64,000 bases of DNA from Daedaleopsis sinensis (Eukaryota; Basidiomycota; Agaricomycetes; Polyporales; Polyporaceae), in NCBI GenBank assembly GCA_033807695.1, contig CM066301.1, positions 4,712,001 through 4,776,000 of the forward strand, given 5' to 3'. Shown here piece by piece: positions 1-64,000 of this stretch. The position numbers and the translations under genes were made by a program. Below the pieces are notes generated by a model, which was not told the origin of the DNA, ran no database searches, and worked only from the letters and a program-made list of their open reading frames with translations. Positions within the stretch are counted from its first letter, which is position 1. Every line of letters begins with the position of its first letter.

Positions 1-3000
1 TCTTGTCACGTCGGTGACTACAGTGTTTCTAAGGAGTCCGACTTGAAAGACACCCTTGAAGTCGAATATGTCGAGGATAGATGGGGGGATCCTAAGGTGC
101 GCACGCGTCTCCGGGCGGGAGTACGCGATCCTGCTACGGTCCTTCCAAGCCCACCCTCGTCTGCAGATCGCGACATATCTGATTGGCACGCACGCATGTT
201 GCATGATGCAGACCAAGTCGTCTTTGTTTCGAACCGGCACGATCCGAACCACAGCAAAGGTTGCTGGAAAGGGAACCCGCCGTCCTGTCGTGCCCGATTT
301 CCTCGGGAACTGTACCCTTCGACCATGGTAGACCGCACCAGTGGTGCAATCCGGTTCGCAAAGCAGGAAGCGTGGATCAATACCTACAACCCTGTACTTG
401 CTTATCTGCTTCGTTGCAATCATGACGTTACTTGTCTGCTGTCCGGCACGCAAGTGAAAGCCATTGTCGCCTACGTTACTGACTACGTCACCAAAACAAA
501 ACTCTCAACAGAGTCTTTTTTCGAATCTGTGCGCAGTGTTCTTCTCCGACATGACAAGATCCTCGCTGATGGGGAGCACATTCCTGGTGATGTCGCTAGG
601 TCCGTAATTGTTAAAGTAGTCAACGCGCTGTCAGCTTCAGCTGAGACAGGTGGACCAGCTGCTTGTGCATACCTGCTTGGCAACCCTGACCATTATACTG
701 ATCACGTCTTTAAGGTGTTCTTCTGGGGAGCGTACTGCCGAGCAGTTCGACCTATTCCCTCGGATCTAAATGTCGATGCATCACAGATCGAGAATGTTCG
801 TGATCGGGTGATGTTGGGGCATACTGCGAATGGAGTCGTACAAGTTAACAACGTTCAACATTATTCCTGTCGTCCTCGCCATTTTGACGGCATGTGCCTG
901 TATGACTATCTCGCTTCCGTAGACGTCAAAAAAATTCCTCACAAGGACGTTGATCCAGACGACGACGACGATAACCATCAACGGTCCGATGGTTCTCATT
1001 ATGGCTCTGACTCTTCGGACAATGAAGACGGTGACGATGACGTTCCTGCTCAAAAGTCCCGTGTTAAATACCATCGCTTCCTCGAACCACATACACTACG
1101 TACGACCCATGCAGTATATGAACGCCCGCAGTCTAAGCGTTACACTTTGAACTTTGCAGGCGGTGCCCTCCCTCGACCAGACCGCGGTGACCGCGAGGAC
1201 TACTGCTTTACCATGCTTGTGCTGTTCAAGCCGGACGGGTGGCGCACTGCTAGCGATCTGCGTTCACCTGCTCAAAGCTGGGAGTCAGCGTTCGACCAAA
1301 CTGATTTTCACCGTGAGCATGTTAAAGTCATGAAGAATATGAACGTACTGTACGAATGTCTTGACTCGCGTGATGATTATTCTGCACTCCGGCGCTCTGA
1401 GGCTCTCGCTGCTCTAGGGTCCTTTCCTACCGGCCACACGGACAACGATGGCTATCAGCATGAAGAAGAGCTTCCCGATGATACATTTTGGGAACATACT
1501 GAGGGCTCCTTGCATACTCTGTTGGAAGATGGCTGCATCGGGAAGCGCACAGCTAAGAACCAGTCAGAGATGAACAATGTGCGGGATTTGATTATCGGAT
1601 CGTCTCCAGAGGCTGACCCGGCAGAAGGCATCGCTGCGCATCCTCGTGGTCAGCGTACTACATACCAGTTGCCAGCTGAGTGGAAACAGGTAATACAAGT
1701 CGCTCGGAAGGCAGTTTTGGACCGCATGAAAGGAGATGCCCCCCCGCTGTCTGCACCGTCTACTCGCTCTACCGAGCCCAATGCCTTGCTCGATCCGCCC
1801 TTGTGGTTGCCCGACACGGGTGTAGTGCACGAGGTAACTTTGGATGAGTTGGACCGGCTGCATGCCGTTGATGTCACAGCTATCCCTCGCGCTCCGCAAG
1901 ACCCGCACATATCTTTGCTACATGATGTCGTAGATCAGTACAGTTTGAACGGTGAGCAGCAACGTGCCTTTCTTATACCGGCTCGACATCTGCATCACCA
2001 TGAGAAGGAGCAGTTGCGTATGTACTTGGGTGGGATGGGCGGTACCGGCAAATCCCGTGTGTTGCTGGCTACCATGACGTTTCTGGACAAGCGCGGGGAG
2101 GGCTATCGCTTCATCGTTCTCGGTCCTACTGGCACAAGTGCTGCTCTTGTGGGCGGTTCCACTTATCACTCTGTGCTCGGGCTTGGAACTTCCTCCGACG
2201 CTGGTTTGATGACTCTCAAAGCTCTGGAGAAGATCAGGGGACGGTTGGAACGTGTGGATTTGGTGTTCATAGACGAGGTATCCATGATCTCCTGTCTAGC
2301 CCTTTTGCTGATACATATCCAATTGTCTAAGGCGTTCAACAACACCACCAGTAGCTTCGGTGGGAAGAGCATCATTCTCGCAGGAGATTTTGCTCAATTG
2401 CCGCCCCCAGGTCCTGCGCCTTCTCTGTACAGCGCATCTGTTGGTAAGTGGACCTCTTCGTCCTCTGCTCCACAACAGAAGTATGCCCTCGGAAAAGCGC
2501 TGTGGCACCAATTTACGACTGTAGTCATCCTTCGCCAGAACATGCGTCAGCGTGGTTTGTCAAATGGTGATAACCAGTTTCGAACCGCGCTCGAGAATAT
2601 GCGGTACGCTCGATGCACCGCCGCCGACATTGCCCTGTTGATGTCTCGGGTATGTCGTCCTCGAGCTGGAGATGTCTCCCATTTAGCTCCAAAGTTCAGG
2701 CATTTGTCGATCATTACTGCCAGAAACGCTCATAGAGATGCTATAAACGCGGTGAAAACCCGGCAATTTGCTGCAGACAATAATGTGCCTCTTTTCCACT
2801 TCCATTCTCTCGACAAATGGGGAAAGAACGTTGACAGCAGCTCCGTTCGACAAGCTCAGCGGTTGTACGCTAGCACGGTCGATCCTGTTAGGAAATCAAA
2901 CGAAATATCTCCTTTACTTCAAGCATCACTCTGGGACATTCCTCCCGCTTTATCAGAGCACCACGCAGGGAAGTTGTCGCTTTGTGTCGGTATGCCAGTC

Positions 3001-4707
3001 TTATTGAAACACAACGAGGCTACTGAGCTTTGCGCTACTAACGGCGCAGAGGCCGTCGTGCATGATTGGGTTTCTCGCGTAGTGAATGGGAAGCTCGTGT
3101 TGGACGTGTTGTTCGTGAAGCTCGTAAATCCTCCACGGTCTGTGCAATTGCCCGGCTTAGAACTAGATGTCATTCCTCTCACACGCACTCGTCGCAGCAT
3201 TCGCTGTACACTACCTGTTGGAGACCTAGTCGTCTCCATTCAGCGTGACCAGGTCATGGTTCTTCCAAACTTCGCCATGACTGACTTCGGCAGTCAAGGG
3301 CGGACCCGTGCTCATAACGCTGTACATTTGAAGCATTGTAAGACCCATCTATCTATATACACTTGCCTCTCTCGCAGCTCATCACTGGACGAGACTTTGA
3401 TAATTGACGGCTTTGAGCCTGCAAAAATAACCGGCGGCACATCTGGGGCTCTGAAACGAGAGTTTAGGGAACTTGAACTCCTGGACGAGATCACCCGGTT
3501 GTCGCTAGCAGGCACATTACCGGACACTGTCCTCGGCGAAACTCGTGCTACACTGCTCACCGCGTACCGCACCTGGAAAGGTCTGCACTTTGTGCCGCCG
3601 ACAGTGCCTACGGCGTTGGACTGGGCTACCGCTTCAGAGGACGAGCTACTGCCTTCTGACAGTGGTGCTCCATCGCATGCGCTGTCTCCCTCCTTACCTA
3701 GTGAACCTTCTCGGAAGCGCGGAGCTCCTTCACACCAGTGGACTGCGTCGGCTGCTCGCAAGAAGCAGAAGAATGCACTGGCCACTGTCGACCAGGCTGC
3801 TTACGACCGCGCTCTTCCTGTGACGAATCCTGTCCCTACCGCTCTAGTCGTTCCCAACAGAATGGGCCTTGTTTGGGATCATGACAATCCTAGTTGTGGT
3901 TATGATGCTGTTTTCACCGTACTATGGAACTTGTCTGTAGACACGAATTCCTCTTGGATGGACCAGCTTTGTCCAGATAACGGCCTCATGTCAGTCATCA
4001 AAACGGCAATGCGCTCGGTGCGTACTCAGCCCGAGCAGCTAGAGGTGTGTAGGAACCGTGTCCGGGACATTTTAGATCTCATCGACAGCACCGCTTTCCC
4101 CCGCCGAGGGCGTACCACCGTGTCTGTCTCTCAACTAGCTCGTGTTTTGTTCATGTGTCCGGCAGCATTTGCGTCGCCCGTCGGTTCTTGTGCGACATGC
4201 GGCGTAGCATCTTCCTCTCTTCCGGACATCGGGCGATGTTACTTGTGGTTGCCGACTGTGGAGTGGACACGTACAACATTCACTGGACTGACCTCGATTT
4301 CTATTCAGGACTACGCTACGCGGTTGCTCCAGCAAACATCTAACGCTCCTTGCGGTTTTTGCAGTGCATATATGGAGACGTCGATGCACATCGTAACCCC
4401 ACCTCCATTACTGCTGTTCGAGAACAGCACTGTCATGGAGCTATGCCCATCCAGACAAATCCATCTCGAGCAAGGCGCCATCCGGGCAGACTACGAATTA
4501 TGTGCTGTTATATACCACGGATTCGCTCACTACACTTGTCGTTACATCGATACGTCAGGTACGTTCTGGTACCACGATGGGGAAGCTACTAGGCGTTCAT
4601 GCATTCAGGAACAGGGTACCTTCACCGTGTCCTGGCTCTCAACAGCTCGTGGTCGCAGTGCTTGCCTCTTCGTCTACCGGCGACGCAGCTCTTCAGGATT
4701 TATGTAG
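1..4707 (+). CDS. Helitron Rep/PIF1-type helicase with USP-like C-terminal domain, 5' partial
   Basis: The frame is open from base 1 to the stop at 4705-4707, so the N-terminal part of the Rep nuclease, with its HUH motif, lies left of the window. Residues below count from the TTG codon at 43. A two-tyrosine Rep motif AYVTDYVTK is at about 143-151, after a Cys/His-rich stretch. The superfamily 1 helicase of the PIF1 class follows: Walker A GGMGGTGKS near 663, Walker B VFIDEVSM near 742, AGDFAQLPPPG near 781, LRQNMRQRG near 830 and a motif V/VI region with CLSRSSSLDE near 1110. The last 270 residues carry NPSCGYDAVFTVLWNL and, 200 residues later, HYTCRYID...WYHDG. These resemble the Cys and His boxes of ubiquitin-specific proteases. 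In Helitrons Rep nicks and joins single strands and the helicase unwinds during rolling-circle transposition. No intron or frameshift was seen, so the copy may be recently active. Confidence 0.93.
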   Translation, partial: SCHVGDYSVSKESDLKDTLEVEYVEDRWGDPKVRTRLRAGVRDPATVLPSPPSSADRDISDWHARMLHDADQVVFVSNRHDPNHSKGCWKGNPPSCRARFPRELYPSTMVDRTSGAIRFAKQEAWINTYNPVLAYLLRCNHDVTCLLSGTQVKAIVAYVTDYVTKTKLSTESFFESVRSVLLRHDKILADGEHIPGDVARSVIVKVVNALSASAETGGPAACAYLLGNPDHYTDHVFKVFFWGAYCRAVRPIPSDLNVDASQIENVRDRVMLGHTANGVVQVNNVQHYSCRPRHFDGMCLYDYLASVDVKKIPHKDVDPDDDDDNHQRSDGSHYGSDSSDNEDGDDDVPAQKSRVKYHRFLEPHTLRTTHAVYERPQSKRYTLNFAGGALPRPDRGDREDYCFTMLVLFKPDGWRTASDLRSPAQSWESAFDQTDFHREHVKVMKNMNVLYECLDSRDDYSALRRSEALAALGSFPTGHTDNDGYQHEEELPDDTFWEHTEGSLHTLLEDGCIGKRTAKNQSEMNNVRDLIIGSSPEADPAEGIAAHPRGQRTTYQLPAEWKQVIQVARKAVLDRMKGDAPPLSAPSTRSTEPNALLDPPLWLPDTGVVHEVTLDELDRLHAVDVTAIPRAPQDPHISLLHDVVDQYSLNGEQQRAFLIPARHLHHHEKEQLRMYLGGMGGTGKSRVLLATMTFLDKRGEGYRFIVLGPTGTSAALVGGSTYHSVLGLGTSSDAGLMTLKALEKIRGRLERVDLVFIDEVSMISCLALLLIHIQLSKAFNNTTSSFGGKSIILAGDFAQLPPPGPAPSLYSASVGKWTSSSSAPQQKYALGKALWHQFTTVVILRQNMRQRGLSNGDNQFRTALENMRYARCTAADIALLMSRVCRPRAGDVSHLAPKFRHLSIITARNAHRDAINAVKTRQFAADNNVPLFHFHSLDKWGKNVDSSSVRQAQRLYASTVDPVRKSNEISPLLQASLWDIPPALSEHHAGKLSLCVGMPVLLKHNEATELCATNGAEAVVHDWVSRVVNGKLVLDVLFVKLVNPPRSVQLPGLELDVIPLTRTRRSIRCTLPVGDLVVSIQRDQVMVLPNFAMTDFGSQGRTRAHNAVHLKHCKTHLSIYTCLSRSSSLDETLIIDGFEPAKITGGTSGALKREFRELELLDEITRLSLAGTLPDTVLGETRATLLTAYRTWKGLHFVPPTVPTALDWATASEDELLPSDSGAPSHALSPSLPSEPSRKRGAPSHQWTASAARKKQKNALATVDQAAYDRALPVTNPVPTALVVPNRMGLVWDHDNPSCGYDAVFTVLWNLSVDTNSSWMDQLCPDNGLMSVIKTAMRSVRTQPEQLEVCRNRVRDILDLIDSTAFPRRGRTTVSVSQLARVLFMCPAAFASPVGSCATCGVASSSLPDIGRCYLWLPTVEWTRTTFTGLTSISIQDYATRLLQQTSNAPCGFCSAYMETSMHIVTPPPLLLFENSTVMELCPSRQIHLEQGAIRADYELCAVIYHGFAHYTCRYIDTSGTFWYHDGEATRRSCIQEQGTFTVSWLSTARGRSACLFVYRRRSSSGFM

Positions 4708-4856
4708 CCGAGGGTCCGTATGAGGTACCGAATTCCACTGATCACAATCACGCAGACTATGAGCTATGTGCTATAACATACGTCGAGTTCAAGAACTACG
4801 CTCTGCGTTACATCGAAAATGTGTACTGCACGTCGCCGTACTGGGCCGCACCCTGA
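4708..4856 (+). pseudogene. Second, diverged copy of the helicase C-terminal (His-box) segment
   Basis: Directly after the helicase stop, another frame reads ADYELCAITYVEFKNYALRYIE and stops at 4854-4856. It resembles ADYELCAVIYHGFAHYTCRYID inside the helicase (bases about 4489-4550). DNA similarity is also visible (GCAGACTAYGARYTATGTGCT in both). The catalytic-type His of the His box is replaced in this copy. It is either a remnant of a related Helitron or an alternative last exon; I favour a remnant. Confidence 0.55.
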
Positions 4857-4969
4857 CCAGGATTATCTTCATTTATAGAACACGCAACTGCTGCGGCACT
4901 TCGTAGCCCAGAAAACGTAACACTCTACGACGCCGTTAGTTGAGTTGTGCTCCTGCGACCGTAAGTCAC

Positions 4970-5314
4970 TCACTTCTTCAGTGCGCTCTTGGCGGCATAG
5001 ATGTCTTCGCGCCTCATATTGACCATGGACGCATCAGAGTTCACGAACGCCATCTTGAAGACGAGAGCTTCTCCGTTCCATAGCTTCCTCCCCCCTTGGT
5101 TTCTCTCTGCCTGCTGTGGACCAGCGACGTACACGGTAAATCTTCTCCATACCGTGCCTTCCTTAGTGGTCTTCACGAACAACCGGACCATCTTTGCAGG
5201 GGCTTGCATCGTGAATGACATATCCGTCAGAGGAATGTCTATTCCACCGGCCGAGGTGTACCGGTGAGCAATTGCATGTGCAAACTGCCACTGTGCGTTT
5301 GGTGACACGGTCAT
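4970..5314 (-). CDS. Small orphan protein, 114 aa
   Basis: A single-exon minus-strand frame with an ATG start (5314) and a stop at 4970-4972. The sequence is mixed alpha/beta with even composition, for example KMVRLFVKTTKEGTVWRRFT and WNGEALVFKMAFVNSD, which argues against chance. I do not recognise a family. It converges with the Helitron helicase and is transcribed in the same direction as the OB-like gene at 7123-6057. A GTGAGT overlaps the stop, so the frame could be the first exon of a longer gene. Confidence 0.45.
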   Translation of the reverse strand: MTVSPNAQWQFAHAIAHRYTSAGGIDIPLTDMSFTMQAPAKMVRLFVKTTKEGTVWRRFTVYVAGPQQAERNQGGRKLWNGEALVFKMAFVNSDASMVNMRREDIYAAKSALKK

Positions 5315-6056
5315 GCACCTCAGCGATACTGGCTAGGATAAGTCAGCACATCGTCGCTGTGTATCGGACCGCGTACTGACCTTGTACGACATTCCAGGTC
5401 CTGGTTTCTTCCTGTGTCAACTCACATACTCCGTGACTTTATCTTCCGTCCGTCCCGTAAACTGAACACATCGCATTCGTTCCGATCGTTCCCGTCGGTA
5501 TCTGTTGCATGCGTGATGGTGTACTACACTAGTGTATCATATGACCCTAGCGGTCATCGCCCATGCCCAACGTAACTGTGCTTCACAGGTACAGTCTGCT
5601 ATGGTTCTCCAGTGGTGACGTTTTGCCCAGCCTAGTGGCATCTTTAAAGAACCCACGAGAGGCCTAGTACTGGTAGGTGATACCCCGCATCCCTGGTACC
5701 CTGTTATCTGTCGTGGCGTGCTGCAGCCTCCACTGCTTACTACTACCCTGTCTCGCAGAACCCGAGTACTACTGCCACCACAAGTACTACGCTCAACTTA
5801 GGGCCGTGTTCGTATCCGTACGTAAATCACCTCACGAGATAATTCGTAAATCTCACCACTCCAACTTCTACCGCGGCGCTGGGTCACGCCCTCCGAACAA
5901 GTCCGCTCACCTTACAATGCGCTGTGCTTTGCGGTTCATGCCAGCATATTCAGTCTGGTTCGGCGACTCCTGTAATCACCACCTATCTCACATGTTATAG
6001 AGCTGTAGCCACCGACACAAAACATAACACATATGTTACATACAACACGCAGTATC
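5315..6056. other. Intergenic region with no supported gene
   Basis: Contains only short unconvincing frames on both strands. No tRNA, long repeat or terminal inverted repeat was recognised. It is the 3' flank of the minus-strand OB-like gene. Confidence 0.5.
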
Positions 6057-7123
6057 CTATACGGTGTCCATCTGGACATCATCCGCAAAATCCATCCCTT
6101 CAGGTCGACTGACCGTAGGAACTTGTTGCGCGCCTTCTCGGATTTGGCGAGGAACGGTGCTGAAGAGCGCCTGAAGAGGTAGACATCAGCGCTGGCATTA
6201 ATCTTGCACTCTGCGTGCAGAACAGAGACGTACCTTCGCCTCCGATGCTCCCTTCATGCGTACCACCTCCTGCGGACAGAACTGTACCTCATGCTTCCGC
6301 CCGTTCCTCGTCTTCATACTAACCACCTCCACTGCGACCAGCACGTCCACGAAATCGCCCTTGCGGATCGCCATAGGAGGAATCGCGTACACTAAACCGT
6401 CGTCCTTCTGAACGCCCAACTTCACCCGATGGTCAACTACCCATTTGTGGGATATACGAGCAGCTTTGCCCAGCGGATCGTCCCTCGAGCTGAGGGGAAC
6501 AGCTTGCAGCGCGTTCGTGTCTTCCTCCCGAATCTAAATGCCGGTCAGCTTTCTCATCTCGACTCCGTTACTACTACTCACCATCGTAAACACCCTTCGC
6601 TTCAATCGTATAGAACCTTTGCGGGCCGTACGCGAGGTCCTGGGCGAACCCATCACCGTGCACACGATCTCCTCCAACGCGATCAGGCCATCACATTGCG
6701 GGTCGAACGCCTCGGACACCCCTCCGGATGTTAACATCAACGTCTGCATTGCTTTCGGGGCACCTTGTTCGTCTCTACATGAATCAATCAGTACATATTA
6801 CGCAAAGACACCACACATACTCACCCATTCCAGTTACCCAACGGGTACAGGCTAGCCTCGGACACGACACCTTGGACGCGGATCATGAACTGCATCACGA
6901 CGCCCTGCTTCTCGAGACTATCGTGGGCGACGAGAACGAGAGGATTGCTCATACCCCCTCTGTCGACCGTTACACGTTCTGCGAGCTCTTCGATGGTGGT
7001 CGGCAAATACTTCCACAACGGTATATCGCCTTTCTGGGTTATCGGCTTCCCCATGTTGAACGGCCACTTGTCACGGTAGAGCACGGTCCCAGCTGGATCA
7101 CTGTCAGTCTCCATCCTCTCCAT
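6057..7123 (-). CDS. Divergent OB-fold-like (SSB-like) protein, 301 aa, 4 exons
   Basis: Exons 7123-6825, 6774-6582, 6533-6234 and 6170-6057 join in phase (2, 0, 0) into 302 codons including the stop, with GTGAGT, GTGAGT and GTACGT donors and TAG, TAG and CAG acceptors. The start is the ATG at 7123. The third exon has the family pattern of a KDD turn, then KGDFVDVLVAVEVV, then EVQFCPQEVVRM. This parallels the last exon of the four plus-strand paralogs at 8.3-14.2 kb. The C-terminus is acidic (GMDFADDVQMDTV) like the protein-docking tails of single-strand DNA-binding proteins. The first exon has PLVLVAHDS followed by a beta-like stretch, possibly a first OB half. Function is inferred only: nucleic-acid binding next to a rolling-circle transposase. 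Confidence 0.72.
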
Positions 7124-8338
7124 TGGCACTGTGCGCACTTACATGCAAAGTAGGCCATGTCGTCGGTCAGAGACTACGTCCACCACGTCCCATGACCTGT
7201 ACAGGTTTATATGACCGTGCCGAACTCTGTGCACAATCCTGTCGTTATCGTGCAACGTCTATGTCCATTCTCTACTTGTCTTAGTCGCCACAGCCTCATC
7301 CTCCGCCTGCTCAGATGACGTGCGCCTGTTCCAAAGTCTCCTAACATTAGCCTCCTCCACATCACTCCTCTTTAGTGCAGCCCCATAGCACTACTGATTA
7401 GTGTCGCCTCCGTTGTGACGCCACCCCAGCATGCTCAGCAAATTTCTGACCTCCCAAATCACGCCATGTCAACATTTTCTGACCACAACGTAAGTCAAGC
7501 CCTCCTCATCATGTTATCCACTCACAGAAATGAACCAATCAGCATGTACTCGTCCAGATGTGATCACTACTCTGATCAATCCGTGATGAGCTTGAGCTCT
7601 ACTGCTTTCAGTCCTTCCCTTTAAAGGCCACCGTCTACAACGCCCGCTACCCCCACCCTCCTCTCTCCGTCCCGTCTAGTGATGAACACCCGTCTTACAC
7701 GCACAAGGATCAGCCATTCAGGAGAACGTCCGGATGTGAAGCGACTTCGCACTGAGTTCGTAACCTCTTCTTCTTATGTTATCATCCTCTCACTGATCCC
7801 AACCGTCATCCAGATCGGGGGCGGTCTCAGAATCCCCGAACATCACAGCTCGCACTGCAGAACAAACCGGCGACGTTGTCAAAGTACCTGCGACTGTCGC
7901 TGACCATCTCGAATCCTCCCCTCCCTCTCCGACCGCTACCGCAGATCAGCAGCCTGCCCGGGACCCTTCCTCAGCTACCACTGTGGTCAGCACCGTGCCT
8001 ACTTCCCCTACTGCGACCGCACGCTCTGCTCCCGCGCATGACGGCATCTCCCTCCCGTGTGTTCTGTGCTTCCCCTCACTCCATACGATGAGCAGAGCAC
8101 TGACTGCCCGTGGCTCATTGCCACCTGCAGCGTCATATCCATCTCGGCTACAACGCCGAATAGAACCTCAGCGTTGAAACCGGACAACAGCACATCATTC
8201 CCGTGTGTATTCTCCGTTACCACTCTGCATAGTTCGAACACGGTGCTGACTACGTATGCTTAGCTTGCACTTCGTTGGCAACACCAAGGTCGCGCATGGA
8301 CCAGGTGGAGCTGTGTACGTGGACCGCCTCCCAGCTGT
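7124..8338. other. Intergenic region between divergent OB-like genes
   Basis: Separates the minus-strand gene from the first plus-strand paralog and should hold both promoters. At 7682-8180 there are Ser/Thr/Pro-rich plus-strand frames that could be extra 5' exons of the gene at 8339, but I could not join them in phase, so they are not annotated as coding. Confidence 0.4.
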
Positions 8339-9485
8339 ATGCTTACTTATAACTTACGCTTACGCTGCTCCTCGCACAGCACATCTACGTCAGACTCAGC
8401 GTCGAGGTCAGTTTCCCGTGAACACATCTTTCGTCCATCCGCTTACCGTTCCTGTCACAGTCCGGCTACTCCGAGTGATTCGTCAGCGAGCACTATCTCC
8501 AGTGTCCACTGCGCCGACCACAAGGATGCCCATACCCCTGCGGTTCCTCCAGCAACCGTCAATGATACAGGACACTTGGACAAGACCGAGCCTGTCTCAT
8601 CCTCCAATGTCCAGCCGTCTGGGGAAGTGACTCCAGAAAGGGATCCATCCTTTGACGGCCTTGACTATGTACCCGCGGACGTGCTTCGGTGAGTATTCCG
8701 GAACAGTATGCTCGCGAATGTTCCCTCACTGTTGTTGCATAGTCGTGCACGAGAATTTACACAGAAAGTTGACACCGTCCATTCGCGCTTTTCCATCAGT
8801 AAGCTACCCACCGATATCCGCTGGGGCACCTCCTACAAAACGGAACGTGTGCTATGCGACAACAACAACAAGCCGCTGACGCTCTGGCTCCTGGTCAAAG
8901 TCAAGAGTAAGTCGTTTTACGATCGTGATGGCAATCCACTGGGCAGGGTATATCTCTCCGGAGAATTACCGTTCGATGGGGATTACCAAGCGCTCTGCGA
9001 TTTGTATGAGCGGTTCGGATCCAGCACCGGTCAGTTGCGTGCCTGTGATAACATGTTACCATCTACCTGACATTCTCCATCCCAAGAACCGCCTTCTCCC
9101 GTGGTGTATGCGAATAGGTTCCAAACTCGCCAAGTGAAGGGCCAGGAAAAACCCGCGGTGAGCTGTCATTGTATCTCTCCCCTTCGCGGTTCTCATGTCG
9201 ATGCAGATCGACCCGTTCGATGCCCTTTACGATGCCCGACAGAAATTTCGCTCCAAAAAGGACATGTCCTCCTTCCCGGCATACCGCATCGGGCCTGGAG
9301 ACGTCGGTCTCCTCGAGGTGGCCTTCACGCGGTGGAAGGCGACCAAGGAAGCGAAATCGTCCCGGGCGTGGACGACGTGGGAGCTGAGCTTTGATTTGCA
9401 GGGTTTTTCCATCCTGTATGAGGCTCCTGCTGGTGCAGCTATCGACGGTCCGACTGAGGTTCCCGATTTCGAAGATGATATGTAA
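8339..9485 (+). CDS. OB-fold-like array member 1 with acidic tail, 328 aa, 4 exons
   Basis: Exons 8339-8688, 8743-9029, 9087-9157 and 9207-9485 join in phases 2, 1, 0 into 329 codons including the stop at 9483-9485. The first 116 residues are Ser/Thr/Pro-rich and probably disordered. The second exon has WGTSYKTERVLC, then KPLTLWLLVKV and GRVYLSGELPF, read as the first beta strands of an OB-like barrel. The last exon has YDARQKFRSKKDM, GDVGLLEVAFTRW and WELSFDLQGFSILYEAP, followed by an acidic end EVPDFEDDM. Acidic tips of this kind mark bacterial and phage single-strand DNA-binding proteins. Order of strands, tail and neighbourhood suggest an SSB-like accessory protein, but no family was identified with certainty. 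Confidence 0.8.
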
Positions 9486-10434
9486 TGTTACTTACTCTCG
9501 TTGACCGTATAACAATCGTGTATGTATGTACTATAAGCCGACTCAATCACACGTCATCGTTTATCGCAAACCTTAAGTTGTTGAACAGCGTGTGCTAGCG
9601 CCTACCTCTCTACTCCAAATCGCGAGCCTCAACTGCCCACCGATACCCAAACCCAATATCATTTTCTACTAATCCCTCCCTGAACACGACACCTTGAATC
9701 GCTTCTTCGCCTCAATCCTAGCCAGTACGCCGCCTCCGCACAGCGGCACGATCGCACAGGAGTCACTGTTGTCGACCAACAAGCGCGGCAAGGTGCAGGA
9801 AGGAGACTCGGACGGAGCTGCTCTCGCGTTGCGCGACTTCGGGAAGTAGGCAGTTGAGGAGATCTACCAGAAAGCAGCTGAAGGATGGTTTCGTTCTGGG
9901 ACATGTACGTGTCCGTTTCCTCTTTCACTGGTACTTACGCGCGCACCAATCCCTGACATGGACCACGCCTAGAAGACGACGTATGAGAAGTTATCTGCGT
10001 TCTCGCAGGCCTGCTCGGGCTGATGAGCACGCGAACTCGTTCAAGACTATGCTGTACAGCAACACGACGACCCGGTTCCAGAGCGCCTTCATGGCCAAAG
10101 CAACCAGCGGACGAGCGAGGTGCGGCGCGAACACTTCTCGTGATCCATCCCCTTGCACGACTCCGCGCCCAACCAAGATACCGTCCAGTTCTCCCTGCTT
10201 TACAACACGCGTTCATCGATGTCAGTCTCGGCGTTGTTATCTATGACGTTCACCACCGATATCTTCCACACAAACACATACCCCTGTGAATGAGCCGCTC
10301 GGTGATCCACCATGCTTCTTTAGTATCCATGTCCCCAGCCGCAGTGCCGTTCCAAGTATCCCATAAAGTGCTGGTCATACTGCTGAACCGTTATAATATC
10401 CCCCCGCCATCTGCTTGGCTGCATTAGTTGTTCC
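9486..10434 (+). pseudogene. Broken fragments of an unidentified gene between array members 1 and 2
   Basis: At about 9697-9850 a plus-strand frame reads FFASILASTPPPHSGTIAQ up to GAALALRDFGK, meets TAG, and continues AVEEIYQKAAEGWF. Near 9973 KTTYEKLSAFSQ and near 10020 ADEHANSFKTMLYSNTTTRF look like later pieces in other frames. The pieces look protein-like but need a stop and at least one frame change to be read through. I do not recognise the family and it does not match the OB-like pattern. Confidence 0.35.
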
Positions 10435-11258
10435 ATGTCCGCCTCTCTGGAGCTGGTCCTATACGTCCCGCAAGTCACGAATGCACCCCCTACCCTACCT
10501 TCATCGTCAATTATGGATGGAGACACATTTCAAGACGATACTCTCTTCTTAGAAAACTGGGTTAACCGACGAGCAATTCCGTACGTGCGCCAACTTTCTT
10601 CAGCCCGTTCTGTCCCAACCGTTAACTTTCATTCCACTTCCAGAAGACTATACCGCCTGATGCTACACACCTCGTTGTCCCCACACGGCCTACCTCTCAC
10701 TACCGCCGCTGATCAATGCAAGTGGGGTAAAGGCTTGAACAAAGACATCCTCTGCTGTGCGGACGGTTCTCCTTGCCCCATATACGCGGTGGGTACGTTG
10801 GACGCCGTCGGCTCATCCTACGGCCCTACAAGACCCACCACGTTCATGATTCGCCTCGACTTCCTGCGCATTCATGATCATACGGCACACTGGACTCTTC
10901 TTGATCGCGTGTCGACCGACATCGGTATGTCCACACAACCTTCGCCTGTCTTCTTCCGCTCATCCACGTCGTTTCGGCAGTCGCTACACCACCGTTCACC
11001 ATGAACGCAATCAAAGTGAACGTGAGTGACAACTTGCCCCATACTACCACCACTGAACGTCCGCAGGCCACCCCTTCTGTGTACGACGGCACGAAACGTG
11101 TTCGCGCAAAGAATGACATGGTGGAGCTCGCATTTGACAACCTTCACAAGAACGACATCGTTCTTGGTGAAGTTTTTGGTATGCGCGACGGCATAGATCG
11201 TGCATGGGCTGTTTCGTTTCACATCCACGCGCTTACGTTGCTTCTCCGTGCTCCTTGA
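10435..11258 (+). CDS. OB-fold-like array member 2, 219 aa, 4 exons
   Basis: Exons 10435-10580, 10644-10924, 10981-11021 and 11067-11258 join in phases 2, 1, 0 to 220 codons including the stop. The plan is the same as in the gene at 8339-9485. The second exon has the CPIYAVGTLDAV and FMIRLDFLRIHDH strands. The last exon has VYDGTKRVRAKNDM, KNDIVLGEVFGMRD and WAVSFHIHALTLLLRAP and stops right after the final strand, so the acidic tail is absent. The 45-bp third intron is a multiple of three and open, so it could be retained. A second ATG at 10513 is also possible as start. Role is unknown; probably the same fold as its neighbours. Confidence 0.78.
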
Positions 11259-11575
11259 ACATCGGTGCATTCACGTGTTGCGAGATGTGTACTAGTGCAT
11301 TCCCTAAATGTTACAAACCTGTTTCTCCACTAGTTTCCTGCATTCCAACAGCGTGTTTGACGATGCGCTCCTGACAGTGACCATACCTTGTTCGATACAT
11401 TATTTGATTCACTTTCCCCTATGTGAGATCATGCACAGCTTCCAAAAGCACCCCACCTTACTAGAACCGATATGCTCTGGACACGTTAGGTCACCGCCGA
11501 CTCGCAGCCGCTTCGTTCTCCCTATCTTGCTTACTCACTCACGACCTCGACCTCACCCCTTCTTAACTGGCTGCG
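11259..11575. other. Spacer between array members 2 and 3
   Basis: About 320 bp, pyrimidine-rich towards the right. No gene was seen; presumably the terminator of member 2 and promoter of member 3. Confidence 0.5.
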
Positions 11576-12511
11576 ATGGTCATGACTCCGCACACAGTCC
11601 CCGCCGCTGTCATCATGTCATCCCCACTCCCCCATACTTCGTCCTCACCTTCTGAATCTCGTCCTGCTTCCCCTCTGGAACCTCAGCCATATCCAGAAGA
11701 GGCGTTCCAGCCCCAGCCCGATCCGGTTGAGCTCCCACTACATCCTCTCATCGACGACCGAACTATCGTTGTTTCAGGACCGGTCAACAGCGGTATCCTC
11801 CGGTACGCTCACTGGCGCTAAGCCTCTCTCTGCTAGACTGACTCCCATTCACAGCCGTCTGCACCGTGTAGTGAACAGCACCATCCCTGGCAGATACGCA
11901 CGTACCTTGTCCAGAATACCCAGGTCCGCAACATGGGCCCCCATCGGCAACCCACAATACTTGTCGATGAGGGACAATCCACTCAGTTTTTTCGTCGTCG
12001 GCACCATCGACCACGTCTACAACTTCGACCGCACAAACAGCCCCGCTGGGCGTGCACAGCTTCAGGTACAGTTTGTGCGCGCTCTCGACCATATCGCCAT
12101 GACTCGACTCCTTGACATGGCTCAACCACCTCCAAGTACGTTCATTAATGCATTGCTGAACTGTGTGCTGACCGCACTGCAGTGCAGTATCCTGAACACC
12201 TCACCACGTACAAACTCTTGGGTACCCGCCGCCAGGTGCGAACCTTTTTGTTTCAATTTCCACTATTGCAGTGCCCGATGACAACTTTCCAGGTATACCC
12301 GCACGTGTACGATGGTACTATGGGTATTAGCTGCAAAGAAGGCATGAACACTCTGGGCTGGAACGTGCTAGAACGCGGGCAGATCGTTTTGTTGGAGATG
12401 AGGTGCGGTCGTCGCTCGCGTACTGGAGGCCTCCGCCCGGTGTGGTTTGATCTGGTGTCTGTCACTATGTTATATCGACAGCGCAATGTCCTCCCGCTCC
12501 AAGCCATCTGA
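11576..12511 (+). CDS. OB-fold-like array member 3, 266 aa, 4 exons
   Basis: Exons 11576-11802, 11855-12135, 12183-12235 and 12272-12511 join in phases 2, 1, 0 to 267 codons including the stop. The second exon is 281 bp, the same length as in member 2. The first 65 residues are Pro/Ser/Glu-rich. The conserved part has NPLSFFVVGTIDHV, AQLQVQFVRALDHIA, then VYDGTMGISCKEGM, RGQIVLLEMRCGRR and VWFDLVSVTMLYR. A short intron of 36 bp precedes the last exon and is a multiple of three, so splicing there is uncertain. No acidic tail. Unknown function; a sister of the adjacent genes. Confidence 0.78.
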
Positions 12512-13420
12512 CCCAGTGGCCATCCTATGTGTACTCGCACCGCCCCTACAACTTAGATCTCACACATACCGAGTACTCCATTACCGTTAATTTAAATGAA
12601 TTTACCGAGTCGAGCACCCACTGTTTAAGTGAGCGATTCCTGGCGCTTCCATCTTTCCACCTTCCCACATTTTCCGACCCCACTGACTGTGCCCTACAGA
12701 GCTACAGCTCGCTCACACTGTCGTCTTGTCCGTGTCATGTCACACGCTCTCACTCGTACTACACCTACGTCCCCGCCATCTCCCGACGCATTCACAGACT
12801 GGGGTACATTGGTCAACGCATTTCACGACTATGACTGCCTCGAGCACGACATACATCACAACCACTAGTACGAATCCAACCTAACTTATGCCAATCTCTG
12901 GGTACCGCTACAGTGAGTGCTCCATACACCTTCCCCAGAGCGAGACTGATACATTGAATACATTTCCGGCTGGTCATACTGTCTCAGTCCCTGCCACTAC
13001 TCTGTGGTCGTACTGTCTCAGTCCCTGCCACTTCTCTGTATACGGTAAGGGACTAGTGCACATGTACATGTACCAATGACGGACACGGTCTCCCCCTAAT
13101 CGAACTAATCACAATACATCTTTACTGTGGTGAAAGTGGTACGACTTCGCACTTCCAGATCGCGAACATAACTTCAACTGATAGCGGACTATACTACTAG
13201 TCCCAACGATCGGCTCTACTTCACTGGTAAGTGTTCGATCCTTGGCATAGCACACTCGATCACATCAGACATGTCTTACCAACTTATCCGCACCGCAGAC
13301 CGCACTGTCTTCGGTACCGTACCACTGTGTCCACTATCTGCCCAATCCACCGACACGTACTACGCTATCCACTGCTTATATCCTCACCCTCATCATACAC
13401 TCCTTCTATTGCTAACCAGC
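12512..13420. other. Spacer between array members 3 and 4, with a 34-bp tandem duplication
   Basis: Short plus-strand frames only. It contains two adjacent near-identical 34-bp units at 12971-13004 and 13005-13038 (core TACTGTCTCAGTCCCTGCCA). No coding exon could be tied to either flanking gene with confidence. Confidence 0.5.
12971..13038. repeat. 34-bp direct tandem duplication
   Basis: Two units of 34 bp, differing at two or three positions, both containing CTGTCTCAGTCCCTGCCACT. It lies in the spacer before array member 4. A simple local duplication. Confidence 0.85.
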
Positions 13421-14220
13421 ATGAACTCGGCTCACGTTCAGAACACCCGCGAGCTCGTCGCGTCCGACGTCGAGCAGGCTAGCGCAGCACTGACGTTGCC
13501 GAATTGGGTCTCACACACGCAATCCCAGTACGTCTTCGCATCCACCACTCGCCATCCATAACACTAACTTCCTCAACAGCCGAATATCCGCAATTCTCCA
13601 CGCGAACCTGTATTCCTTCCCCTCCCGTCCTCTGTCTGAGGTACCTACACGGGCCAGCTGGGGCTCCACCATCAACTGGGATACAATGTGCCGGATCCGA
13701 GGCGAATGCCCTTTACCGTTCTTCTTCATTGGAGCCGTCCTAGACGTTGACATTCTACAAGGAGCTGGAAGACCGACTGTGATCCGCATGGAATTAGACT
13801 TTGTGCGATCGCGGGACCGAGTTGCTTACAATGGACTGCTCCGCATCCTTGGTGACCGTCATAGTAAGTCTTGCACTCACTGCTTCTGTGTGCTGCCAAC
13901 GCTGACTATACTTCCTCTATAGTTCAACTGCCCGGAACAATTGCGGTATCAAACACAGTCTCTCCTGGGGTGAGTGTCTTCTCCTCTGCCTACACTTCCT
14001 CCAAGTCCCAACGACTACTCAGGTCCCCGCGACTGTATGGGATGCGAGGCTTCGTCTCCGACCTATCCCTCATATGGCAATGCTGCCCGTAAACTTCGTA
14101 TCACGTAACGACATCATCATTGTACAGTCTCTAGCTACACGCGATCGCAGAACCGGTCAATGGGTAGTCAACTTCTTATACACTGCTCTGTACCTGCTAC
14201 TTGAAGCGCCGAATCCGTAG
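13421..14220 (+). CDS. OB-fold-like array member 4, 211 aa, 4 exons
   Basis: Exons 13421-13527, 13580-13863, 13923-13969 and 14023-14220 join in phases 2, 1, 0 to 212 codons including the TAG at 14218-14220. The start is the ATG at 13421; an in-frame-looking upstream ATG at 13271 is possible. The second exon has SWGSTINWDTMC, CPLPFFFIGAVLDV and RMELDFVRSRDRVA. The last has VWDARLRLRPIPHM, RNDIIIVQSLATRD and WVVNFLYTALYLLLEAP. The residue pattern and exon plan match the three upstream genes, so these are tandem duplicates that have diverged strongly while staying open. Confidence 0.78.
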
Positions 14221-14397
14221 AGACGTTGCCCCTATGTAATAGACACACTGCAGCTATCGTAAATCCAATCTACCGGTGCCTCTCTTCGTCACACATCCGC
14301 TCATTTCTCACAATCCACAGCGTCTCTCACTTCCAGTGCTACTTAAGCCAATGTCAAACCAATCTACGACGCGGTGACACCCACTCCCGCATCTACC

Positions 14398-14757
14398 ATG
14401 ACGTTGCCTATCCTCACTCACCACACCTCACTCCCTCCCACTACAACCTCCACCCCTCGTCCCGACCTTCACGACCTTTACAAGTGCATCACAGACCTAT
14501 ACGACTACAATGTTTTTGTGCTTGTGACCACCGCAGTCGACATGGAACTCCTCACATCCACACTCGGCGATGTTGTATGTAACCACTGACGCGAGTAATT
14601 TCTGCCCTCTCTGATGATCCACGTGCTGCTACAGGTTTGCGTTGAGACCCACAAACTCTTGTGCAGTCGCGAGCACTTGCATCGTGAACTTCTGCAACTG
14701 ACTGATCACGTTCTCAATCGCCCACACGTCAGTTACCTTTTTCGCGCTCTCTCGTAA
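14398..14757 (+). CDS. Small orphan protein, 99 aa, 2 exons
   Basis: Exons 14398-14574 and 14635-14757 (GTATGT donor, CAG acceptor, phase 0) give 99 residues. After a Thr/Pro-rich start it is predicted helical: DLHDLYKCITDLYDYNVFVL, then VCVETHKLLCSREHLHREL and LQLTDHVLNRPHVSYLFRAL. It is the last gene in the plus-strand series after the OB-like array and has the same orientation. No family recognised. A minus-strand frame across 14880-14629 competes with it. Confidence 0.45.
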
Positions 14758-15040
14758 ACCTCGCTGAGCATTGACACTCCCATTCAGGATGACGGCATCA
14801 TCGATTCCCAGCGACGTGGCCGACCAACCGTCCATCTCATCATGTTTTTGCCGCCACCACTGTCGCCTACTGTCCTGCACCCCAGAGAACTACACATCGT
14901 CAATTAACATTCAGTTCTTATCTTTACTTGACCAACTACTACCTATACTCGAGCTGTCTACAAAATATGTTCTCTCAAATAAGCAGGTGGAATCGGACCT
15001 AGCGTGCGAAGCATCGCGATCACTAACCAAGTTGTCGGAA
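14758..15040. other. Short intergenic stretch
   Basis: No gene supported. The minus-strand frame at 14880-14629 overlaps the small plus-strand gene and lacks splice or family support. Confidence 0.4.
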
Positions 15041-15425
15041 AGGTAAACTTTCACGGTAGACTATGTAGAAGCCGGAAATGTCCGGGGTTTGTTGCCTATC
15101 ACGGGATTATTAGGTGTCCTGAAATTGGCGGGAAAGTTATCCAACTCGGCAAGTTTCCGGCGGACAAACAGGTGGTCTTCCGGGCCCATGTTAGGACGCA
15201 GGAAATCTGGCCTAGACAGGCAAGCTTTCTGAGTAATATCCTGCATCAAGAAAGGCCTGGGAAAGGCATGAAAAATGACCCGAACAGGCTGCCTTTCCTG
15301 GTCTACTTTCCTGCACTCTGATAGGCCCAAGATAGGTCATCTGTTCGGACCATTTCCGGATGGCAGAAAGGGCACGGAAACGGTAAGCTTTCCTGCAACT
15401 TTCCTGCATCCGGAAATTGTACTGG
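15041..15425. repeat. Block dense in TTTCCTG / TTTCCGG motifs in both orientations
   Basis: About 380 bp with many copies of two short words and their complements: TTTCCTG or CAGGAAA near 15195, 15294, 15305, 15387, 15400 and TTTCCGG or CCGGAAA near 15072, 15150, 15353, 15411. It also has CCGGAAATGTCCGG, a near-palindrome. Such clustered short motifs are typical of subterminal transposase-binding regions of DNA transposons, but no terminal inverted repeats were found. Possibly the end of an element. Confidence 0.55.
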
Positions 15426-15440
15426 ACTCCACTCCACACC

Positions 15441-15660
15441 GCACTGCAGCGCACCACGCTACACCACGCCGCGCAACACCACGCCGCGCAACACCTCTCC
15501 GCGCTACTGCTCTCCGCGCTATTCCGCTCCGCGCTACACCTTTCCGCGCTACACCTCTCCACGCAACATCTTTCCGCGCTACACCTCTCCGCGCAGCACC
15601 TCCCCGCGCAACACCGCACCAACACCTCGTCTCCGCGCTACACCACACCGCCCCTACCTT
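15441..15660. repeat. GC-rich minisatellite, degenerate 13-16-bp units
   Basis: Imperfect tandem units such as CTCCGCGCTACACC, CGCCGCGCAACACC and TTCCGCGCTACACC. Long frames on both strands across this stretch (for example repeated C-A-E-R or A-R-R-G-V) are by-products of the repeat. It directly follows the TTTCCTG-rich block. Confidence 0.85.
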
Positions 15661-17039
15661 TGCTACACACCGCGCTCCCCACACCACACCGCACCGACAA
15701 CGCGCAACCCATCCCCCCTTCGACGGCGGTTGGCGCTGCCCCGCTTCTCGGTGCCTCAAAACACCCTTTCGCTCAGAGCCATCCGGCGTCGCCAGCGTGT
15801 GTTGTCCTATCGTATCTCACTCTCCTGGGAAACCCTAGCTGATGCTCGCCTCTCGACCACAGACAGTCTCGAATTCGTTCACTTGCAATTGGACCTCATC
15901 GCGACCAACTTGACGTCAGTACTTCATATCCTGTTTCAATATTTGCGAGAATTCAAAGTAATACTCGAATATGTTTGCAGGCTGTTGTTTTGAATGTTGT
16001 GCAGGAAAGGTTTAATTGTGGAATACAGAATGCATATGATCTAATTAGATCTAGAGTGTAGGACAAAATCGGAGCCGTGAAGCTTTGAAGCTCGGAGCAA
16101 TCCTTGGGACATGGAAGGGCATGGAGCGAAGGCTTGAACGAAGACCAATGCGTTTGATCAAGGGGCGCGACAGAAAAGCCTGCGTAATGGGTGTCTCTCG
16201 CAGGCCGCAGAGCGAACTTGTGAGCGTGAGCAAAACCAAGATTAGGGTAAGGTACTGCTAGGCAAATCGACAGTGGCAGGTCTTCAAAAGGGGGGCACGT
16301 TTAAACGCTCCGTCGACGCAGCGACCCAACTCACCCATTCCCGTTCACCCGTTCCCGTTGATCTTCAGCTCGAACCCCTCCTCCTTACAGACTTCAAGCT
16401 TCAGTGCTCCAGGTCGGAATCGACGATTCGTTGCAGAGTTGGCGTGTTTGAAGTGGGAACCGTCGATCCTTTGTATTGAGATTCTTGAACTTCGGACTAG
16501 CGGCGACCCCCGTCGTGAGTGTGGGCATCAGTACGACATGGTCGAGCTTCAGCGCCAAAGAGGAGAGCAAGAGGAGAGCAAGAGGAGAGGTCCGAGAGAG
16601 ACACGTTCGGAGAATATCGAGGTGGGCCATGGAAGCGGACTTTTTGACCTTGATTAGGTTTTGTGCTGACTCACTTCATTTCGCAGGCCTAGATATTCCT
16701 AAGAGCCGGTTGATCGGGTGCGCAGCAAGTACAGAAGACGACATAAGACTTTGAAGCGAAGGTAGGAGGAAGACGGTGTCAATCGCAATTCCCACATGCG
16801 CTGGCAAACGTTGAATTCGACCATCAATCTCAAAAACAGTAATCCGGCCATCAGCACCAGCAGCAATCCATAAGCAGCCGGCCCGCCAACGGGCGTCCCG
16901 TACCGACCCGCGCTTGCTATCGACGAGGAGCTCCCCAACCCGAACGTCGACTTCCGCGGAGACAGGCAGCGCGCGTGCGACATCAAACTCTGTATAAGGT
17001 CGCCGCTCGAAACACGATGCGTCGACACCCGGGCCACTC
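15661..17039. other. Intergenic region with weak frames
   Basis: No gene supported. A minus-strand frame at 17185-16676 contains LWIAAGADGRITVFEIDGRI, which is protein-like, but no start, splice partner or family could be settled. A single CAGGAAAGG near 16002 echoes the motif block further left. Confidence 0.4.
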
Positions 17040-18095
17040 ATGGGCTCCCTCTTATTCCTCAACATCAACCACCACTCGATTCCCCGATTCCCGCCATCTC
17101 TACTCGTTGCCCGACGTTCCTTAGCCGCCACGACATCAATGCCCACCGTGCCCATCGACCTTGGAGCATCCGCGAAGAAGTACACCGAGGTCAGGAACAG
17201 TTATCTGTTCGATGGTTGTGGGCCCTATATTCACTATCGATGGACAATTTGCCAGCCCGCCCGCTATACACGACCTCCTTCAGCCAACCAGCCCCCTCCC
17301 GTCGTCGTCCAGTCCCCTCCCGTCGTCGTCCAGTCCCCTCCCGTCGTCGTCCAGTCCCCTCCCGTCGTCGTCCAGTCCCCTCCCGTCGTCGTCCAGTCCC
17401 CTCCCGTCGTCGTCCAGCCCCCTCCAGTCGTCCAGCCCCCTCCAGTCGTCCATCAATCTTCTCCCTCCAACGAAACAGTCGCGGCACACCTTTCTGCAGC
17501 TGCTGCCCGCAGCCCCGTTGATGCAGCGCTTCCCACCGTCGTAGACCCTATCATCATACAGCTCCCTGCTGCGGTGCAGCACTCTGTGACCATCCAACTT
17601 CCTCCTGTCTTGCAGAACCCGATCGTCGTCCAGCACCCTGCCATCCACGTCATCATCCACACATCCGCACCTAGAACGTCGCAGTCATCCAGGAGCTCGT
17701 TGCCATCGACGGGCAGAAGACCAATACCTCGAGACCGTACCACTAACACGGGTTCATCACTGTCGACTTTTTCAGGGATGTCCGCTCCTCCGCTGGCCAG
17801 ACCTCCGTCGTTTGTAGTGCTGCCGTCGCCCAGCGTGACTTCATCTTCCAGAACCCCACCAGCGTCGAGCCCGGAGCCATCATCCCAGATGTTGCTGTTG
17901 CCCAACACTATCACATCGTCCCGAGCGTCGCCGTCCGGCGCAAGCTCGTCCACAACCCCGCCATCGTCCAGCGGCAATCCGTTTAGGACGCCGTCGTCTT
18001 CCAAAAGGTCGCCGTCGTTCAACTCAGATCCGTTCAGAACACCCTCGTACAGCGCGGATTCTTCGTCCGAGTCCACGACATCCAAGAAGATGTAG
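17040..18095 (+). CDS. Pro/Val/Ser-rich low-complexity ORF, 351 aa
   Basis: An ATG-started uninterrupted frame. Residues about 83-136 are a PPVVVQS heptad repeat encoded by a 21-bp array. The rest is Ser/Pro/Thr-rich, ending in SSSESTTSKKM. There is no signal peptide of clear quality and no recognised domain. The complementary strand is also open here (DDGRGL repeats), so the open frame may reflect the repeat and base composition rather than selection. Confidence 0.3.
   Translation: MGSLLFLNINHHSIPRFPPSLLVARRSLAATTSMPTVPIDLGASAKKYTEVRNSYLFDGCGPYIHYRWTICQPARYTRPPSANQPPPVVVQSPPVVVQSPPVVVQSPPVVVQSPPVVVQSPPVVVQPPPVVQPPPVVHQSSPSNETVAAHLSAAAARSPVDAALPTVVDPIIIQLPAAVQHSVTIQLPPVLQNPIVVQHPAIHVIIHTSAPRTSQSSRSSLPSTGRRPIPRDRTTNTGSSLSTFSGMSAPPLARPPSFVVLPSPSVTSSSRTPPASSPEPSSQMLLLPNTITSSRASPSGASSSTTPPSSSGNPFRTPSSSKRSPSFNSDPFRTPSYSADSSSESTTSKKM
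17288..17451. repeat. 21-bp tandem array (about 6 full and 2 short units)
   Basis: Near-identical units CCTCCCGTCGTCGTCCAGTC. Two shortened units (CCTCCAGTCGTCCAGCCC) end the array. The period is a multiple of three, so both strands stay open. Likely polymorphic in copy number. Confidence 0.9.
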
Positions 18096-19339
18096 TCTTC
18101 CTGTGCATCTTCTTCCCCGAACGGCGTGGCTTTGGCCACATGAGCAAAGACCAACTCGCTCCGCTCTTTGCACGGTCCAGTGAGTGTAACCCGAGCATCT
18201 CCTCACTCTTCGAAATCCCCTCATCTTGCTTCCCTTTTGTGTACAGTTCTGTACCCAGTACTGCTACTCTGTTTTGTTGCATATCGTCCCATATCTCTCT
18301 CATCTTGCTTTTCACCTGCTCTTTTGCATGCTGCTCCGCTCCTAGATATAATCACGCATCACATCTTGCTGTAGCTATAATCACGCCTGCATCACATCTT
18401 GCTGTACTTCCTACCGAACACGCTTGTATCAATCCATTGGCACTGTACATCTCTCTACATATCTGTTTGTCGTCGATCTCTTGCATGCGTTCTCCGTTAT
18501 CATGTCTTTTCTCTGGTCGCCTCTATCTTGCATAGTTTGACTTTACAAGCACGTTCTTGATTCGTAATATACTCCGCAAAACGCGACGTATTACTACCAC
18601 GATTCGCTGTGACGTACCTCCGAACCGACGCAGAGTTATTACCTCCTCAACGCACGCCGCCGCTGTGTGAGAGACTCGCCCCGCAGACTCCTCCACCGCC
18701 TCCTCCACTCTCGAGCCTTCTGGCCTTTCACCTGCCCAATTCGTCTTAGACCGACCTTCGTTGTGCACGATCGTCGTACTAAACATATATATGTACGTAT
18801 AAGGGACATGATATCAAAAGCTACAGGCAGAGCACACGCCGATACAGCGAGAGCACTAAGTAAGAAAGAGCGCGAGGAGAACATATGCAAGCAGACGATC
18901 GGAAATTACAATAAGGAGTAAGTTAGTGAACTTAGAGCCGATACCGTGTACACCATGAAAGAGAGTAGGCTAGTCCCAGCCCATGGGGCACAAAGTCCGA
19001 TATGATCATACATACCAGGGAAGCTGGCGCGAGTTCGCCGCGCGCAAAGTGACGAGGCAGCCATGCTCCCGAGACCCGACGCAGACTGGGAGCCTGAGCA
19101 CACCTCGTCGCACGCCGCGTCGATGTCGCCTACCCGCCAGCCGAATAAGTTGCCCATCGGACGGGGATGTAGGCGCAGTATCGGAGAGAACGGAGGGGAG
19201 AAATATGGGGAAGGAGACGCGAAGGGTCCTTGAGTGAGAACGGGCCGTTCGAGTCCATGGACGAGTCGCGGCGACGAGTCGTTCACCCCAGACATTACAC
19301 ACTCATCTCCCGCCACCGCCTCCCCAACGCCGCCTCGAC
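18096..19339. other. Intergenic region with a 30-bp tandem duplication
   Basis: No gene supported. At about 18347-18413 two copies of TATAATCACGC...ACATCTTGCTGTA stand in tandem. The rest is pyrimidine-rich with short frames. Confidence 0.45.
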
Positions 19340-21740
19340 GCTCCCCACCTCCCCACCTCCCCCGTTCCCTCCCTCCTCTTGACCCGCCGCGAGCTCTCCT
19401 GCACCCGCATCCCAGCCTCGCCCAGCCGCCGCAGAACATGTGTATACACCTCGGGCGCCGCGGGGCCCTGCACCCCGCGGGCACGCACGCCTCCGTCGAG
19501 GACGAGCAGCGCCGCACAGGCGACGGGCAGCCCGACCGTGCGCGCCATCGCCGACGCGCCGCGCGTCCCGAACGTGACGAGCGACGACGTGTGCACCTCC
19601 TTCCCCTCCTCCTCTGCTGCTGCGCATGAGCGCGGCCTTGTCACGATATCGTGCGATAGGACGACGAGGTCGCGCTCGTGCGGGGCGTCACACTGCAGCT
19701 TGTGCGCGAGGACCGCCGCGAAGAGGTCGAGCGGGGCCGTGGGCGTCGGCGGGAGGCGAATCGAAACGCGCGCGGGCACGCTGTCCGCAGACGGTGAGAG
19801 GGCGGCGGGACGATGGACAGCCAGTGCAGCGCCTGCACGACGCGCTCGTACTGCGCGGGCGCGAGGACCTCCGCGAGCGTCGCGCGGAGGGATGCGGGGT
19901 CGTCCGCGATGAGCGTGCCGAGCTTCGCCGCGGATCTCGCACACCTGTGAGCGCGATGCACCGTCAGCCAAGCGTCGTTGTGCAGCGAGCGGTGACTACA
20001 GACCTAGCCATCGAGCTTGAACCGCGCAGAGTTCAGCGCCGGGGTCAGCACGGGCTCCAGCTAAACTTGTATTCGAGAGGGACCTCCGCGTCTTCCGGCG
20101 CAGGCAGGCCTCCGCAGAAGGACGTGAACGAGACGATCTCCTTCTGCTGGGCACGCAACGAATCTATGATCAAGTCCGATCTCGTTCATAAGGATAACAT
20201 CAGCGGCTACCGCACTGTTATACGTGAGCATGATTAGACGCACAATCACGGCCATAGAACTTACCGGTCGTGCAACTGGCGCAAGGCTGGAGAGATGTAG
20301 GAGGTCGTGACGAGGTGTCTCCTGTTCTTAATGCATAACTCCGCCACAGATGGGTGGGGGACTGGTCTTGTTCTCAGTATGAAGTACACGTATGCTGTGA
20401 GTGGTACACGGTGAACGCACCTGATCACGACGTCCACCTACTGCCGCCAAATCGCCCATATCGATCAGCATCGGGATGGCATTGGGGTACGGCGCGGTCA
20501 GACGCTCCGCGTCCGTCAACACGTTGCTCGCTGCACACATAGAACAGCGTGAGTTGCTCGCTCTGCATAGATTTGCTGTCTATCACCTGTAACACTCACC
20601 GACAACAAGTCGCACATCCGGTTGGCTGCAGATCTCCGCCACCGCAGGCAGTGCGACCATTCCGCTCCCGAGCATCAGCACGTTCTTCTTGGGGCTGTAT
20701 GCCCTGCGCTCGCCCCTTGTCGCGTTCAGTCTTCTCCTGTTCTGGGATAGCGCTACTAGCGGCGGACGAAAGCGCGGGATCTAGCACGCTCCCCTTCGAG
20801 TGGCTCCCACAGCCCCTGGGTCGCGCGCGCAGCTCCCCCTCGCTCGCGACCGTCGCACGCTCCAAAGCCACTACTTCCTTTGTCTTTGTGGCAGAGCCGC
20901 CGGGCATCGTATACCGCGAGACGATGTCGCGCAGGTACGGGAGGAACACCTGCGAGAAGTGCTGCGAGTCCACCGCCATCAGCGTCACCGAGGGCAGGTT
21001 CGCGGGGAGCGTCGGCGGGCGGGCAACAAAGTACGGCGCGGAGAGTGTCGTGTGCTGCGACAGGAATTCGAGACCGCCCTAAAATCACGCTCAGTGGACT
21101 CTGATGCTGAGTGTAAATGTTTGAGAATTAAACACATACCCCGACGTTGCAGCTGATATCTCCCACGCATGCGAAGCGGCCCTTCCCAAGCGTCTGCGCG
21201 GTCTCGAGCGTGGTGGTGAGCTACTCGTTCGTCATGAGACGCGGGAACGCGGGTGCCCATCCGGTGCCGTGGAGGAGGAGCGAAAGGTAAGGGGCGATCT
21301 TCGTGTGGAATTCGGAGACGTATTGGTCAGGGTGGGCGTAGTAGTCGGACAGTCTTAGCAGCTGGTCGACGCGAATATGTTTATCGGTCGAGAAGTGCGA
21401 GTGCTCCCTCAGCTACATTCCTAGTTCTGACTCGAATATGAATCACCCGCGTGACAATAGCATGTCAAGCAGGACTCACCCAGTCACGCCAATGACGAGA
21501 GGTCCGAGGCTCTGTGGGGTCCTGTTGCTCGCTATCTGCGCTCTAACGACGTTTCGGAGAGTCGAGCGGATCGACGCTAATGAGGGATGCGTGTGTGGCC
21601 GCGGAGTCCACTGCGGATATGTGAGTATATGCTCTAATTCCATATGCATAAAACAGAACTTACAAGAAAAGGGCTGACCACACCGAGCTCCAAGTGGGCA
21701 TGGGCCATAGCACATAATGCCTCCAGAGCTGTTGCGACTG
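19340..21740 (-). pseudogene. Bifunctional lysine-ketoglutarate reductase / saccharopine dehydrogenase (AASS type), decayed
   Basis: Read on the minus strand, pieces occur in protein order. LKR half: LEALCAMAHAHLELG (21.7 kb), TPRPHTHPSLASIRSTLR, YVSEFHTKIAPYLSLLLHG, GRFACVGDISCNVG and LPSVTLMAVDSQHFSQ. SDH half: NVLMLGSGMVALPA (Rossmann), APYPNAIPMLIDMGDLAAV, HLVTTSYISPALRQLHDR, AADVILMNEIGLD, FCGGLPAPEDAEVPLEYKF and TVGLPVACAALLVLDGG near the C-terminus. Several introns remain recognisable. Damage includes TAG for the Gln after RLMTNE, a deletion after NEIGLD, a frameshift after KFSWSP, and loss of the N-terminus. The intact enzyme degrades lysine via saccharopine. The LKR-then-SDH order separates it from the biosynthetic Spe3-Lys9 fusion of basidiomycetes. 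Confidence 0.85.
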
Positions 21741-22340
21741 TAAAGTGCAACAGACCGGTCTTCGGGATTGCCATCAGGCCGACTTTCGAAAGTCGTGTTC
21801 TGGGCCCTGTAGACACATCGTACGCGGCCCGCATAGTCAGTGCATACATGTTGTATAAGTTGCGCGGCCTGGCGGGTCGTCGTTCTGACGGGAGAGCGGA
21901 CTCACCTCCGGTACCCATGAAATCGCAACGAAATTTGTCGACCTCATCAGATGGCGGCGAGACCAAGCGCGTCGGACGCGGAGTATTCAACGTTGTCTGG
22001 GAGTATCTGTTAGCACGCGGAAGGTTAAAAACTGGAAGAGATATGTCGGATTTGGGGGCGTACCGAGCAGAGATCGAGGTGTGGCCGCCAAGTACGACGA
22101 CGGGGAACGTCGCTGTGCGTCGCTCGAGAGTCGTTCGAGGACTTTTCGTCGTGGTTTGCCGACGGGAGAGGCGAAGGAGCGAGGGGGAGGCGAGTTTTCG
22201 AAGTCGACCGGGTAGTATTTCGGCCGTGGGTGAACGGCGAATGGACGTGCGGGGGCGAGGTGGATATGTGCCGGTTCGGACCGTCGTGGGCAATCGGACC
22301 CAGTTGAATTTGGGCGATCGGACGAGGAACGAGTGCTCCC
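21741..22340. other. Unassigned stretch between two pseudogenes
   Basis: The LKR N-terminus and the C-terminal half of the senescence-type gene would be expected here but neither is seen. A long plus-strand frame crosses it and is antisense to both relics. The two relics were probably joined by deletion or rearrangement here. Confidence 0.4.
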
Positions 22341-23108
22341 AGTACTCACCTGACAAACGACGCTGTCATCCAGTCCTGGTCCTCAGGCGGAATCGCCTGC
22401 ACGAAGATCCGCCGCGCCTCCTTCAGGTCCGCAGACTCGTCCGCGTACGACACCATACTGGTGCCCGCCCGTATATGTACGCGTCGTACACGTCCGGGGG
22501 CAGCTCGAGCACGACCGGGGCGGTCTACCCGTCCTTGCCCTTGCCGTCCTGCGCGAGCGCGGGGTCCTCCTGGATGCTCACCCGGTTCGGCAGCTCGCCG
22601 ACGACCTCGCCCGTCTGCTCGTCCATCAGCACTGGCAGCTTCCCGCGCAAGTCCTCAGTTGCCTCCGCCGCGGGCGCGGGCGCTGTGCCCTCCGCGTGCC
22701 AGTCGAACTCGGCATACTGCGCGAGGATGTGGTCGAGCGCCTCGACCGTCTCTGCGCAGTGCGGGTCCGGCTGGCTGGAAGGCGACGGGGATCGCGAGGC
22801 GGATGAAGCCGACGGCTCGAGATCTGGGGGGGGGGGGCCTCTCCACCGACGGCGTAGTGGAACGTGTACGTGCGAGCGCCATCCTGCGCTATGTGCAGCG
22901 ATAAGGCACGTTCAGAGTCGACGGAGAGCTCCAGCGCGCCGAGGCGGAGGACAAGGATGAGCGAGGCGGCGAGCGGCCCTAAGGCGTCCTTGTCCGTGTC
23001 GTTGGGCGCCAGAGTGACGCACTCGAGGGCGAGGGTGCCGACCTCGCTCGCCGTTGCTGTTGAGAGGGCGACGTCGGGAATGTGTAAGAGAACAAAGGCT
23101 TCCGACAT
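22341..23108 (-). pseudogene. Senescence/spartin-type protein, N-terminal half, truncated
   Basis: The minus strand starts MSEAFVLLHIPDVALS at 23108 and continues TLALECVTLAP, LILVLRLGALELSVDSER and ARTYTFHYA. After frame changes come ILAQYAEFDWHAEG, GEVVGELPNRVSIQEDPAL, PVVLELPPDVYDAYIYG, then ARRIFVQAIPPEDQDWMTAS and a GTGAGT donor. This is the layout of fungal proteins with a C-terminal senescence domain, which act at membranes or lipid droplets. The senescence domain itself is missing and an 11-base G run at about 22828 sits near one frame change. Family call from memory of the N-terminal pattern, moderate certainty. Confidence 0.55.
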
Positions 23109-24846
23109 GGAAGATGGTGGTAGGAGAGAAAGAAGGGAGCAGATTCAGATTGTGGAGAGCGTGCCAAGGATGTATGTCACCGATCTCATCTTCTCCCGCA
23201 GCTTGGCTCCCCTGCTCGCTCCACCACGATGTCATCGGCGACCAAGACCGCAGAGGGAGGACGGTGCGTCCAAGTGGCCGGCCACGCTGTTCACCGACTC
23301 GCCGATGTCCGTAATCGCGACGAGCTGCCGACCTGAGAATTAATGCGGGAGAGAGGAAGTACTTGCGCAGGGCTGTATAATTGTCGAGGGGCGGCGCAGG
23401 ATAATATGGTGGGGGAGGGGGGAGGGACTCGGTCTAGGCTGCGTGTTTGCGTGGAACGAGATGTATTTTGTGGCTACTCTGTACAGTTCGAGACCGTGCT
23501 GCCACTCGAGCAAGAGGGGGAGAGGGAGGAGAACGAGAGCGAGAGGGGGAGAACGATCGCAGAAAATGAACATGCGGGCGCTTACATGCCCATTTTCGGA
23601 CATTCGAAATCGCACCACCACCACCTTCTCCGCCACCGTCTCCGTCGCCCGTTCCACACTCGCTGCCGCTCTTTCGTCTGTCCTAAACAGTGCCGCTAAC
23701 TGCGTACTGAAGTCTACCTTGTCAGCTTCAAACACACTCGGATACGCGCACTCACCTAAGTAGCACGTGCCACGCGGCGACGCCGTGGACGTCGATCACG
23801 AACTCCTGCAGGTGTGTCCCACTCCTCTTATCTCTCCGTTCCGCCACTCTCATCCTGCACCCACCTCCCTCGTCCCCGCCGCCCCTCGTCGCCTCTCGTG
23901 TCCCCGACGTCCTGCACCCTCTCCGCATCGATGCCTGTGTCCGCGTTCACCTGCCGATTCCCGCGAGCGCTTGCCGCGTGACGTCACCGCTGAACCTTCG
24001 CGTCGACGTCGCCGTCGACAAGGTACATACCCAGACGCAACGTCGCGTCTCTGCCCTGTTACTCCAGGCCGCACCGCTCGTCGGCCGTCCCGGGACCTCG
24101 TCGAGGACCGCGCATCGCCCAGGTGAGTCGTCCGTCCCCCGTCAACGTGCGTACTCGGACGCGGAATAGCGTCGCTGCTCTGTGGAGGCCGGGCGACGTT
24201 GCGTAGCCGTCCACCGCGTCGAGGGACTGTCTAATGTCATCCTCGACGGCCGCGGCTTGCCGCCGGAGCCCCGCCAGAAATCCGGAGGTTTGTTGAGGTC
24301 TGAACACGCATAAGTATGCGTGTAATTGAGTTGGCACGCCGTTTACGAACCGCCGTTTACGAAACTCGCGTCGTGGGCCTCCTGAGTCCAAATGCGCATC
24401 ACGACGTCAGCAATGACGTCGTCGGCGGTCTCGCCGCCTGTACTGATCTGTCCGCTGACGAACATCCCGCAGAGTGAGCCGCCGCGAACACTCGAAAGAA
24501 GACCCGATGGACTCACCGTGTCGGCCTTCCCCGCTGTGTGCCCCGCAGATCTTGCGCCTTACGCGACGCCGGCCTCACGAATTACGCCAATTTTAGGCGA
24601 AGGTCAGTATTTTCGGGTGCTCGCCCGTAGTTGTACACATACCTCGAATACACCAGCTTCCGGGAACATGATCCGGAGAACCGTGCCACGCCGTTCGCCA
24701 GCGTGAACAGCACGGACGTCGGTGCACAGGTCAGCCGTGCTTGCCACTGTCATGCGACGTCGCGTCGCCGCCGTGAGCACAGTGCCTAGGAAAGGAAAGA
24801 AGAAAAAGGCACGTACCTCGAGGCTGACAGCAGACTCGTCTATGAC
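23109..24846. other. Region with unassigned minus-strand gene fragments
   Basis: Protein-like minus-strand pieces occur without a recognisable whole: QLVAITDIGESVNSVAGHLD (about 23330), FEADKVDFSTQLAALFRTDE (about 23730), LQEFVIDVHGVAAWHVLLR ending at a GTGAGT donor (about 23810) and SGFLAGLRRQAAAVEDDIRQ (about 24280). They may be exons of one decayed gene upstream of the senescence-type relic. No family was identified. Confidence 0.35.
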
Positions 24847-24974
24847 TGGGGTGGTCCTCTTCCCCTGTAAGTCCGAGTCGTCCGACGACGACCGTCCGGA
24901 GCTGCAACGGCCTAGAATCAAGCTTACGGAGAGACTAAACGCTAATCCCTGCAAGGACAGCAATTTAACGTTTC

Positions 24975-25230
24975 ACTGAGAAAATCAAAATTACTCACCA
25001 TGAACTCAAGTCTCGAAGGCAGGCTGCGCCACTGCATGAGTCCGGGATTGAAGCCACGTTCAAGAGCCAGCCTGAGGCAGGGTTTTGGGAAGATCCATAC
25101 GGCCAGTGAAATGTGTGTCGAGAACTCAAGGCGTATGTTTGAATGGGCGAGCCCCTATATACGTACGGAGGAGACTGGAGCACCTTCAGAAGCTGCTCCG
25201 AATCTCAAGTCAAACATTTGCTTGTTATAG
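24975..25230 (+). other. Unassigned frame in duplicated unit, copy 1
   Basis: An ATG frame at 25000-25230 reads MNSSLEGRLRHCMSPGLKPR and onward for 76 residues. It is repeated at 29577-29807. No family, splice partner or regulatory context supports it as a gene. Confidence 0.15.
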
Positions 25231-25514
25231 CAACGTCTGCGCGCACGACGCAGCTTCTGGAAACCGCAAACAAACCAGTCCGTCTGCACTATGGGGTCCA
25301 GGCGCCCCTGTTGCTGGCCCGGGTGATGGGAGTGAGTTGACGATCGAGTGCGCAGCTCGCGTCACGAGCTCGGGCCTGGCCAAATGATATCGATAGAGGA
25401 CTATGGTATTAGTAACACGAAAACGAACGTCGCCAGAGAATGAACGGATTGACGCTCTCGCGTGGGTATAGAATCCAATTGCAGCAAGGACCTGGGAGGA
25501 GCAGTCGGGGGCCC

Positions 25515-26860
25515 TCAGAGGCCGATGACGGTGAGCAGCCGGTTGAAGTCGGGCGTGCCCAATCCAGTGACCTACACGTCGCGGCATGAATGTCAGCGTC
25601 GGGGAATGCAGGGAGCGCAGAGAGCACAAGACACGTACCGGGTCCCATCCAGTCGTCGCCGGGAAGCCGTCTGTTTCGCACCCCGGGTTGCTCCCCTACG
25701 TGACGTCGTCGAGCGCGACGCGCCCGCTCGAGTACAGGAACGGGTTGAGGAAGCCCATCGTGGACTTGCCCTCGGCGATGAGCCGGTCGTTGAGGGAAGA
25801 GACGATGCTCGCGACGAGCGGCGCGCTCGCGCTCGTCCCGGACACGGGCAAGATCGTGCCGCCGATGTTCACCTGGCAGTTGACCCCCGCGGCGGAGATA
25901 TCGGGGTAGCCGCGCCCGCCGGTGTTGAAGAGCCCAGAGTTGGTGTCTCCGAGGAAGTCAAGGTAGGAGCCGACCGAGTCTTGCTGGTAGGTGGGCTGGT
26001 CGAACAAGGTCGAGAAGCCGCCCGATGAGAAATCTGCAGCGGCCTCGGGGGAGACACCCTAGGTCGCACTGAACGACTATCACGCTGTTGAGATGCTTAG
26101 CGTGAGTGTCGTGGTGCGAGGACGTGCCCATATACTCACAAGGGGCAGCCGGACGGGAAGGTCGGGCGGGGAACGTTGTACAAGTGCCACCCTGATCGTC
26201 GTCCACACCGCTGTCTCCGGACGAGAAAAAGATCGACGTGACACGCGCGCCGAGCTGAGCGTAGGCGTTGCAGAAGTTGCTGTCGACAATGATCCGGGAT
26301 TAGCTCTGAAGTGCCCACGAGTGGAACTGCACACGTACTTCGCGAGATCTTGAGAGACGAGTTCGTCCGGAAACCGAAAGAAGTCGTGAAGACGGTGGGC
26401 GGCCGGTCGTCCGCGATAAGCGCATTGACAAGGTTCAGAAAGCCCGTCAGGTCGCCGTCGTTGCTAGCTCCTACGCTGATGAACGTAATCGGTACCTCTG
26501 TCGCGATTCCAACTGTGCACTGGGTATCCGAGATCTACAGATCGCGCGAGTCAGGCAAGTCGCAGCGCATCTCAAACCAACATGAGCAATACGTACGCCT
26601 TCGACGCTGGGTTGCTCATCGTTCTCGCCGTCGTTCAGGACCGCGAGCTGGAAGGTCGTGTCACTCTGCATGTCCGGGCGCAACTTTGCTAAGGAAGCTG
26701 GACAAGTCGGACTGGCTAGCGAACGAGTCGGCGAAGCTGCTGACGACCATCTTGTTCGCATCCTGTGTCGCTGGCTCGGTCGGGATATTGAACAGCTCTT
26801 GGAGACACTTCGGGATCATAGCCTTCGCGCAGCCTGCGTCGGCTTGCGTCGGCTTGACCC
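25515..26860 (-). pseudogene. Sedolisin (S53) serine-carboxyl peptidase, decayed, copy 1
   Basis: Minus-strand pieces in order: IPKCLQELFNIPTEPATQ at the start of the catalytic domain, MQSDTTFQLAVLNDGENDEQ, QCTVGIATEVPITFISVGAS, DDRPPTVFTTSFGFPDELVS, FFSSGDSGVDDDQGGTC, PRPTFPSGCPL, LFDQPTYQQDSVGSYLDFLG, GYPDISAAGVNCQVN, SGTSASAPLVASIVSSLNDR and GSNPGCETDGFPATTGWDP, ending GLGTPDFNRLLTVIGL. The Glu, Asp and Ser (GTSASAP) of the sedolisin triad are all visible. Damage: a frameshift near FLSK (about 26690), further frame changes, a TAG in the VT-GSNPG turn (about 25690), and no signal peptide or prodomain. Secreted tripeptidyl-peptidases of this family are acid proteases. Confidence 0.85.
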
Positions 26861-27020
26861 GCGCGCGCGGTCAGCGCGCCGTTGCCGCTTTCGTCGCCTG
26901 TGCGGGGAACCTACACACGCGGTTGTTTGCATCAGTTTCACCCTGCTGCATTGCCTCCTACCTCTGATCCTCCCAGACGGCCCGAGCTCCCACCGGACCC
27001 CGGTATCAAGAACGGATGAC

Positions 27021-28085
27021 TCACGAAGTCGCAGGGTACACGAAGTCAACGAACGGCTTCATGCTTTGGGGGAGGGAGTACGCCATCGTGCGGACTACCG
27101 TGACGCCAGTGTCCGAGTTCTTGTACTGAGCGCGGTGTCTGGTTCCCTCCGCGTCCGCGAGATGGTGGTATGCCGACGAGCCGTGTAGGCGGTGGTGTCT
27201 GCGAAGCGGACTGCGCGGCGAGTTCTGACTGAATGACAGTCTCGACGTCGTCGTACTTATGCGTACGTTCTCAGGCTTAAGATCTGCACCCCGTACAGCG
27301 TCAGCTTCTTCAGCACAGAGGATCTGTTCGTGATCTGCTTGACGACGTGCATGGGCACGCCCTTGTTCCGGTGGCGCTTGATGAGGCCGAGTGGGTTCTC
27401 GCCTAACACCTCTAACACCATGCAGACGCCGTTCGAGCCTTTGTGTCGGAAGTCGTCTCTGAGATGATGATACGGGAGGATTCGGGTTCTCGGTAGAGGG
27501 GTGTACGGCAAGTGTGGAGGAGGTGATGAGTCGTTGTACGAGCTTGATCTCGGCGTAGCGAGCGGCGGACTTGACGACCTTGAGTGCTACATGGCGGTTT
27601 AATCTGATAGGAGCTGTTAGCGGGGATGCGATTGAGAGAAGCGACGTCGACGTCAGCTCAGGGACAGTTTGCGAATGAGCTCGAAGATCCCGCAGCTGCG
27701 ACGATGTATGTGCCGGAGAGCAGCGACATACGGCAATGAATAGGCGGATAACGGAAGTCAGAGTCCCTGAGATGCGCCATATCATTCTATACGACGAAGC
27801 AGCGGTCGAAAGCGAGGCGAACGCCGGTACGAACGCACACAACGGTCTCGTCGCTCTAACGACCAACTCCGATGGGCTGTTCGTGGCGTCGGGGAGGGTA
27901 GGTGACATAACGGCGAGAAAAAAAGCGCTCATTTTGAATCCTTTGCCAACCAGACGGTCGAGAAGTGCCCCCAGCCAAGCTTGCGAACGACGTTGATACC
28001 TGCCGTCGGAGAAGGAGTCGCCAATGTGTACGGGGTAGTACCCGCCCTTGACGTAGTCCTCCCAGTCTTCCTCGGTCTCGGTCAT
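27021..28085 (-). pseudogene. SRPK-type Ser/Thr kinase, truncated, copy 1
   Basis: An open frame starts MTETEEDWEDYVKGGYYPVH, then IGDSFSDGRYQ, the typical N-terminal entry of SR-protein kinases. Later come NRHVALKVVKSAARYAE (VAxK-type lysine), and in a shifted frame GSNGVCMVLEVLGENPLGL and RGVPMHVVKQ-like residues, then ADLKPENV (catalytic-loop lysine and Asn). The activation segment and C-lobe are missing: after a linker the frame runs into the sedolisin relic. The Gly-rich loop region is scrambled by unspliced intron or frameshift. It cannot encode an active kinase. Confidence 0.75.
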
Positions 28086-29423
28086 GACAGAATGAGAGTG
28101 AGAAGAGTCGTATATGAACCAGCCTGTGACTCCATCCTGCCTCCGGTTTATGTATCTCCTTTACTGCACCTGTCTGATGCTAAGATATGTAAGGCCCTTC
28201 AAACCAGCTAAGGCCGCTGGCATGCACCTGTCATGTTAGTCAGAATCCAGATGTTTTCTCCACCGGTGGGGGCGTCGGACTCGGACTCGGAGGAGGTCTA
28301 TATTTTCAGGTAGTCGGGATCGTCTCATGGATGTCGATGGACACCGAGACTGGCGGGCGCTAGTTGGGGATGAGCGAGGTCGAGGGGAGGAGGCGCAGAG
28401 AGGGGCAGAGCCTGGCAGAGCACAAGTACGCACAAGTGCACAAGTACAGCCTAGCGCGCACCGAGCGCGTATCCCAAGATCGCATATGGAGATTATGCAG
28501 AGAAACACGTGGAAAACAGCCGCTCGTAGCCATGTCGTCACCATCTCTCGCTCTCGCTTCCGTGGGCGCGAGTCCAGCTGCTCCCCGCTCCTCCCGCCTC
28601 TCGACTCCGGCCCGGTGCACATCCCCGCCGTCCACAGCCGTGCGCCATAGGATGCTGCCTGTCTCGTCCACTCCGTCTCTCACTGCGCTCGCGTGTGCCT
28701 GCCCTGCCTTCCCTCAGCCATCTACTGTTCTCGTCATCCAGCCTCGGGATCTCACGGCTCGTGCGCATCAGATCCCCCTCTGCGCCAGCTCTTTCGACCG
28801 GCTACTCTCCTTCCGCCTCTCAAGCTCGTCCTGATCAGCCCCATCTCACTCTCGCTAAATTCGAACCCACCTCTCTTCCGAGCCCGACACATCCGGTCGG
28901 ACTCTCTAACGGACAACTAGGCCGACTACGGCTGCCGACCTTTATTGTCTATTCTGTCTACCCACCCACGATCGCACCCGTCGGATGAGATCAAGCCCCG
29001 CTTCACTTCGAGGCAGCATACGACACTCTCGTCGCCTGGCCGACATGAGCTTTTCGCTCTTCGACCCCCGGCCCGTTGCGAATAGCTACGGTGAATACAA
29101 CTTAACTACGTGCTACTCCCCCGCCCCGCACGTTCAAGGCAAGGTGAGCCGCATCCCCGACCCGTTCTCCTTCCTGCAACGCAGAACTAAGTAAGTCGTG
29201 TCGTGAACAGCACCCCGCGAGACCATTCACGGACTTGCACATTCAAAACGACCTGCAGGCAAGTACGGATTCGCGCATATAATCAGCGTCTGGGCCGAGT
29301 CAGAATCGGCTCCTCACCAGGAGTCCTGCCTTCGCCCGGGACGAGCGTGCATAATGCTAACATCAGTTAAACAAGTAGACCTTTCAAATGTCGATGTCTA
29401 TCCGATCCATCTCCTCTGGTCTC
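28086..29423. other. Right part of duplicated unit, copy 1, no firm gene
   Basis: Ser/Pro-rich plus-strand frames lie at 28500-28990, and MSFSLFDPRPVANSYGEYNL starts near 29044 and ends at a GTAAGT-like donor near 29190. The latter could be an exon of an unidentified gene. Nothing was recognised. Confidence 0.35.
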
Positions 29424-30091
29424 TGGGGTGGTCCTCTTCCCCTGTAAGTCCGAGTCGTCCGACGACGACCGTCCGGAGCTGCAACGGCCTAGAATCAAGC
29501 TTACGGAGAGACTAAACGCTAATCCCTGCAAGGACAGCAATTTAACGTTTCACTGAGAAAATCAAAATTACTCACCATGAACTCAAGTCTCGAAGGCAGG
29601 CTGCGCCACTGCATGAGTCCGGGATTGAAGCCACGTTCAAGAGCCAGCCTGAGGCAGGGTTTTGGGAAGATCCATACGGCCAGTGAAATGTGTGTCGAGA
29701 ACTCAAGGCGTATGTTTGAATGGGCGAGCCCCTATATACGTACGGAGGAGACTGGAGCACCTTCAGAAGCTGCTCCGAATCTCAAGTCAAACATTTGCTT
29801 GTTATAGCAACGTCTGCGCGCACGACGCAGCTTCTGGAAACCGCAAACAAACCAGTCCGTCTGCACTATGGGGTCCAGGCGCCCCTGTTGCTGGCCCGGG
29901 TGATGGGAGTGAGTTGACGATCGAGTGCGCAGCTCGCGTCACGAGCTCGGGCCTGGCCAAATGATATCGATAGAGGACTATGGTATTAGTAACACGAAAA
30001 CGAACGTCGCCAGAGAATGAACGGATTGACGCTCTCGCGTGGGTATAGAATCCAATTGCAGCAAGGACCTGGGAGGAGCAGTCGGGGGCCC

Positions 30092-31437
30092 TCAGAGGCC
30101 GATGACGGTGAGCAGCCGGTTGAAGTCGGGCGTGCCCAATCCAGTGACCTACACGTCGCGGCATGAATGTCAGCGTCGGGGAATGCAGGGAGCGCAGAGA
30201 GCACAAGACACGTACCGGGTCCCATCCAGTCGTCGCCGGGAAGCCGTCTGTTTCGCACCCCGGGTTGCTCCCCTACGTGACGTCGTCGAGCGCGACGCGC
30301 CCGCTCGAGTACAGGAACGGGTTGAGGAAGCCCATCGTGGACTTGCCCTCGGCGATGAGCCGGTCGTTGAGGGAAGAGACGATGCTCGCGACGAGCGGCG
30401 CGCTCGCGCTCGTCCCGGACACGGGCAAGATCGTGCCGCCGATGTTCACCTGGCAGTTGACCCCCGCGGCGGAGATATCGGGGTAGCCGCGCCCGCCGGT
30501 GTTGAAGAGCCCAGAGTTGGTGTCTCCGAGGAAGTCAAGGTAGGAGCCGACCGAGTCTTGCTGGTAGGTGGGCTGGTCGAACAAGGTCGAGAAGCCGCCC
30601 GATGAGAAATCTGCAGCGGCCTCGGGGGAGACACCCTAGGTCGCACTGAACGACTATCACGCTGTTGAGATGCTTAGCGTGAGTGTCGTGGTGCGAGGAC
30701 GTGCCCATATACTCACAAGGGGCAGCCGGACGGGAAGGTCGGGCGGGGAACGTTGTACAAGTGCCACCCTGATCGTCGTCCACACCGCTGTCTCCGGACG
30801 AGAAAAAGATCGACGTGACACGCGCGCCGAGCTGAGCGTAGGCGTTGCAGAAGTTGCTGTCGACAATGATCCGGGATTAGCTCTGAAGTGCCCACGAGTG
30901 GAACTGCACACGTACTTCGCGAGATCTTGAGAGACGAGTTCGTCCGGAAACCGAAAGAAGTCGTGAAGACGGTGGGCGGCCGGTCGTCCGCGATAAGCGC
31001 ATTGACAAGGTTCAGAAAGCCCGTCAGGTCGCCGTCGTTGCTAGCTCCTACGCTGATGAACGTAATCGGTACCTCTGTCGCGATTCCAACTGTGCACTGG
31101 GTATCCGAGATCTACAGATCGCGCGAGTCAGGCAAGTCGCAGCGCATCTCAAACCAACATGAGCAATACGTACGCCTTCGACGCTGGGTTGCTCATCGTT
31201 CTCGCCGTCGTTCAGGACCGCGAGCTGGAAGGTCGTGTCACTCTGCATGTCCGGGCGCAACTTTGCTAAGGAAGCTGGACAAGTCGGACTGGCTAGCGAA
31301 CGAGTCGGCGAAGCTGCTGACGACCATCTTGTTCGCATCCTGTGTCGCTGGCTCGGTCGGGATATTGAACAGCTCTTGGAGACACTTCGGGATCATAGCC
31401 TTCGCGCAGCCTGCGTCGGCTTGCGTCGGCTTGACCC
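30092..31437 (-). pseudogene. Sedolisin (S53) peptidase, decayed, copy 2
   Basis: Same sequence and same lesions as the relic at 26860-25515, shifted by 4577 bp. The lesions therefore predate the duplication. Confidence 0.85.
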
Positions 31438-31597
31438 GCGCGCGCGGTCAGCGCGCCGTTGCCGCTTTCGTCGCCTGTGCGGGGAACCTACACACGCGGT
31501 TGTTTGCATCAGTTTCACCCTGCTGCATTGCCTCCTACCTCTGATCCTCCCAGACGGCCCGAGCTCCCACCGGACCCCGGTATCAAGAACGGATGAC

Positions 31598-32662
31598 TCA
31601 CGAAGTCGCAGGGTACACGAAGTCAACGAACGGCTTCATGCTTTGGGGGAGGGAGTACGCCATCGTGCGGACTACCGTGACGCCAGTGTCCGAGTTCTTG
31701 TACTGAGCGCGGTGTCTGGTTCCCTCCGCGTCCGCGAGATGGTGGTATGCCGACGAGCCGTGTAGGCGGTGGTGTCTGCGAAGCGGACTGCGCGGCGAGT
31801 TCTGACTGAATGACAGTCTCGACGTCGTCGTACTTATGCGTACGTTCTCAGGCTTAAGATCTGCACCCCGTACAGCGTCAGCTTCTTCAGCACAGAGGAT
31901 CTGTTCGTGATCTGCTTGACGACGTGCATGGGCACGCCCTTGTTCCGGTGGCGCTTGATGAGGCCGAGTGGGTTCTCGCCTAACACCTCTAACACCATGC
32001 AGACGCCGTTCGAGCCTTTGTGTCGGAAGTCGTCTCTGAGATGATGATACGGGAGGATTCGGGTTCTCGGTAGAGGGGTGTACGGCAAGTGTGGAGGAGG
32101 TGATGAGTCGTTGTACGAGCTTGATCTCGGCGTAGCGAGCGGCGGACTTGACGACCTTGAGTGCTACATGGCGGTTTAATCTGATAGGAGCTGTTAGCGG
32201 GGATGCGATTGAGAGAAGCGACGTCGACGTCAGCTCAGGGACAGTTTGCGAATGAGCTCGAAGATCCCGCAGCTGCGACGATGTATGTGCCGGAGAGCAG
32301 CGACATACGGCAATGAATAGGCGGATAACGGAAGTCAGAGTCCCTGAGATGCGCCATATCATTCTATACGACGAAGCAGCGGTCGAAAGCGAGGCGAACG
32401 CCGGTACGAACGCACACAACGGTCTCGTCGCTCTAACGACCAACTCCGATGGGCTGTTCGTGGCGTCGGGGAGGGTAGGTGACATAACGGCGAGAAAAAA
32501 AGCGCTCATTTTGAATCCTTTGCCAACCAGACGGTCGAGAAGTGCCCCCAGCCAAGCTTGCGAACGACGTTGATACCTGCCGTCGGAGAAGGAGTCGCCA
32601 ATGTGTACGGGGTAGTACCCGCCCTTGACGTAGTCCTCCCAGTCTTCCTCGGTCTCGGTCAT
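31598..32662 (-). pseudogene. SRPK-type kinase, truncated, copy 2
   Basis: Same sequence as 28085-27021, shifted by 4577 bp, with the same loss of the C-lobe and the same join to the sedolisin relic. Confidence 0.75.
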
Positions 32663-34739
32663 GACAGAATGAGAGTGAGAAGAGTCGTATATGAACCAGC
32701 CTGTGACTCCATCCTGCCTCCGGTTTATGTATCTCCTTTACTGCACCTGTCTGATGCTAAGATATGTAAGGCCCTTCAAACCAGCTAAGGCCGCTGGCAT
32801 GCACCTGTCATGTTAGTCAGAATCCAGATGTTTTCTCCACCGGTGGGGGCGTCGGACTCGGACTCGGAGGAGGTCTATATTTTCAGGTAGTCGGGATCGT
32901 CTCATGGATGTCGATGGACACCGAGACTGGCGGGCGCTAGTTGGGGATGAGCGAGGTCGAGGGGAGGAGGCGCAGAGAGGGGCAGAGCCTGGCAGAGCAC
33001 AAGTACGCACAAGTGCACAAGTACAGCCTAGCGCGCACCGAGCGCGTATCCCAAGATCGCATATGGAGATTATGCAGAGAAACACGTGGAAAACAGCCGC
33101 TCGTAGCCATGTCGTCACCATCTCTCGCTCTCGCTTCCGTGGGCGCGAGTCCAGCTGCTCCCCGCTCCTCCCGCCTCTCGACTCCGGCCCGGTGCACATC
33201 CCCGCCGTCCACAGCCGTGCGCCATAGGATGCTGCCTGTCTCGTCCACTCCGTCTCTCACTGCGCTCGCGTGTGCCTGCCCTGCCTTCCCTCAGCCATCT
33301 ACTGTTCTCGTCATCCAGCCTCGGGATCTCACGGCTCGTGCGCATCAGATCCCCCTCTGCGCCAGCTCTTTCGACCGGCTACTCTCCTTCCGCCTCTCAA
33401 GCTCGTCCTGATCAGCCCCATCTCACTCTCGCTAAATTCGAACCCACCTCTCTTCCGAGCCCGACACATCCGGTCGGACTCTCTAACGGACAACTAGGCC
33501 GACTACGGCTGCCGACCTTTATTGTCTATTCTGTCTACCCACCCACGATCGCACCCGTCGGATGAGATCAAGCCCCGCTTCACTTCGAGGCAGCATACGA
33601 CACTCTCGTCGCCTGGCCGACATGAGCTTTTCGCTCTTCGACCCCCGGCCCGTTGCGAATAGCTACGGTGAATACAACTTAACTACGTGCTACTCCCCCG
33701 CCCCGCACGTTCAAGGCAAGGTGAGCCGCATCCCCGACCCGTTCTCCTTCCTGCAACGCAGAACTAAGTAAGTCGTGTCGTGAACAGCACCCCGCGAGAC
33801 CATTCACGGACTTGCACATTCAAAACGACCTGCAGGCAAGTACGGATTCGCGCATATAATCAGCGTCTGGGCCGAGTCAGAATCGGCTCCTCACCAGGAG
33901 TCCTGCCTTCGCCCGGGACGAGCGTGCATAATGCTAACATCAGTTAAACAAGTAGACCTTTCAAATGTCGATGTCTATCCGATCCATCTCCTCTGGTCTC
34001 CGCACCACCTGGCAGAATGCAAGTCCCACGATATGTTTGCTCACTTTGCGTATGTACTGATATCGGCTTCAGAACGACATCTGCGAAGGTAGCGACTCGC
34101 TGCATGATCACGAGATCATGGCGTGTCGAGATCGTCGGGATACCAGCATCGGAGGGAAGCTGTCGTTTACGCTCACCATGCTGGCCGGTGCTGATGTCAC
34201 GGCACGTACGATGCTCAGGCTTTGCATGCAGACCGTGTGCCAACACACAACTAATAGACAGGGACTCCTACACCGCTCACAGTTGCCAAGTTCAACTTTT
34301 GTCAGTCACGGTGAATATCTCGACTTGCGAGTACTCACCAGCTGTCCTGACTGTAGGGCGCACGGAGCGTAGCGAAGTGTGCAGAGACTCGAGAGGCCGT
34401 AGAACGTCTGGAGCCGAGACTACGCGTACAAGATATCTACCCCCGTTCGTGCTCGCCCCGTGGAGTGCGCGCTGTGGTGAGTGCCGACGAGATCGCCCGT
34501 AGTGCAGCCGACTGGTGCTCAGGCACAGGCCGCACAGCTCTGGGTGTGCTGCGGTTACGCGTCGGACACACCGTGTGTTGATCTTCGCTCGCGATGGTCG
34601 CTAGCCCTAGCCCGTAACAGGCGAACACATGTGACACAGGAAGTACGACGGCTTCGGCCTGTCCCGCTTCGCGCCGTCTGAAGTGGTGACACGTCGTTGT
34701 GCTCCCTGCACCTTGGGCTTTTGCATGTCATAATTCGCC
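32663..34739. other. Right part of duplicated unit (copy 2) and following unassigned stretch
   Basis: Up to 34000 it repeats 28086-29423. From 34001 to about 34740 short plus-strand frames are present. They may include decayed upstream exons of the reductase relic that follows, but none could be matched. Confidence 0.35.
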
Positions 34740-35312
34740 CGCCCACTCGTCCTCGCCCGCTGCGCCAATACCCGAGTTGACTGTCGTCCGCCTCCTCACG
34801 CACAGCACGCCGATGTACCAGGTCCTGGACTATCTGCTGAGCGATTCGGGGGACAAAACGGGCTTCACGCTCATCTTCTTCGCAAACGTCGCCGAGAAGG
34901 ACATCGTCATGGAGGCCTAGCTCGCGGCGCTCCGGAGGAAGCAACCCGACACGCTCGACAAGTCCAGGCGGGCTGGAAAGGTGCGCGTGCCTGCTCGCTC
35001 TTCGGATACTGGGTGGTCTCTGACTTTCCACAAGCACGCCCGACTGGGTAACGTGAACACGGAGCTGGCGCGAAGCACCCCCTGCTAGGCTCTAGTCTTG
35101 GCGAGAAGGCGAAGATACTCGTCTGTTGTACGTACCCCCCTCGGATACGGCGTCGCCACCCGTGCTGACCGCTCGATGCGCGTCGGTATGTGTAGGTCCC
35201 CCGGGATAGGTCCCAGCACTCGCAGGCAAGGAGTGCATGAAGCAGGGCGCGCTCGCCGGGGTGCTCAAGGAGCTCGGGTACGAGGACAGGTGCTAAAGTT
35301 CTGAGCACTAAG
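34740..35312 (+). pseudogene. NADH-cytochrome b5 reductase, 3' half, decayed
   Basis: Plus-strand pieces in order: TPMYQVLDYLLSDSGDKTGF, TLIFFANVAEKDIVMEA, a TAG, LAALRRKQPDTLDK, LGEKAKILVC before an intron (GTACGT donor), then PPG, a TAG where the family has Gln (GQV), PALAGKECMKQGALAGVLKE and LGYED. One base out of frame the family end QVLKF and a stop follow. This matches the NAD-binding lobe of cytochrome b5 reductases, flavoenzymes that feed electrons to sterol and fatty-acid enzymes. The FAD lobe was not found. At least two stops and one frameshift make it non-functional. Confidence 0.75.
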
Positions 35313-35676
35313 TGGCGAGCGGTGTTGTTGTAGGGCAGACGTCCAATTACACCGTGCACGCGCCGGCAGGGCTGAATTTCAAACCCTAGTGGTGCGGTTT
35401 GTGGGTCTGACAGGCCCCTGGAGTGCGATACTACTATCCCATTCAAGTTCATATCAAGTGTCAGTCAGATACGACATACAAGGTCAAGACGAATCAACCA
35501 TATTTGACCACCGTCGGTCAGCACTCGCTCATGCACTGCTCAAACAATAGTTGCCCTCGGTACCGGTATGTGTCCCTGTCGTCACTCGAGAACGTCTCTT
35601 CATCAATCTCGTATAGCTATCATGTTGACTCATCCAGGTCGTACTCCCCCTACTAGTCACAGTACGTAGCTCAGGG

Positions 35677-36500
35677 TCAGGCTAATAGTTTGCGTTCTTC
35701 CCCCTCATGACCGGTACCACTCGTACCTTCCTCCAGTAACTCCTCTATACCTAAATCCATGGGCGTTCCAGACACGCTATCCGCCTCTTCCATACGTCGA
35801 GCTTCTTCTACAGCCCATGCACACCTGATCAGGTAAGTCTTCAGCCCCTCCGCGTCGTGTTGATTGGGTTCGGTGGCAGGGTGGCGACCAGCCTGAGCTT
35901 GTTGCCCGTCTAATATAGACCGGAACATTTTGCCAGTAACCCAGTCCCGCCAGAATTCAAGGAATTCTTCCCTGATTACTTGAATCTGAAACGACAGGAA
36001 CAATCCAATCTTCGCAAGATGAACGGTGAGCATGTCAGGATCCTGTTCGTAGAAAGTGGTTAGTCGGCGACGTTGACGAGTTGTACCAGTCATGTCCTCT
36101 CACAATCACTTGCATATCCCGTAGATCTGTACAGTCTACGGAGAGCACGGTGTAATCTCCTTTTCCCTTGTTCTTCAGAGCGCACAGCAGCACTACACGT
36201 TTTTAGTGAGAGGAGGCGACGCAGGTACAGTCAGTCCACTCACGAGATAAGGGAAGTGCTTCAGTCTGCACTAAAAACACCTGAACACGCTTGACTGCAG
36301 TGCAAGTTCTGTCTCCAGGTGGGTCCTTGTTCCAAGCAAAGAGAACCTCGCAAGGCATAGTGTAGGCGAGGCGGAAGCCAGAGGATACCATGGCGAGTGG
36401 CGCGTCGTCGTAGATGGCACGATCGAAAATCCGGCGCCGTTTCCGCGTCACGTACGGAGTTCGAACTCCGATAATCTCCCCCTACAGGCTCTAAATACCT
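35677..36500 (-). CDS. Orphan protein, at least 2 exons
   Basis: Exon pieces are about 36480-36236 (GEIIGVRTPYVTRKRRRIFD, AMVSSGFRLAYTMPCEVLFA, VKRVQVFLVQTEALPLS, GTGAGT donor) and about 36100-35677 (TTFYEQDPDMLTVHLAKIGL, VIREEFLEFWRDWVTGKMF, acidic end). They join in phase with an AG acceptor near 36100. The first exon needs an upstream start exon that I could not fix; alternatively the ATG at 36093 starts a 138-aa protein. No family recognised. The exon style resembles other orphan genes further right. Confidence 0.5.
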
Positions 36501-37052
36501 CGCGACACGGATCTCTCATCTTCTTGCGCGCATGCAAAATTATGTGCAAGGCGATCAGCAGCGCATCCGAAGAAGGGTGCGCACCTGCGCCCGTGCGGTC
36601 GCGGTCGCGGTCGACGTGTGTCGTGCCGTCCACGACACGGTGCGGGGAGTACTAGACGTACGGGGTCCCACCCGGCTGCACTGGATGACGGGGGAGATCG
36701 TCAGGCCCGGCTGCGCGACCATCCGGTGTTGGGGCGTGTGCAGAGGATGGGCAGGGATAGGAAGAGCGTGGGTGGGCGGGCGACACCGATGCTGCTGCCC
36801 CGGGCACGGCGGGTATGCGTAGATCACGCTTACACGTGTACAATCAACGGACAGTCTGACATTAAGTTCGCAGAGATACGTATGATAGGATACATGAGCC
36901 TTGGGCAGAGAGGGAAAAGCTACCCACGAGTAACGAGACAGGAAGAGAAGAAGATCGAAATCGGAGGGGTCTTAGAAGGCGAAAAGGGAGTCGAGACCAG
37001 AGAGTCATATGATGAAGAACGAAACTCGATCGATGAGAAGCGACCGCGAACC
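36501..37052. other. Spacer between orphan gene and F-box gene
   Basis: Contains frames on both strands in a GC-rich stretch. It is upstream of the minus-strand orphan gene and downstream of the F-box gene. No supported gene. Confidence 0.4.
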
Positions 37053-39552
37053 TCACTTTGTCCAAGTGTCCTTCGGGAACCGCATTGTCGCTTCTTGCCG
37101 AACCCCCTTCAGACCTTCGAGGTGAATTGCCACCGCATCGCGATCGTCACTGTCGAGGGCGGACTCGTACAGCACTACAGGCGGGTGCATGAATTCGGGA
37201 GAGTCGTCGGAGCGTACAACGTCCTGCTCGTAGCCGCCATGGTAGCGATGCCTGCATGTGGTGTTAATCATAGCACACGATAAGCGTAGGAAACTACTTA
37301 CTCTTCATGAAAATGTTCCTGCAGGTCTGCAAGACGATAGGCCCTATTTGTTCTAGGCCACGGGCACAGTTGACAGGTCCATCGTTCATCCAGGTCAGAC
37401 GAGTTCGGACTCGGCGCGTTGTACTCGAGCCGTTTGACCTTGTCAGCGACGACGGGAGGAACCTTGTGCCAGAGGAAGCGAGCGCCGCCGTGGGTTGCGA
37501 AGGTATGGTGAACCTGCAAAGATGTAAGTAGATGAACACTAGATGCATGCGCTGTCAACGCACCGCGCGGCGCCAGTCCATGACTACCAACGCTTTTCCA
37601 GGGACGTTGCAGGAGCTGCACGCGAAACGCGCACGCTCAACAACCGCCTTTGCCCCCTTTGAAGCCATGTTCACCCCACAGGCCTCCCATAGGGCGAACA
37701 CGACGTCAGTGCATGGGCGTAGGGCGTCACCACACCACGATTGGAAGCCCCTCGAATGGATGAGAAGGGCGTCCTCGAGCGTAGGGTTTCCTTCGGTGAC
37801 GACACGAGGGTAACGGCCATCATTCCATGGAGCGCATCTAGGAGGGTAGAGGGAGCACCAACTTGTGTCGAATCTGTAGCAACAGGCATGGATCTGCGCA
37901 GCGATGCCGGAGACGAGTTGGTTACAGCCGCCGCACCAAAAAAGTGCTCCGTGGTGCTCGAGAGGTGAGGCGAGGGGTGTAGAGCGCGTCGTCATGTTCG
38001 AGGGGGAGGAAGGAAGGTTGTTGGAGACCATTGGAAGTAAGTCTGGCAAGAGTTCTAAGACTGCCTTCTCTCGAGCATTGCGCCACTCTGGAATTCGTTT
38101 GGGAATAATCACGGTGAGAGCATGGGAGAATACATGAACCTCCCGTTCGAGTTGCACCAAGTACCGGACGGCGGGTATGTCGACCAGATCAAGCGCGCAC
38201 GGGAACAGGTGGCGTAGTGATGAAGAGTTCGATCGTTGATAGAGCAGAACTTCGTCCACCTGCTCTAGCCGAGTGAGCATGCAGTTGATGTAGAGTCGAC
38301 GAGTCTCGAAGGTTCGCCTCTCAAGCAGGGCCGGTGTGAGCAAACGCATAACTCCTGCTCGTGCTGCAAGCTGGCGATGAGCATTTATGAGAATTTCCTC
38401 AGTAAGCACCGAGACTGACCTTTGAGGCCCAACGGTTCAGCTTTCCAGACGAATTGACGGAGACGAGGAGGGAGCGCTTGTACTTTAATGCCGAGGTCCT
38501 GCATCTCAGAACCGTAGCCGTGGGCTTGAACGATCGCGTAAATGCTATGGACGAAAAGCGATCAGATCACAGATAGCATGTATGAGAACGTAGAGCAATG
38601 ACAACTAACTTAGCATAGCGCTGGTCCCTGATATCATCGAGGCGCTCTTTCTTCGCCTTCACCATAGCTCTCTCCCATTGGGAGCATTGGATCGCGTACT
38701 GCGTGCGCACATATATCAGTGGGCAGAGGAAGATTGTAGTAGCGTAGAATCTCACCCGTCGGCGTTCTTGGGTGAGGGCTTGCCTTTGCACCACCACGTC
38801 CTCGCGGCTGATTGCGCCCTCCAGCGAAAGATTGAAGCTGTCAACGTCGGAGCGCAGGAAGCACGCCTGACGAAGACCGCTGCCTGGAGGGAACATGAAT
38901 AGAGTTGGGGCTAAAGACGCTGCGACACATACCATTGCGCTTGTCATAGAAGAACGGTAAAATCTTCTCGATCTTGCGTCCGAAGCCTAGAAGTCCGTCG
39001 TAGCGATGCGAGGCGATAGTTCTGCGACAAATCGGAGTTAGGTGTCAAGGCAACGAAGAGATAAGGTGAAGACGTACAGGTCTTCTTTGCACTCAGTACA
39101 GTAGCGCACAAAGACGTTCCACAACGCTAGTTCGGTAGACTCGTCTACCGAAAGGCATCGTTGACAATGCTTGTCGAAGCACAACGATGCGAACTGGATC
39201 TCGCTCAGCCACGGTGGACGCTCCGGAAGACCCTTCACCATCTTGCGGGCACGAGCCCAGTAAAGTGCGCTCGCGGAGCCCTTGAAGAACTCGTAGAATG
39301 GCTTCGACACCCTAGAGAAGCTGAGAAGGTCTGAAGGGGGCAGGTAGCCATATATCTAGGGCGACAACGTGAGATGAATGGCAGTGCAGGTTCCGGCGTT
39401 CGACGTACCTCGCCGCGCATCTCGGCAGGCAGCCGATACCAATGACAAACAGAGTCATCGACATGTACAGCAACGACCTCGTCGATGTGGGTCGTGCGAG
39501 CTCGTTTGTTTGAGCGTGCCTTCTTTCGAGAATTCAGAGCAGGCATGGACAA
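37053..39552 (-). CDS. F-box protein, agaricomycete family, 687 aa, 9 exons
   Basis: Exons 39552-39409, 39355-39078, 39021-38933, 38883-38756, 38698-38610, 38544-38420, 38363-37564, 37513-37302 and 37251-37053 join in phase to 688 codons including the stop. A basic N-terminus (SRKKARSNKRAR) precedes the F-box WYRLPAEMRGEIYGYLPPSD, LLSFSRVSKPFYEFF. The family signature YWARARKMVKGLPERPP and LSEIQFASLCFDKHCQRC follows. The long seventh exon has FACSSCNVPGKALVVMDWR; near the end WTCQLCP ... LQEHFHEEH looks like a zinc-finger-type Cys/His set. F-box proteins dock substrates to SCF ubiquitin ligases; this family is greatly expanded in mushrooms. No lesion found: the only conserved cellular-type gene in the window that is intact. 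Confidence 0.88.
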
Positions 39553-40578
39553 TCAGACGGGAGCTGTAGAACGTAGATCGGGTGGATGTTTGGGATGGAG
39601 TGCGATGAAGAAGAATCACGCCGAGATATACCGTCAGGCGGCCCTCATACGACAAAGGCTCATTGCGCAACCTCCTTCCCAAGGCCTTGGTAGTGAAGTA
39701 TTTGCCATGCTCCTGATGACCTCTTTATGATCACACTCGAGGCAGTCGTTAGTGTTGATCAGCAGAGCGTGTTTGATACAGGAGGCGTATGTTAACAAAG
39801 CAGCGAGAAGGTGGAGGAAGGAGCTGGAAGTCATCGATTGTCGGCGGGAACGTCGGGATGAAGAAAGGTTGTGGAGTGCTTGGGTGTCATTGATTTGGCG
39901 TTGTGAGTCGTCGACCGTCGAGCCGTTGAGAGTCATGATCTATAAGTAGGGGAGGAGGATGAGGAGGATAGTTAGGGGGATCAGATCTCAGATCTCAGAT
40001 CTCAGAACTGACAGAAGGGGTGGGAACGTCGGCCGTATGCGAAAGTTTAAGCGGCAGTCCGGGCCGGACGAGGTTGCCAATACATTAAGTAAAGCGGTCG
40101 AACAATATGATCTATCTGCAGAGGGAGGAGCAATCGAATTTTCTTCCTCCACATCCAAGCACGACCTCAAAAGTTGTCCTTCTTCTCTTGGAGCCATTCA
40201 AATATTCATCATACGGACGGGTAGTAGAACTCGCCGCATCCCCGGTCGTCGGGTGTTCAAAAGCACAAACCTGCGGCCCGGGCGCTCGTTCGATCGTCTA
40301 GCTCTCTAAGCACGACAAGATACGTAGCCTTGATGGCTGAGATAGATCCACAAGAAAGGCTCAATAGACGGCGAGGGGGCTGGTCGTGTGTCAGCTGCGT
40401 CTCACCAATGCAGGAGAAAGCTTGCAAGAAGCGATCCTTACCCGATATACTGTCGGTCAATATGATGGGTTTCAAATATTCTGTCTTGGGTACTCATTTG
40501 AGGCGACCAATAGACTGTGCGAGTACATCAAGATATCAGTCGAGTTGTCCAAGAATCATGGGTAAGGGTAGGTGAGGT
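39553..40578. other. Upstream region of the F-box gene
   Basis: No firm gene. A minus-strand ATG frame at 39936-39634 (SRRSRRQSMTSSSFLHLL and onward) is weak. A run of an 8-bp unit AGATCTCA lies at about 39983-40007. Confidence 0.4.
39983..40007. repeat. 8-bp tandem repeat (AGATCTCA, about 3 units)
   Basis: Three adjacent AGATCTCA units. Each contains the palindrome AGATCT. Short microsatellite. Confidence 0.85.
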
Positions 40579-40923
40579 CTAGTAACTCACAGACACCTTC
40601 CGTAAAACTGCCTTGGCTGAGCTTCGGAGTGGAACACCACGAGCGCGATCCCTTTGTATACGAAGGTTGGATTGCCGCTCGAGCTGGCGTACTTGTTGCT
40701 CGAGTTGCTCGACGCATTGCTCGATTTGCTCGAACGACTTTTGCATCAGTTGGAGTTGCTGGGCGAGATTCACAGACATATTGCGGAGGACCTCCAGCCT
40801 CCCGCGAATGACATGGACATTGACTGCAGGTTCACTCGACGACCGCTCCCGTTCGTCCTCCATGGCAAGTTGTTCCGGCGGTTGACCATCGATGACGCCG
40901 ATGGTGTCTCCGTCATCCGACAT
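40579..40923 (-). CDS. Coiled-coil orphan protein, 114 aa
   Basis: An ATG frame starts MSDDGDTIGVIDGQPPEQLA, with a heptad-rich stretch VNLAQQLQLMQKSFEQIEQC, VEQLEQQVRQLERQSNL predicted to form a coiled coil, then a basic end. A GTGAGT overlaps the last codons, so it may be a first exon, but no second exon was found. It is oriented like the F-box gene downstream. Unknown role. Confidence 0.45.
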   Translation of the reverse strand: MSDDGDTIGVIDGQPPEQLAMEDERERSSSEPAVNVHVIRGRLEVLRNMSVNLAQQLQLMQKSFEQIEQCVEQLEQQVRQLERQSNLRIQRDRARGVPLRSSAKAVLRKVSVSY

Positions 40924-42369
40924 GCTGATGGTGAGGTTTCGTAGACCGTGAACCCAGAGTCGATCATGATTAGATCCACTCAGCTCTTACTCTACGAAGA
41001 GGACGAGGATAGTACTGACCTATTCAATCCCAAATTCCCGACGCAGCAGGGATACGAGCGAGTCACTGGCAATTGGCGAGGAATAATTGACTGGACAGAT
41101 AGAGGGGGAGTCTGTCGTTTCGACGTGGAAGGACAGAGCAACGAGTGTAAGACGCACAAGGGCCGAGGCCTGAACAGAAGCCCGGTCTATATATCATTGC
41201 CTCTGGAATTTCTCATATCTCAGACTCGGTACTCCGACAGAAATTATAAGGCTTATAATCTATTTGTAGTGGTCTGCCCTGCGTCAGCACTCATACTCAC
41301 TTCGGGCTCCCCCCGAGGACGCTCGATGTAACTTGTAGATTCTTGTAGCTTCACTGCCTGAAGGATCCGGAGACTCAGCCAGGACTACCCTGCTTGCGGT
41401 TATTCACAGGCTCAGACGCTTTGTCCACCACCACCACCACCACCACCACCACCTCACCCGATAGCTTTACGGGCGCAGCTTGGCCCCGGTTTCAGATCTA
41501 ACGTCAGATTCTCAAGTTCCACAGGAACTCGGAGACATTCGTGCGTCGCAGCATGAAGACTAGAGGAACGCATTGCAACCCCTACACATATCCGACTTTG
41601 ACCTGCGATCACTATCGCACGTACGAATCTGTTGCAAACCCAGCCGCGGGTAGGTACAACGCGCTCGCCTATACAACGCTCCGCAACGCGCAGGCATAAA
41701 GAGCTCCAAGCAGGCCGACCTCGCGCGGCGCGCGCAACTCTCTGAGTTCTGAACTAGGTCCGATGAAACCCAACCTGATCCCGAAGCACTTGAAGCGCTC
41801 GCTCTCGAACACGTCTACGACCACCGGCGGTAATCCCATCATAGCGCACGCGGCCTCTCCATAGAGCCACGTCTCGATGCACAGGCGCGAACAATATCTC
41901 GGAGCTGCTGAACCGGCCAAGGTCGAGCTCGATCGCAGGAACGAGTGGGACGAACTCCAGCACGTCCGTGCTTTCAAAATCGAACACGGCATGCGCAGAC
42001 TATAAGCGGGTCGCGTCGCACGAAGAGTCATCCGTGGCGTGCTACAAGGTCACGTTGAGAGTTTGCTGGATTCTTGCAAGGACTAATCATGACTGTAAGC
42101 CAGTGTGGTCTTACCTCCATCGTCGATCATCCTCCAACCTGGACGGATCCCGGCCAGGACTTCAGTACATCCCCCTCAAAGGCTCTCGCTAACTCTCTGT
42201 GCCAGTGCTAGCGCAATTCAAACCAAGTCCGACCTCCTTCATCAGCTGCGCCGCTGAAATACATGTCGCCCGACCTCAGGACAACGACGGCGGTCTCAGC
42301 CCAGCAAATAGAGATATTATATTTATTATTGAGCCTCTTCTCCTCTCCTCTTCTCTCCTTCCTCACACG
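40924..42369. other. Region with a CCA microsatellite and a doubtful gene relic
   Basis: A CCA repeat of about ten units is at 41420-41451. On the minus strand near 41990-41760, VFDFESTDVLEFVPLVPAIE and WLYGEAACAMMGLPPVVVDV are protein-like but lie in different frames; possibly a decayed gene of unknown family. Nothing else. Confidence 0.35.
41420..41451. repeat. CCA trinucleotide microsatellite
   Basis: About ten uninterrupted CCA units. Confidence 0.95.
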
Positions 42370-43551
42370 ATGTCTCTCCTCTTCCAGTTAGTCAAACACT
42401 GAGTCTTCGCGCCCCCGCTCGCAAAATGGTCTCACGACATACCGGGCAAGGTCGCCCTCGTCACCGGGGGCAACACCGGCATAGGGCGCGAGATCATCAA
42501 GGCCCTCCTGCGCAAGAACGCGAAGGTATATCTCGCCGCGCGCTCACCCGAAAAGGCACAGAAGGTGAGTGACGAACTGACCAGGGACGAGAAGGCTGGG
42601 GAAGGGAAAAAGGCGGAGTACCTCAATTTCGTCTTAAGCGACCTGGCCGCCGTGCGCGAAGCTGCGCTCGACTTTTAACGGTAAGCACTGCTTGGTCAGA
42701 CCTTTTTCTCTCCCATCCCCCGAACCCACGTTTGAACCGTTGTTACCAAACGCGAAACGCGTATCGACATGCTCTTCCTCAACCCCGAGATCGTGTGCCC
42801 GTCCCCGGACGCACTCACCGCGCAAGGCACCGACCTCACGAGCGTCGCCGGCCACTTCCACTTCCGCCTCCTCTACCCGCTCCTCCTCTCCGCCTCCGCC
42901 TCCATCTCGTCCTCCATCTCCACTCCTGCATCAGAATCCCCATCCGATCCCTCTACCACCCTGCCCCCGTCGTCTGGCTCTCCTCCGCCGCCGACTATCT
43001 CGCCCCAGACCCGCGCGGGACGATCGACTATACGACCCTCGCAGACGACCGCAAGCGCCGCAAAGCGGGCATGATAGCCACATACGCGCAGAGCAAGCTC
43101 GCGCGCAGGAACGAGCACTTCGTCAACATCCCCGTGGACCCGGGCCCCACCCGCGGCGAGATCTTTCACCAGGGTAAAGCCTGGTTTGGCAGCTCTGGGG
43201 TCGTCCCCGTCGTGTTCCGTTCCGCTCCGTTGTTCCCGCGCGCTGTTCATGAGGGCTGACTGTCTTGCAGGAGTCGCTGATCACATACCCGAACCCGTAC
43301 GGCGCGATTAATCTACTATATGCAGGCACCGCACTTGAGGCTGCATTCATGAGCGGCAAGGTGCGTTGCGCTCTACTTGCAGCGCGTTCATACTAACCCC
43401 TAATTTTGGACGCCTCGTCCGCATGCGCGATTCATTCTGTAGTACCTCCTCCCGTGGGCCAGCCCCGACAGCCTGAATCCAAGCACGAACGACGAGAGCG
43501 AGCAGAAGAAGCTGGCTCGGCTCATATCCTCCGCCTGGTCGCTACTATACC
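42370..43551 (+). pseudogene. Short-chain dehydrogenase/reductase (retinol-dehydrogenase-like), decayed
   Basis: Plus-strand pieces in order: MSLLFQLVKH then TGA; in another frame KVALVTGGNTGIGREIIKAL (NADP-binding TGxxxGIG), KVYLAARSPEKAQ, LDF then TAA; IDMLFLNPEIVC where the family has the NNAG motif; DALTAQGTDLTSVAGHFHF; PVVWLSSAADYLAPDPRGTI; MIATYAQSKLA (catalytic YxxxK kept); AGTALEAAFMSGK before an intron; YLLPWASPDSLNPSTNDESE. Stops at 42400 and about 42676 and several frame changes disable it. Its last 36 bp (from 43516) also open the large direct repeat and recur at 52856. Confidence 0.85.
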
Positions 43552-43863
43552 CCTTTTCGGAGCATCTGCCGAATCATCCTCCGCGGTGAAGCACAATTTG
43601 CAGGTAGCTGAAAATGGCCGTCTATAACGTGTGAGTACTGCCAGTGACACAAATACTAATGGAGCCGGTCAATTGGGGGACTCAGGATAACGCAACGCGA
43701 CAGTCGTCAACGCCGACGTAGGACTCCGACTCGGAGGAGGACCTTTTAGCAGAGCGCTAGGGGATGTCTTCTTGGCGCCCGAGTTCTTTGTGTACTACAT
43801 ACATACTCTTGCCTGCGCAATCTCTCCACCGTCTTTCCTCCCCATTCTTCCGCCCAACATAAC

Positions 43864-44619
43864 ATGAACGCCACTCGCTCTAACGATGACTCTACGCCTA
43901 CGGCAGACCAGGAGTTGTGAGTCACTTGCTACCACGCTGCTAAATGTAGCTACGCTAATGCTTTTCGCACAGTCCGTCGACGATATTCGCTGCAGTGGAT
44001 CGTGTATCCTACGCACTCACCAACGATAGTCATCCCGAATCTTCCTTCTCTCGAGGTGGAGTGATGCTCAGCGAGCTAGTCCCTGGGGAATGTGAGTGCC
44101 GCTTCGAGATTGTTAAGCGTACCGCTCATATTCGAACAGATGCCGTCATTGTCATCGGAGGCTCTTACAACGTTACAATCGAATCTATGTTCATCACAGC
44201 GGACCTAGAGATACTACCAGATAATGTGAGCATTGCTGAGCCTTCCAACTGCTCGTCAGCGATTAAAGACTGACCCACCGTAGCGTACTCTTGAGGTTCG
44301 CTTTTCGCAATTTATCCGGTCGGGAGAACATATCAAGTCGTGGACCCATCTACGCTTCGACAATCGGGCCGTGTACACCAGGTTCAACCGCGCGTTCTGG
44401 GCCATCTTTGATGAGGCTACGGCAAAGCGAGAGTTGATACATTCGCGGTTGCAGATGGTTGCGTACTCGCATCCTTCTAAATTTACTTACTACTGTCGTC
44501 AGTACCTAGGCCAGGACTACTTCAACACTCTGGTGGACTCTGATGGGGAAGAGGAGGAGGAGCATGATGACAGTGCTACCGTCGTTGGCGGTTCCGAGGA
44601 GGAAGCTCATCTTGCCTAG
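43864..44619 (+). CDS. Orphan protein, 213 aa, 3 exons, copy A
   Basis: Exons 43864-43916, 43973-44225 and 44284-44619 join in phases 2, 0 to 214 codons including TAG, with GTGAGT and GTGAGC donors and CAG and TAG acceptors. The protein starts MNATRSNDDSTPTADQE, continues VDRVSYALTNDSHPESSFSR, CRFEIVKRTAHIRTDAVIVI, then RSGEHIKSWTHLRFDNRAVY, FNRAFWAIFDEATAKREL and an acidic tail DSDGEEEEEHDD. No domain recognised. An identical copy is at 53283-54038. Intact splice sites in both copies suggest the gene was functional at the time of duplication. Confidence 0.75.
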
Positions 44620-46041
44620 TAGAAGGCCATCTATCCCGATATGTTGTAACTTCCCCAGCCAGATCTTGTTATTACCACCCTTGCTCCTTTGCCGAGCGGT
44701 TACAAATCTGTCTCGACATTGAGTTCGAGTTGCACCGTTTGGGTGCGAACTTCGAAGCCGTGCGTCGGGATTGAATATTGAGGGATAGACGCTTATAAGG
44801 AGGCGCCGGCGCCCGACTCGGCGCCCCACCCCTCCACACTAACCTGCTCCTCCTCCTCCTGCTCCTCCTGCTCCTTCTCCTCCTCGTGAGCTCCAAGCTT
44901 CAATTCGAGCACGAGGATCGGAGACTTTCACAATGCTAGGACGATCTGCTTGATCGATACACCTCTTCGAGGCGTCGGCGAGCATGACCAGAGCGATGTG
45001 GGGCTCTCTTCGCCTCGCGACTGCTCCCGCCCACTCCCGCTGTGCCAGTAGCGTTGCACCAGGCTCGCCACACTTTAGCTTCAAGCATCAGGCCTCATGT
45101 ATCAAGTCTTTTCCAAGCCAACCAGGACAGACCGCTCGACCGAAACAACTCCCAGTTTCGAAGGCGTAAAGTCCCGTTCGCCCTCTTCCGTCAACATTGC
45201 TGCCCCCGCCCTGCCTTGCCGTCCTCTCTCTCGCTTGAAAATGAGACCTTCGCCTACGCCGAGTATTCAGAGGTCGTTTGTGGAGTCACCCTGGCCGTAG
45301 TCACACTTGGGGTCCAGACTCCAACCCCGGTACGTCTACCAAGTCCGGTTCGAAGAAGCGGGGATATGGCTGAGTCTTGGCGAAAAGGACGAGGGTAGAA
45401 TGGACGAGAAGGCTACGTTCGATGCACATACCCCCTCATCCCACTCGTTTACGACTCTCCGAGCATAGAGAGCCGTTCTGGTGCAATGCCCACTCAAAGC
45501 ACCCTCTCGACTACAACTGGGGTGACCCTCCACCGTTCGCAAGTCTTTTTGCGTCCCTCCTTCACCCGAACATGGGCTGAAGCAATCTGACAACCACACA
45601 AGTCGAACGTGATTAGGAGCTCCGGTCGCGATCACTGTGCGTCCCGCGCTTCACCTCTACGAGTCTTCGAGCGTGCTTGTCGGCTCCTCGCCCGAGCGCA
45701 AGGCCCTCCGCATGCATGCATGCATGCGACTTGGACTATTAGTGAGTTGATCTCACGACCCGCAGCTCCTAACCATATCTCATATGTGCACAGTATCACT
45801 TCGAACGAAGACTGCACGAATCGGAGTACATCGCCCCTCACGACAAGCGCCGCAAATGCACTCATGTCTGTGCCCTCTCGCTCAACTCCGCGGCGGCGCG
45901 GGTTGGAGATCTCATCCCCTTGGCGAACAGGTCGATTATCTCAAGCTGGAACTACCGGCGAGTGTAGGAGTTGCCCGACCGGCGTCGGGGAACGCTAAAG
46001 TATGTATCATCCATGCAGGCGACTCTGCTTTGAACAACTGG
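44620..46041. other. Right part of R2 left copy, no firm gene
   Basis: Contains a TCC-rich tract at about 44846-44882, the dispersed element at 44935-45010, a GCAT run near 45712 and a plus-strand frame (YHFERRLHESEYIAPHDKRR near 45796) preceded by CAG that could be an exon of an unidentified gene. Same content at plus 9419 in the other copy. Confidence 0.4.
44935..45010. repeat. Dispersed element, copy 1 of 4
   Basis: Core GATCGATACACCTCTTCGAG, then GCGTCGGCGAGCATGACCAG. Also at 54354, 57846 and 59991. Preceded by a TCC-rich tract. Nature unknown; see findings. Confidence 0.85.
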
Positions 46042-46469
46042 CCGACGACTCGCATGCAGAAATGCGAGCTGCACACGCAGCACATGATGGTGAGTGTACA
46101 CTTTCGAACCCGCATGACATTACCAGAGAAGGGTCGACACCGAGCTTCAGCTCTCGAGCATACACAGCGGGCTAGTGGACGTTCAATCCCCGTGTCAATA
46201 GCGGATATTGTCCCGCGACCCCGAGCTGAGCGACAATAATCCGCCGACGGAGACAGCGCGGGCGTGATGGCGCGTCATGTCGCACTCCTCCGCGCGCTCT
46301 AATTACGCGACTCGGAGGCGTGGCCGTGCTCGGAGAACTGTGAGTGTGAGTGTGAGTGCTTGGTTGTGGACGTGCAAGACGTGACTTACCCGTCCCAGAC
46401 CTGTCCTGCCCCCTCTCGCTTTCCGAGACGTTCTGCTCCTCTCCGAGTCCACCCAGCTTCGCTATGGTG

Positions 46470-49400
46470 AACCCGAGGTAGAATGGCCGTCGTATGCTGC
46501 ACATGGTGAGTACGCGTTGATCACACCAAAGCCTGCAGATCTCGTCTCTGGCGCGACAGCTAGCACGTCGGCAGCCGCGCGGCAGATCTGGGGCGCAGGT
46601 GTCCGAGCTGGTGAGTCGCTCTCCGAACTACAAAGATGCTCCAAGAACCCACTCGCACGTCGTTATCAAGCCTTTCGCGGCCGGCGCAGTCTCTTACTGT
46701 GGCACTCACCGGGCGGAAGGCGTGGACAGCAGTGCTCGTCATCGATATCCTAGCTGTGTAGCTCACCAACACCGTCCCTAGAGTTTCGTCCGGCTGTGTG
46801 GCACGCTCTTCGTCGTCGTCGTCGACCTGTTCGGGCTGTTCCCCATGTGTCTGGAAAGTACGTGGCTTCTCGATACTCCCGCGTAGACTCGCTGGTCTGA
46901 CCTTGCGATGAGCAGGCCCTTTCCATCTCTCTCGTCTGACGGGGGTTTGGGTATGCAAAATGTCGAGCTAGCTGACTCCTCTGTCTCGTGACAACGGTGG
47001 CGTTGGCCCCGACGACGTCTCGGCGCCAGCACAGATGCATGCAAGTCGGCCTTGACGCGAGTACGTACTTTAACTTTGAGTTCTCGAGCGGAACTTGGAC
47101 CAATGTGATTGTGAGCGTAGCTTGCTGGCCTGTTGTCCGCGAGAACATCGCGACCGCGACGTCCGCGTGCGGGACCGACGCCTGTGCGCCCACCCCGGAG
47201 CACATCGCCGCGAACCCGCCGCCCATGCCCCGCAGGAGCTGCGTGAGCACGAGCGAGAACGAGGACGCGGACGCGCACCGCGAGTAGACCATGAGCGCGA
47301 CGCCGACCAGCCGGATCGCGAGGCCTCCGACGAGCAGCGGCTGCGGAGGCACAATCAGAGTCGGGTGCGACGGGAAGGTGGGCGGTCGGACGTACATTTT
47401 AGCAAAACGTAAAACGCATAATATTATGATCCCCGCGATGAGCCCCAAAGACCGTCAGGGGGATCGTCTGCGCCTGTCCGAAGTTCGTCATAGACCTGTG
47501 ATACGCGTTAACGGTGAGAAGGAGTACAGGCTCGCCGACGTGAGACTCGCCACCTGGCTTGGTCACCAATACAAACGACGAGAGGGACGTAAACGTGAGG
47601 AAGAACGAGAGCTGCGAGAAGCCGTCGATCAGGTCAGCGCTAAACGAGCAAAGATGAACACAGAGCATGACGCACGAAGTCGAAGAACCCGATTCACCGG
47701 TTGAAGAGGAACAGCGGGGGATCAGATATCGATCACCGGCCGCTTCGCGAACTTGTTGTCCCACAGCGAACACGGGAAGCAGGAGCCAGCCCGACACGAG
47801 CATCGCGATCATGGACGCTACAGGGATATGTCAGGCAAGGAATTGAGTCGTGCAGGAGAACAGGTACGCACGGCTGCTTCGTGTGGTGTCGTGGTGTCGG
47901 TTAGCGAGCGTCATTGAGAGGAGGATAAGCGCGATTGCCCTAAGGAAGATCAGACCTGACGAGGTCCAGCTGCTCCGCAAAGCGTTGGAGGAGGTTGGAG
48001 GTCGCGAGGGAGGGAAGCGCTCGCGGTTACGCGACGTCGTGGTCCGACCAGCCGGCGATATTACAGGCCCACGAACTCTGTTGCAGACATTACATGCTGG
48101 GGAGCTTCTATATTCATGAAGAACAGGCGTACAGGGGATACCATAAGGCTGTTACACTACAAGAACAAGAGGAGGAAAGTTACGAGTTCAGCTGGAAGTA
48201 CAGTGAACGTGCGGATGATGTAGGAAATGAGGAACCGAATGAAGCACATGACGACGAGGCGGAGCATCCACTGCAAGATCTGCACATTCCAGAGCGTCAC
48301 AATCTTGAGAGAAGAAGGTAGTGTATTGCCACCAAGTCTAATAGTCATTCAGCATCGGATATCGCGGAGCATGAGGCGAAGGCACGTACTGAACCTGGAC
48401 AGCGAGGTTGACACCTAGGTCGTCACTTCCACGGGTAGAAGGGGCCTCGGAGGTAGCATCGGAGGTAGAAGGGGCGGAGTCCCCGTCATCCTCATGGACG
48501 TTTGGATCTTGTTCCTCGCCCTCGTCGATCTCCCAGACGCGCAGGTGCGCCAAGGATGGACCGTCAGCGAGGCTTGCAACATGCGCGAGTTCTATGCCCT
48601 CGCGGAACAGGCTCGTAAACAGCAAGAGGTCCGATGTGCACCCGAACGTCAAACTGTGGCGGCGACCAGATTCACCGGTACCGTGCGCCTCCCAGCAGAA
48701 CTGAGAGCGCTCCTAGAAGGGGTGAGAAGCAGAGTCGACGCCATAGGATATCTCACAACGTACCACGTATATTTGGTGGGTCCAGCCCGCTCTAAAAGAT
48801 GCTGCGAACCACACTCTGTCGTTGTCGATGTCAATGATGACGAGTTGCTCTGTGGCTCTGGTCAGCAAGACGCTATGGACAAGCATGGAACATGAGGGAC
48901 TCACTGCCATTCACGTCGCCTAGTTGCGTACGCAGATTGGCGATAGTGGCGTTGACTGTGACTGACAAAGTCTTCCCATCCGCTCGTTGAACCACGAGCG
49001 TAAGGTTAGAGAACTGTCTATGTTGAACACTGTATGGGAGCACGAAGAGTAGAGTGTGAGCATGTAAGTTGAGTAGCTGCTAGGGGTATAGCGTACAAGA
49101 GAATGTCTGCCATCGAGGAGAGCGTAGGGGATTCGTCGCAGGGTGCGAAGTGGCGTAAGGAGGAAATTGGGGGAGATGGTGGCTATATCGTACCTTAAGG
49201 CTAGACGGCTTACGCTTGCTGGCGTACTGACGATACAAAGAGGATTGGTGAGCATTGACAAAGAGCTTTGGACTGGAACTGAACTGAGCGCCAGAAGGCT
49301 TAGGCGCACAGGGAACAGAGAACTCATATGCATTAGGCGCACATGTACAGGACACGAGCGGCGTTCTCTCACACATATATAATGCATAATGGCCCGGGCC

Positions 49401-51857
49401 ATAACGTCGAGGAAGAAATGACTATATTCGACGCTACCATTACAATCTACTAAGACAAAACATAATCCTACAGCTGCTGTCGCAAGCCGCGCCAGATGGG
49501 AGTGAGAACTTGGGATACTCTCGTGACGGGCGTCCCTGAGAAAGGTCTCCTCTTCTGGAGCGAGATCTTTGAATGCACTACGGGCAGCTATGATGACAAA
49601 TGTGAGTAGTTGCAGGCCACTGCGCTGACGGTTCAGCGATGTGTTGACGTGAGCTAGGACGAGACACACGTGTATCCGCTGGAGATCGATGCGTGAGTGT
49701 TGCAACCAGGGCATGGAACGAGGAGATGTACATAGCATACAGAACGATTCTGACTGCGAGTGCGCCGACGTTCGGCAAGGTAGCGATACCAATGTAGCCT
49801 AAGCAGAATTAGTCGAGGCAAATCGCATCGGCACCCGTCCTCGCTCACCAGAGACATAGAATACAACTAGAAACGATGTGAGCAGAGTACACTAACAACG
49901 AAGCACGCGACTTACAGACGACTAGATAAGCAGTAGCACGAGAGGTGACATCGGCGACCTTAGCAATTATAGGCTTTCCGCAAGCAACTGATCAACGGGT
50001 GAGCATCGTATGGGAGACGGGGCAGCGCATATGCTCACCAAGGATGGACTTTATGACTTGTATGGTGGAGATGAGGCTGTGCTGTCCAAAGTGGGAGGGT
50101 GGCGAGCTGGAGGTAGTTGTACGTCGTCTGATTGTCGAGGGAATACATGTACGACGTGAGGCCAATCCTGCAGTGGATGAGATCAGTCATGGAAATCCAA
50201 ACGCGGCTCGAACATCCACTGCCCGGAAGAACAAACGGGAAGAGTGCGACGGCTCGAACAGGGAACGGGGAAGGGTGATGGCCAAAACCCGTGTACGACA
50301 TCTTGGCTGACCGGGGGAGGTAAAGCCGTCATCCGACGTCGCCCTGATGTCGCCTCCGCATATACTTACGCGGAAGACGACAAGCAAAAGGTGCACGGCG
50401 CCCGTCCACACACGAGGTTGCTCTGTCATGCCATACGGCGCTGCGTCGCCGCGTCTTTGATCCTGGGATTCGAGAATACGATGGCGCATCAAAAAAAGAG
50501 CGTAGGACGACGGCAGGAGCAACACTCAACGAGAGCAGTCTCGTATGCAGCATGCGAGGAAATGACCGCGACTGTGACACTGATGTAGGTTTCGAACGAC
50601 GAGAACAGCGCATGCGGTCGCGCGGGTCGCATCGGATACCCCCGTGTCATTAGTGAGAGTGCAAATTCTAGAACGCAACGGATCCCTCAAGCGGTGTTGA
50701 TGGGGGACTCTGAGTCTCGTAGCCAGCCGTCGTAGGCACGTCTCTGCCTCGGTCCAAGAATGCAAGAGAAGGGGCACCGAGACAAAGACATGCCCAACAA
50801 CGTCTGGCGCGTATAAACGGGTGACCGGCGATCCACTGTCTTGCGCCCTCGAGCTCGGGCTATCCGTGCCCTGCGCCGCTGTGTCGCGCAGCCATCAGTG
50901 TGTATGCGGGACGCCGCGACGCCGGCATACTATGTGAGACTTCTATACTCACGTTTCAACCTGCACATAACCCGTCTAGCGACGGCGCAGTCGCGGTCTG
51001 TTACAGTGCCTCGTACACGGGGCGCAAACAGTCACGCCGGCGCACAAGTTCCCCATCGCGCATACGGACTTGGGCAAAGGCATATGAATGCTCGGCCTCA
51101 CGGCGACACGGTAACAGGCGGTGACCTTCGTGACAACCCGTCTATACGAGTTTCACCAGACGGTTAGGGCACGTCTCTTTCTCTCGTAGCCATTTATGAG
51201 ACGCACCCTGAACGGCTGGGCATCAGACTGCCGTTTTCTAGCAGTGCTCAAGTCGAGCCAACTGCACTGAACGAGCCTGTGCTTTTACTCATTACAAAGT
51301 TACGTCGGACAGCTATTGGCGCTCAATAGACTGGGCGCGCGCGACTGCGTGAGTGGGACATAGTCAGTCTGACGAGGACCCGGTGACAATGCGTCCGGCA
51401 CATCGCGTGCACAGAGTCACATCCGGGGCGCATATCTTTGTCGCGCGTGTACGATTCTGCGCGTGTCCAAATGGAGGACACGTCCACCCCATACGAGATC
51501 CACCAAACGGCTAGGATACGTCTGTTTCTGACTCACCCCAGCTGGCTGAGCACGAGACCAGTAGACTCTCACAGGGTGTCATTCCGTTCGAGCAACGTAG
51601 GCAGGACCCCGTCAGTGTATACGAAGTCGGGACTGTGCTTTAGACGACATCGGACGGAAAGCGAAGAGAGGAAGCGGATAGGAAAGGACAAGTCCGGACG
51701 GAAAGAACGAGCAGGAGCACTCACCCAATGAAGATGAACCATTTGGACCGCTTGCCAAAGAGCTGCTCCGCAGCCTCGACAGTCGCGACTCCGGCGTGCG
51801 CATCCTCCTCCCCTTCGATCTCTTCCGCGATCTCTGGATCGAGTGCAGATATGGTGA
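46470..51857 (-). pseudogene. Siderophore-iron transporter (MFS, SIT family), scattered pseudogene
   Basis: Minus-strand pieces follow protein order over 5.4 kb: EEDAHAGVATVEAAEQLFGK and WFIFIG (51.8 kb, GTGAGT donor), SYMYSLDNQTTYNYLQLAT then, one base out of frame, HFGQHSLISTIQVIKSIL (50.1 kb), CGKPIIAKVADVTSRATAYL (49.96 kb), GYIGIATLPNVGALAV (49.77 kb), GLQLLTFVIIA (49.6 kb), MIAMLVSGWLLLPVFA and WDNKFAKRPVIDI (47.8 kb), LSFFLTFTSLSSFVLV, FGQAQTIPLTVFG, RLVGVALMVYSR and LLRGMGGGFAAMCSGVGAQA, VPHADVAVAM (47.2 kb). SIT proteins are 14-helix proton symporters taking up ferric siderophores. Frameshifts, stops and large spacers exclude function. It is bracketed by the two R2 copies. Confidence 0.78.
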
Positions 51858-52855
51858 GAATCGAGCGGCGGGCATCGATTGGGGAGAGCGGGGAGCAGTC
51901 ACGGGCCTGGTGGTCGTCGCGGTCGCCTGTTATGGGACAGTTGCGCAGTGAGCATACGGAAACATGACTGGGCAGGACAGCGGGAGACAGAGAGGAGAGC
52001 AGTCAGAAGGAGTGTGCGGGGAAGGACGGATGGACATGGTGGGAGAGGCAGAGTAAATGAGGACGATTGCGGGTCGGACGGGAGCGCGCCCTCATCCCCT
52101 CCGGGGGCACGCGTAGCACTCGCCGCAGTTCGACCGGTGTATCGCGCGCTGTCACTTTGAGCTTCAATGGGCTACTAGTATCGCACTCCGGGAACCTGTC
52201 ATGTGTGAGCGAAGGCACACATCACCTGAGGACCTACAAGATGGCAGATGTTGGGTTCCACGGGAAGATGGTTGCTATTTCGGTGGGGTTAAGAAAGCCG
52301 TCTAGTATGAGTGTGCATGCCTGCGTGTGTAAGGACTGCTGGGGTCGGATACAAGAGAGCCGGTACAGTTGAAGATGGGATGAAACATTGATAAGGTAAG
52401 CACATTGAAGCACTTGGAGTTGTCTTGCACCACTGCTAGCGTGACAACGGCGAGCAAATGTCATCCAACGAGGTTGTTGCAGATTTTAGGCAATTTTGTG
52501 AGAGCCAGAATTAGCAGTGGAGACCAGCTTGTAGAAAACTCTGCGCTTGCGAAGGCCACATACCGTGAATTGATACCGTGAGTTGAGAACAACACGCTCA
52601 CCCATTCAAGCTTCAAGACTCACTCTGCTTAAGAGTCCGAGAGCGGCATGGAAGATGCAGAGGGCGCGTCGTAGCTCGAGGAGCCGTGGAGATCGAAGGA
52701 GGGAGGAGGAGGGGCCGGTGTTGAACGTTGAACGGGGCACTCGGGCCTGACTCGGGCCTAGCCGTAACGTTGGCGCCCATTGCGTTCAACCTCAGCGCTC
52801 AAGTGCTCATGGATCACGACTTCGAAGTTCGAACCTTGGTACCCACCCTCGTCCC
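51858..52855. other. Spacer between SIT relic and right R2 copy
   Basis: No gene supported; short frames only. Confidence 0.45.
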
Positions 52856-53282
52856 CTCGGCTCATATCCTCCTCCTGGTCGCTACTATACCTTGCATTCC
52901 ATTCCGTCTGTTCTATTACTCGAGACCGTCAAGACTACAGCTCTGAGATTGCTAGCCTCAGCCTTGCATCCCTTTTCGGAGCATCTGCCGATTCATCCTC
53001 CGCGGTGAAGCACAATTTGCAGGTAGCTGAAAATGGCCGTCTATAACGTGTGAGTACTGCCAGTGACACAAATACTAATGGAGCCGGTCAATTGGGGGAC
53101 TCAGGATAACGCAACGCGACAGTCGTCAACGCCGACGTAGGACTCCGACTCGGAGGAGGACCTTTTAGCAGAGCGCTAGGGGATGTCTTCTTGGCGCCCG
53201 AGTTCTTTGTGTACTACATACATACTCTTGCCTGCGCAATCTCTCCACCGTCTTTCCTCCCCATTCTTCCGCCCAACATAAC

Positions 53283-54038
53283 ATGAACGCCACTCGCTCT
53301 AACGATGACTCTACGCCTACGGCAGACCAGGAGTTGTGAGTCACTTGCTACCACGCTGCTAAATGTAGCTACGCTAATGCTTTTCGCACAGTCCGTCGAC
53401 GATATTCGCTGCAGTGGATCGTGTATCCTACGCACTCACCAACGATAGTCATCCCGAATCTTCCTTCTCTCGAGGTGGAGTGATGCTCAGCGAGCTAGTC
53501 CCTGGGGAATGTGAGTGCCGCTTCGAGATTGTTAAGCGTACCGCTCATATTCGAACAGATGCCGTCATTGTCATCGGAGGCTCTTACAACGTTACAATCG
53601 AATCTATGTTCATCACAGCGGACCTAGAGATACTACCAGATAATGTGAGCATTGCTGAGCCTTCCAACTGCTCGTCAGCGATTAAAGACTGACCCACCGT
53701 AGCGTACTCTTGAGGTTCGCTTTTCGCAATTTATCCGGTCGGGAGAACATATCAAGTCGTGGACCCATCTACGCTTCGACAATCGGGCCGTGTACACCAG
53801 GTTCAACCGCGCGTTCTGGGCCATCTTTGATGAGGCTACGGCAAAGCGAGAGTTGATACATTCGCGGTTGCAGATGGTTGCGTACTCGCATCCTTCTAAA
53901 TTTACTTACTACTGTCGTCAGTACCTAGGCCAGGACTACTTCAACACTCTGGTGGACTCTGATGGGGAAGAGGAGGAGGAGCATGATGACAGTGCTACCG
54001 TCGTTGGCGGTTCCGAGGAGGAAGCTCATCTTGCCTAG
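53283..54038 (+). CDS. Orphan protein, 213 aa, 3 exons, copy B
   Basis: Exons 53283-53335, 53392-53644 and 53703-54038. Same translation as copy A at 43864-44619. All splice signals are kept. Confidence 0.75.
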
Positions 54039-54353
54039 TAGAAGGCCATCTATCCCGATATGTTGTAACTTCCCCAGCCAGATCTTGTTATTACCACCCT
54101 TGCTCCTTTGCCGAGCGGTTACAAATCTGTCTCGACATTGAGTTCGAGTTGCACCGTTTGGGTGCGAACTTCGAAGCCGTGCGTCGGGATTGAATATTGA
54201 GGGATAGACGCTTATAAGGAGGCGCCGGCGCCCGACTCGGCGCCCCACCCCTCCACACTAACCTGCTCCTCCTCCTCCTGCTCCTCCTGCTCCTTCTCCT
54301 CCTCGTGAGCTCCAAGCTTCAATTCGAGCACGAGGATCGGAGACTTTCACAAT

Positions 54354-54429
54354 GCTAGGACGATCTGCTTGATCGATACACCTCTTCGAGGCGTCGGCGA
54401 GCATGACCAGAGCGATGTGGGGCTCTCTT
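54354..54429. repeat. Dispersed element, copy 2 of 4
   Basis: Part of the right R2 copy; same as 44935-45010. Confidence 0.85.
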
Positions 54430-55458
54430 CGCCTCGCGACTGCTCCCGCCCACTCCCGCTGTGCCAGTAGCGTTGCACCAGGCTCGCCACACTTTAGCTT
54501 CAAGCATCAGGCCTCATGTATCAAGTCTTTTCCAAGCCAACCAGGACAGACCGCTCGACCGAAACAACTCCCAGTTTCGAAGGCGTAAAGTCCCGTTCGC
54601 CCTCTTCCGTCAACATTGCTGCCCCCGCCCTGCCTTGCCGTCCTCTCTCTCGCTTGAAAATGAGACCTTCGCCTACGCCGAGTATTCAGAGGTCGTTTGT
54701 GGAGTCACCCTGGCCGTAGTCACACTTGGGGTCCAGACTCCAACCCCGGTACGTCTACCAAGTCCGGTTCGAAGAAGCGGGGATATGGCTGAGTCTTGGC
54801 GAAAAGGACGAGGGTAGAATGGACGAGAAGGCTACGTTCGATGCACATACCCCCTCATCCCACTCGTTTACGACTCTCCGAGCATAGAGAGCCGTTCTGG
54901 TGCAATGCCCACTCAAAGCACCCTCTCGACTACAACTGGGGTGACCCTCCACCGTTCGCAAGTCTTTTTGCGTCCCTCCTTCACCCGAACATGGGCTGAA
55001 GCAATCTGACAACCACACAAGTCGAACGTGATTAGGAGCTCCGGTCGCGATCACTGTGCGTCCCGCGCTTCACCTCTACGAGTCTTCGAGCGTGCTTGTC
55101 GGCTCCTCGCCCGAGCGCAAGGCCCTCCGCATGCATGCATGCATGCGACTTGGACTATTAGTGAGTTGATCTCACGACCCGCAGCTCCTAACCATATCTC
55201 ATATGTGCACAGTATCACTTCGAACGAAGACTGCACGAATCGGAGTACATCGCCCCTCACGACAAGCGCCGCAAATGCACTCATGTCTGTGCCCTCTCGC
55301 TCAACTCCGCGGCGGCGCGGGTTGGAGATCTCATCCCCTTGGCGAACAGGTCGATTATCTCAAGCTGGAACTACCGGCGAGTGTAGGAGTTGCCCGACCG
55401 GCGTCGGGGAACGCTAAAGTATGTATCATCCATGCAGGCGACTGCTCTGAACAACTGC

Positions 55459-56728
55459 ATTGCCTCCGGTGCTGACTGCCTGAAGGACCACCGAACTCGG
55501 CTCGAGTCCGATGACTGCACGTCGGGTTCCCCCTCTCTCTCACCTTGAACCTGTTCTACTCCCTCGAAATTGTAGACGTAAAGGACCAGTCTTAGCTCTC
55601 GCTTAGCTATATCGACGACGCCGTCACTCGCAGTGAACTCACCGAGCGTTACATTGTCATGGACCTTCGAAATTGGAAAGTTTCCAGCTGGACCAATATA
55701 CACGCTGGAAGCCTCGTTATCGGCCCTTCGCCCTGCAAATTAGCAGTCACGTCGCCGAGCCCACAAGCTCAACTAAGCTAAGTGTTGAGTTATCGTGTTA
55801 GATCAAGGGCTAAGGTGATAGGTATCAACAGGTCGACTTCGCGGTCGTCAAGGGCATAGCAGCATAGTTGGCTATCCAAGCCAACCTTGGGGCTCCCTCG
55901 TAGATGTCGCGGCCGGCTGCCCACATGCGGCCAGGATCAAAATTCTGGGCCGGGACCGGGCTGCTCTTGCGTCACTGTCAAATGTGGATCGGTCGCAATG
56001 TTCGGCTGGCATCTACCAGCCTGCCGCCGCGCTGCCTACCAAGCGCCGGTGCCTTCGCCCTGTGGGCACCCAAAGGCGCGAGAGATCTAGGCTGATGCTT
56101 CGACATGTAGTCTTTCCTCCTCCAGCGATGCACAACATGCAAGATATGTCCGCTGACGGCGGAAGGCAAGTGGGGCTCACTCACGTCTCAGAGCACGACC
56201 CGGACACCGCGTACAATCTTCCAGCTGAGTGAGTTCGCTCCCTTTCACCCCCTCCCGTCGCTCCTCATTTCCCCATTTCCCCCACGGACAAGTGTGGTCT
56301 GTGGTGTGATAGCTCATGATTGTTTACAGACACGTCATGGTCCTTTAAGGGTTGACCGGTGACCCCTCGGCGTCTGCATGTGAACCCGCCATTACGATTA
56401 TAAGATATGCAACCACCCTCCCGCCACAAGAGAACCTCCCAGTGCAAGACGATCGGGCTTACTAGTTTTGTCCTCCGCCCAACAACAGCCCCGCGCGCAA
56501 GACTCGAGACGCAGGAGGAATTACTTTTTGCTCATCGTCACGCATTACACCTCGCGTGGCCAACATACCTACTCTACTCATTTACAACCGTCTCCTCTTC
56601 TCTTTACTGTACTTTGAAAGCCTCCGTCCGTATTTAACTCGTTTGCTTGGAAGCATTATCGCTGAAATACATAACGCAGATTTTGTAACATTACACTGCC
56701 ATTACCGATGCCCTCCTAGATGAACTTC
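55459..56728. other. Intergenic region
   Basis: No gene supported. It is the 3' flank of the minus-strand orphan gene that follows. Frames at 55.9-56.2 kb are short and overlap on both strands. Confidence 0.45.
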
Positions 56729-57491
56729 CTACACAACACGTCTGCGTTTTGCTGGGTGATCCGTCGCATGGAGATTAGGCTTGGTGAGAGGGGGCTCCGT
56801 CAACTCAGCGTCCCCATGCAACGGCTCGACGTTGATCGGCGTATGTTGCTCGAGCAACTTGTCACCAGGTTTGTCAGGTGCGGCGGTAGCAGGACCATCG
56901 ACGGGCGACGCCTTACCGATCAGAGAGAGGAAAATTTCGCCGGGCGACGGCCGCTTCTTACGCGGAGCGACCGTCATGTAACTAGTGCGGAAAGGAGGAC
57001 GGGAAGGATTGCCAGCTGAGGATGGAGGAGGGGGGGGCAAGGCAGGGGTGATTGAGACAATGGGCTGGAGATCGAGTCGATCGAAGATATGCTTTAGCGA
57101 GAGGAAACGATTTACAAGGCGGTCGTGCGCCTCCAGGACGTGAGTCGGGTAGTCTGAGCGCTCCAGTGTGCGGAAGGGCTCGACATTCCGGTACCAGTCC
57201 ACTGTGATGTGGGTTAATCAGGAGTTTTATGGGAGAAGAGAATGAAAGATTCTACTTACGTTCAAAGTAGCCCACGACCAACCTATCCCGCTGAAAATTG
57301 AGGTCGAACGGCTCCGTCGACTTGACTACGAGCTCGACAGCGTGTAGACGAAGGCGGCGAGTTTCAATAGCGAAGCTACGGCGAAACTTGTTGAGCGGTC
57401 CCAATGGCGTGACTTCGTTCAGAAGCGGTGCGTAGTTGTCGAGTACAGTGTCCACGAACCACACCCACCCCGGGGTTCCAGGATCCATCAC
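56729..57491 (-). CDS. Orphan protein, 234 aa, 2 exons
   Basis: Exons 57491-57260 and 57201-56729 (GTAAGT donor, CAG acceptor, phase 1) give 235 codons including the stop. The first half is folded-looking: PGWVWFVDTVLDNYAPLLNE, RRSFAIETRRLRLHAVELVV, DLNFQRDRLVVGYFE, DWYRNVEPFRTLERSDYPTH, LVNRFLSLKHIFDRLDLQP. The second half is Pro-rich and ends in a basic PAKRRRVV, a likely nuclear signal. No family recognised. It is divergently arranged with the 326-aa gene at 58194, about 700 bp apart. Confidence 0.72.
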
Positions 57492-58193
57492 TAGCAGAGC
57501 GTGTGGAGCGTGTGTGGATGGGGGTCAGCTTCGGTTGACGAATGTGCGCAGATATTAATGATTAGATCCTGAGGAGGGGCATGTACCTGTACATAAATGT
57601 GCCAGTGAGTAGTGGTACTACTGGTAGTAGTCCGTAGTAGTGATACTTACTAGCCAATACTCGTGAGAAGGTACAGTTCGGAAGGCGCCACTGTGCTATG
57701 CTGTCACCCTGCTCCACCTTAAGCCGAATACCCTTCCTCCTCCTCCTCCTCCTCGTTTCTGACCTACGCGCTCGCCTCCTGCACTCGTTCGAGACGAGAT
57801 CACTCTTCAGCGCTTTAGGGACGAGGATGGAGGCTCGCTACAGAAGCTAGGACGGTCTGCATGATCGATACACCTCTTCGAGGCGTCGGCGAGCATGACT
57901 AGAGCGGATGTGGGATTTCCTTCGCCTCGCGACTACTCCCAGTGCACCACCTCTGCACTTTGGCATGTTATAGATACTTTTCTCATACAGAGTACACCTA
58001 CAAACTCGCCGGCTCTCTCAACACGATGTGATGGGATGAATCACTGAACAGGGACAAAGGTACGCCTCGCGCCGCTGCACCGACTGGCTCATGCCGTCTG
58101 CATCCAGACACGCCACACCACTCCCTGTCTCCCTTCTTCTCATCTCACACCTCTACTCTCGTCCAGAATTTAGTTTGCCTTTCGAGATCGACA
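57492..58193. promoter_or_regulatory. Shared region between divergent orphan genes
   Basis: The two starts at 57491 (minus) and 58194 (plus) are about 700 bp apart, so this stretch should contain both promoters. It holds a TCC run at about 57739-57756 and one copy of the dispersed element at 57846-57921. No TATA box was assigned. Confidence 0.45.
57846..57921. repeat. Dispersed element, copy 3 of 4
   Basis: Same core with a few substitutions, for example CATGATCGATACACCTCTTC. It lies about 270 bp upstream of the start at 58194. Confidence 0.8.
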
Positions 58194-59476
58194 ATGGCAC
58201 CAGGCCCACAGACCACGGTTGCGTTCTCCCTCATGAAAGGATTCCCCGATGTTATACAGAGCATCGCCGATCCGTTGAAGAAAGAGCTCGACGTGTAAGT
58301 CACGAGTGGCTCACCAATTACCTTGCCTAATGCACTGCATGTCCTACAGTTTGCGCGACAAGCTCACTCTTCCTTCGGATATGGCTCGCTGGGGTCCTAT
58401 CCTCTCCTCCCGCTCCATCTGCGACTACGATACTTTCGAGACAGCAGCGCACCACGAGGTCACGCGGCGCCGAGCCTCGCTGCTCGAGTTATACCCCGGA
58501 GACAGTGATTTGCCTTCCCAGCTTATCTCTGTTGTGGTGTCGATGGATAGCAAGTACAAGGAGACCAGTGGACTCTACGACCAGGTACTTTCTTCACGTT
58601 CGCCTCAGGTTCGCTAAACATATGTTGCTACGTAGTTCAAGATGTTGTATGACGGATATTTCTTACACCTGGGATCGAACGAGCGGGAAGCGGTCGACAA
58701 GGCGTATCGGCAACTAGACCGTAGCTGCGAGGACCTTCAGCGCCGAGCCGCGGACGTGAAGACAGCGAGTAATCGCTGGAAGGCATGCTTCGATCTCGTA
58801 CTCACGGAGGTAAGTCTCTCCTTTATAATCAATATGATTATCATCATTAATAGTACATCAGGAAGGACGCACACACTACACGGCTGCTTTCGAGCAGCGG
58901 AGGACATGGACTTCCGCGATGTTTCCAGGTCGCGTCACGGAGATTGTCGCCGGTCTACAGACGCTCGGAGCCGAGCGCGAGCATCTTCTCAAAGGGAGTG
59001 CGACTTTGTGGGAGGATTACGTCCAGTCCTGGTTCATTCACTCGGGACCTAGGATGCCCACCAGCGAGCTTTGCGCTGCTGTGGGTCGGTTCTATGCGGT
59101 CTTACAGGAGTTCTCCCAGTTGGGTGATAAGCAGAAGGTCTTAGTGGTCGAGCTCAAGGTATGCACGTACCACCGTAATGCTCCCCGCGAGGATCTGATT
59201 CAACTGGCTACCAGTCCATCATGAAGCTCGCCGAACTCAACACCACGACTCTTGGCGCTCCGTCCGCGGAGCAAGGCGTCCCGATGCAGGACATCCGCGA
59301 GTCCTTCAAGAAATACGAAGCCATCTGGATGGACTCGATGCATGTCGTGGAGGTGTGTACCGCCTTCATTTGGCGCAGATGAGAGCTCCACTGACGTTTA
59401 GTAGCAATGCAACGAGATACAGACCTTGATGCGTACTCACAGGGCGACTCTAGAAAACGCGCTACCGGCGGTGTAG
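58194..59476 (+). CDS. Helical orphan protein, 326 aa, 6 exons
   Basis: Exons 58194-58294, 58350-58584, 58636-58809, 58898-59158, 59215-59352 and 59405-59476 join in phase (2, then 0 throughout) to 327 codons including TAG. Every intron is 50-90 bp with a GT donor and AG acceptor. The protein reads FSLMKGFPDVIQSIADPLKK, RDKLTLPSDMARWGPILSSR, AYRQLDRSCEDLQRRAADVK, VTEIVAGLQTLGAEREHLLK, FYAVLQEFSQLGDKQKVLVV, IRESFKKYEAIWMDSMHVVE. It is almost wholly helical and likely forms coiled coils. No family or motif recognised. No lesion. Confidence 0.78.
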
Positions 59477-61220
59477 TCTACGCGCGTACCGCCTTTCCGG
59501 CTCTGCGTCCTCCTCCTCGTCCCCCGCTTGTATAGTGTTTATGGGTGCTTTCACTCCCGGGAGGTTTTGACGCACCCCACGACGACGCCGGTTCGCTATG
59601 TATGTCTCCAATGGCACGCCCAAGTTCCCTCTGCCTGTTATCCCGACTCCTGTACACTATAGCATGTCCCGCAATCTTGATTTGCCTCTAAACTTTCAGT
59701 CAGTGCAGCATGAATTGCCAGGGGCCAGGAGGAGGAGGAGGAGGAGGAGAGGGTGCTCCGGGGAGTGGAGCGGTGCATCGGCGGGTCGTGCGTCCCGGGG
59801 GATAGACGCTCTGCGAGGAGGTGGCGGTGCGGCGTCCTTTGACGCCCTGCCACTATCACCGCCGTGTGTAGGTGCGTAGGCGGCTAAACCCTACCCCTCC
59901 TCCTCCTCCAACTCTGCTAGCACCCTTGTCCTACACTCGTTCTAGACGGGACTTCTCTTCGACAACGAGGATCAGAGACTCACCGCGGAAGCTAGGACGG
60001 TCTGCTTGATCGATACACCTCTTCGAGGCGTCGGCGAGCATGACCAGAGCAGAAGTGGGGTTCTCACTGTGCCAGCAGCCTCGCACACGGCTTACTACCC
60101 TCCAAGAGCGGCTATTACCTATCAACAAGGACAGACTGCGGAGAAGCTCAGAACACTCAGTACTCAGCGATAACAAGACACTACGACTGGGACCTCGTTT
60201 TCGGCTCTGCCAGTCCTCGAACGCCAGTCCTCGAACGAATAGCAGTCACCGTCCGTACGATGCACCCGTCTCCTGAGGACATCATTTGCACCTGCCGGAT
60301 CGACGTGCTCTGTGAGTCCTCATCACACAGCATTCACGTCTCCGAGCTCCTGTATTGACATCGCGCGACAGCACACCGCACTCACCGCGTGTACCATCCT
60401 GTGGACTCTCTCTCTCTCGACGGCAGCGGCGACGTGGCAGGCCAAGTCCCTGTCGGTTGGAGTCTGGCCTGTTTGGATGCGTCTCGAGCGGTCCCGCGCT
60501 GGAGGATTTGAACGGCACACCTCCGTGCTCATACCCCCGTGGACGCGCCGACGGCGTCTACATGAATGCGGAGGACGTAATCGAGGGAGACAGGGTGGCG
60601 ACGGACGGACAGACTCTGTCACGATCGCAGCTGCGTAGAGCAGCGTTCAGTACACCAACGGAGCAGCGGCAGATGGGTATGTCTCTGTTTCCCATCCTGC
60701 TAGCTTGGAACTAACACTGTGGTGGCCGCCGTTGTGCCCACTTTTTCAGTCGCATGAGACAGTGTTTCCCGGGAGGCGGAAGGCGCGAGGGAGCAACGGG
60801 GCCCAGAGCGTTCGGTACGTGAAGGGAGAGGATGTGGGCGAGCGAGACCGGCGTACAAGGAGGTGCGGAAGCGGAGTATGTCGCTTGTTCCCCATCCTGC
60901 TTGCCTATAATTGATGGCGTGCGTCTAGAGGGTTTCCGGGTGTTCATCGACGACCGATCAGTCGCGCGAGGCACTCACTGCGCGAAAGCGTTTCAAGAAG
61001 ACGCGGGATGCAGCTGGGTGCGAGAGCGGTCGGTACACGCAGACACAGGACGAGAGGGAGCAACCGGGCGCAGAGCGGAGCGAGACGACGCGGGCGAGCG
61101 GGGCCGGTGGGCACAGAGTGTGCGGACGCTCGTCAACTTGAACACGGGAGCTTTCGGACGAGGTACTTACCGCGCGGCTCGGAAATCGTTTCCAGAGAGG
61201 CAGAAGACACAGGGGAGCAC
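59477..61220. other. Intergenic region with dispersed element and local duplications
   Basis: Has a GGA/TCC tract at about 59732-59751, the fourth dispersed element at 59991-60066 and two related segments near 60672-60712 and 60877-60911 (both CCCATCCTGCT... in similar surroundings). No gene supported. Confidence 0.4.
59991..60066. repeat. Dispersed element, copy 4 of 4
   Basis: Core GATCGATACACCTCTTCGAG and GCGTCGGCGAGCATGACCAG present; the sequence diverges after AGAGC. Confidence 0.85.
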
Positions 61221-61560
61221 TAGCCCCGTGGACCTCGACCTCACGCCGTCATCACTGACGTTCGACGATAGCGCGGAACCCGAGTTCAAGAAGCCCGAGT
61301 TCGTCGACAGCGACGCGGAGAAGCTCGGCCTGAGCGGGATGGATATCTCGTTCAACGCGAGCGCGATCAACAATGGACACATCCTCGGCGTGGGCACCGA
61401 CTGACACCCGCTGAGCTCGGGCAGCCTACGCCCGTCTGCTCTCGCCGCCAACAACATTGTCCTTCCTGAACTCGCGGTCACCGTCGCAGACGCCGAAATG
61501 ATCCGAGTTCGAGCTCGGGAGCGAGGACAGGAGCGTCAGGAGCGGCAAGTCTCGCGCGGG
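61221..61560 (+). pseudogene. C-terminal fragment of an unidentified gene with an in-frame stop
   Basis: One frame reads DLDLTPSSLTFDDSAEPEFK, GLSGMDISFNASAINNGHIL, GVGTD, TGA (61402), HPLSSGSLRPSALAANNIVL, PELAVTVADAEMIRVRARER. The text on both sides of the TGA looks like one continuous protein. No family was identified. No upstream part was found. Confidence 0.4.
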
Positions 61561-62180
61561 GAGCCCGGGTGTGCGCAATGTGCTGCGTGTGGGATGCTTG
61601 GGGAGGGGCAAGGAGAGCGGCAAGTGGGAGGTCGAGGTGTCCTCTGCTTGATGCCTGCGCTGGTGAGGTCCCGAACGCGCCGACGGAGATCATCATTGCG
61701 TGCAGGCCCCATTCCGGACTCCACGCCCCGGCGGACGACTCATCTGTACAAGTGCGCATCACTTTATCCTTGTACTCAAGCTTCGCCCACTCACCCATAC
61801 CTTGCCTTCGTAGGAAGACACATGGTTCTCGCGCTTCCCCCCGCGGTCGCCCGTTGACGCCCGCCTCACACGCGAGCAGAAACGGCCAAGCAGAGCCCTC
61901 ACAGCGTCCACGACGCCCTCAAGTACGCTCACACACACACACCCTCCTCCACCCTCCCTCCCTCCCCTCCCCCTTCCCCCTTTCCCATCTACCTCTCCCC
62001 TCTGTCCCTCTGTCCCTCTATCATCCCCGCCCGCACGTCGTGTCGACGTACCACTAGGTTCGTCGGGAATTAGGATGATTGACGAGCTATACGATATTCT
62101 GGGAGGCATAATACAAGTAACGTTTCAACAAACCATCAGTGAACTAGTAGTGAAGCTCAAGCCCCGCCGCTGGCCCGCTG
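61561..62180. other. Intergenic region with polypyrimidine tract
   Basis: A CA run and then an almost pure C/T stretch lie at about 61931-62026. No gene supported. It is the 3' flank of the last minus-strand gene. Confidence 0.5.
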
Positions 62181-63973
62181 CTAACCCCGACTGCTGCCCT
62201 GCACAAATTCTGACTGCGTCGGTCGTATCGAGTCCTGCTCTCGGATTGTGAAGTCGTAATTCTCTTCGATCACCTCCAGGGCGCGGTATTGGTGCGGCTT
62301 CAGTGTCTTCAGCCACCTGGGATTATAGCAGTTACGCCACAATCCTATTGCAGGGTTTCCGATCGTGGAGCGCCTGGGGTTCGTGGATGCGATGCGCCCT
62401 CGAGGACCACTGCCGCCTTGGGCACGCTTCTGCGGAAGGGTCTCCCAGTCATAGACATAGGCCGCGTAGAGCGTTCGGAGAAACGTTCGAAATTCGATGC
62501 TCATCCAGTCGGAGTCAATGATGACGAAATTGTTCTCTCGGTTGCGCCTGCGCGGTAGCTCCCCATCCGTTTCATCTTCGCTGTGGTTATACGTCTCCAT
62601 CTTGGTCAATAGCTCAAGGTGCTCGTCGTACTTCCGGTCCACTGCAACTTGGACAATAGCAGCGTGCAGCTAGATGTTCAAAACGCATGAGCTATCGAGT
62701 AAGTGCTGCGTGACGTATGATAGTGTCGTGCTCACCGTAGTCCTTCGACTCTGCATTCTTTTCTTCCTTGCGTCCTCCTCGGGGTCGTCGTCAGATTGCG
62801 GGTGGATTATCTTCCGGTAGTGTTCGCGGACCGTAGCCATGTACGTATCGAAGGAAGCTCCGATCTGGTAGGGTGTCCAGTAACGCTCGGGAAACGTGAG
62901 ATCGGGCCTCGCGTACTGTCCGCCTTGCAGCGCCAGTATGAAATTTCGAATGAAGAAGTCGCGCGCCTCGACATTGATGGTAAACGAGGGCGGTCTCGAG
63001 AAATCAACGGTGAAGTTCTGCGGCGTGAAGTAGTCCTCGCCTTTAGGACTCGCGTGGTACCGAGAAATGTCAGAAGACGTCAGGCGAGGACACTTCTGGA
63101 CGATCTCTGCATACGTCCGCCCATTGACCAATCTCCTGAAGTGCATGCGGATGACGCTCTATAAGCCGGTCAGTACTTTGCCCCTGAAACCAAAGGAAAG
63201 GCTACTTACGGCAAGTCGAGTGAGATATGTCTTCTCGATGGCTTCCGCCTCCTCAGCTTCCGAGATGGTACGAGCATGTCCATCTTCTGTCGGCGGTACT
63301 TGTATACGCTGGGATTTGGCGCGAGAACTTCTAGGTGCTCGACCCTTCTTTGAGCGTTTCGCGAACTTCAAGTTGGTGACGGCAGCCGGAGCAGCGCCTT
63401 GCTCTATATGGCCGATACGTGCTTCAATCTGGCCCATGCGGCGTGTCATATCGCGGCTTGCCAAGGACAACCAGGTCAGAGATGCAAGAATAAGAGTCAA
63501 AAACGACTCACTTATGCTCGCGGTTTTCAGTGATCAGGGAGTTAATCTGGTCGAGCAGGTGGAACACTAGCTTGCCTGATCCAAGCGAAGTCTCGACCTC
63601 TGTCGCGGGCTCATTGAGATTACGATCCTCCTCGAGATTCTGATCCTCGACGAGATTCTGATCCTCATCGAGAATCTGATCCTCCTGGTCAAGCTGGATA
63701 GGGGACAACTTTCGTCAACTACAGGCCCGAGGCACGATGTTTATCTGGCATCAAACTTACCGTTGGGCACAGTTGTTGCTCCAAATACGCGTCAAATTTG
63801 ACCATGTCTTCGTCACCCTCGTCCTCGTCTTCGTCCTCGTAGTCGCCCTTATCGGCGCCCTCATCGGTTTCCCCCTCGCTGTCAGCGTCGGAGGACTCGC
63901 TGTTATCTCGATTACCAAAGTCATCATCGTAGTTGTAGCCATGAGCAGCCAGCTCCTCTTCCTCTACCCTCAT
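62181..63973 (-). CDS. Orphan protein with acidic N-terminus and EDQNL repeats, 517 aa, 5 exons
   Basis: Exons 63973-63761, 63693-63512, 63456-63210, 63158-62736 and 62669-62181 join in phase (0, 2, 0, 0) to 518 codons including the stop. The start is the ATG at 63973, 27 bp from the window edge. Order: very acidic first exon (DYEDEDEDEGDED), a 6-aa repeat (EDQNLV, EDQNLE, EDRNLN), a helical segment TRRMGQIEARIGHIEQ, a basic linker (AKRSKKGRAPRSSRAKS), then a conserved-looking domain FRRLVNGRTYAEIVQKCPRL, PERYWTPYQIGASFDTYMAT, WMSIEFRTFLRTLYAAYVYD, GLWRNCYNPRWLKTLKPHQY, LEVIEENYDFTI. The C-terminal WLKTLKPHQ style recurs in uncharacterised mushroom proteins as far as I recall. Unknown function. 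Confidence 0.78.
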
Positions 63974-64000
63974 GACAGTATCCTAGTAGACTATGAGCAG

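Follow-up and report, generated by a model that had tools for sequence, protein, structure and literature searches.

Helitron2 elements have been described as having a single Rep/helicase ORF (PMC4067079), and RPA-like genes are said to have been acquired by rolling-circle elements at least three times (PMC4683698). One described Helitron2 is FoHeli from Fusarium oxysporum. As described (PMC5148889), FoHeli has a Rep-helicase, asymmetric terminal inverted repeats, a 5' hairpin and a 3' repeat roughly 40 bp before the terminus, and is alike in these respects to the element reported here. It differs in its length of about 5-11 kb and in having one extra gene of unknown kind in one subgroup only, and no RPA-like gene was found in FoHeli.

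The element and its genes

The window analysed here, a 64,000-nucleotide stretch from Daedaleopsis sinensis (contig C2), contains a Helitron, a rolling-circle transposon of the Helitron2-like kind. Its 5' end is located at C2:4709391, 2.6 kb upstream of the window, and its full length is 17,642 bp. Inside it are RepHel, the minus-strand genes g0 and g5, and a plus-strand array, g1-g4:

1..15032, plus strand: in-window part of the Helitron2-like element, with ends from copy comparison
1..4707, plus strand: 3' part of the RepHel reading frame (whole open frame C2:4709733-4716707, 2324 codons)
4873..5392, minus strand: g0, small basic protein of 140 aa, pI 10.2; spliced model with two introns
6057..7114, minus strand: g5, 298 aa; spliced model with three introns, start possibly at 7123
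8339..9485, plus strand: g1, array member of 328 codons; start codon uncertain
10513..11258, plus strand: g2, array member of 193 codons
11576..12511, plus strand: g3, array member of 259 codons (alternative start 11615)
13421..14220, plus strand: g4, array member of 211 codons
14988..15032, plus strand: 3' end of the element, beginning TGGAATCGG, the reverse complement of 5'-end bases 3-11

The ends were defined by aligning near-identical copies on C9 and C3, and were then matched to the element in the window (no mismatches in 23 bases at the 5' end, five in 45 at the 3' end). The whole C9/C3 unit is 99.8-99.97% identical, the genes having been copied along with the ends. The C2 and C4 elements carry the same ends, which are thus common to copies at different sites. 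They show the Helitron2 traits of an asymmetric terminal inverted repeat and a 5' hairpin; the stems predicted at the 3' end in the window are short and weak. RepHel combines Rep and helicase in a single protein, with HUH and Walker A motifs, a Rep match at C2:4711254-4711910 (E 1.1e-27) and a PIF1 match (Pfam, E 5.5e-18). Pfam gave no AP endonuclease match in RepHel, either for window positions 1-4704 or for the C-terminal part at E values up to 10.

A preliminary description of this locus had proposed an array of four intact, strongly diverged plus-strand genes adjoining a Helitron transposase. All four are real: they are open after splicing, with no internal stops, and BLASTP relates them to each other at E values of 1e-22 to 8e-5. 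The closest pair is g2/g4 (1.2e-22, 30% over 187 aa), followed by g2/g3 (1.9e-12), g1/g3 (1.9e-8), g3/g4 (4.8e-8), g1/g2 (1.5e-5) and g1/g4 (7.8e-5); the genes are old, diverged copies. The association with a Helitron also stands, but the array is inside the Helitron ends and not beside them, as part of a longer cassette with g0 and g5. The sequence motifs quoted for the family are present, although g3 and g4 fit them loosely. Thus, g3 has KEGM instead of KxDM and is without the closing LLxAP, and g4 reads IPHM and NDIIIVQ.

Each of the four genes has three GT-AG introns, picked by eye in the window, with aligned positions and phases 2-1-0. A splice finder blind to phase produced 16 family models elsewhere in the genome; 13 have three introns, all 13 with phases 2-1-0. 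The exceptions are C11_g1 (two introns, phases 1-0, at a locus that begins there), C4_g7 (a poor model) and C7b_g4 (a fragment). All gene models are predictions made without RNA, and for several outside the window the start codon was not located. Comparisons among the cassette families by hhalign gave nothing beyond a faint signal between g5 and the array (E 0.02, probability 2.3%), which is absent with g1 alone.

Conservation of the cassette

How does the cassette behave in other elements of this genome? Its order and strands are the same in the C4, C9, C3 and second C9 elements as in C2, the place and strand of g0 included, and also in the C11 copies, as judged from hit coordinates. The cassette is kept among related Helitrons down to about 55% RepHel identity; the identity of g5 to its C9 copy is 71%. 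Array size ranges from two to about seven members, with weak segments counted. A related Helitron on C7, 7.8 kb long and with the same kind of ends, is without the cassette.

A genome-wide search with g0, g1, g3, g4 and g5 as queries (g2 was not among them) found 14 clusters of matches. Eleven sit 2.8-12.7 kb from a Rep-domain match; the genome has 72 Rep matches, and the regions up to 25 kb from them make up about 6.2% of it. Five of the eleven are the elements read directly (C2, C4, C3 and two on C9) and six are on C11, where three contain g0 or g5 only. One fragment (C7:1938k) lies close to the 3' end of a Helitron, at a distance of about 50 bp. Two g3-like sequences could not be placed: an intact gene at C3:1010k, 10.9 kb from a Rep match of a different score group, and a lone fragment at C12:1941k. 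Apart from these two, no source copy of the cassette genes was found outside elements in this genome. The 14 clusters support the earlier proposal of a companion set of Helitron genes, and homologs are not found mainly in ordinary genomic positions here.

The selection proposed earlier from the open frames is borne out. In 40 of 40 comparisons pN was below a near-saturated pS, which shows that the cassette genes are under purifying selection; pN and pS are given instead of a single dN/dS because dS was saturated in many pairs. Between the C2 and C9 elements, the six cassette genes have pN of 0.17-0.32 against pS of 0.70-0.82. In a tree of the family, g1, g2 and g4 each form one clade branching as (C2,C9),C4, and the split between g1, g2, g3 and g4 predates that of the elements. 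C4_g3 clusters with g6, an extra C9 gene, away from the C2 g3; therefore, comparisons that treat C4_g3 as g3 are not strictly orthologous.

The position inside the ends, common order and strands, introns, open frames, purifying selection and few copies elsewhere all argue that the g1-g4 array almost certainly belongs to a resident cassette of a Helitron2-like transposon. There is equally little doubt that this cassette, consisting of RepHel, g0, g5 and the tandem g1-g4 family, was inherited jointly while several Helitron lineages diverged.

Possible functions of the cassette

Which known proteins do the cassette genes resemble? Sensitive profile searches had been suggested as a way to reveal kinship with OB folds or SSBs, and they do not bear it out. 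Neither Pfam, searched with g0-g5 and the family members (best E 0.0083, from one of 18 members to a periplasmic glucan family), nor PHROGs, searched with the g1-g4 family and g5 (best E 0.036), nor profiles against PDB sequences (best E 0.15) gave a credible match, and no OB, SSB or RPA family was matched in any of them. No sequence relation to T7 gp2.5 was detectable by hhalign. Pattern searches of viral contigs for g1 and g5 relatives, and of prokaryote genomes for g5 relatives, returned 23, 50 and 157 matches, none of which was confirmed. For g0 exon 2 and part of g5, the predicted structures (mean pLDDT 44.5 and 30.6) were too poor for a fold search and speak neither for nor against an OB fold.

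The composition of g1 is suggestive. In all five elements its core carries a net charge of +3 to +11, its last 12 residues carry -3 to -6, and the C-terminus ends in Met, Leu or Ile. This acidic tip is confined to g1 and is missing from g2-g4. Secondary-structure propensity for the closing stretch is ambiguous (strand for the whole family, partly helix for g1 alone). The combination of a basic core and an acidic tip is a hint of ssDNA binding, at the level of sequence, and suggestive only. The cassette is best read as possibly ssDNA-binding, and not as an established relative of RPA or SSB proteins. That the family binds ssDNA is thus a reasonable but tentative proposal, and the same caution applies to a resident cassette and ssDNA binding taken jointly.

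On this proposal, the g1-g4 family, and g1 above all, would bind the ssDNA released by RepHel, shielding the DNA and keeping it open. Bacterial and T7 SSBs contact partner proteins through their acidic tails, and the acidic tip of g1 might contact a partner such as RepHel. The g2-g4 proteins may join a single complex as diverged partners, or may be variants that act at other times; g0 and g5 could be additional DNA-handling subunits. Somewhat more speculatively, a mushroom Helitron2 lineage might encode its own multi-protein ssDNA machine, a tandem SSB-like family with two conserved partners, from a protein family that shares no sequence kinship with RPA or SSB.

Alternatively, a resident cassette might do without ssDNA binding, its proteins acting against silencing by the host or in regulation of the element, and its tandem family having diversified in an arms race. 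This is a live possibility, if a tentative one. It is consistent with the variable number of array members and with the faster evolution of g2, g3 and g4 (pN of 0.29-0.32 between C2 and C9) than of RepHel, g0, g5 and g1 (0.17-0.21); moreover, TET/JBP genes, which may be anti-silencing, are reported from other fungal DNA transposons including Helitrons (PMC12730594). However, the rates of g1, g5 and g0 are close to that of RepHel, as expected for parts of the transposition machinery, and Pfam found no silencing-related domain in the cassette genes.

It is improbable that the products coat the circular intermediate or form a filament on it as a structural component, serving transfer and not replication. 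A basic or neutral domain present in several diverged copies, together with a small basic protein, would suit such a role, with nothing more direct in its favour, but no capsid or coat family was matched in Pfam or PHROGs. Passive cargo, meaning host genes picked up when the 3' end was read through and then carried along, is a shade less probable again. The cassette is downstream of RepHel, the site of captured genes in Pleurotus Helitrons (PMC4289320), and the C7 Helitron shows that elements occur without it; against this stand selection, a gene order common over deep divergence, and the lack of a source copy in this genome other than the two unplaced g3-like sequences. These two sequences are all that speaks for an ordinary host gene cluster adjoining a Helitron by chance, a reading refuted in practice by the element ends and by the C9/C3 comparison, in which the genes were copied within them.

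Comparison with known systems

The resident cassette comprises three protein families (g0, g5 and g1-g4) that have no known relatives and whose biological setting is clear. No such cassette in a fungal Helitron was described among the matches listed in a search of full-text literature, most of it outside subscription journals. What rolling-circle transposition needs beyond RepHel becomes testable with a cassette of at least six genes kept over deep divergence and a relative on C7 that is free of it.

Acidic-tailed SSBs, such as T7 gp2.5 and bacterial SSB, share a basic core and an acidic C-terminal tip with g1 only, and for T7 gp2.5 a sequence relation to the cassette family is undetectable. 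HELPO1 of Pleurotus ostreatus likewise represents basidiomycete Helitrons that carry, downstream of RepHel, genes restricted to Helitrons and without a known function (PMC4289320). As described, HELPO1 differs in its canonical ends (T[C/G] and CTRR) and its one to four cap genes. Helentrons are also rolling-circle elements with extra genes, including RPA (PMC4067079); in contrast, the element in the window is without an AP endonuclease or OTU match, and none of its extra genes has a match to an RPA family. RPA-bearing Helitrons of plants (PMC4683698) likewise have an extra gene that is thought to bind ssDNA and is kept with the element. The plant gene is a recognisable RPA homologue, whereas here the family is without known relatives, is present in several copies and is accompanied by g0 and g5. 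If the proposed ssDNA machine exists, rolling-circle transposons would have gained ssDNA handling independently once more, in this case as a multi-gene module.

Element boundaries and gene content

What encloses the array genes g1-g4? On contigs C9 and C3 of the same genome, two copies of a related element share a common block of 99.8-99.97% identity that stops abruptly on both sides. The block starts with TTCCGATTCCACTAAAGAATCGG, where a 7-pair hairpin is possible; its final 45 bases open with TGGAATCGG, the reverse complement of start bases 3-11. The element in the window (C2:4712001-4776000) is bounded by these ends too. Its 5' end lies at C2:4709391 (0 mismatches to the block end) and its 3' end at window 14988-15032 (5/45 mismatches), a total of 17,642 bp. 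The array had been described as next to a Helitron transposase; the Helitron association stands, and mere adjacency does not, since the shared ends enclose g1-g4, which sit within the transposon. Helitron2 elements are described as characterised by hairpins and by asymmetric inverted repeats at their termini (PMC5148889).

Features of the element and its relatives (bare coordinates are window positions)
C9:477128-501093, common block, C9 copy
C3:3768867-3808913, common block, C3 copy
5392-4873, minus strand, partner gene g0, between the Rep-helicase (RepHel) and g1
7114-6057, minus strand, partner gene g5, between RepHel and g1
8339-9485, plus strand, g1
10513-11258, plus strand, g2
11576-12511, plus strand, g3
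13421-14220, plus strand, g4
C5:1892808, short end-bounded element
C5:3589862, short end-bounded element
C9:641484, short end-bounded element
C9:3564415, short end-bounded element
C9:879811, short end-bounded element

Across the genome searched (51.6 Mb, 24 contigs, fungal judging from its genes), the 5' end has 10 matches and the 3' core 27 with at most three mismatches, and the reversed patterns have none. Five 5'-3' end pairs are spaced 273 to 782 bp and are probably non-autonomous relatives. A 5.6-kb stretch (C10:2226324-2231875) is bounded by the same two ends. The C3 copy is longer by three insertions (C3:3770491-3771753, 3777489-3784894 and 3798258-3805663); both 7.4-kb insertions have inverted CATCAGCAAAA-like ends, and the third splits the RepHel frame.

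The RepHel frame of the window element runs for 2324 codons without a stop; it contains HUH and Walker A motifs and a PIF1 match. RepHel identity is 54-70% among the C2, C4, C9, second C9 and C7 elements. Two CxxC pairs can be picked out by eye in the C-terminal part of the window's RepHel (window 3840-4704), along with a Cys box (NPSCGYDAVF) and a His box (HYTCRYIDTSGTFWYHDG), a set which we take to be reminiscent of ubiquitin-specific proteases; Pfam and PDB sequence searches with this part gave no match. Open stretches between the cassette genes (g0, g5 and g1-g4) at window 7760-8180 and 9722-10246 match no cassette profile. Elsewhere in the window, 24846-29423 and 29423-34000 form an exact 4,578-bp tandem duplication (100% identical), either a recent event or an assembly error, and a 2.49-kb same-strand repeat is 99.8% identical (43551-46040 and 52970-55457).

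Conservation and placement of the cassette

The preliminary description of four diverged, related, open genes is borne out: g1-g4 are stop-free once three short introns each are spliced out, and BLASTP E values between them span 1e-22 (g2/g4) to 8e-5 (g1/g4). Their introns, picked by eye, agree in position and phase (2-1-0). A phase-naive splice finder built 16 family models at other places in the genome; 13 of them have three introns, in each case with phases 2-1-0. All 22 models outside the window lack stops, from a finder that penalises stops, and some lack a start codon.

By tblastn, the C4, C9, C3 and second C9 elements carry RepHel, opposite-strand g0 and g5, g1, then more family members. 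Match coordinates give the same order in the C11 copies, with about 3.3 kb read at each of three places (L022-L024). Weak members in C4 and C9 came to light when 5,646 open segments were searched with profiles; counting them, arrays range from two to about seven. Between C2 and C9, pN is 0.20 for RepHel, 0.21 for g0, 0.17 for g5, 0.21 for g1, 0.29 for g2 and 0.32 for both g3 and g4, against pS of 0.70-0.82. The proposed selection is upheld by pN below pS in 40/40 comparisons, the narrowest gap being 0.50 versus 0.65-0.66 in two involving the second C9 element.

In an 18-member tree, the C2, C9 and C4 copies form one clade for each of g1 (support 100/100), g2 (93/94) and g4 (100/99), C2 grouping with C9. 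The g3 clade (99/97) also takes in copies from C11 and the second C9 element, an additional C9 gene, the C4 gene and the gene at C3:1010k. Each clade spans several elements; the duplications are therefore older than the split of these elements.

Homologs do not lie mainly away from Helitrons: 11 of 14 cassette-gene clusters are 2.8-12.7 kb from a Rep match (for four C11 clusters possibly part of another copy), whereas 6.2% of the genome lies within 25 kb of any of 72 Rep matches. A g3-like gene with an open frame (C3:1010271-1011139) has no Helitron end within the 10 kb examined, a g3-like fragment on C12 is isolated, and a g4 fragment at C7:1937885 sits some 50 bp away from a Helitron 3' end. 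The 7.8-kb C7 Helitron (C7:129907-137726) has ends of the same kind, with a small gap in the 5' one, and an open RepHel that shares 68-70% identity with its C2, C9 and C4 counterparts; no cassette genes were found in C7:120001-140000. At least seven Rep matches and six cassette clusters are nested within about 105 kb of C11 (2437926-2542351), with near-identical copies in both orientations. The cassette is almost certainly a resident, selected component of a Helitron2-like element.

Fold and single-strand binding

Do g1-g4 encode SSB-like OB-fold proteins, as first proposed? Pfam, PHROGs (g1-g4 family and g5) and PDB sequences gave no credible match for cassette proteins, and the two structure models had mean pLDDT of 44.5 (g0 exon 2) and 30.6 (part of g5). 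The family propensity map has strands, one helix and a closing strand that stands out clearly; for g1 by itself, part of the closing stretch comes out as helix. In hhalign, family and g5 closing stretches paired faintly (E 0.02, probability 2.3%); nothing was found for g1 alone or against T7 gp2.5. The only site in the genome matched by the two RPA families PF16900 and PF08646, at C2:3.844 Mb, is outside Helitrons.

The best positive sign for ssDNA binding is the charge pattern of the g1 sequence: in all five elements the core has a net charge of +3 to +11 and the last 12 residues -3 to -6, with a final Met, Leu or Ile. T7 gp2.5, judged by its tail sequence, resembles g1 in this, and bacterial SSB likewise combines a basic core with an acidic tail. 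A separate argument is that RepHel makes single strands and that rolling-circle elements have acquired RPA-like genes on three or more occasions (PMC4683698). The cassette may instead have anti-silencing or regulatory roles. That the g1-g4 family binds ssDNA is a possibility that we hold tentatively.

The nearest fungal precedent found is the cap genes of Pleurotus HELPO1; these sit in canonical Helitrons, whereas g0-g5 are carried by a Helitron2-like element (PMC4289320).
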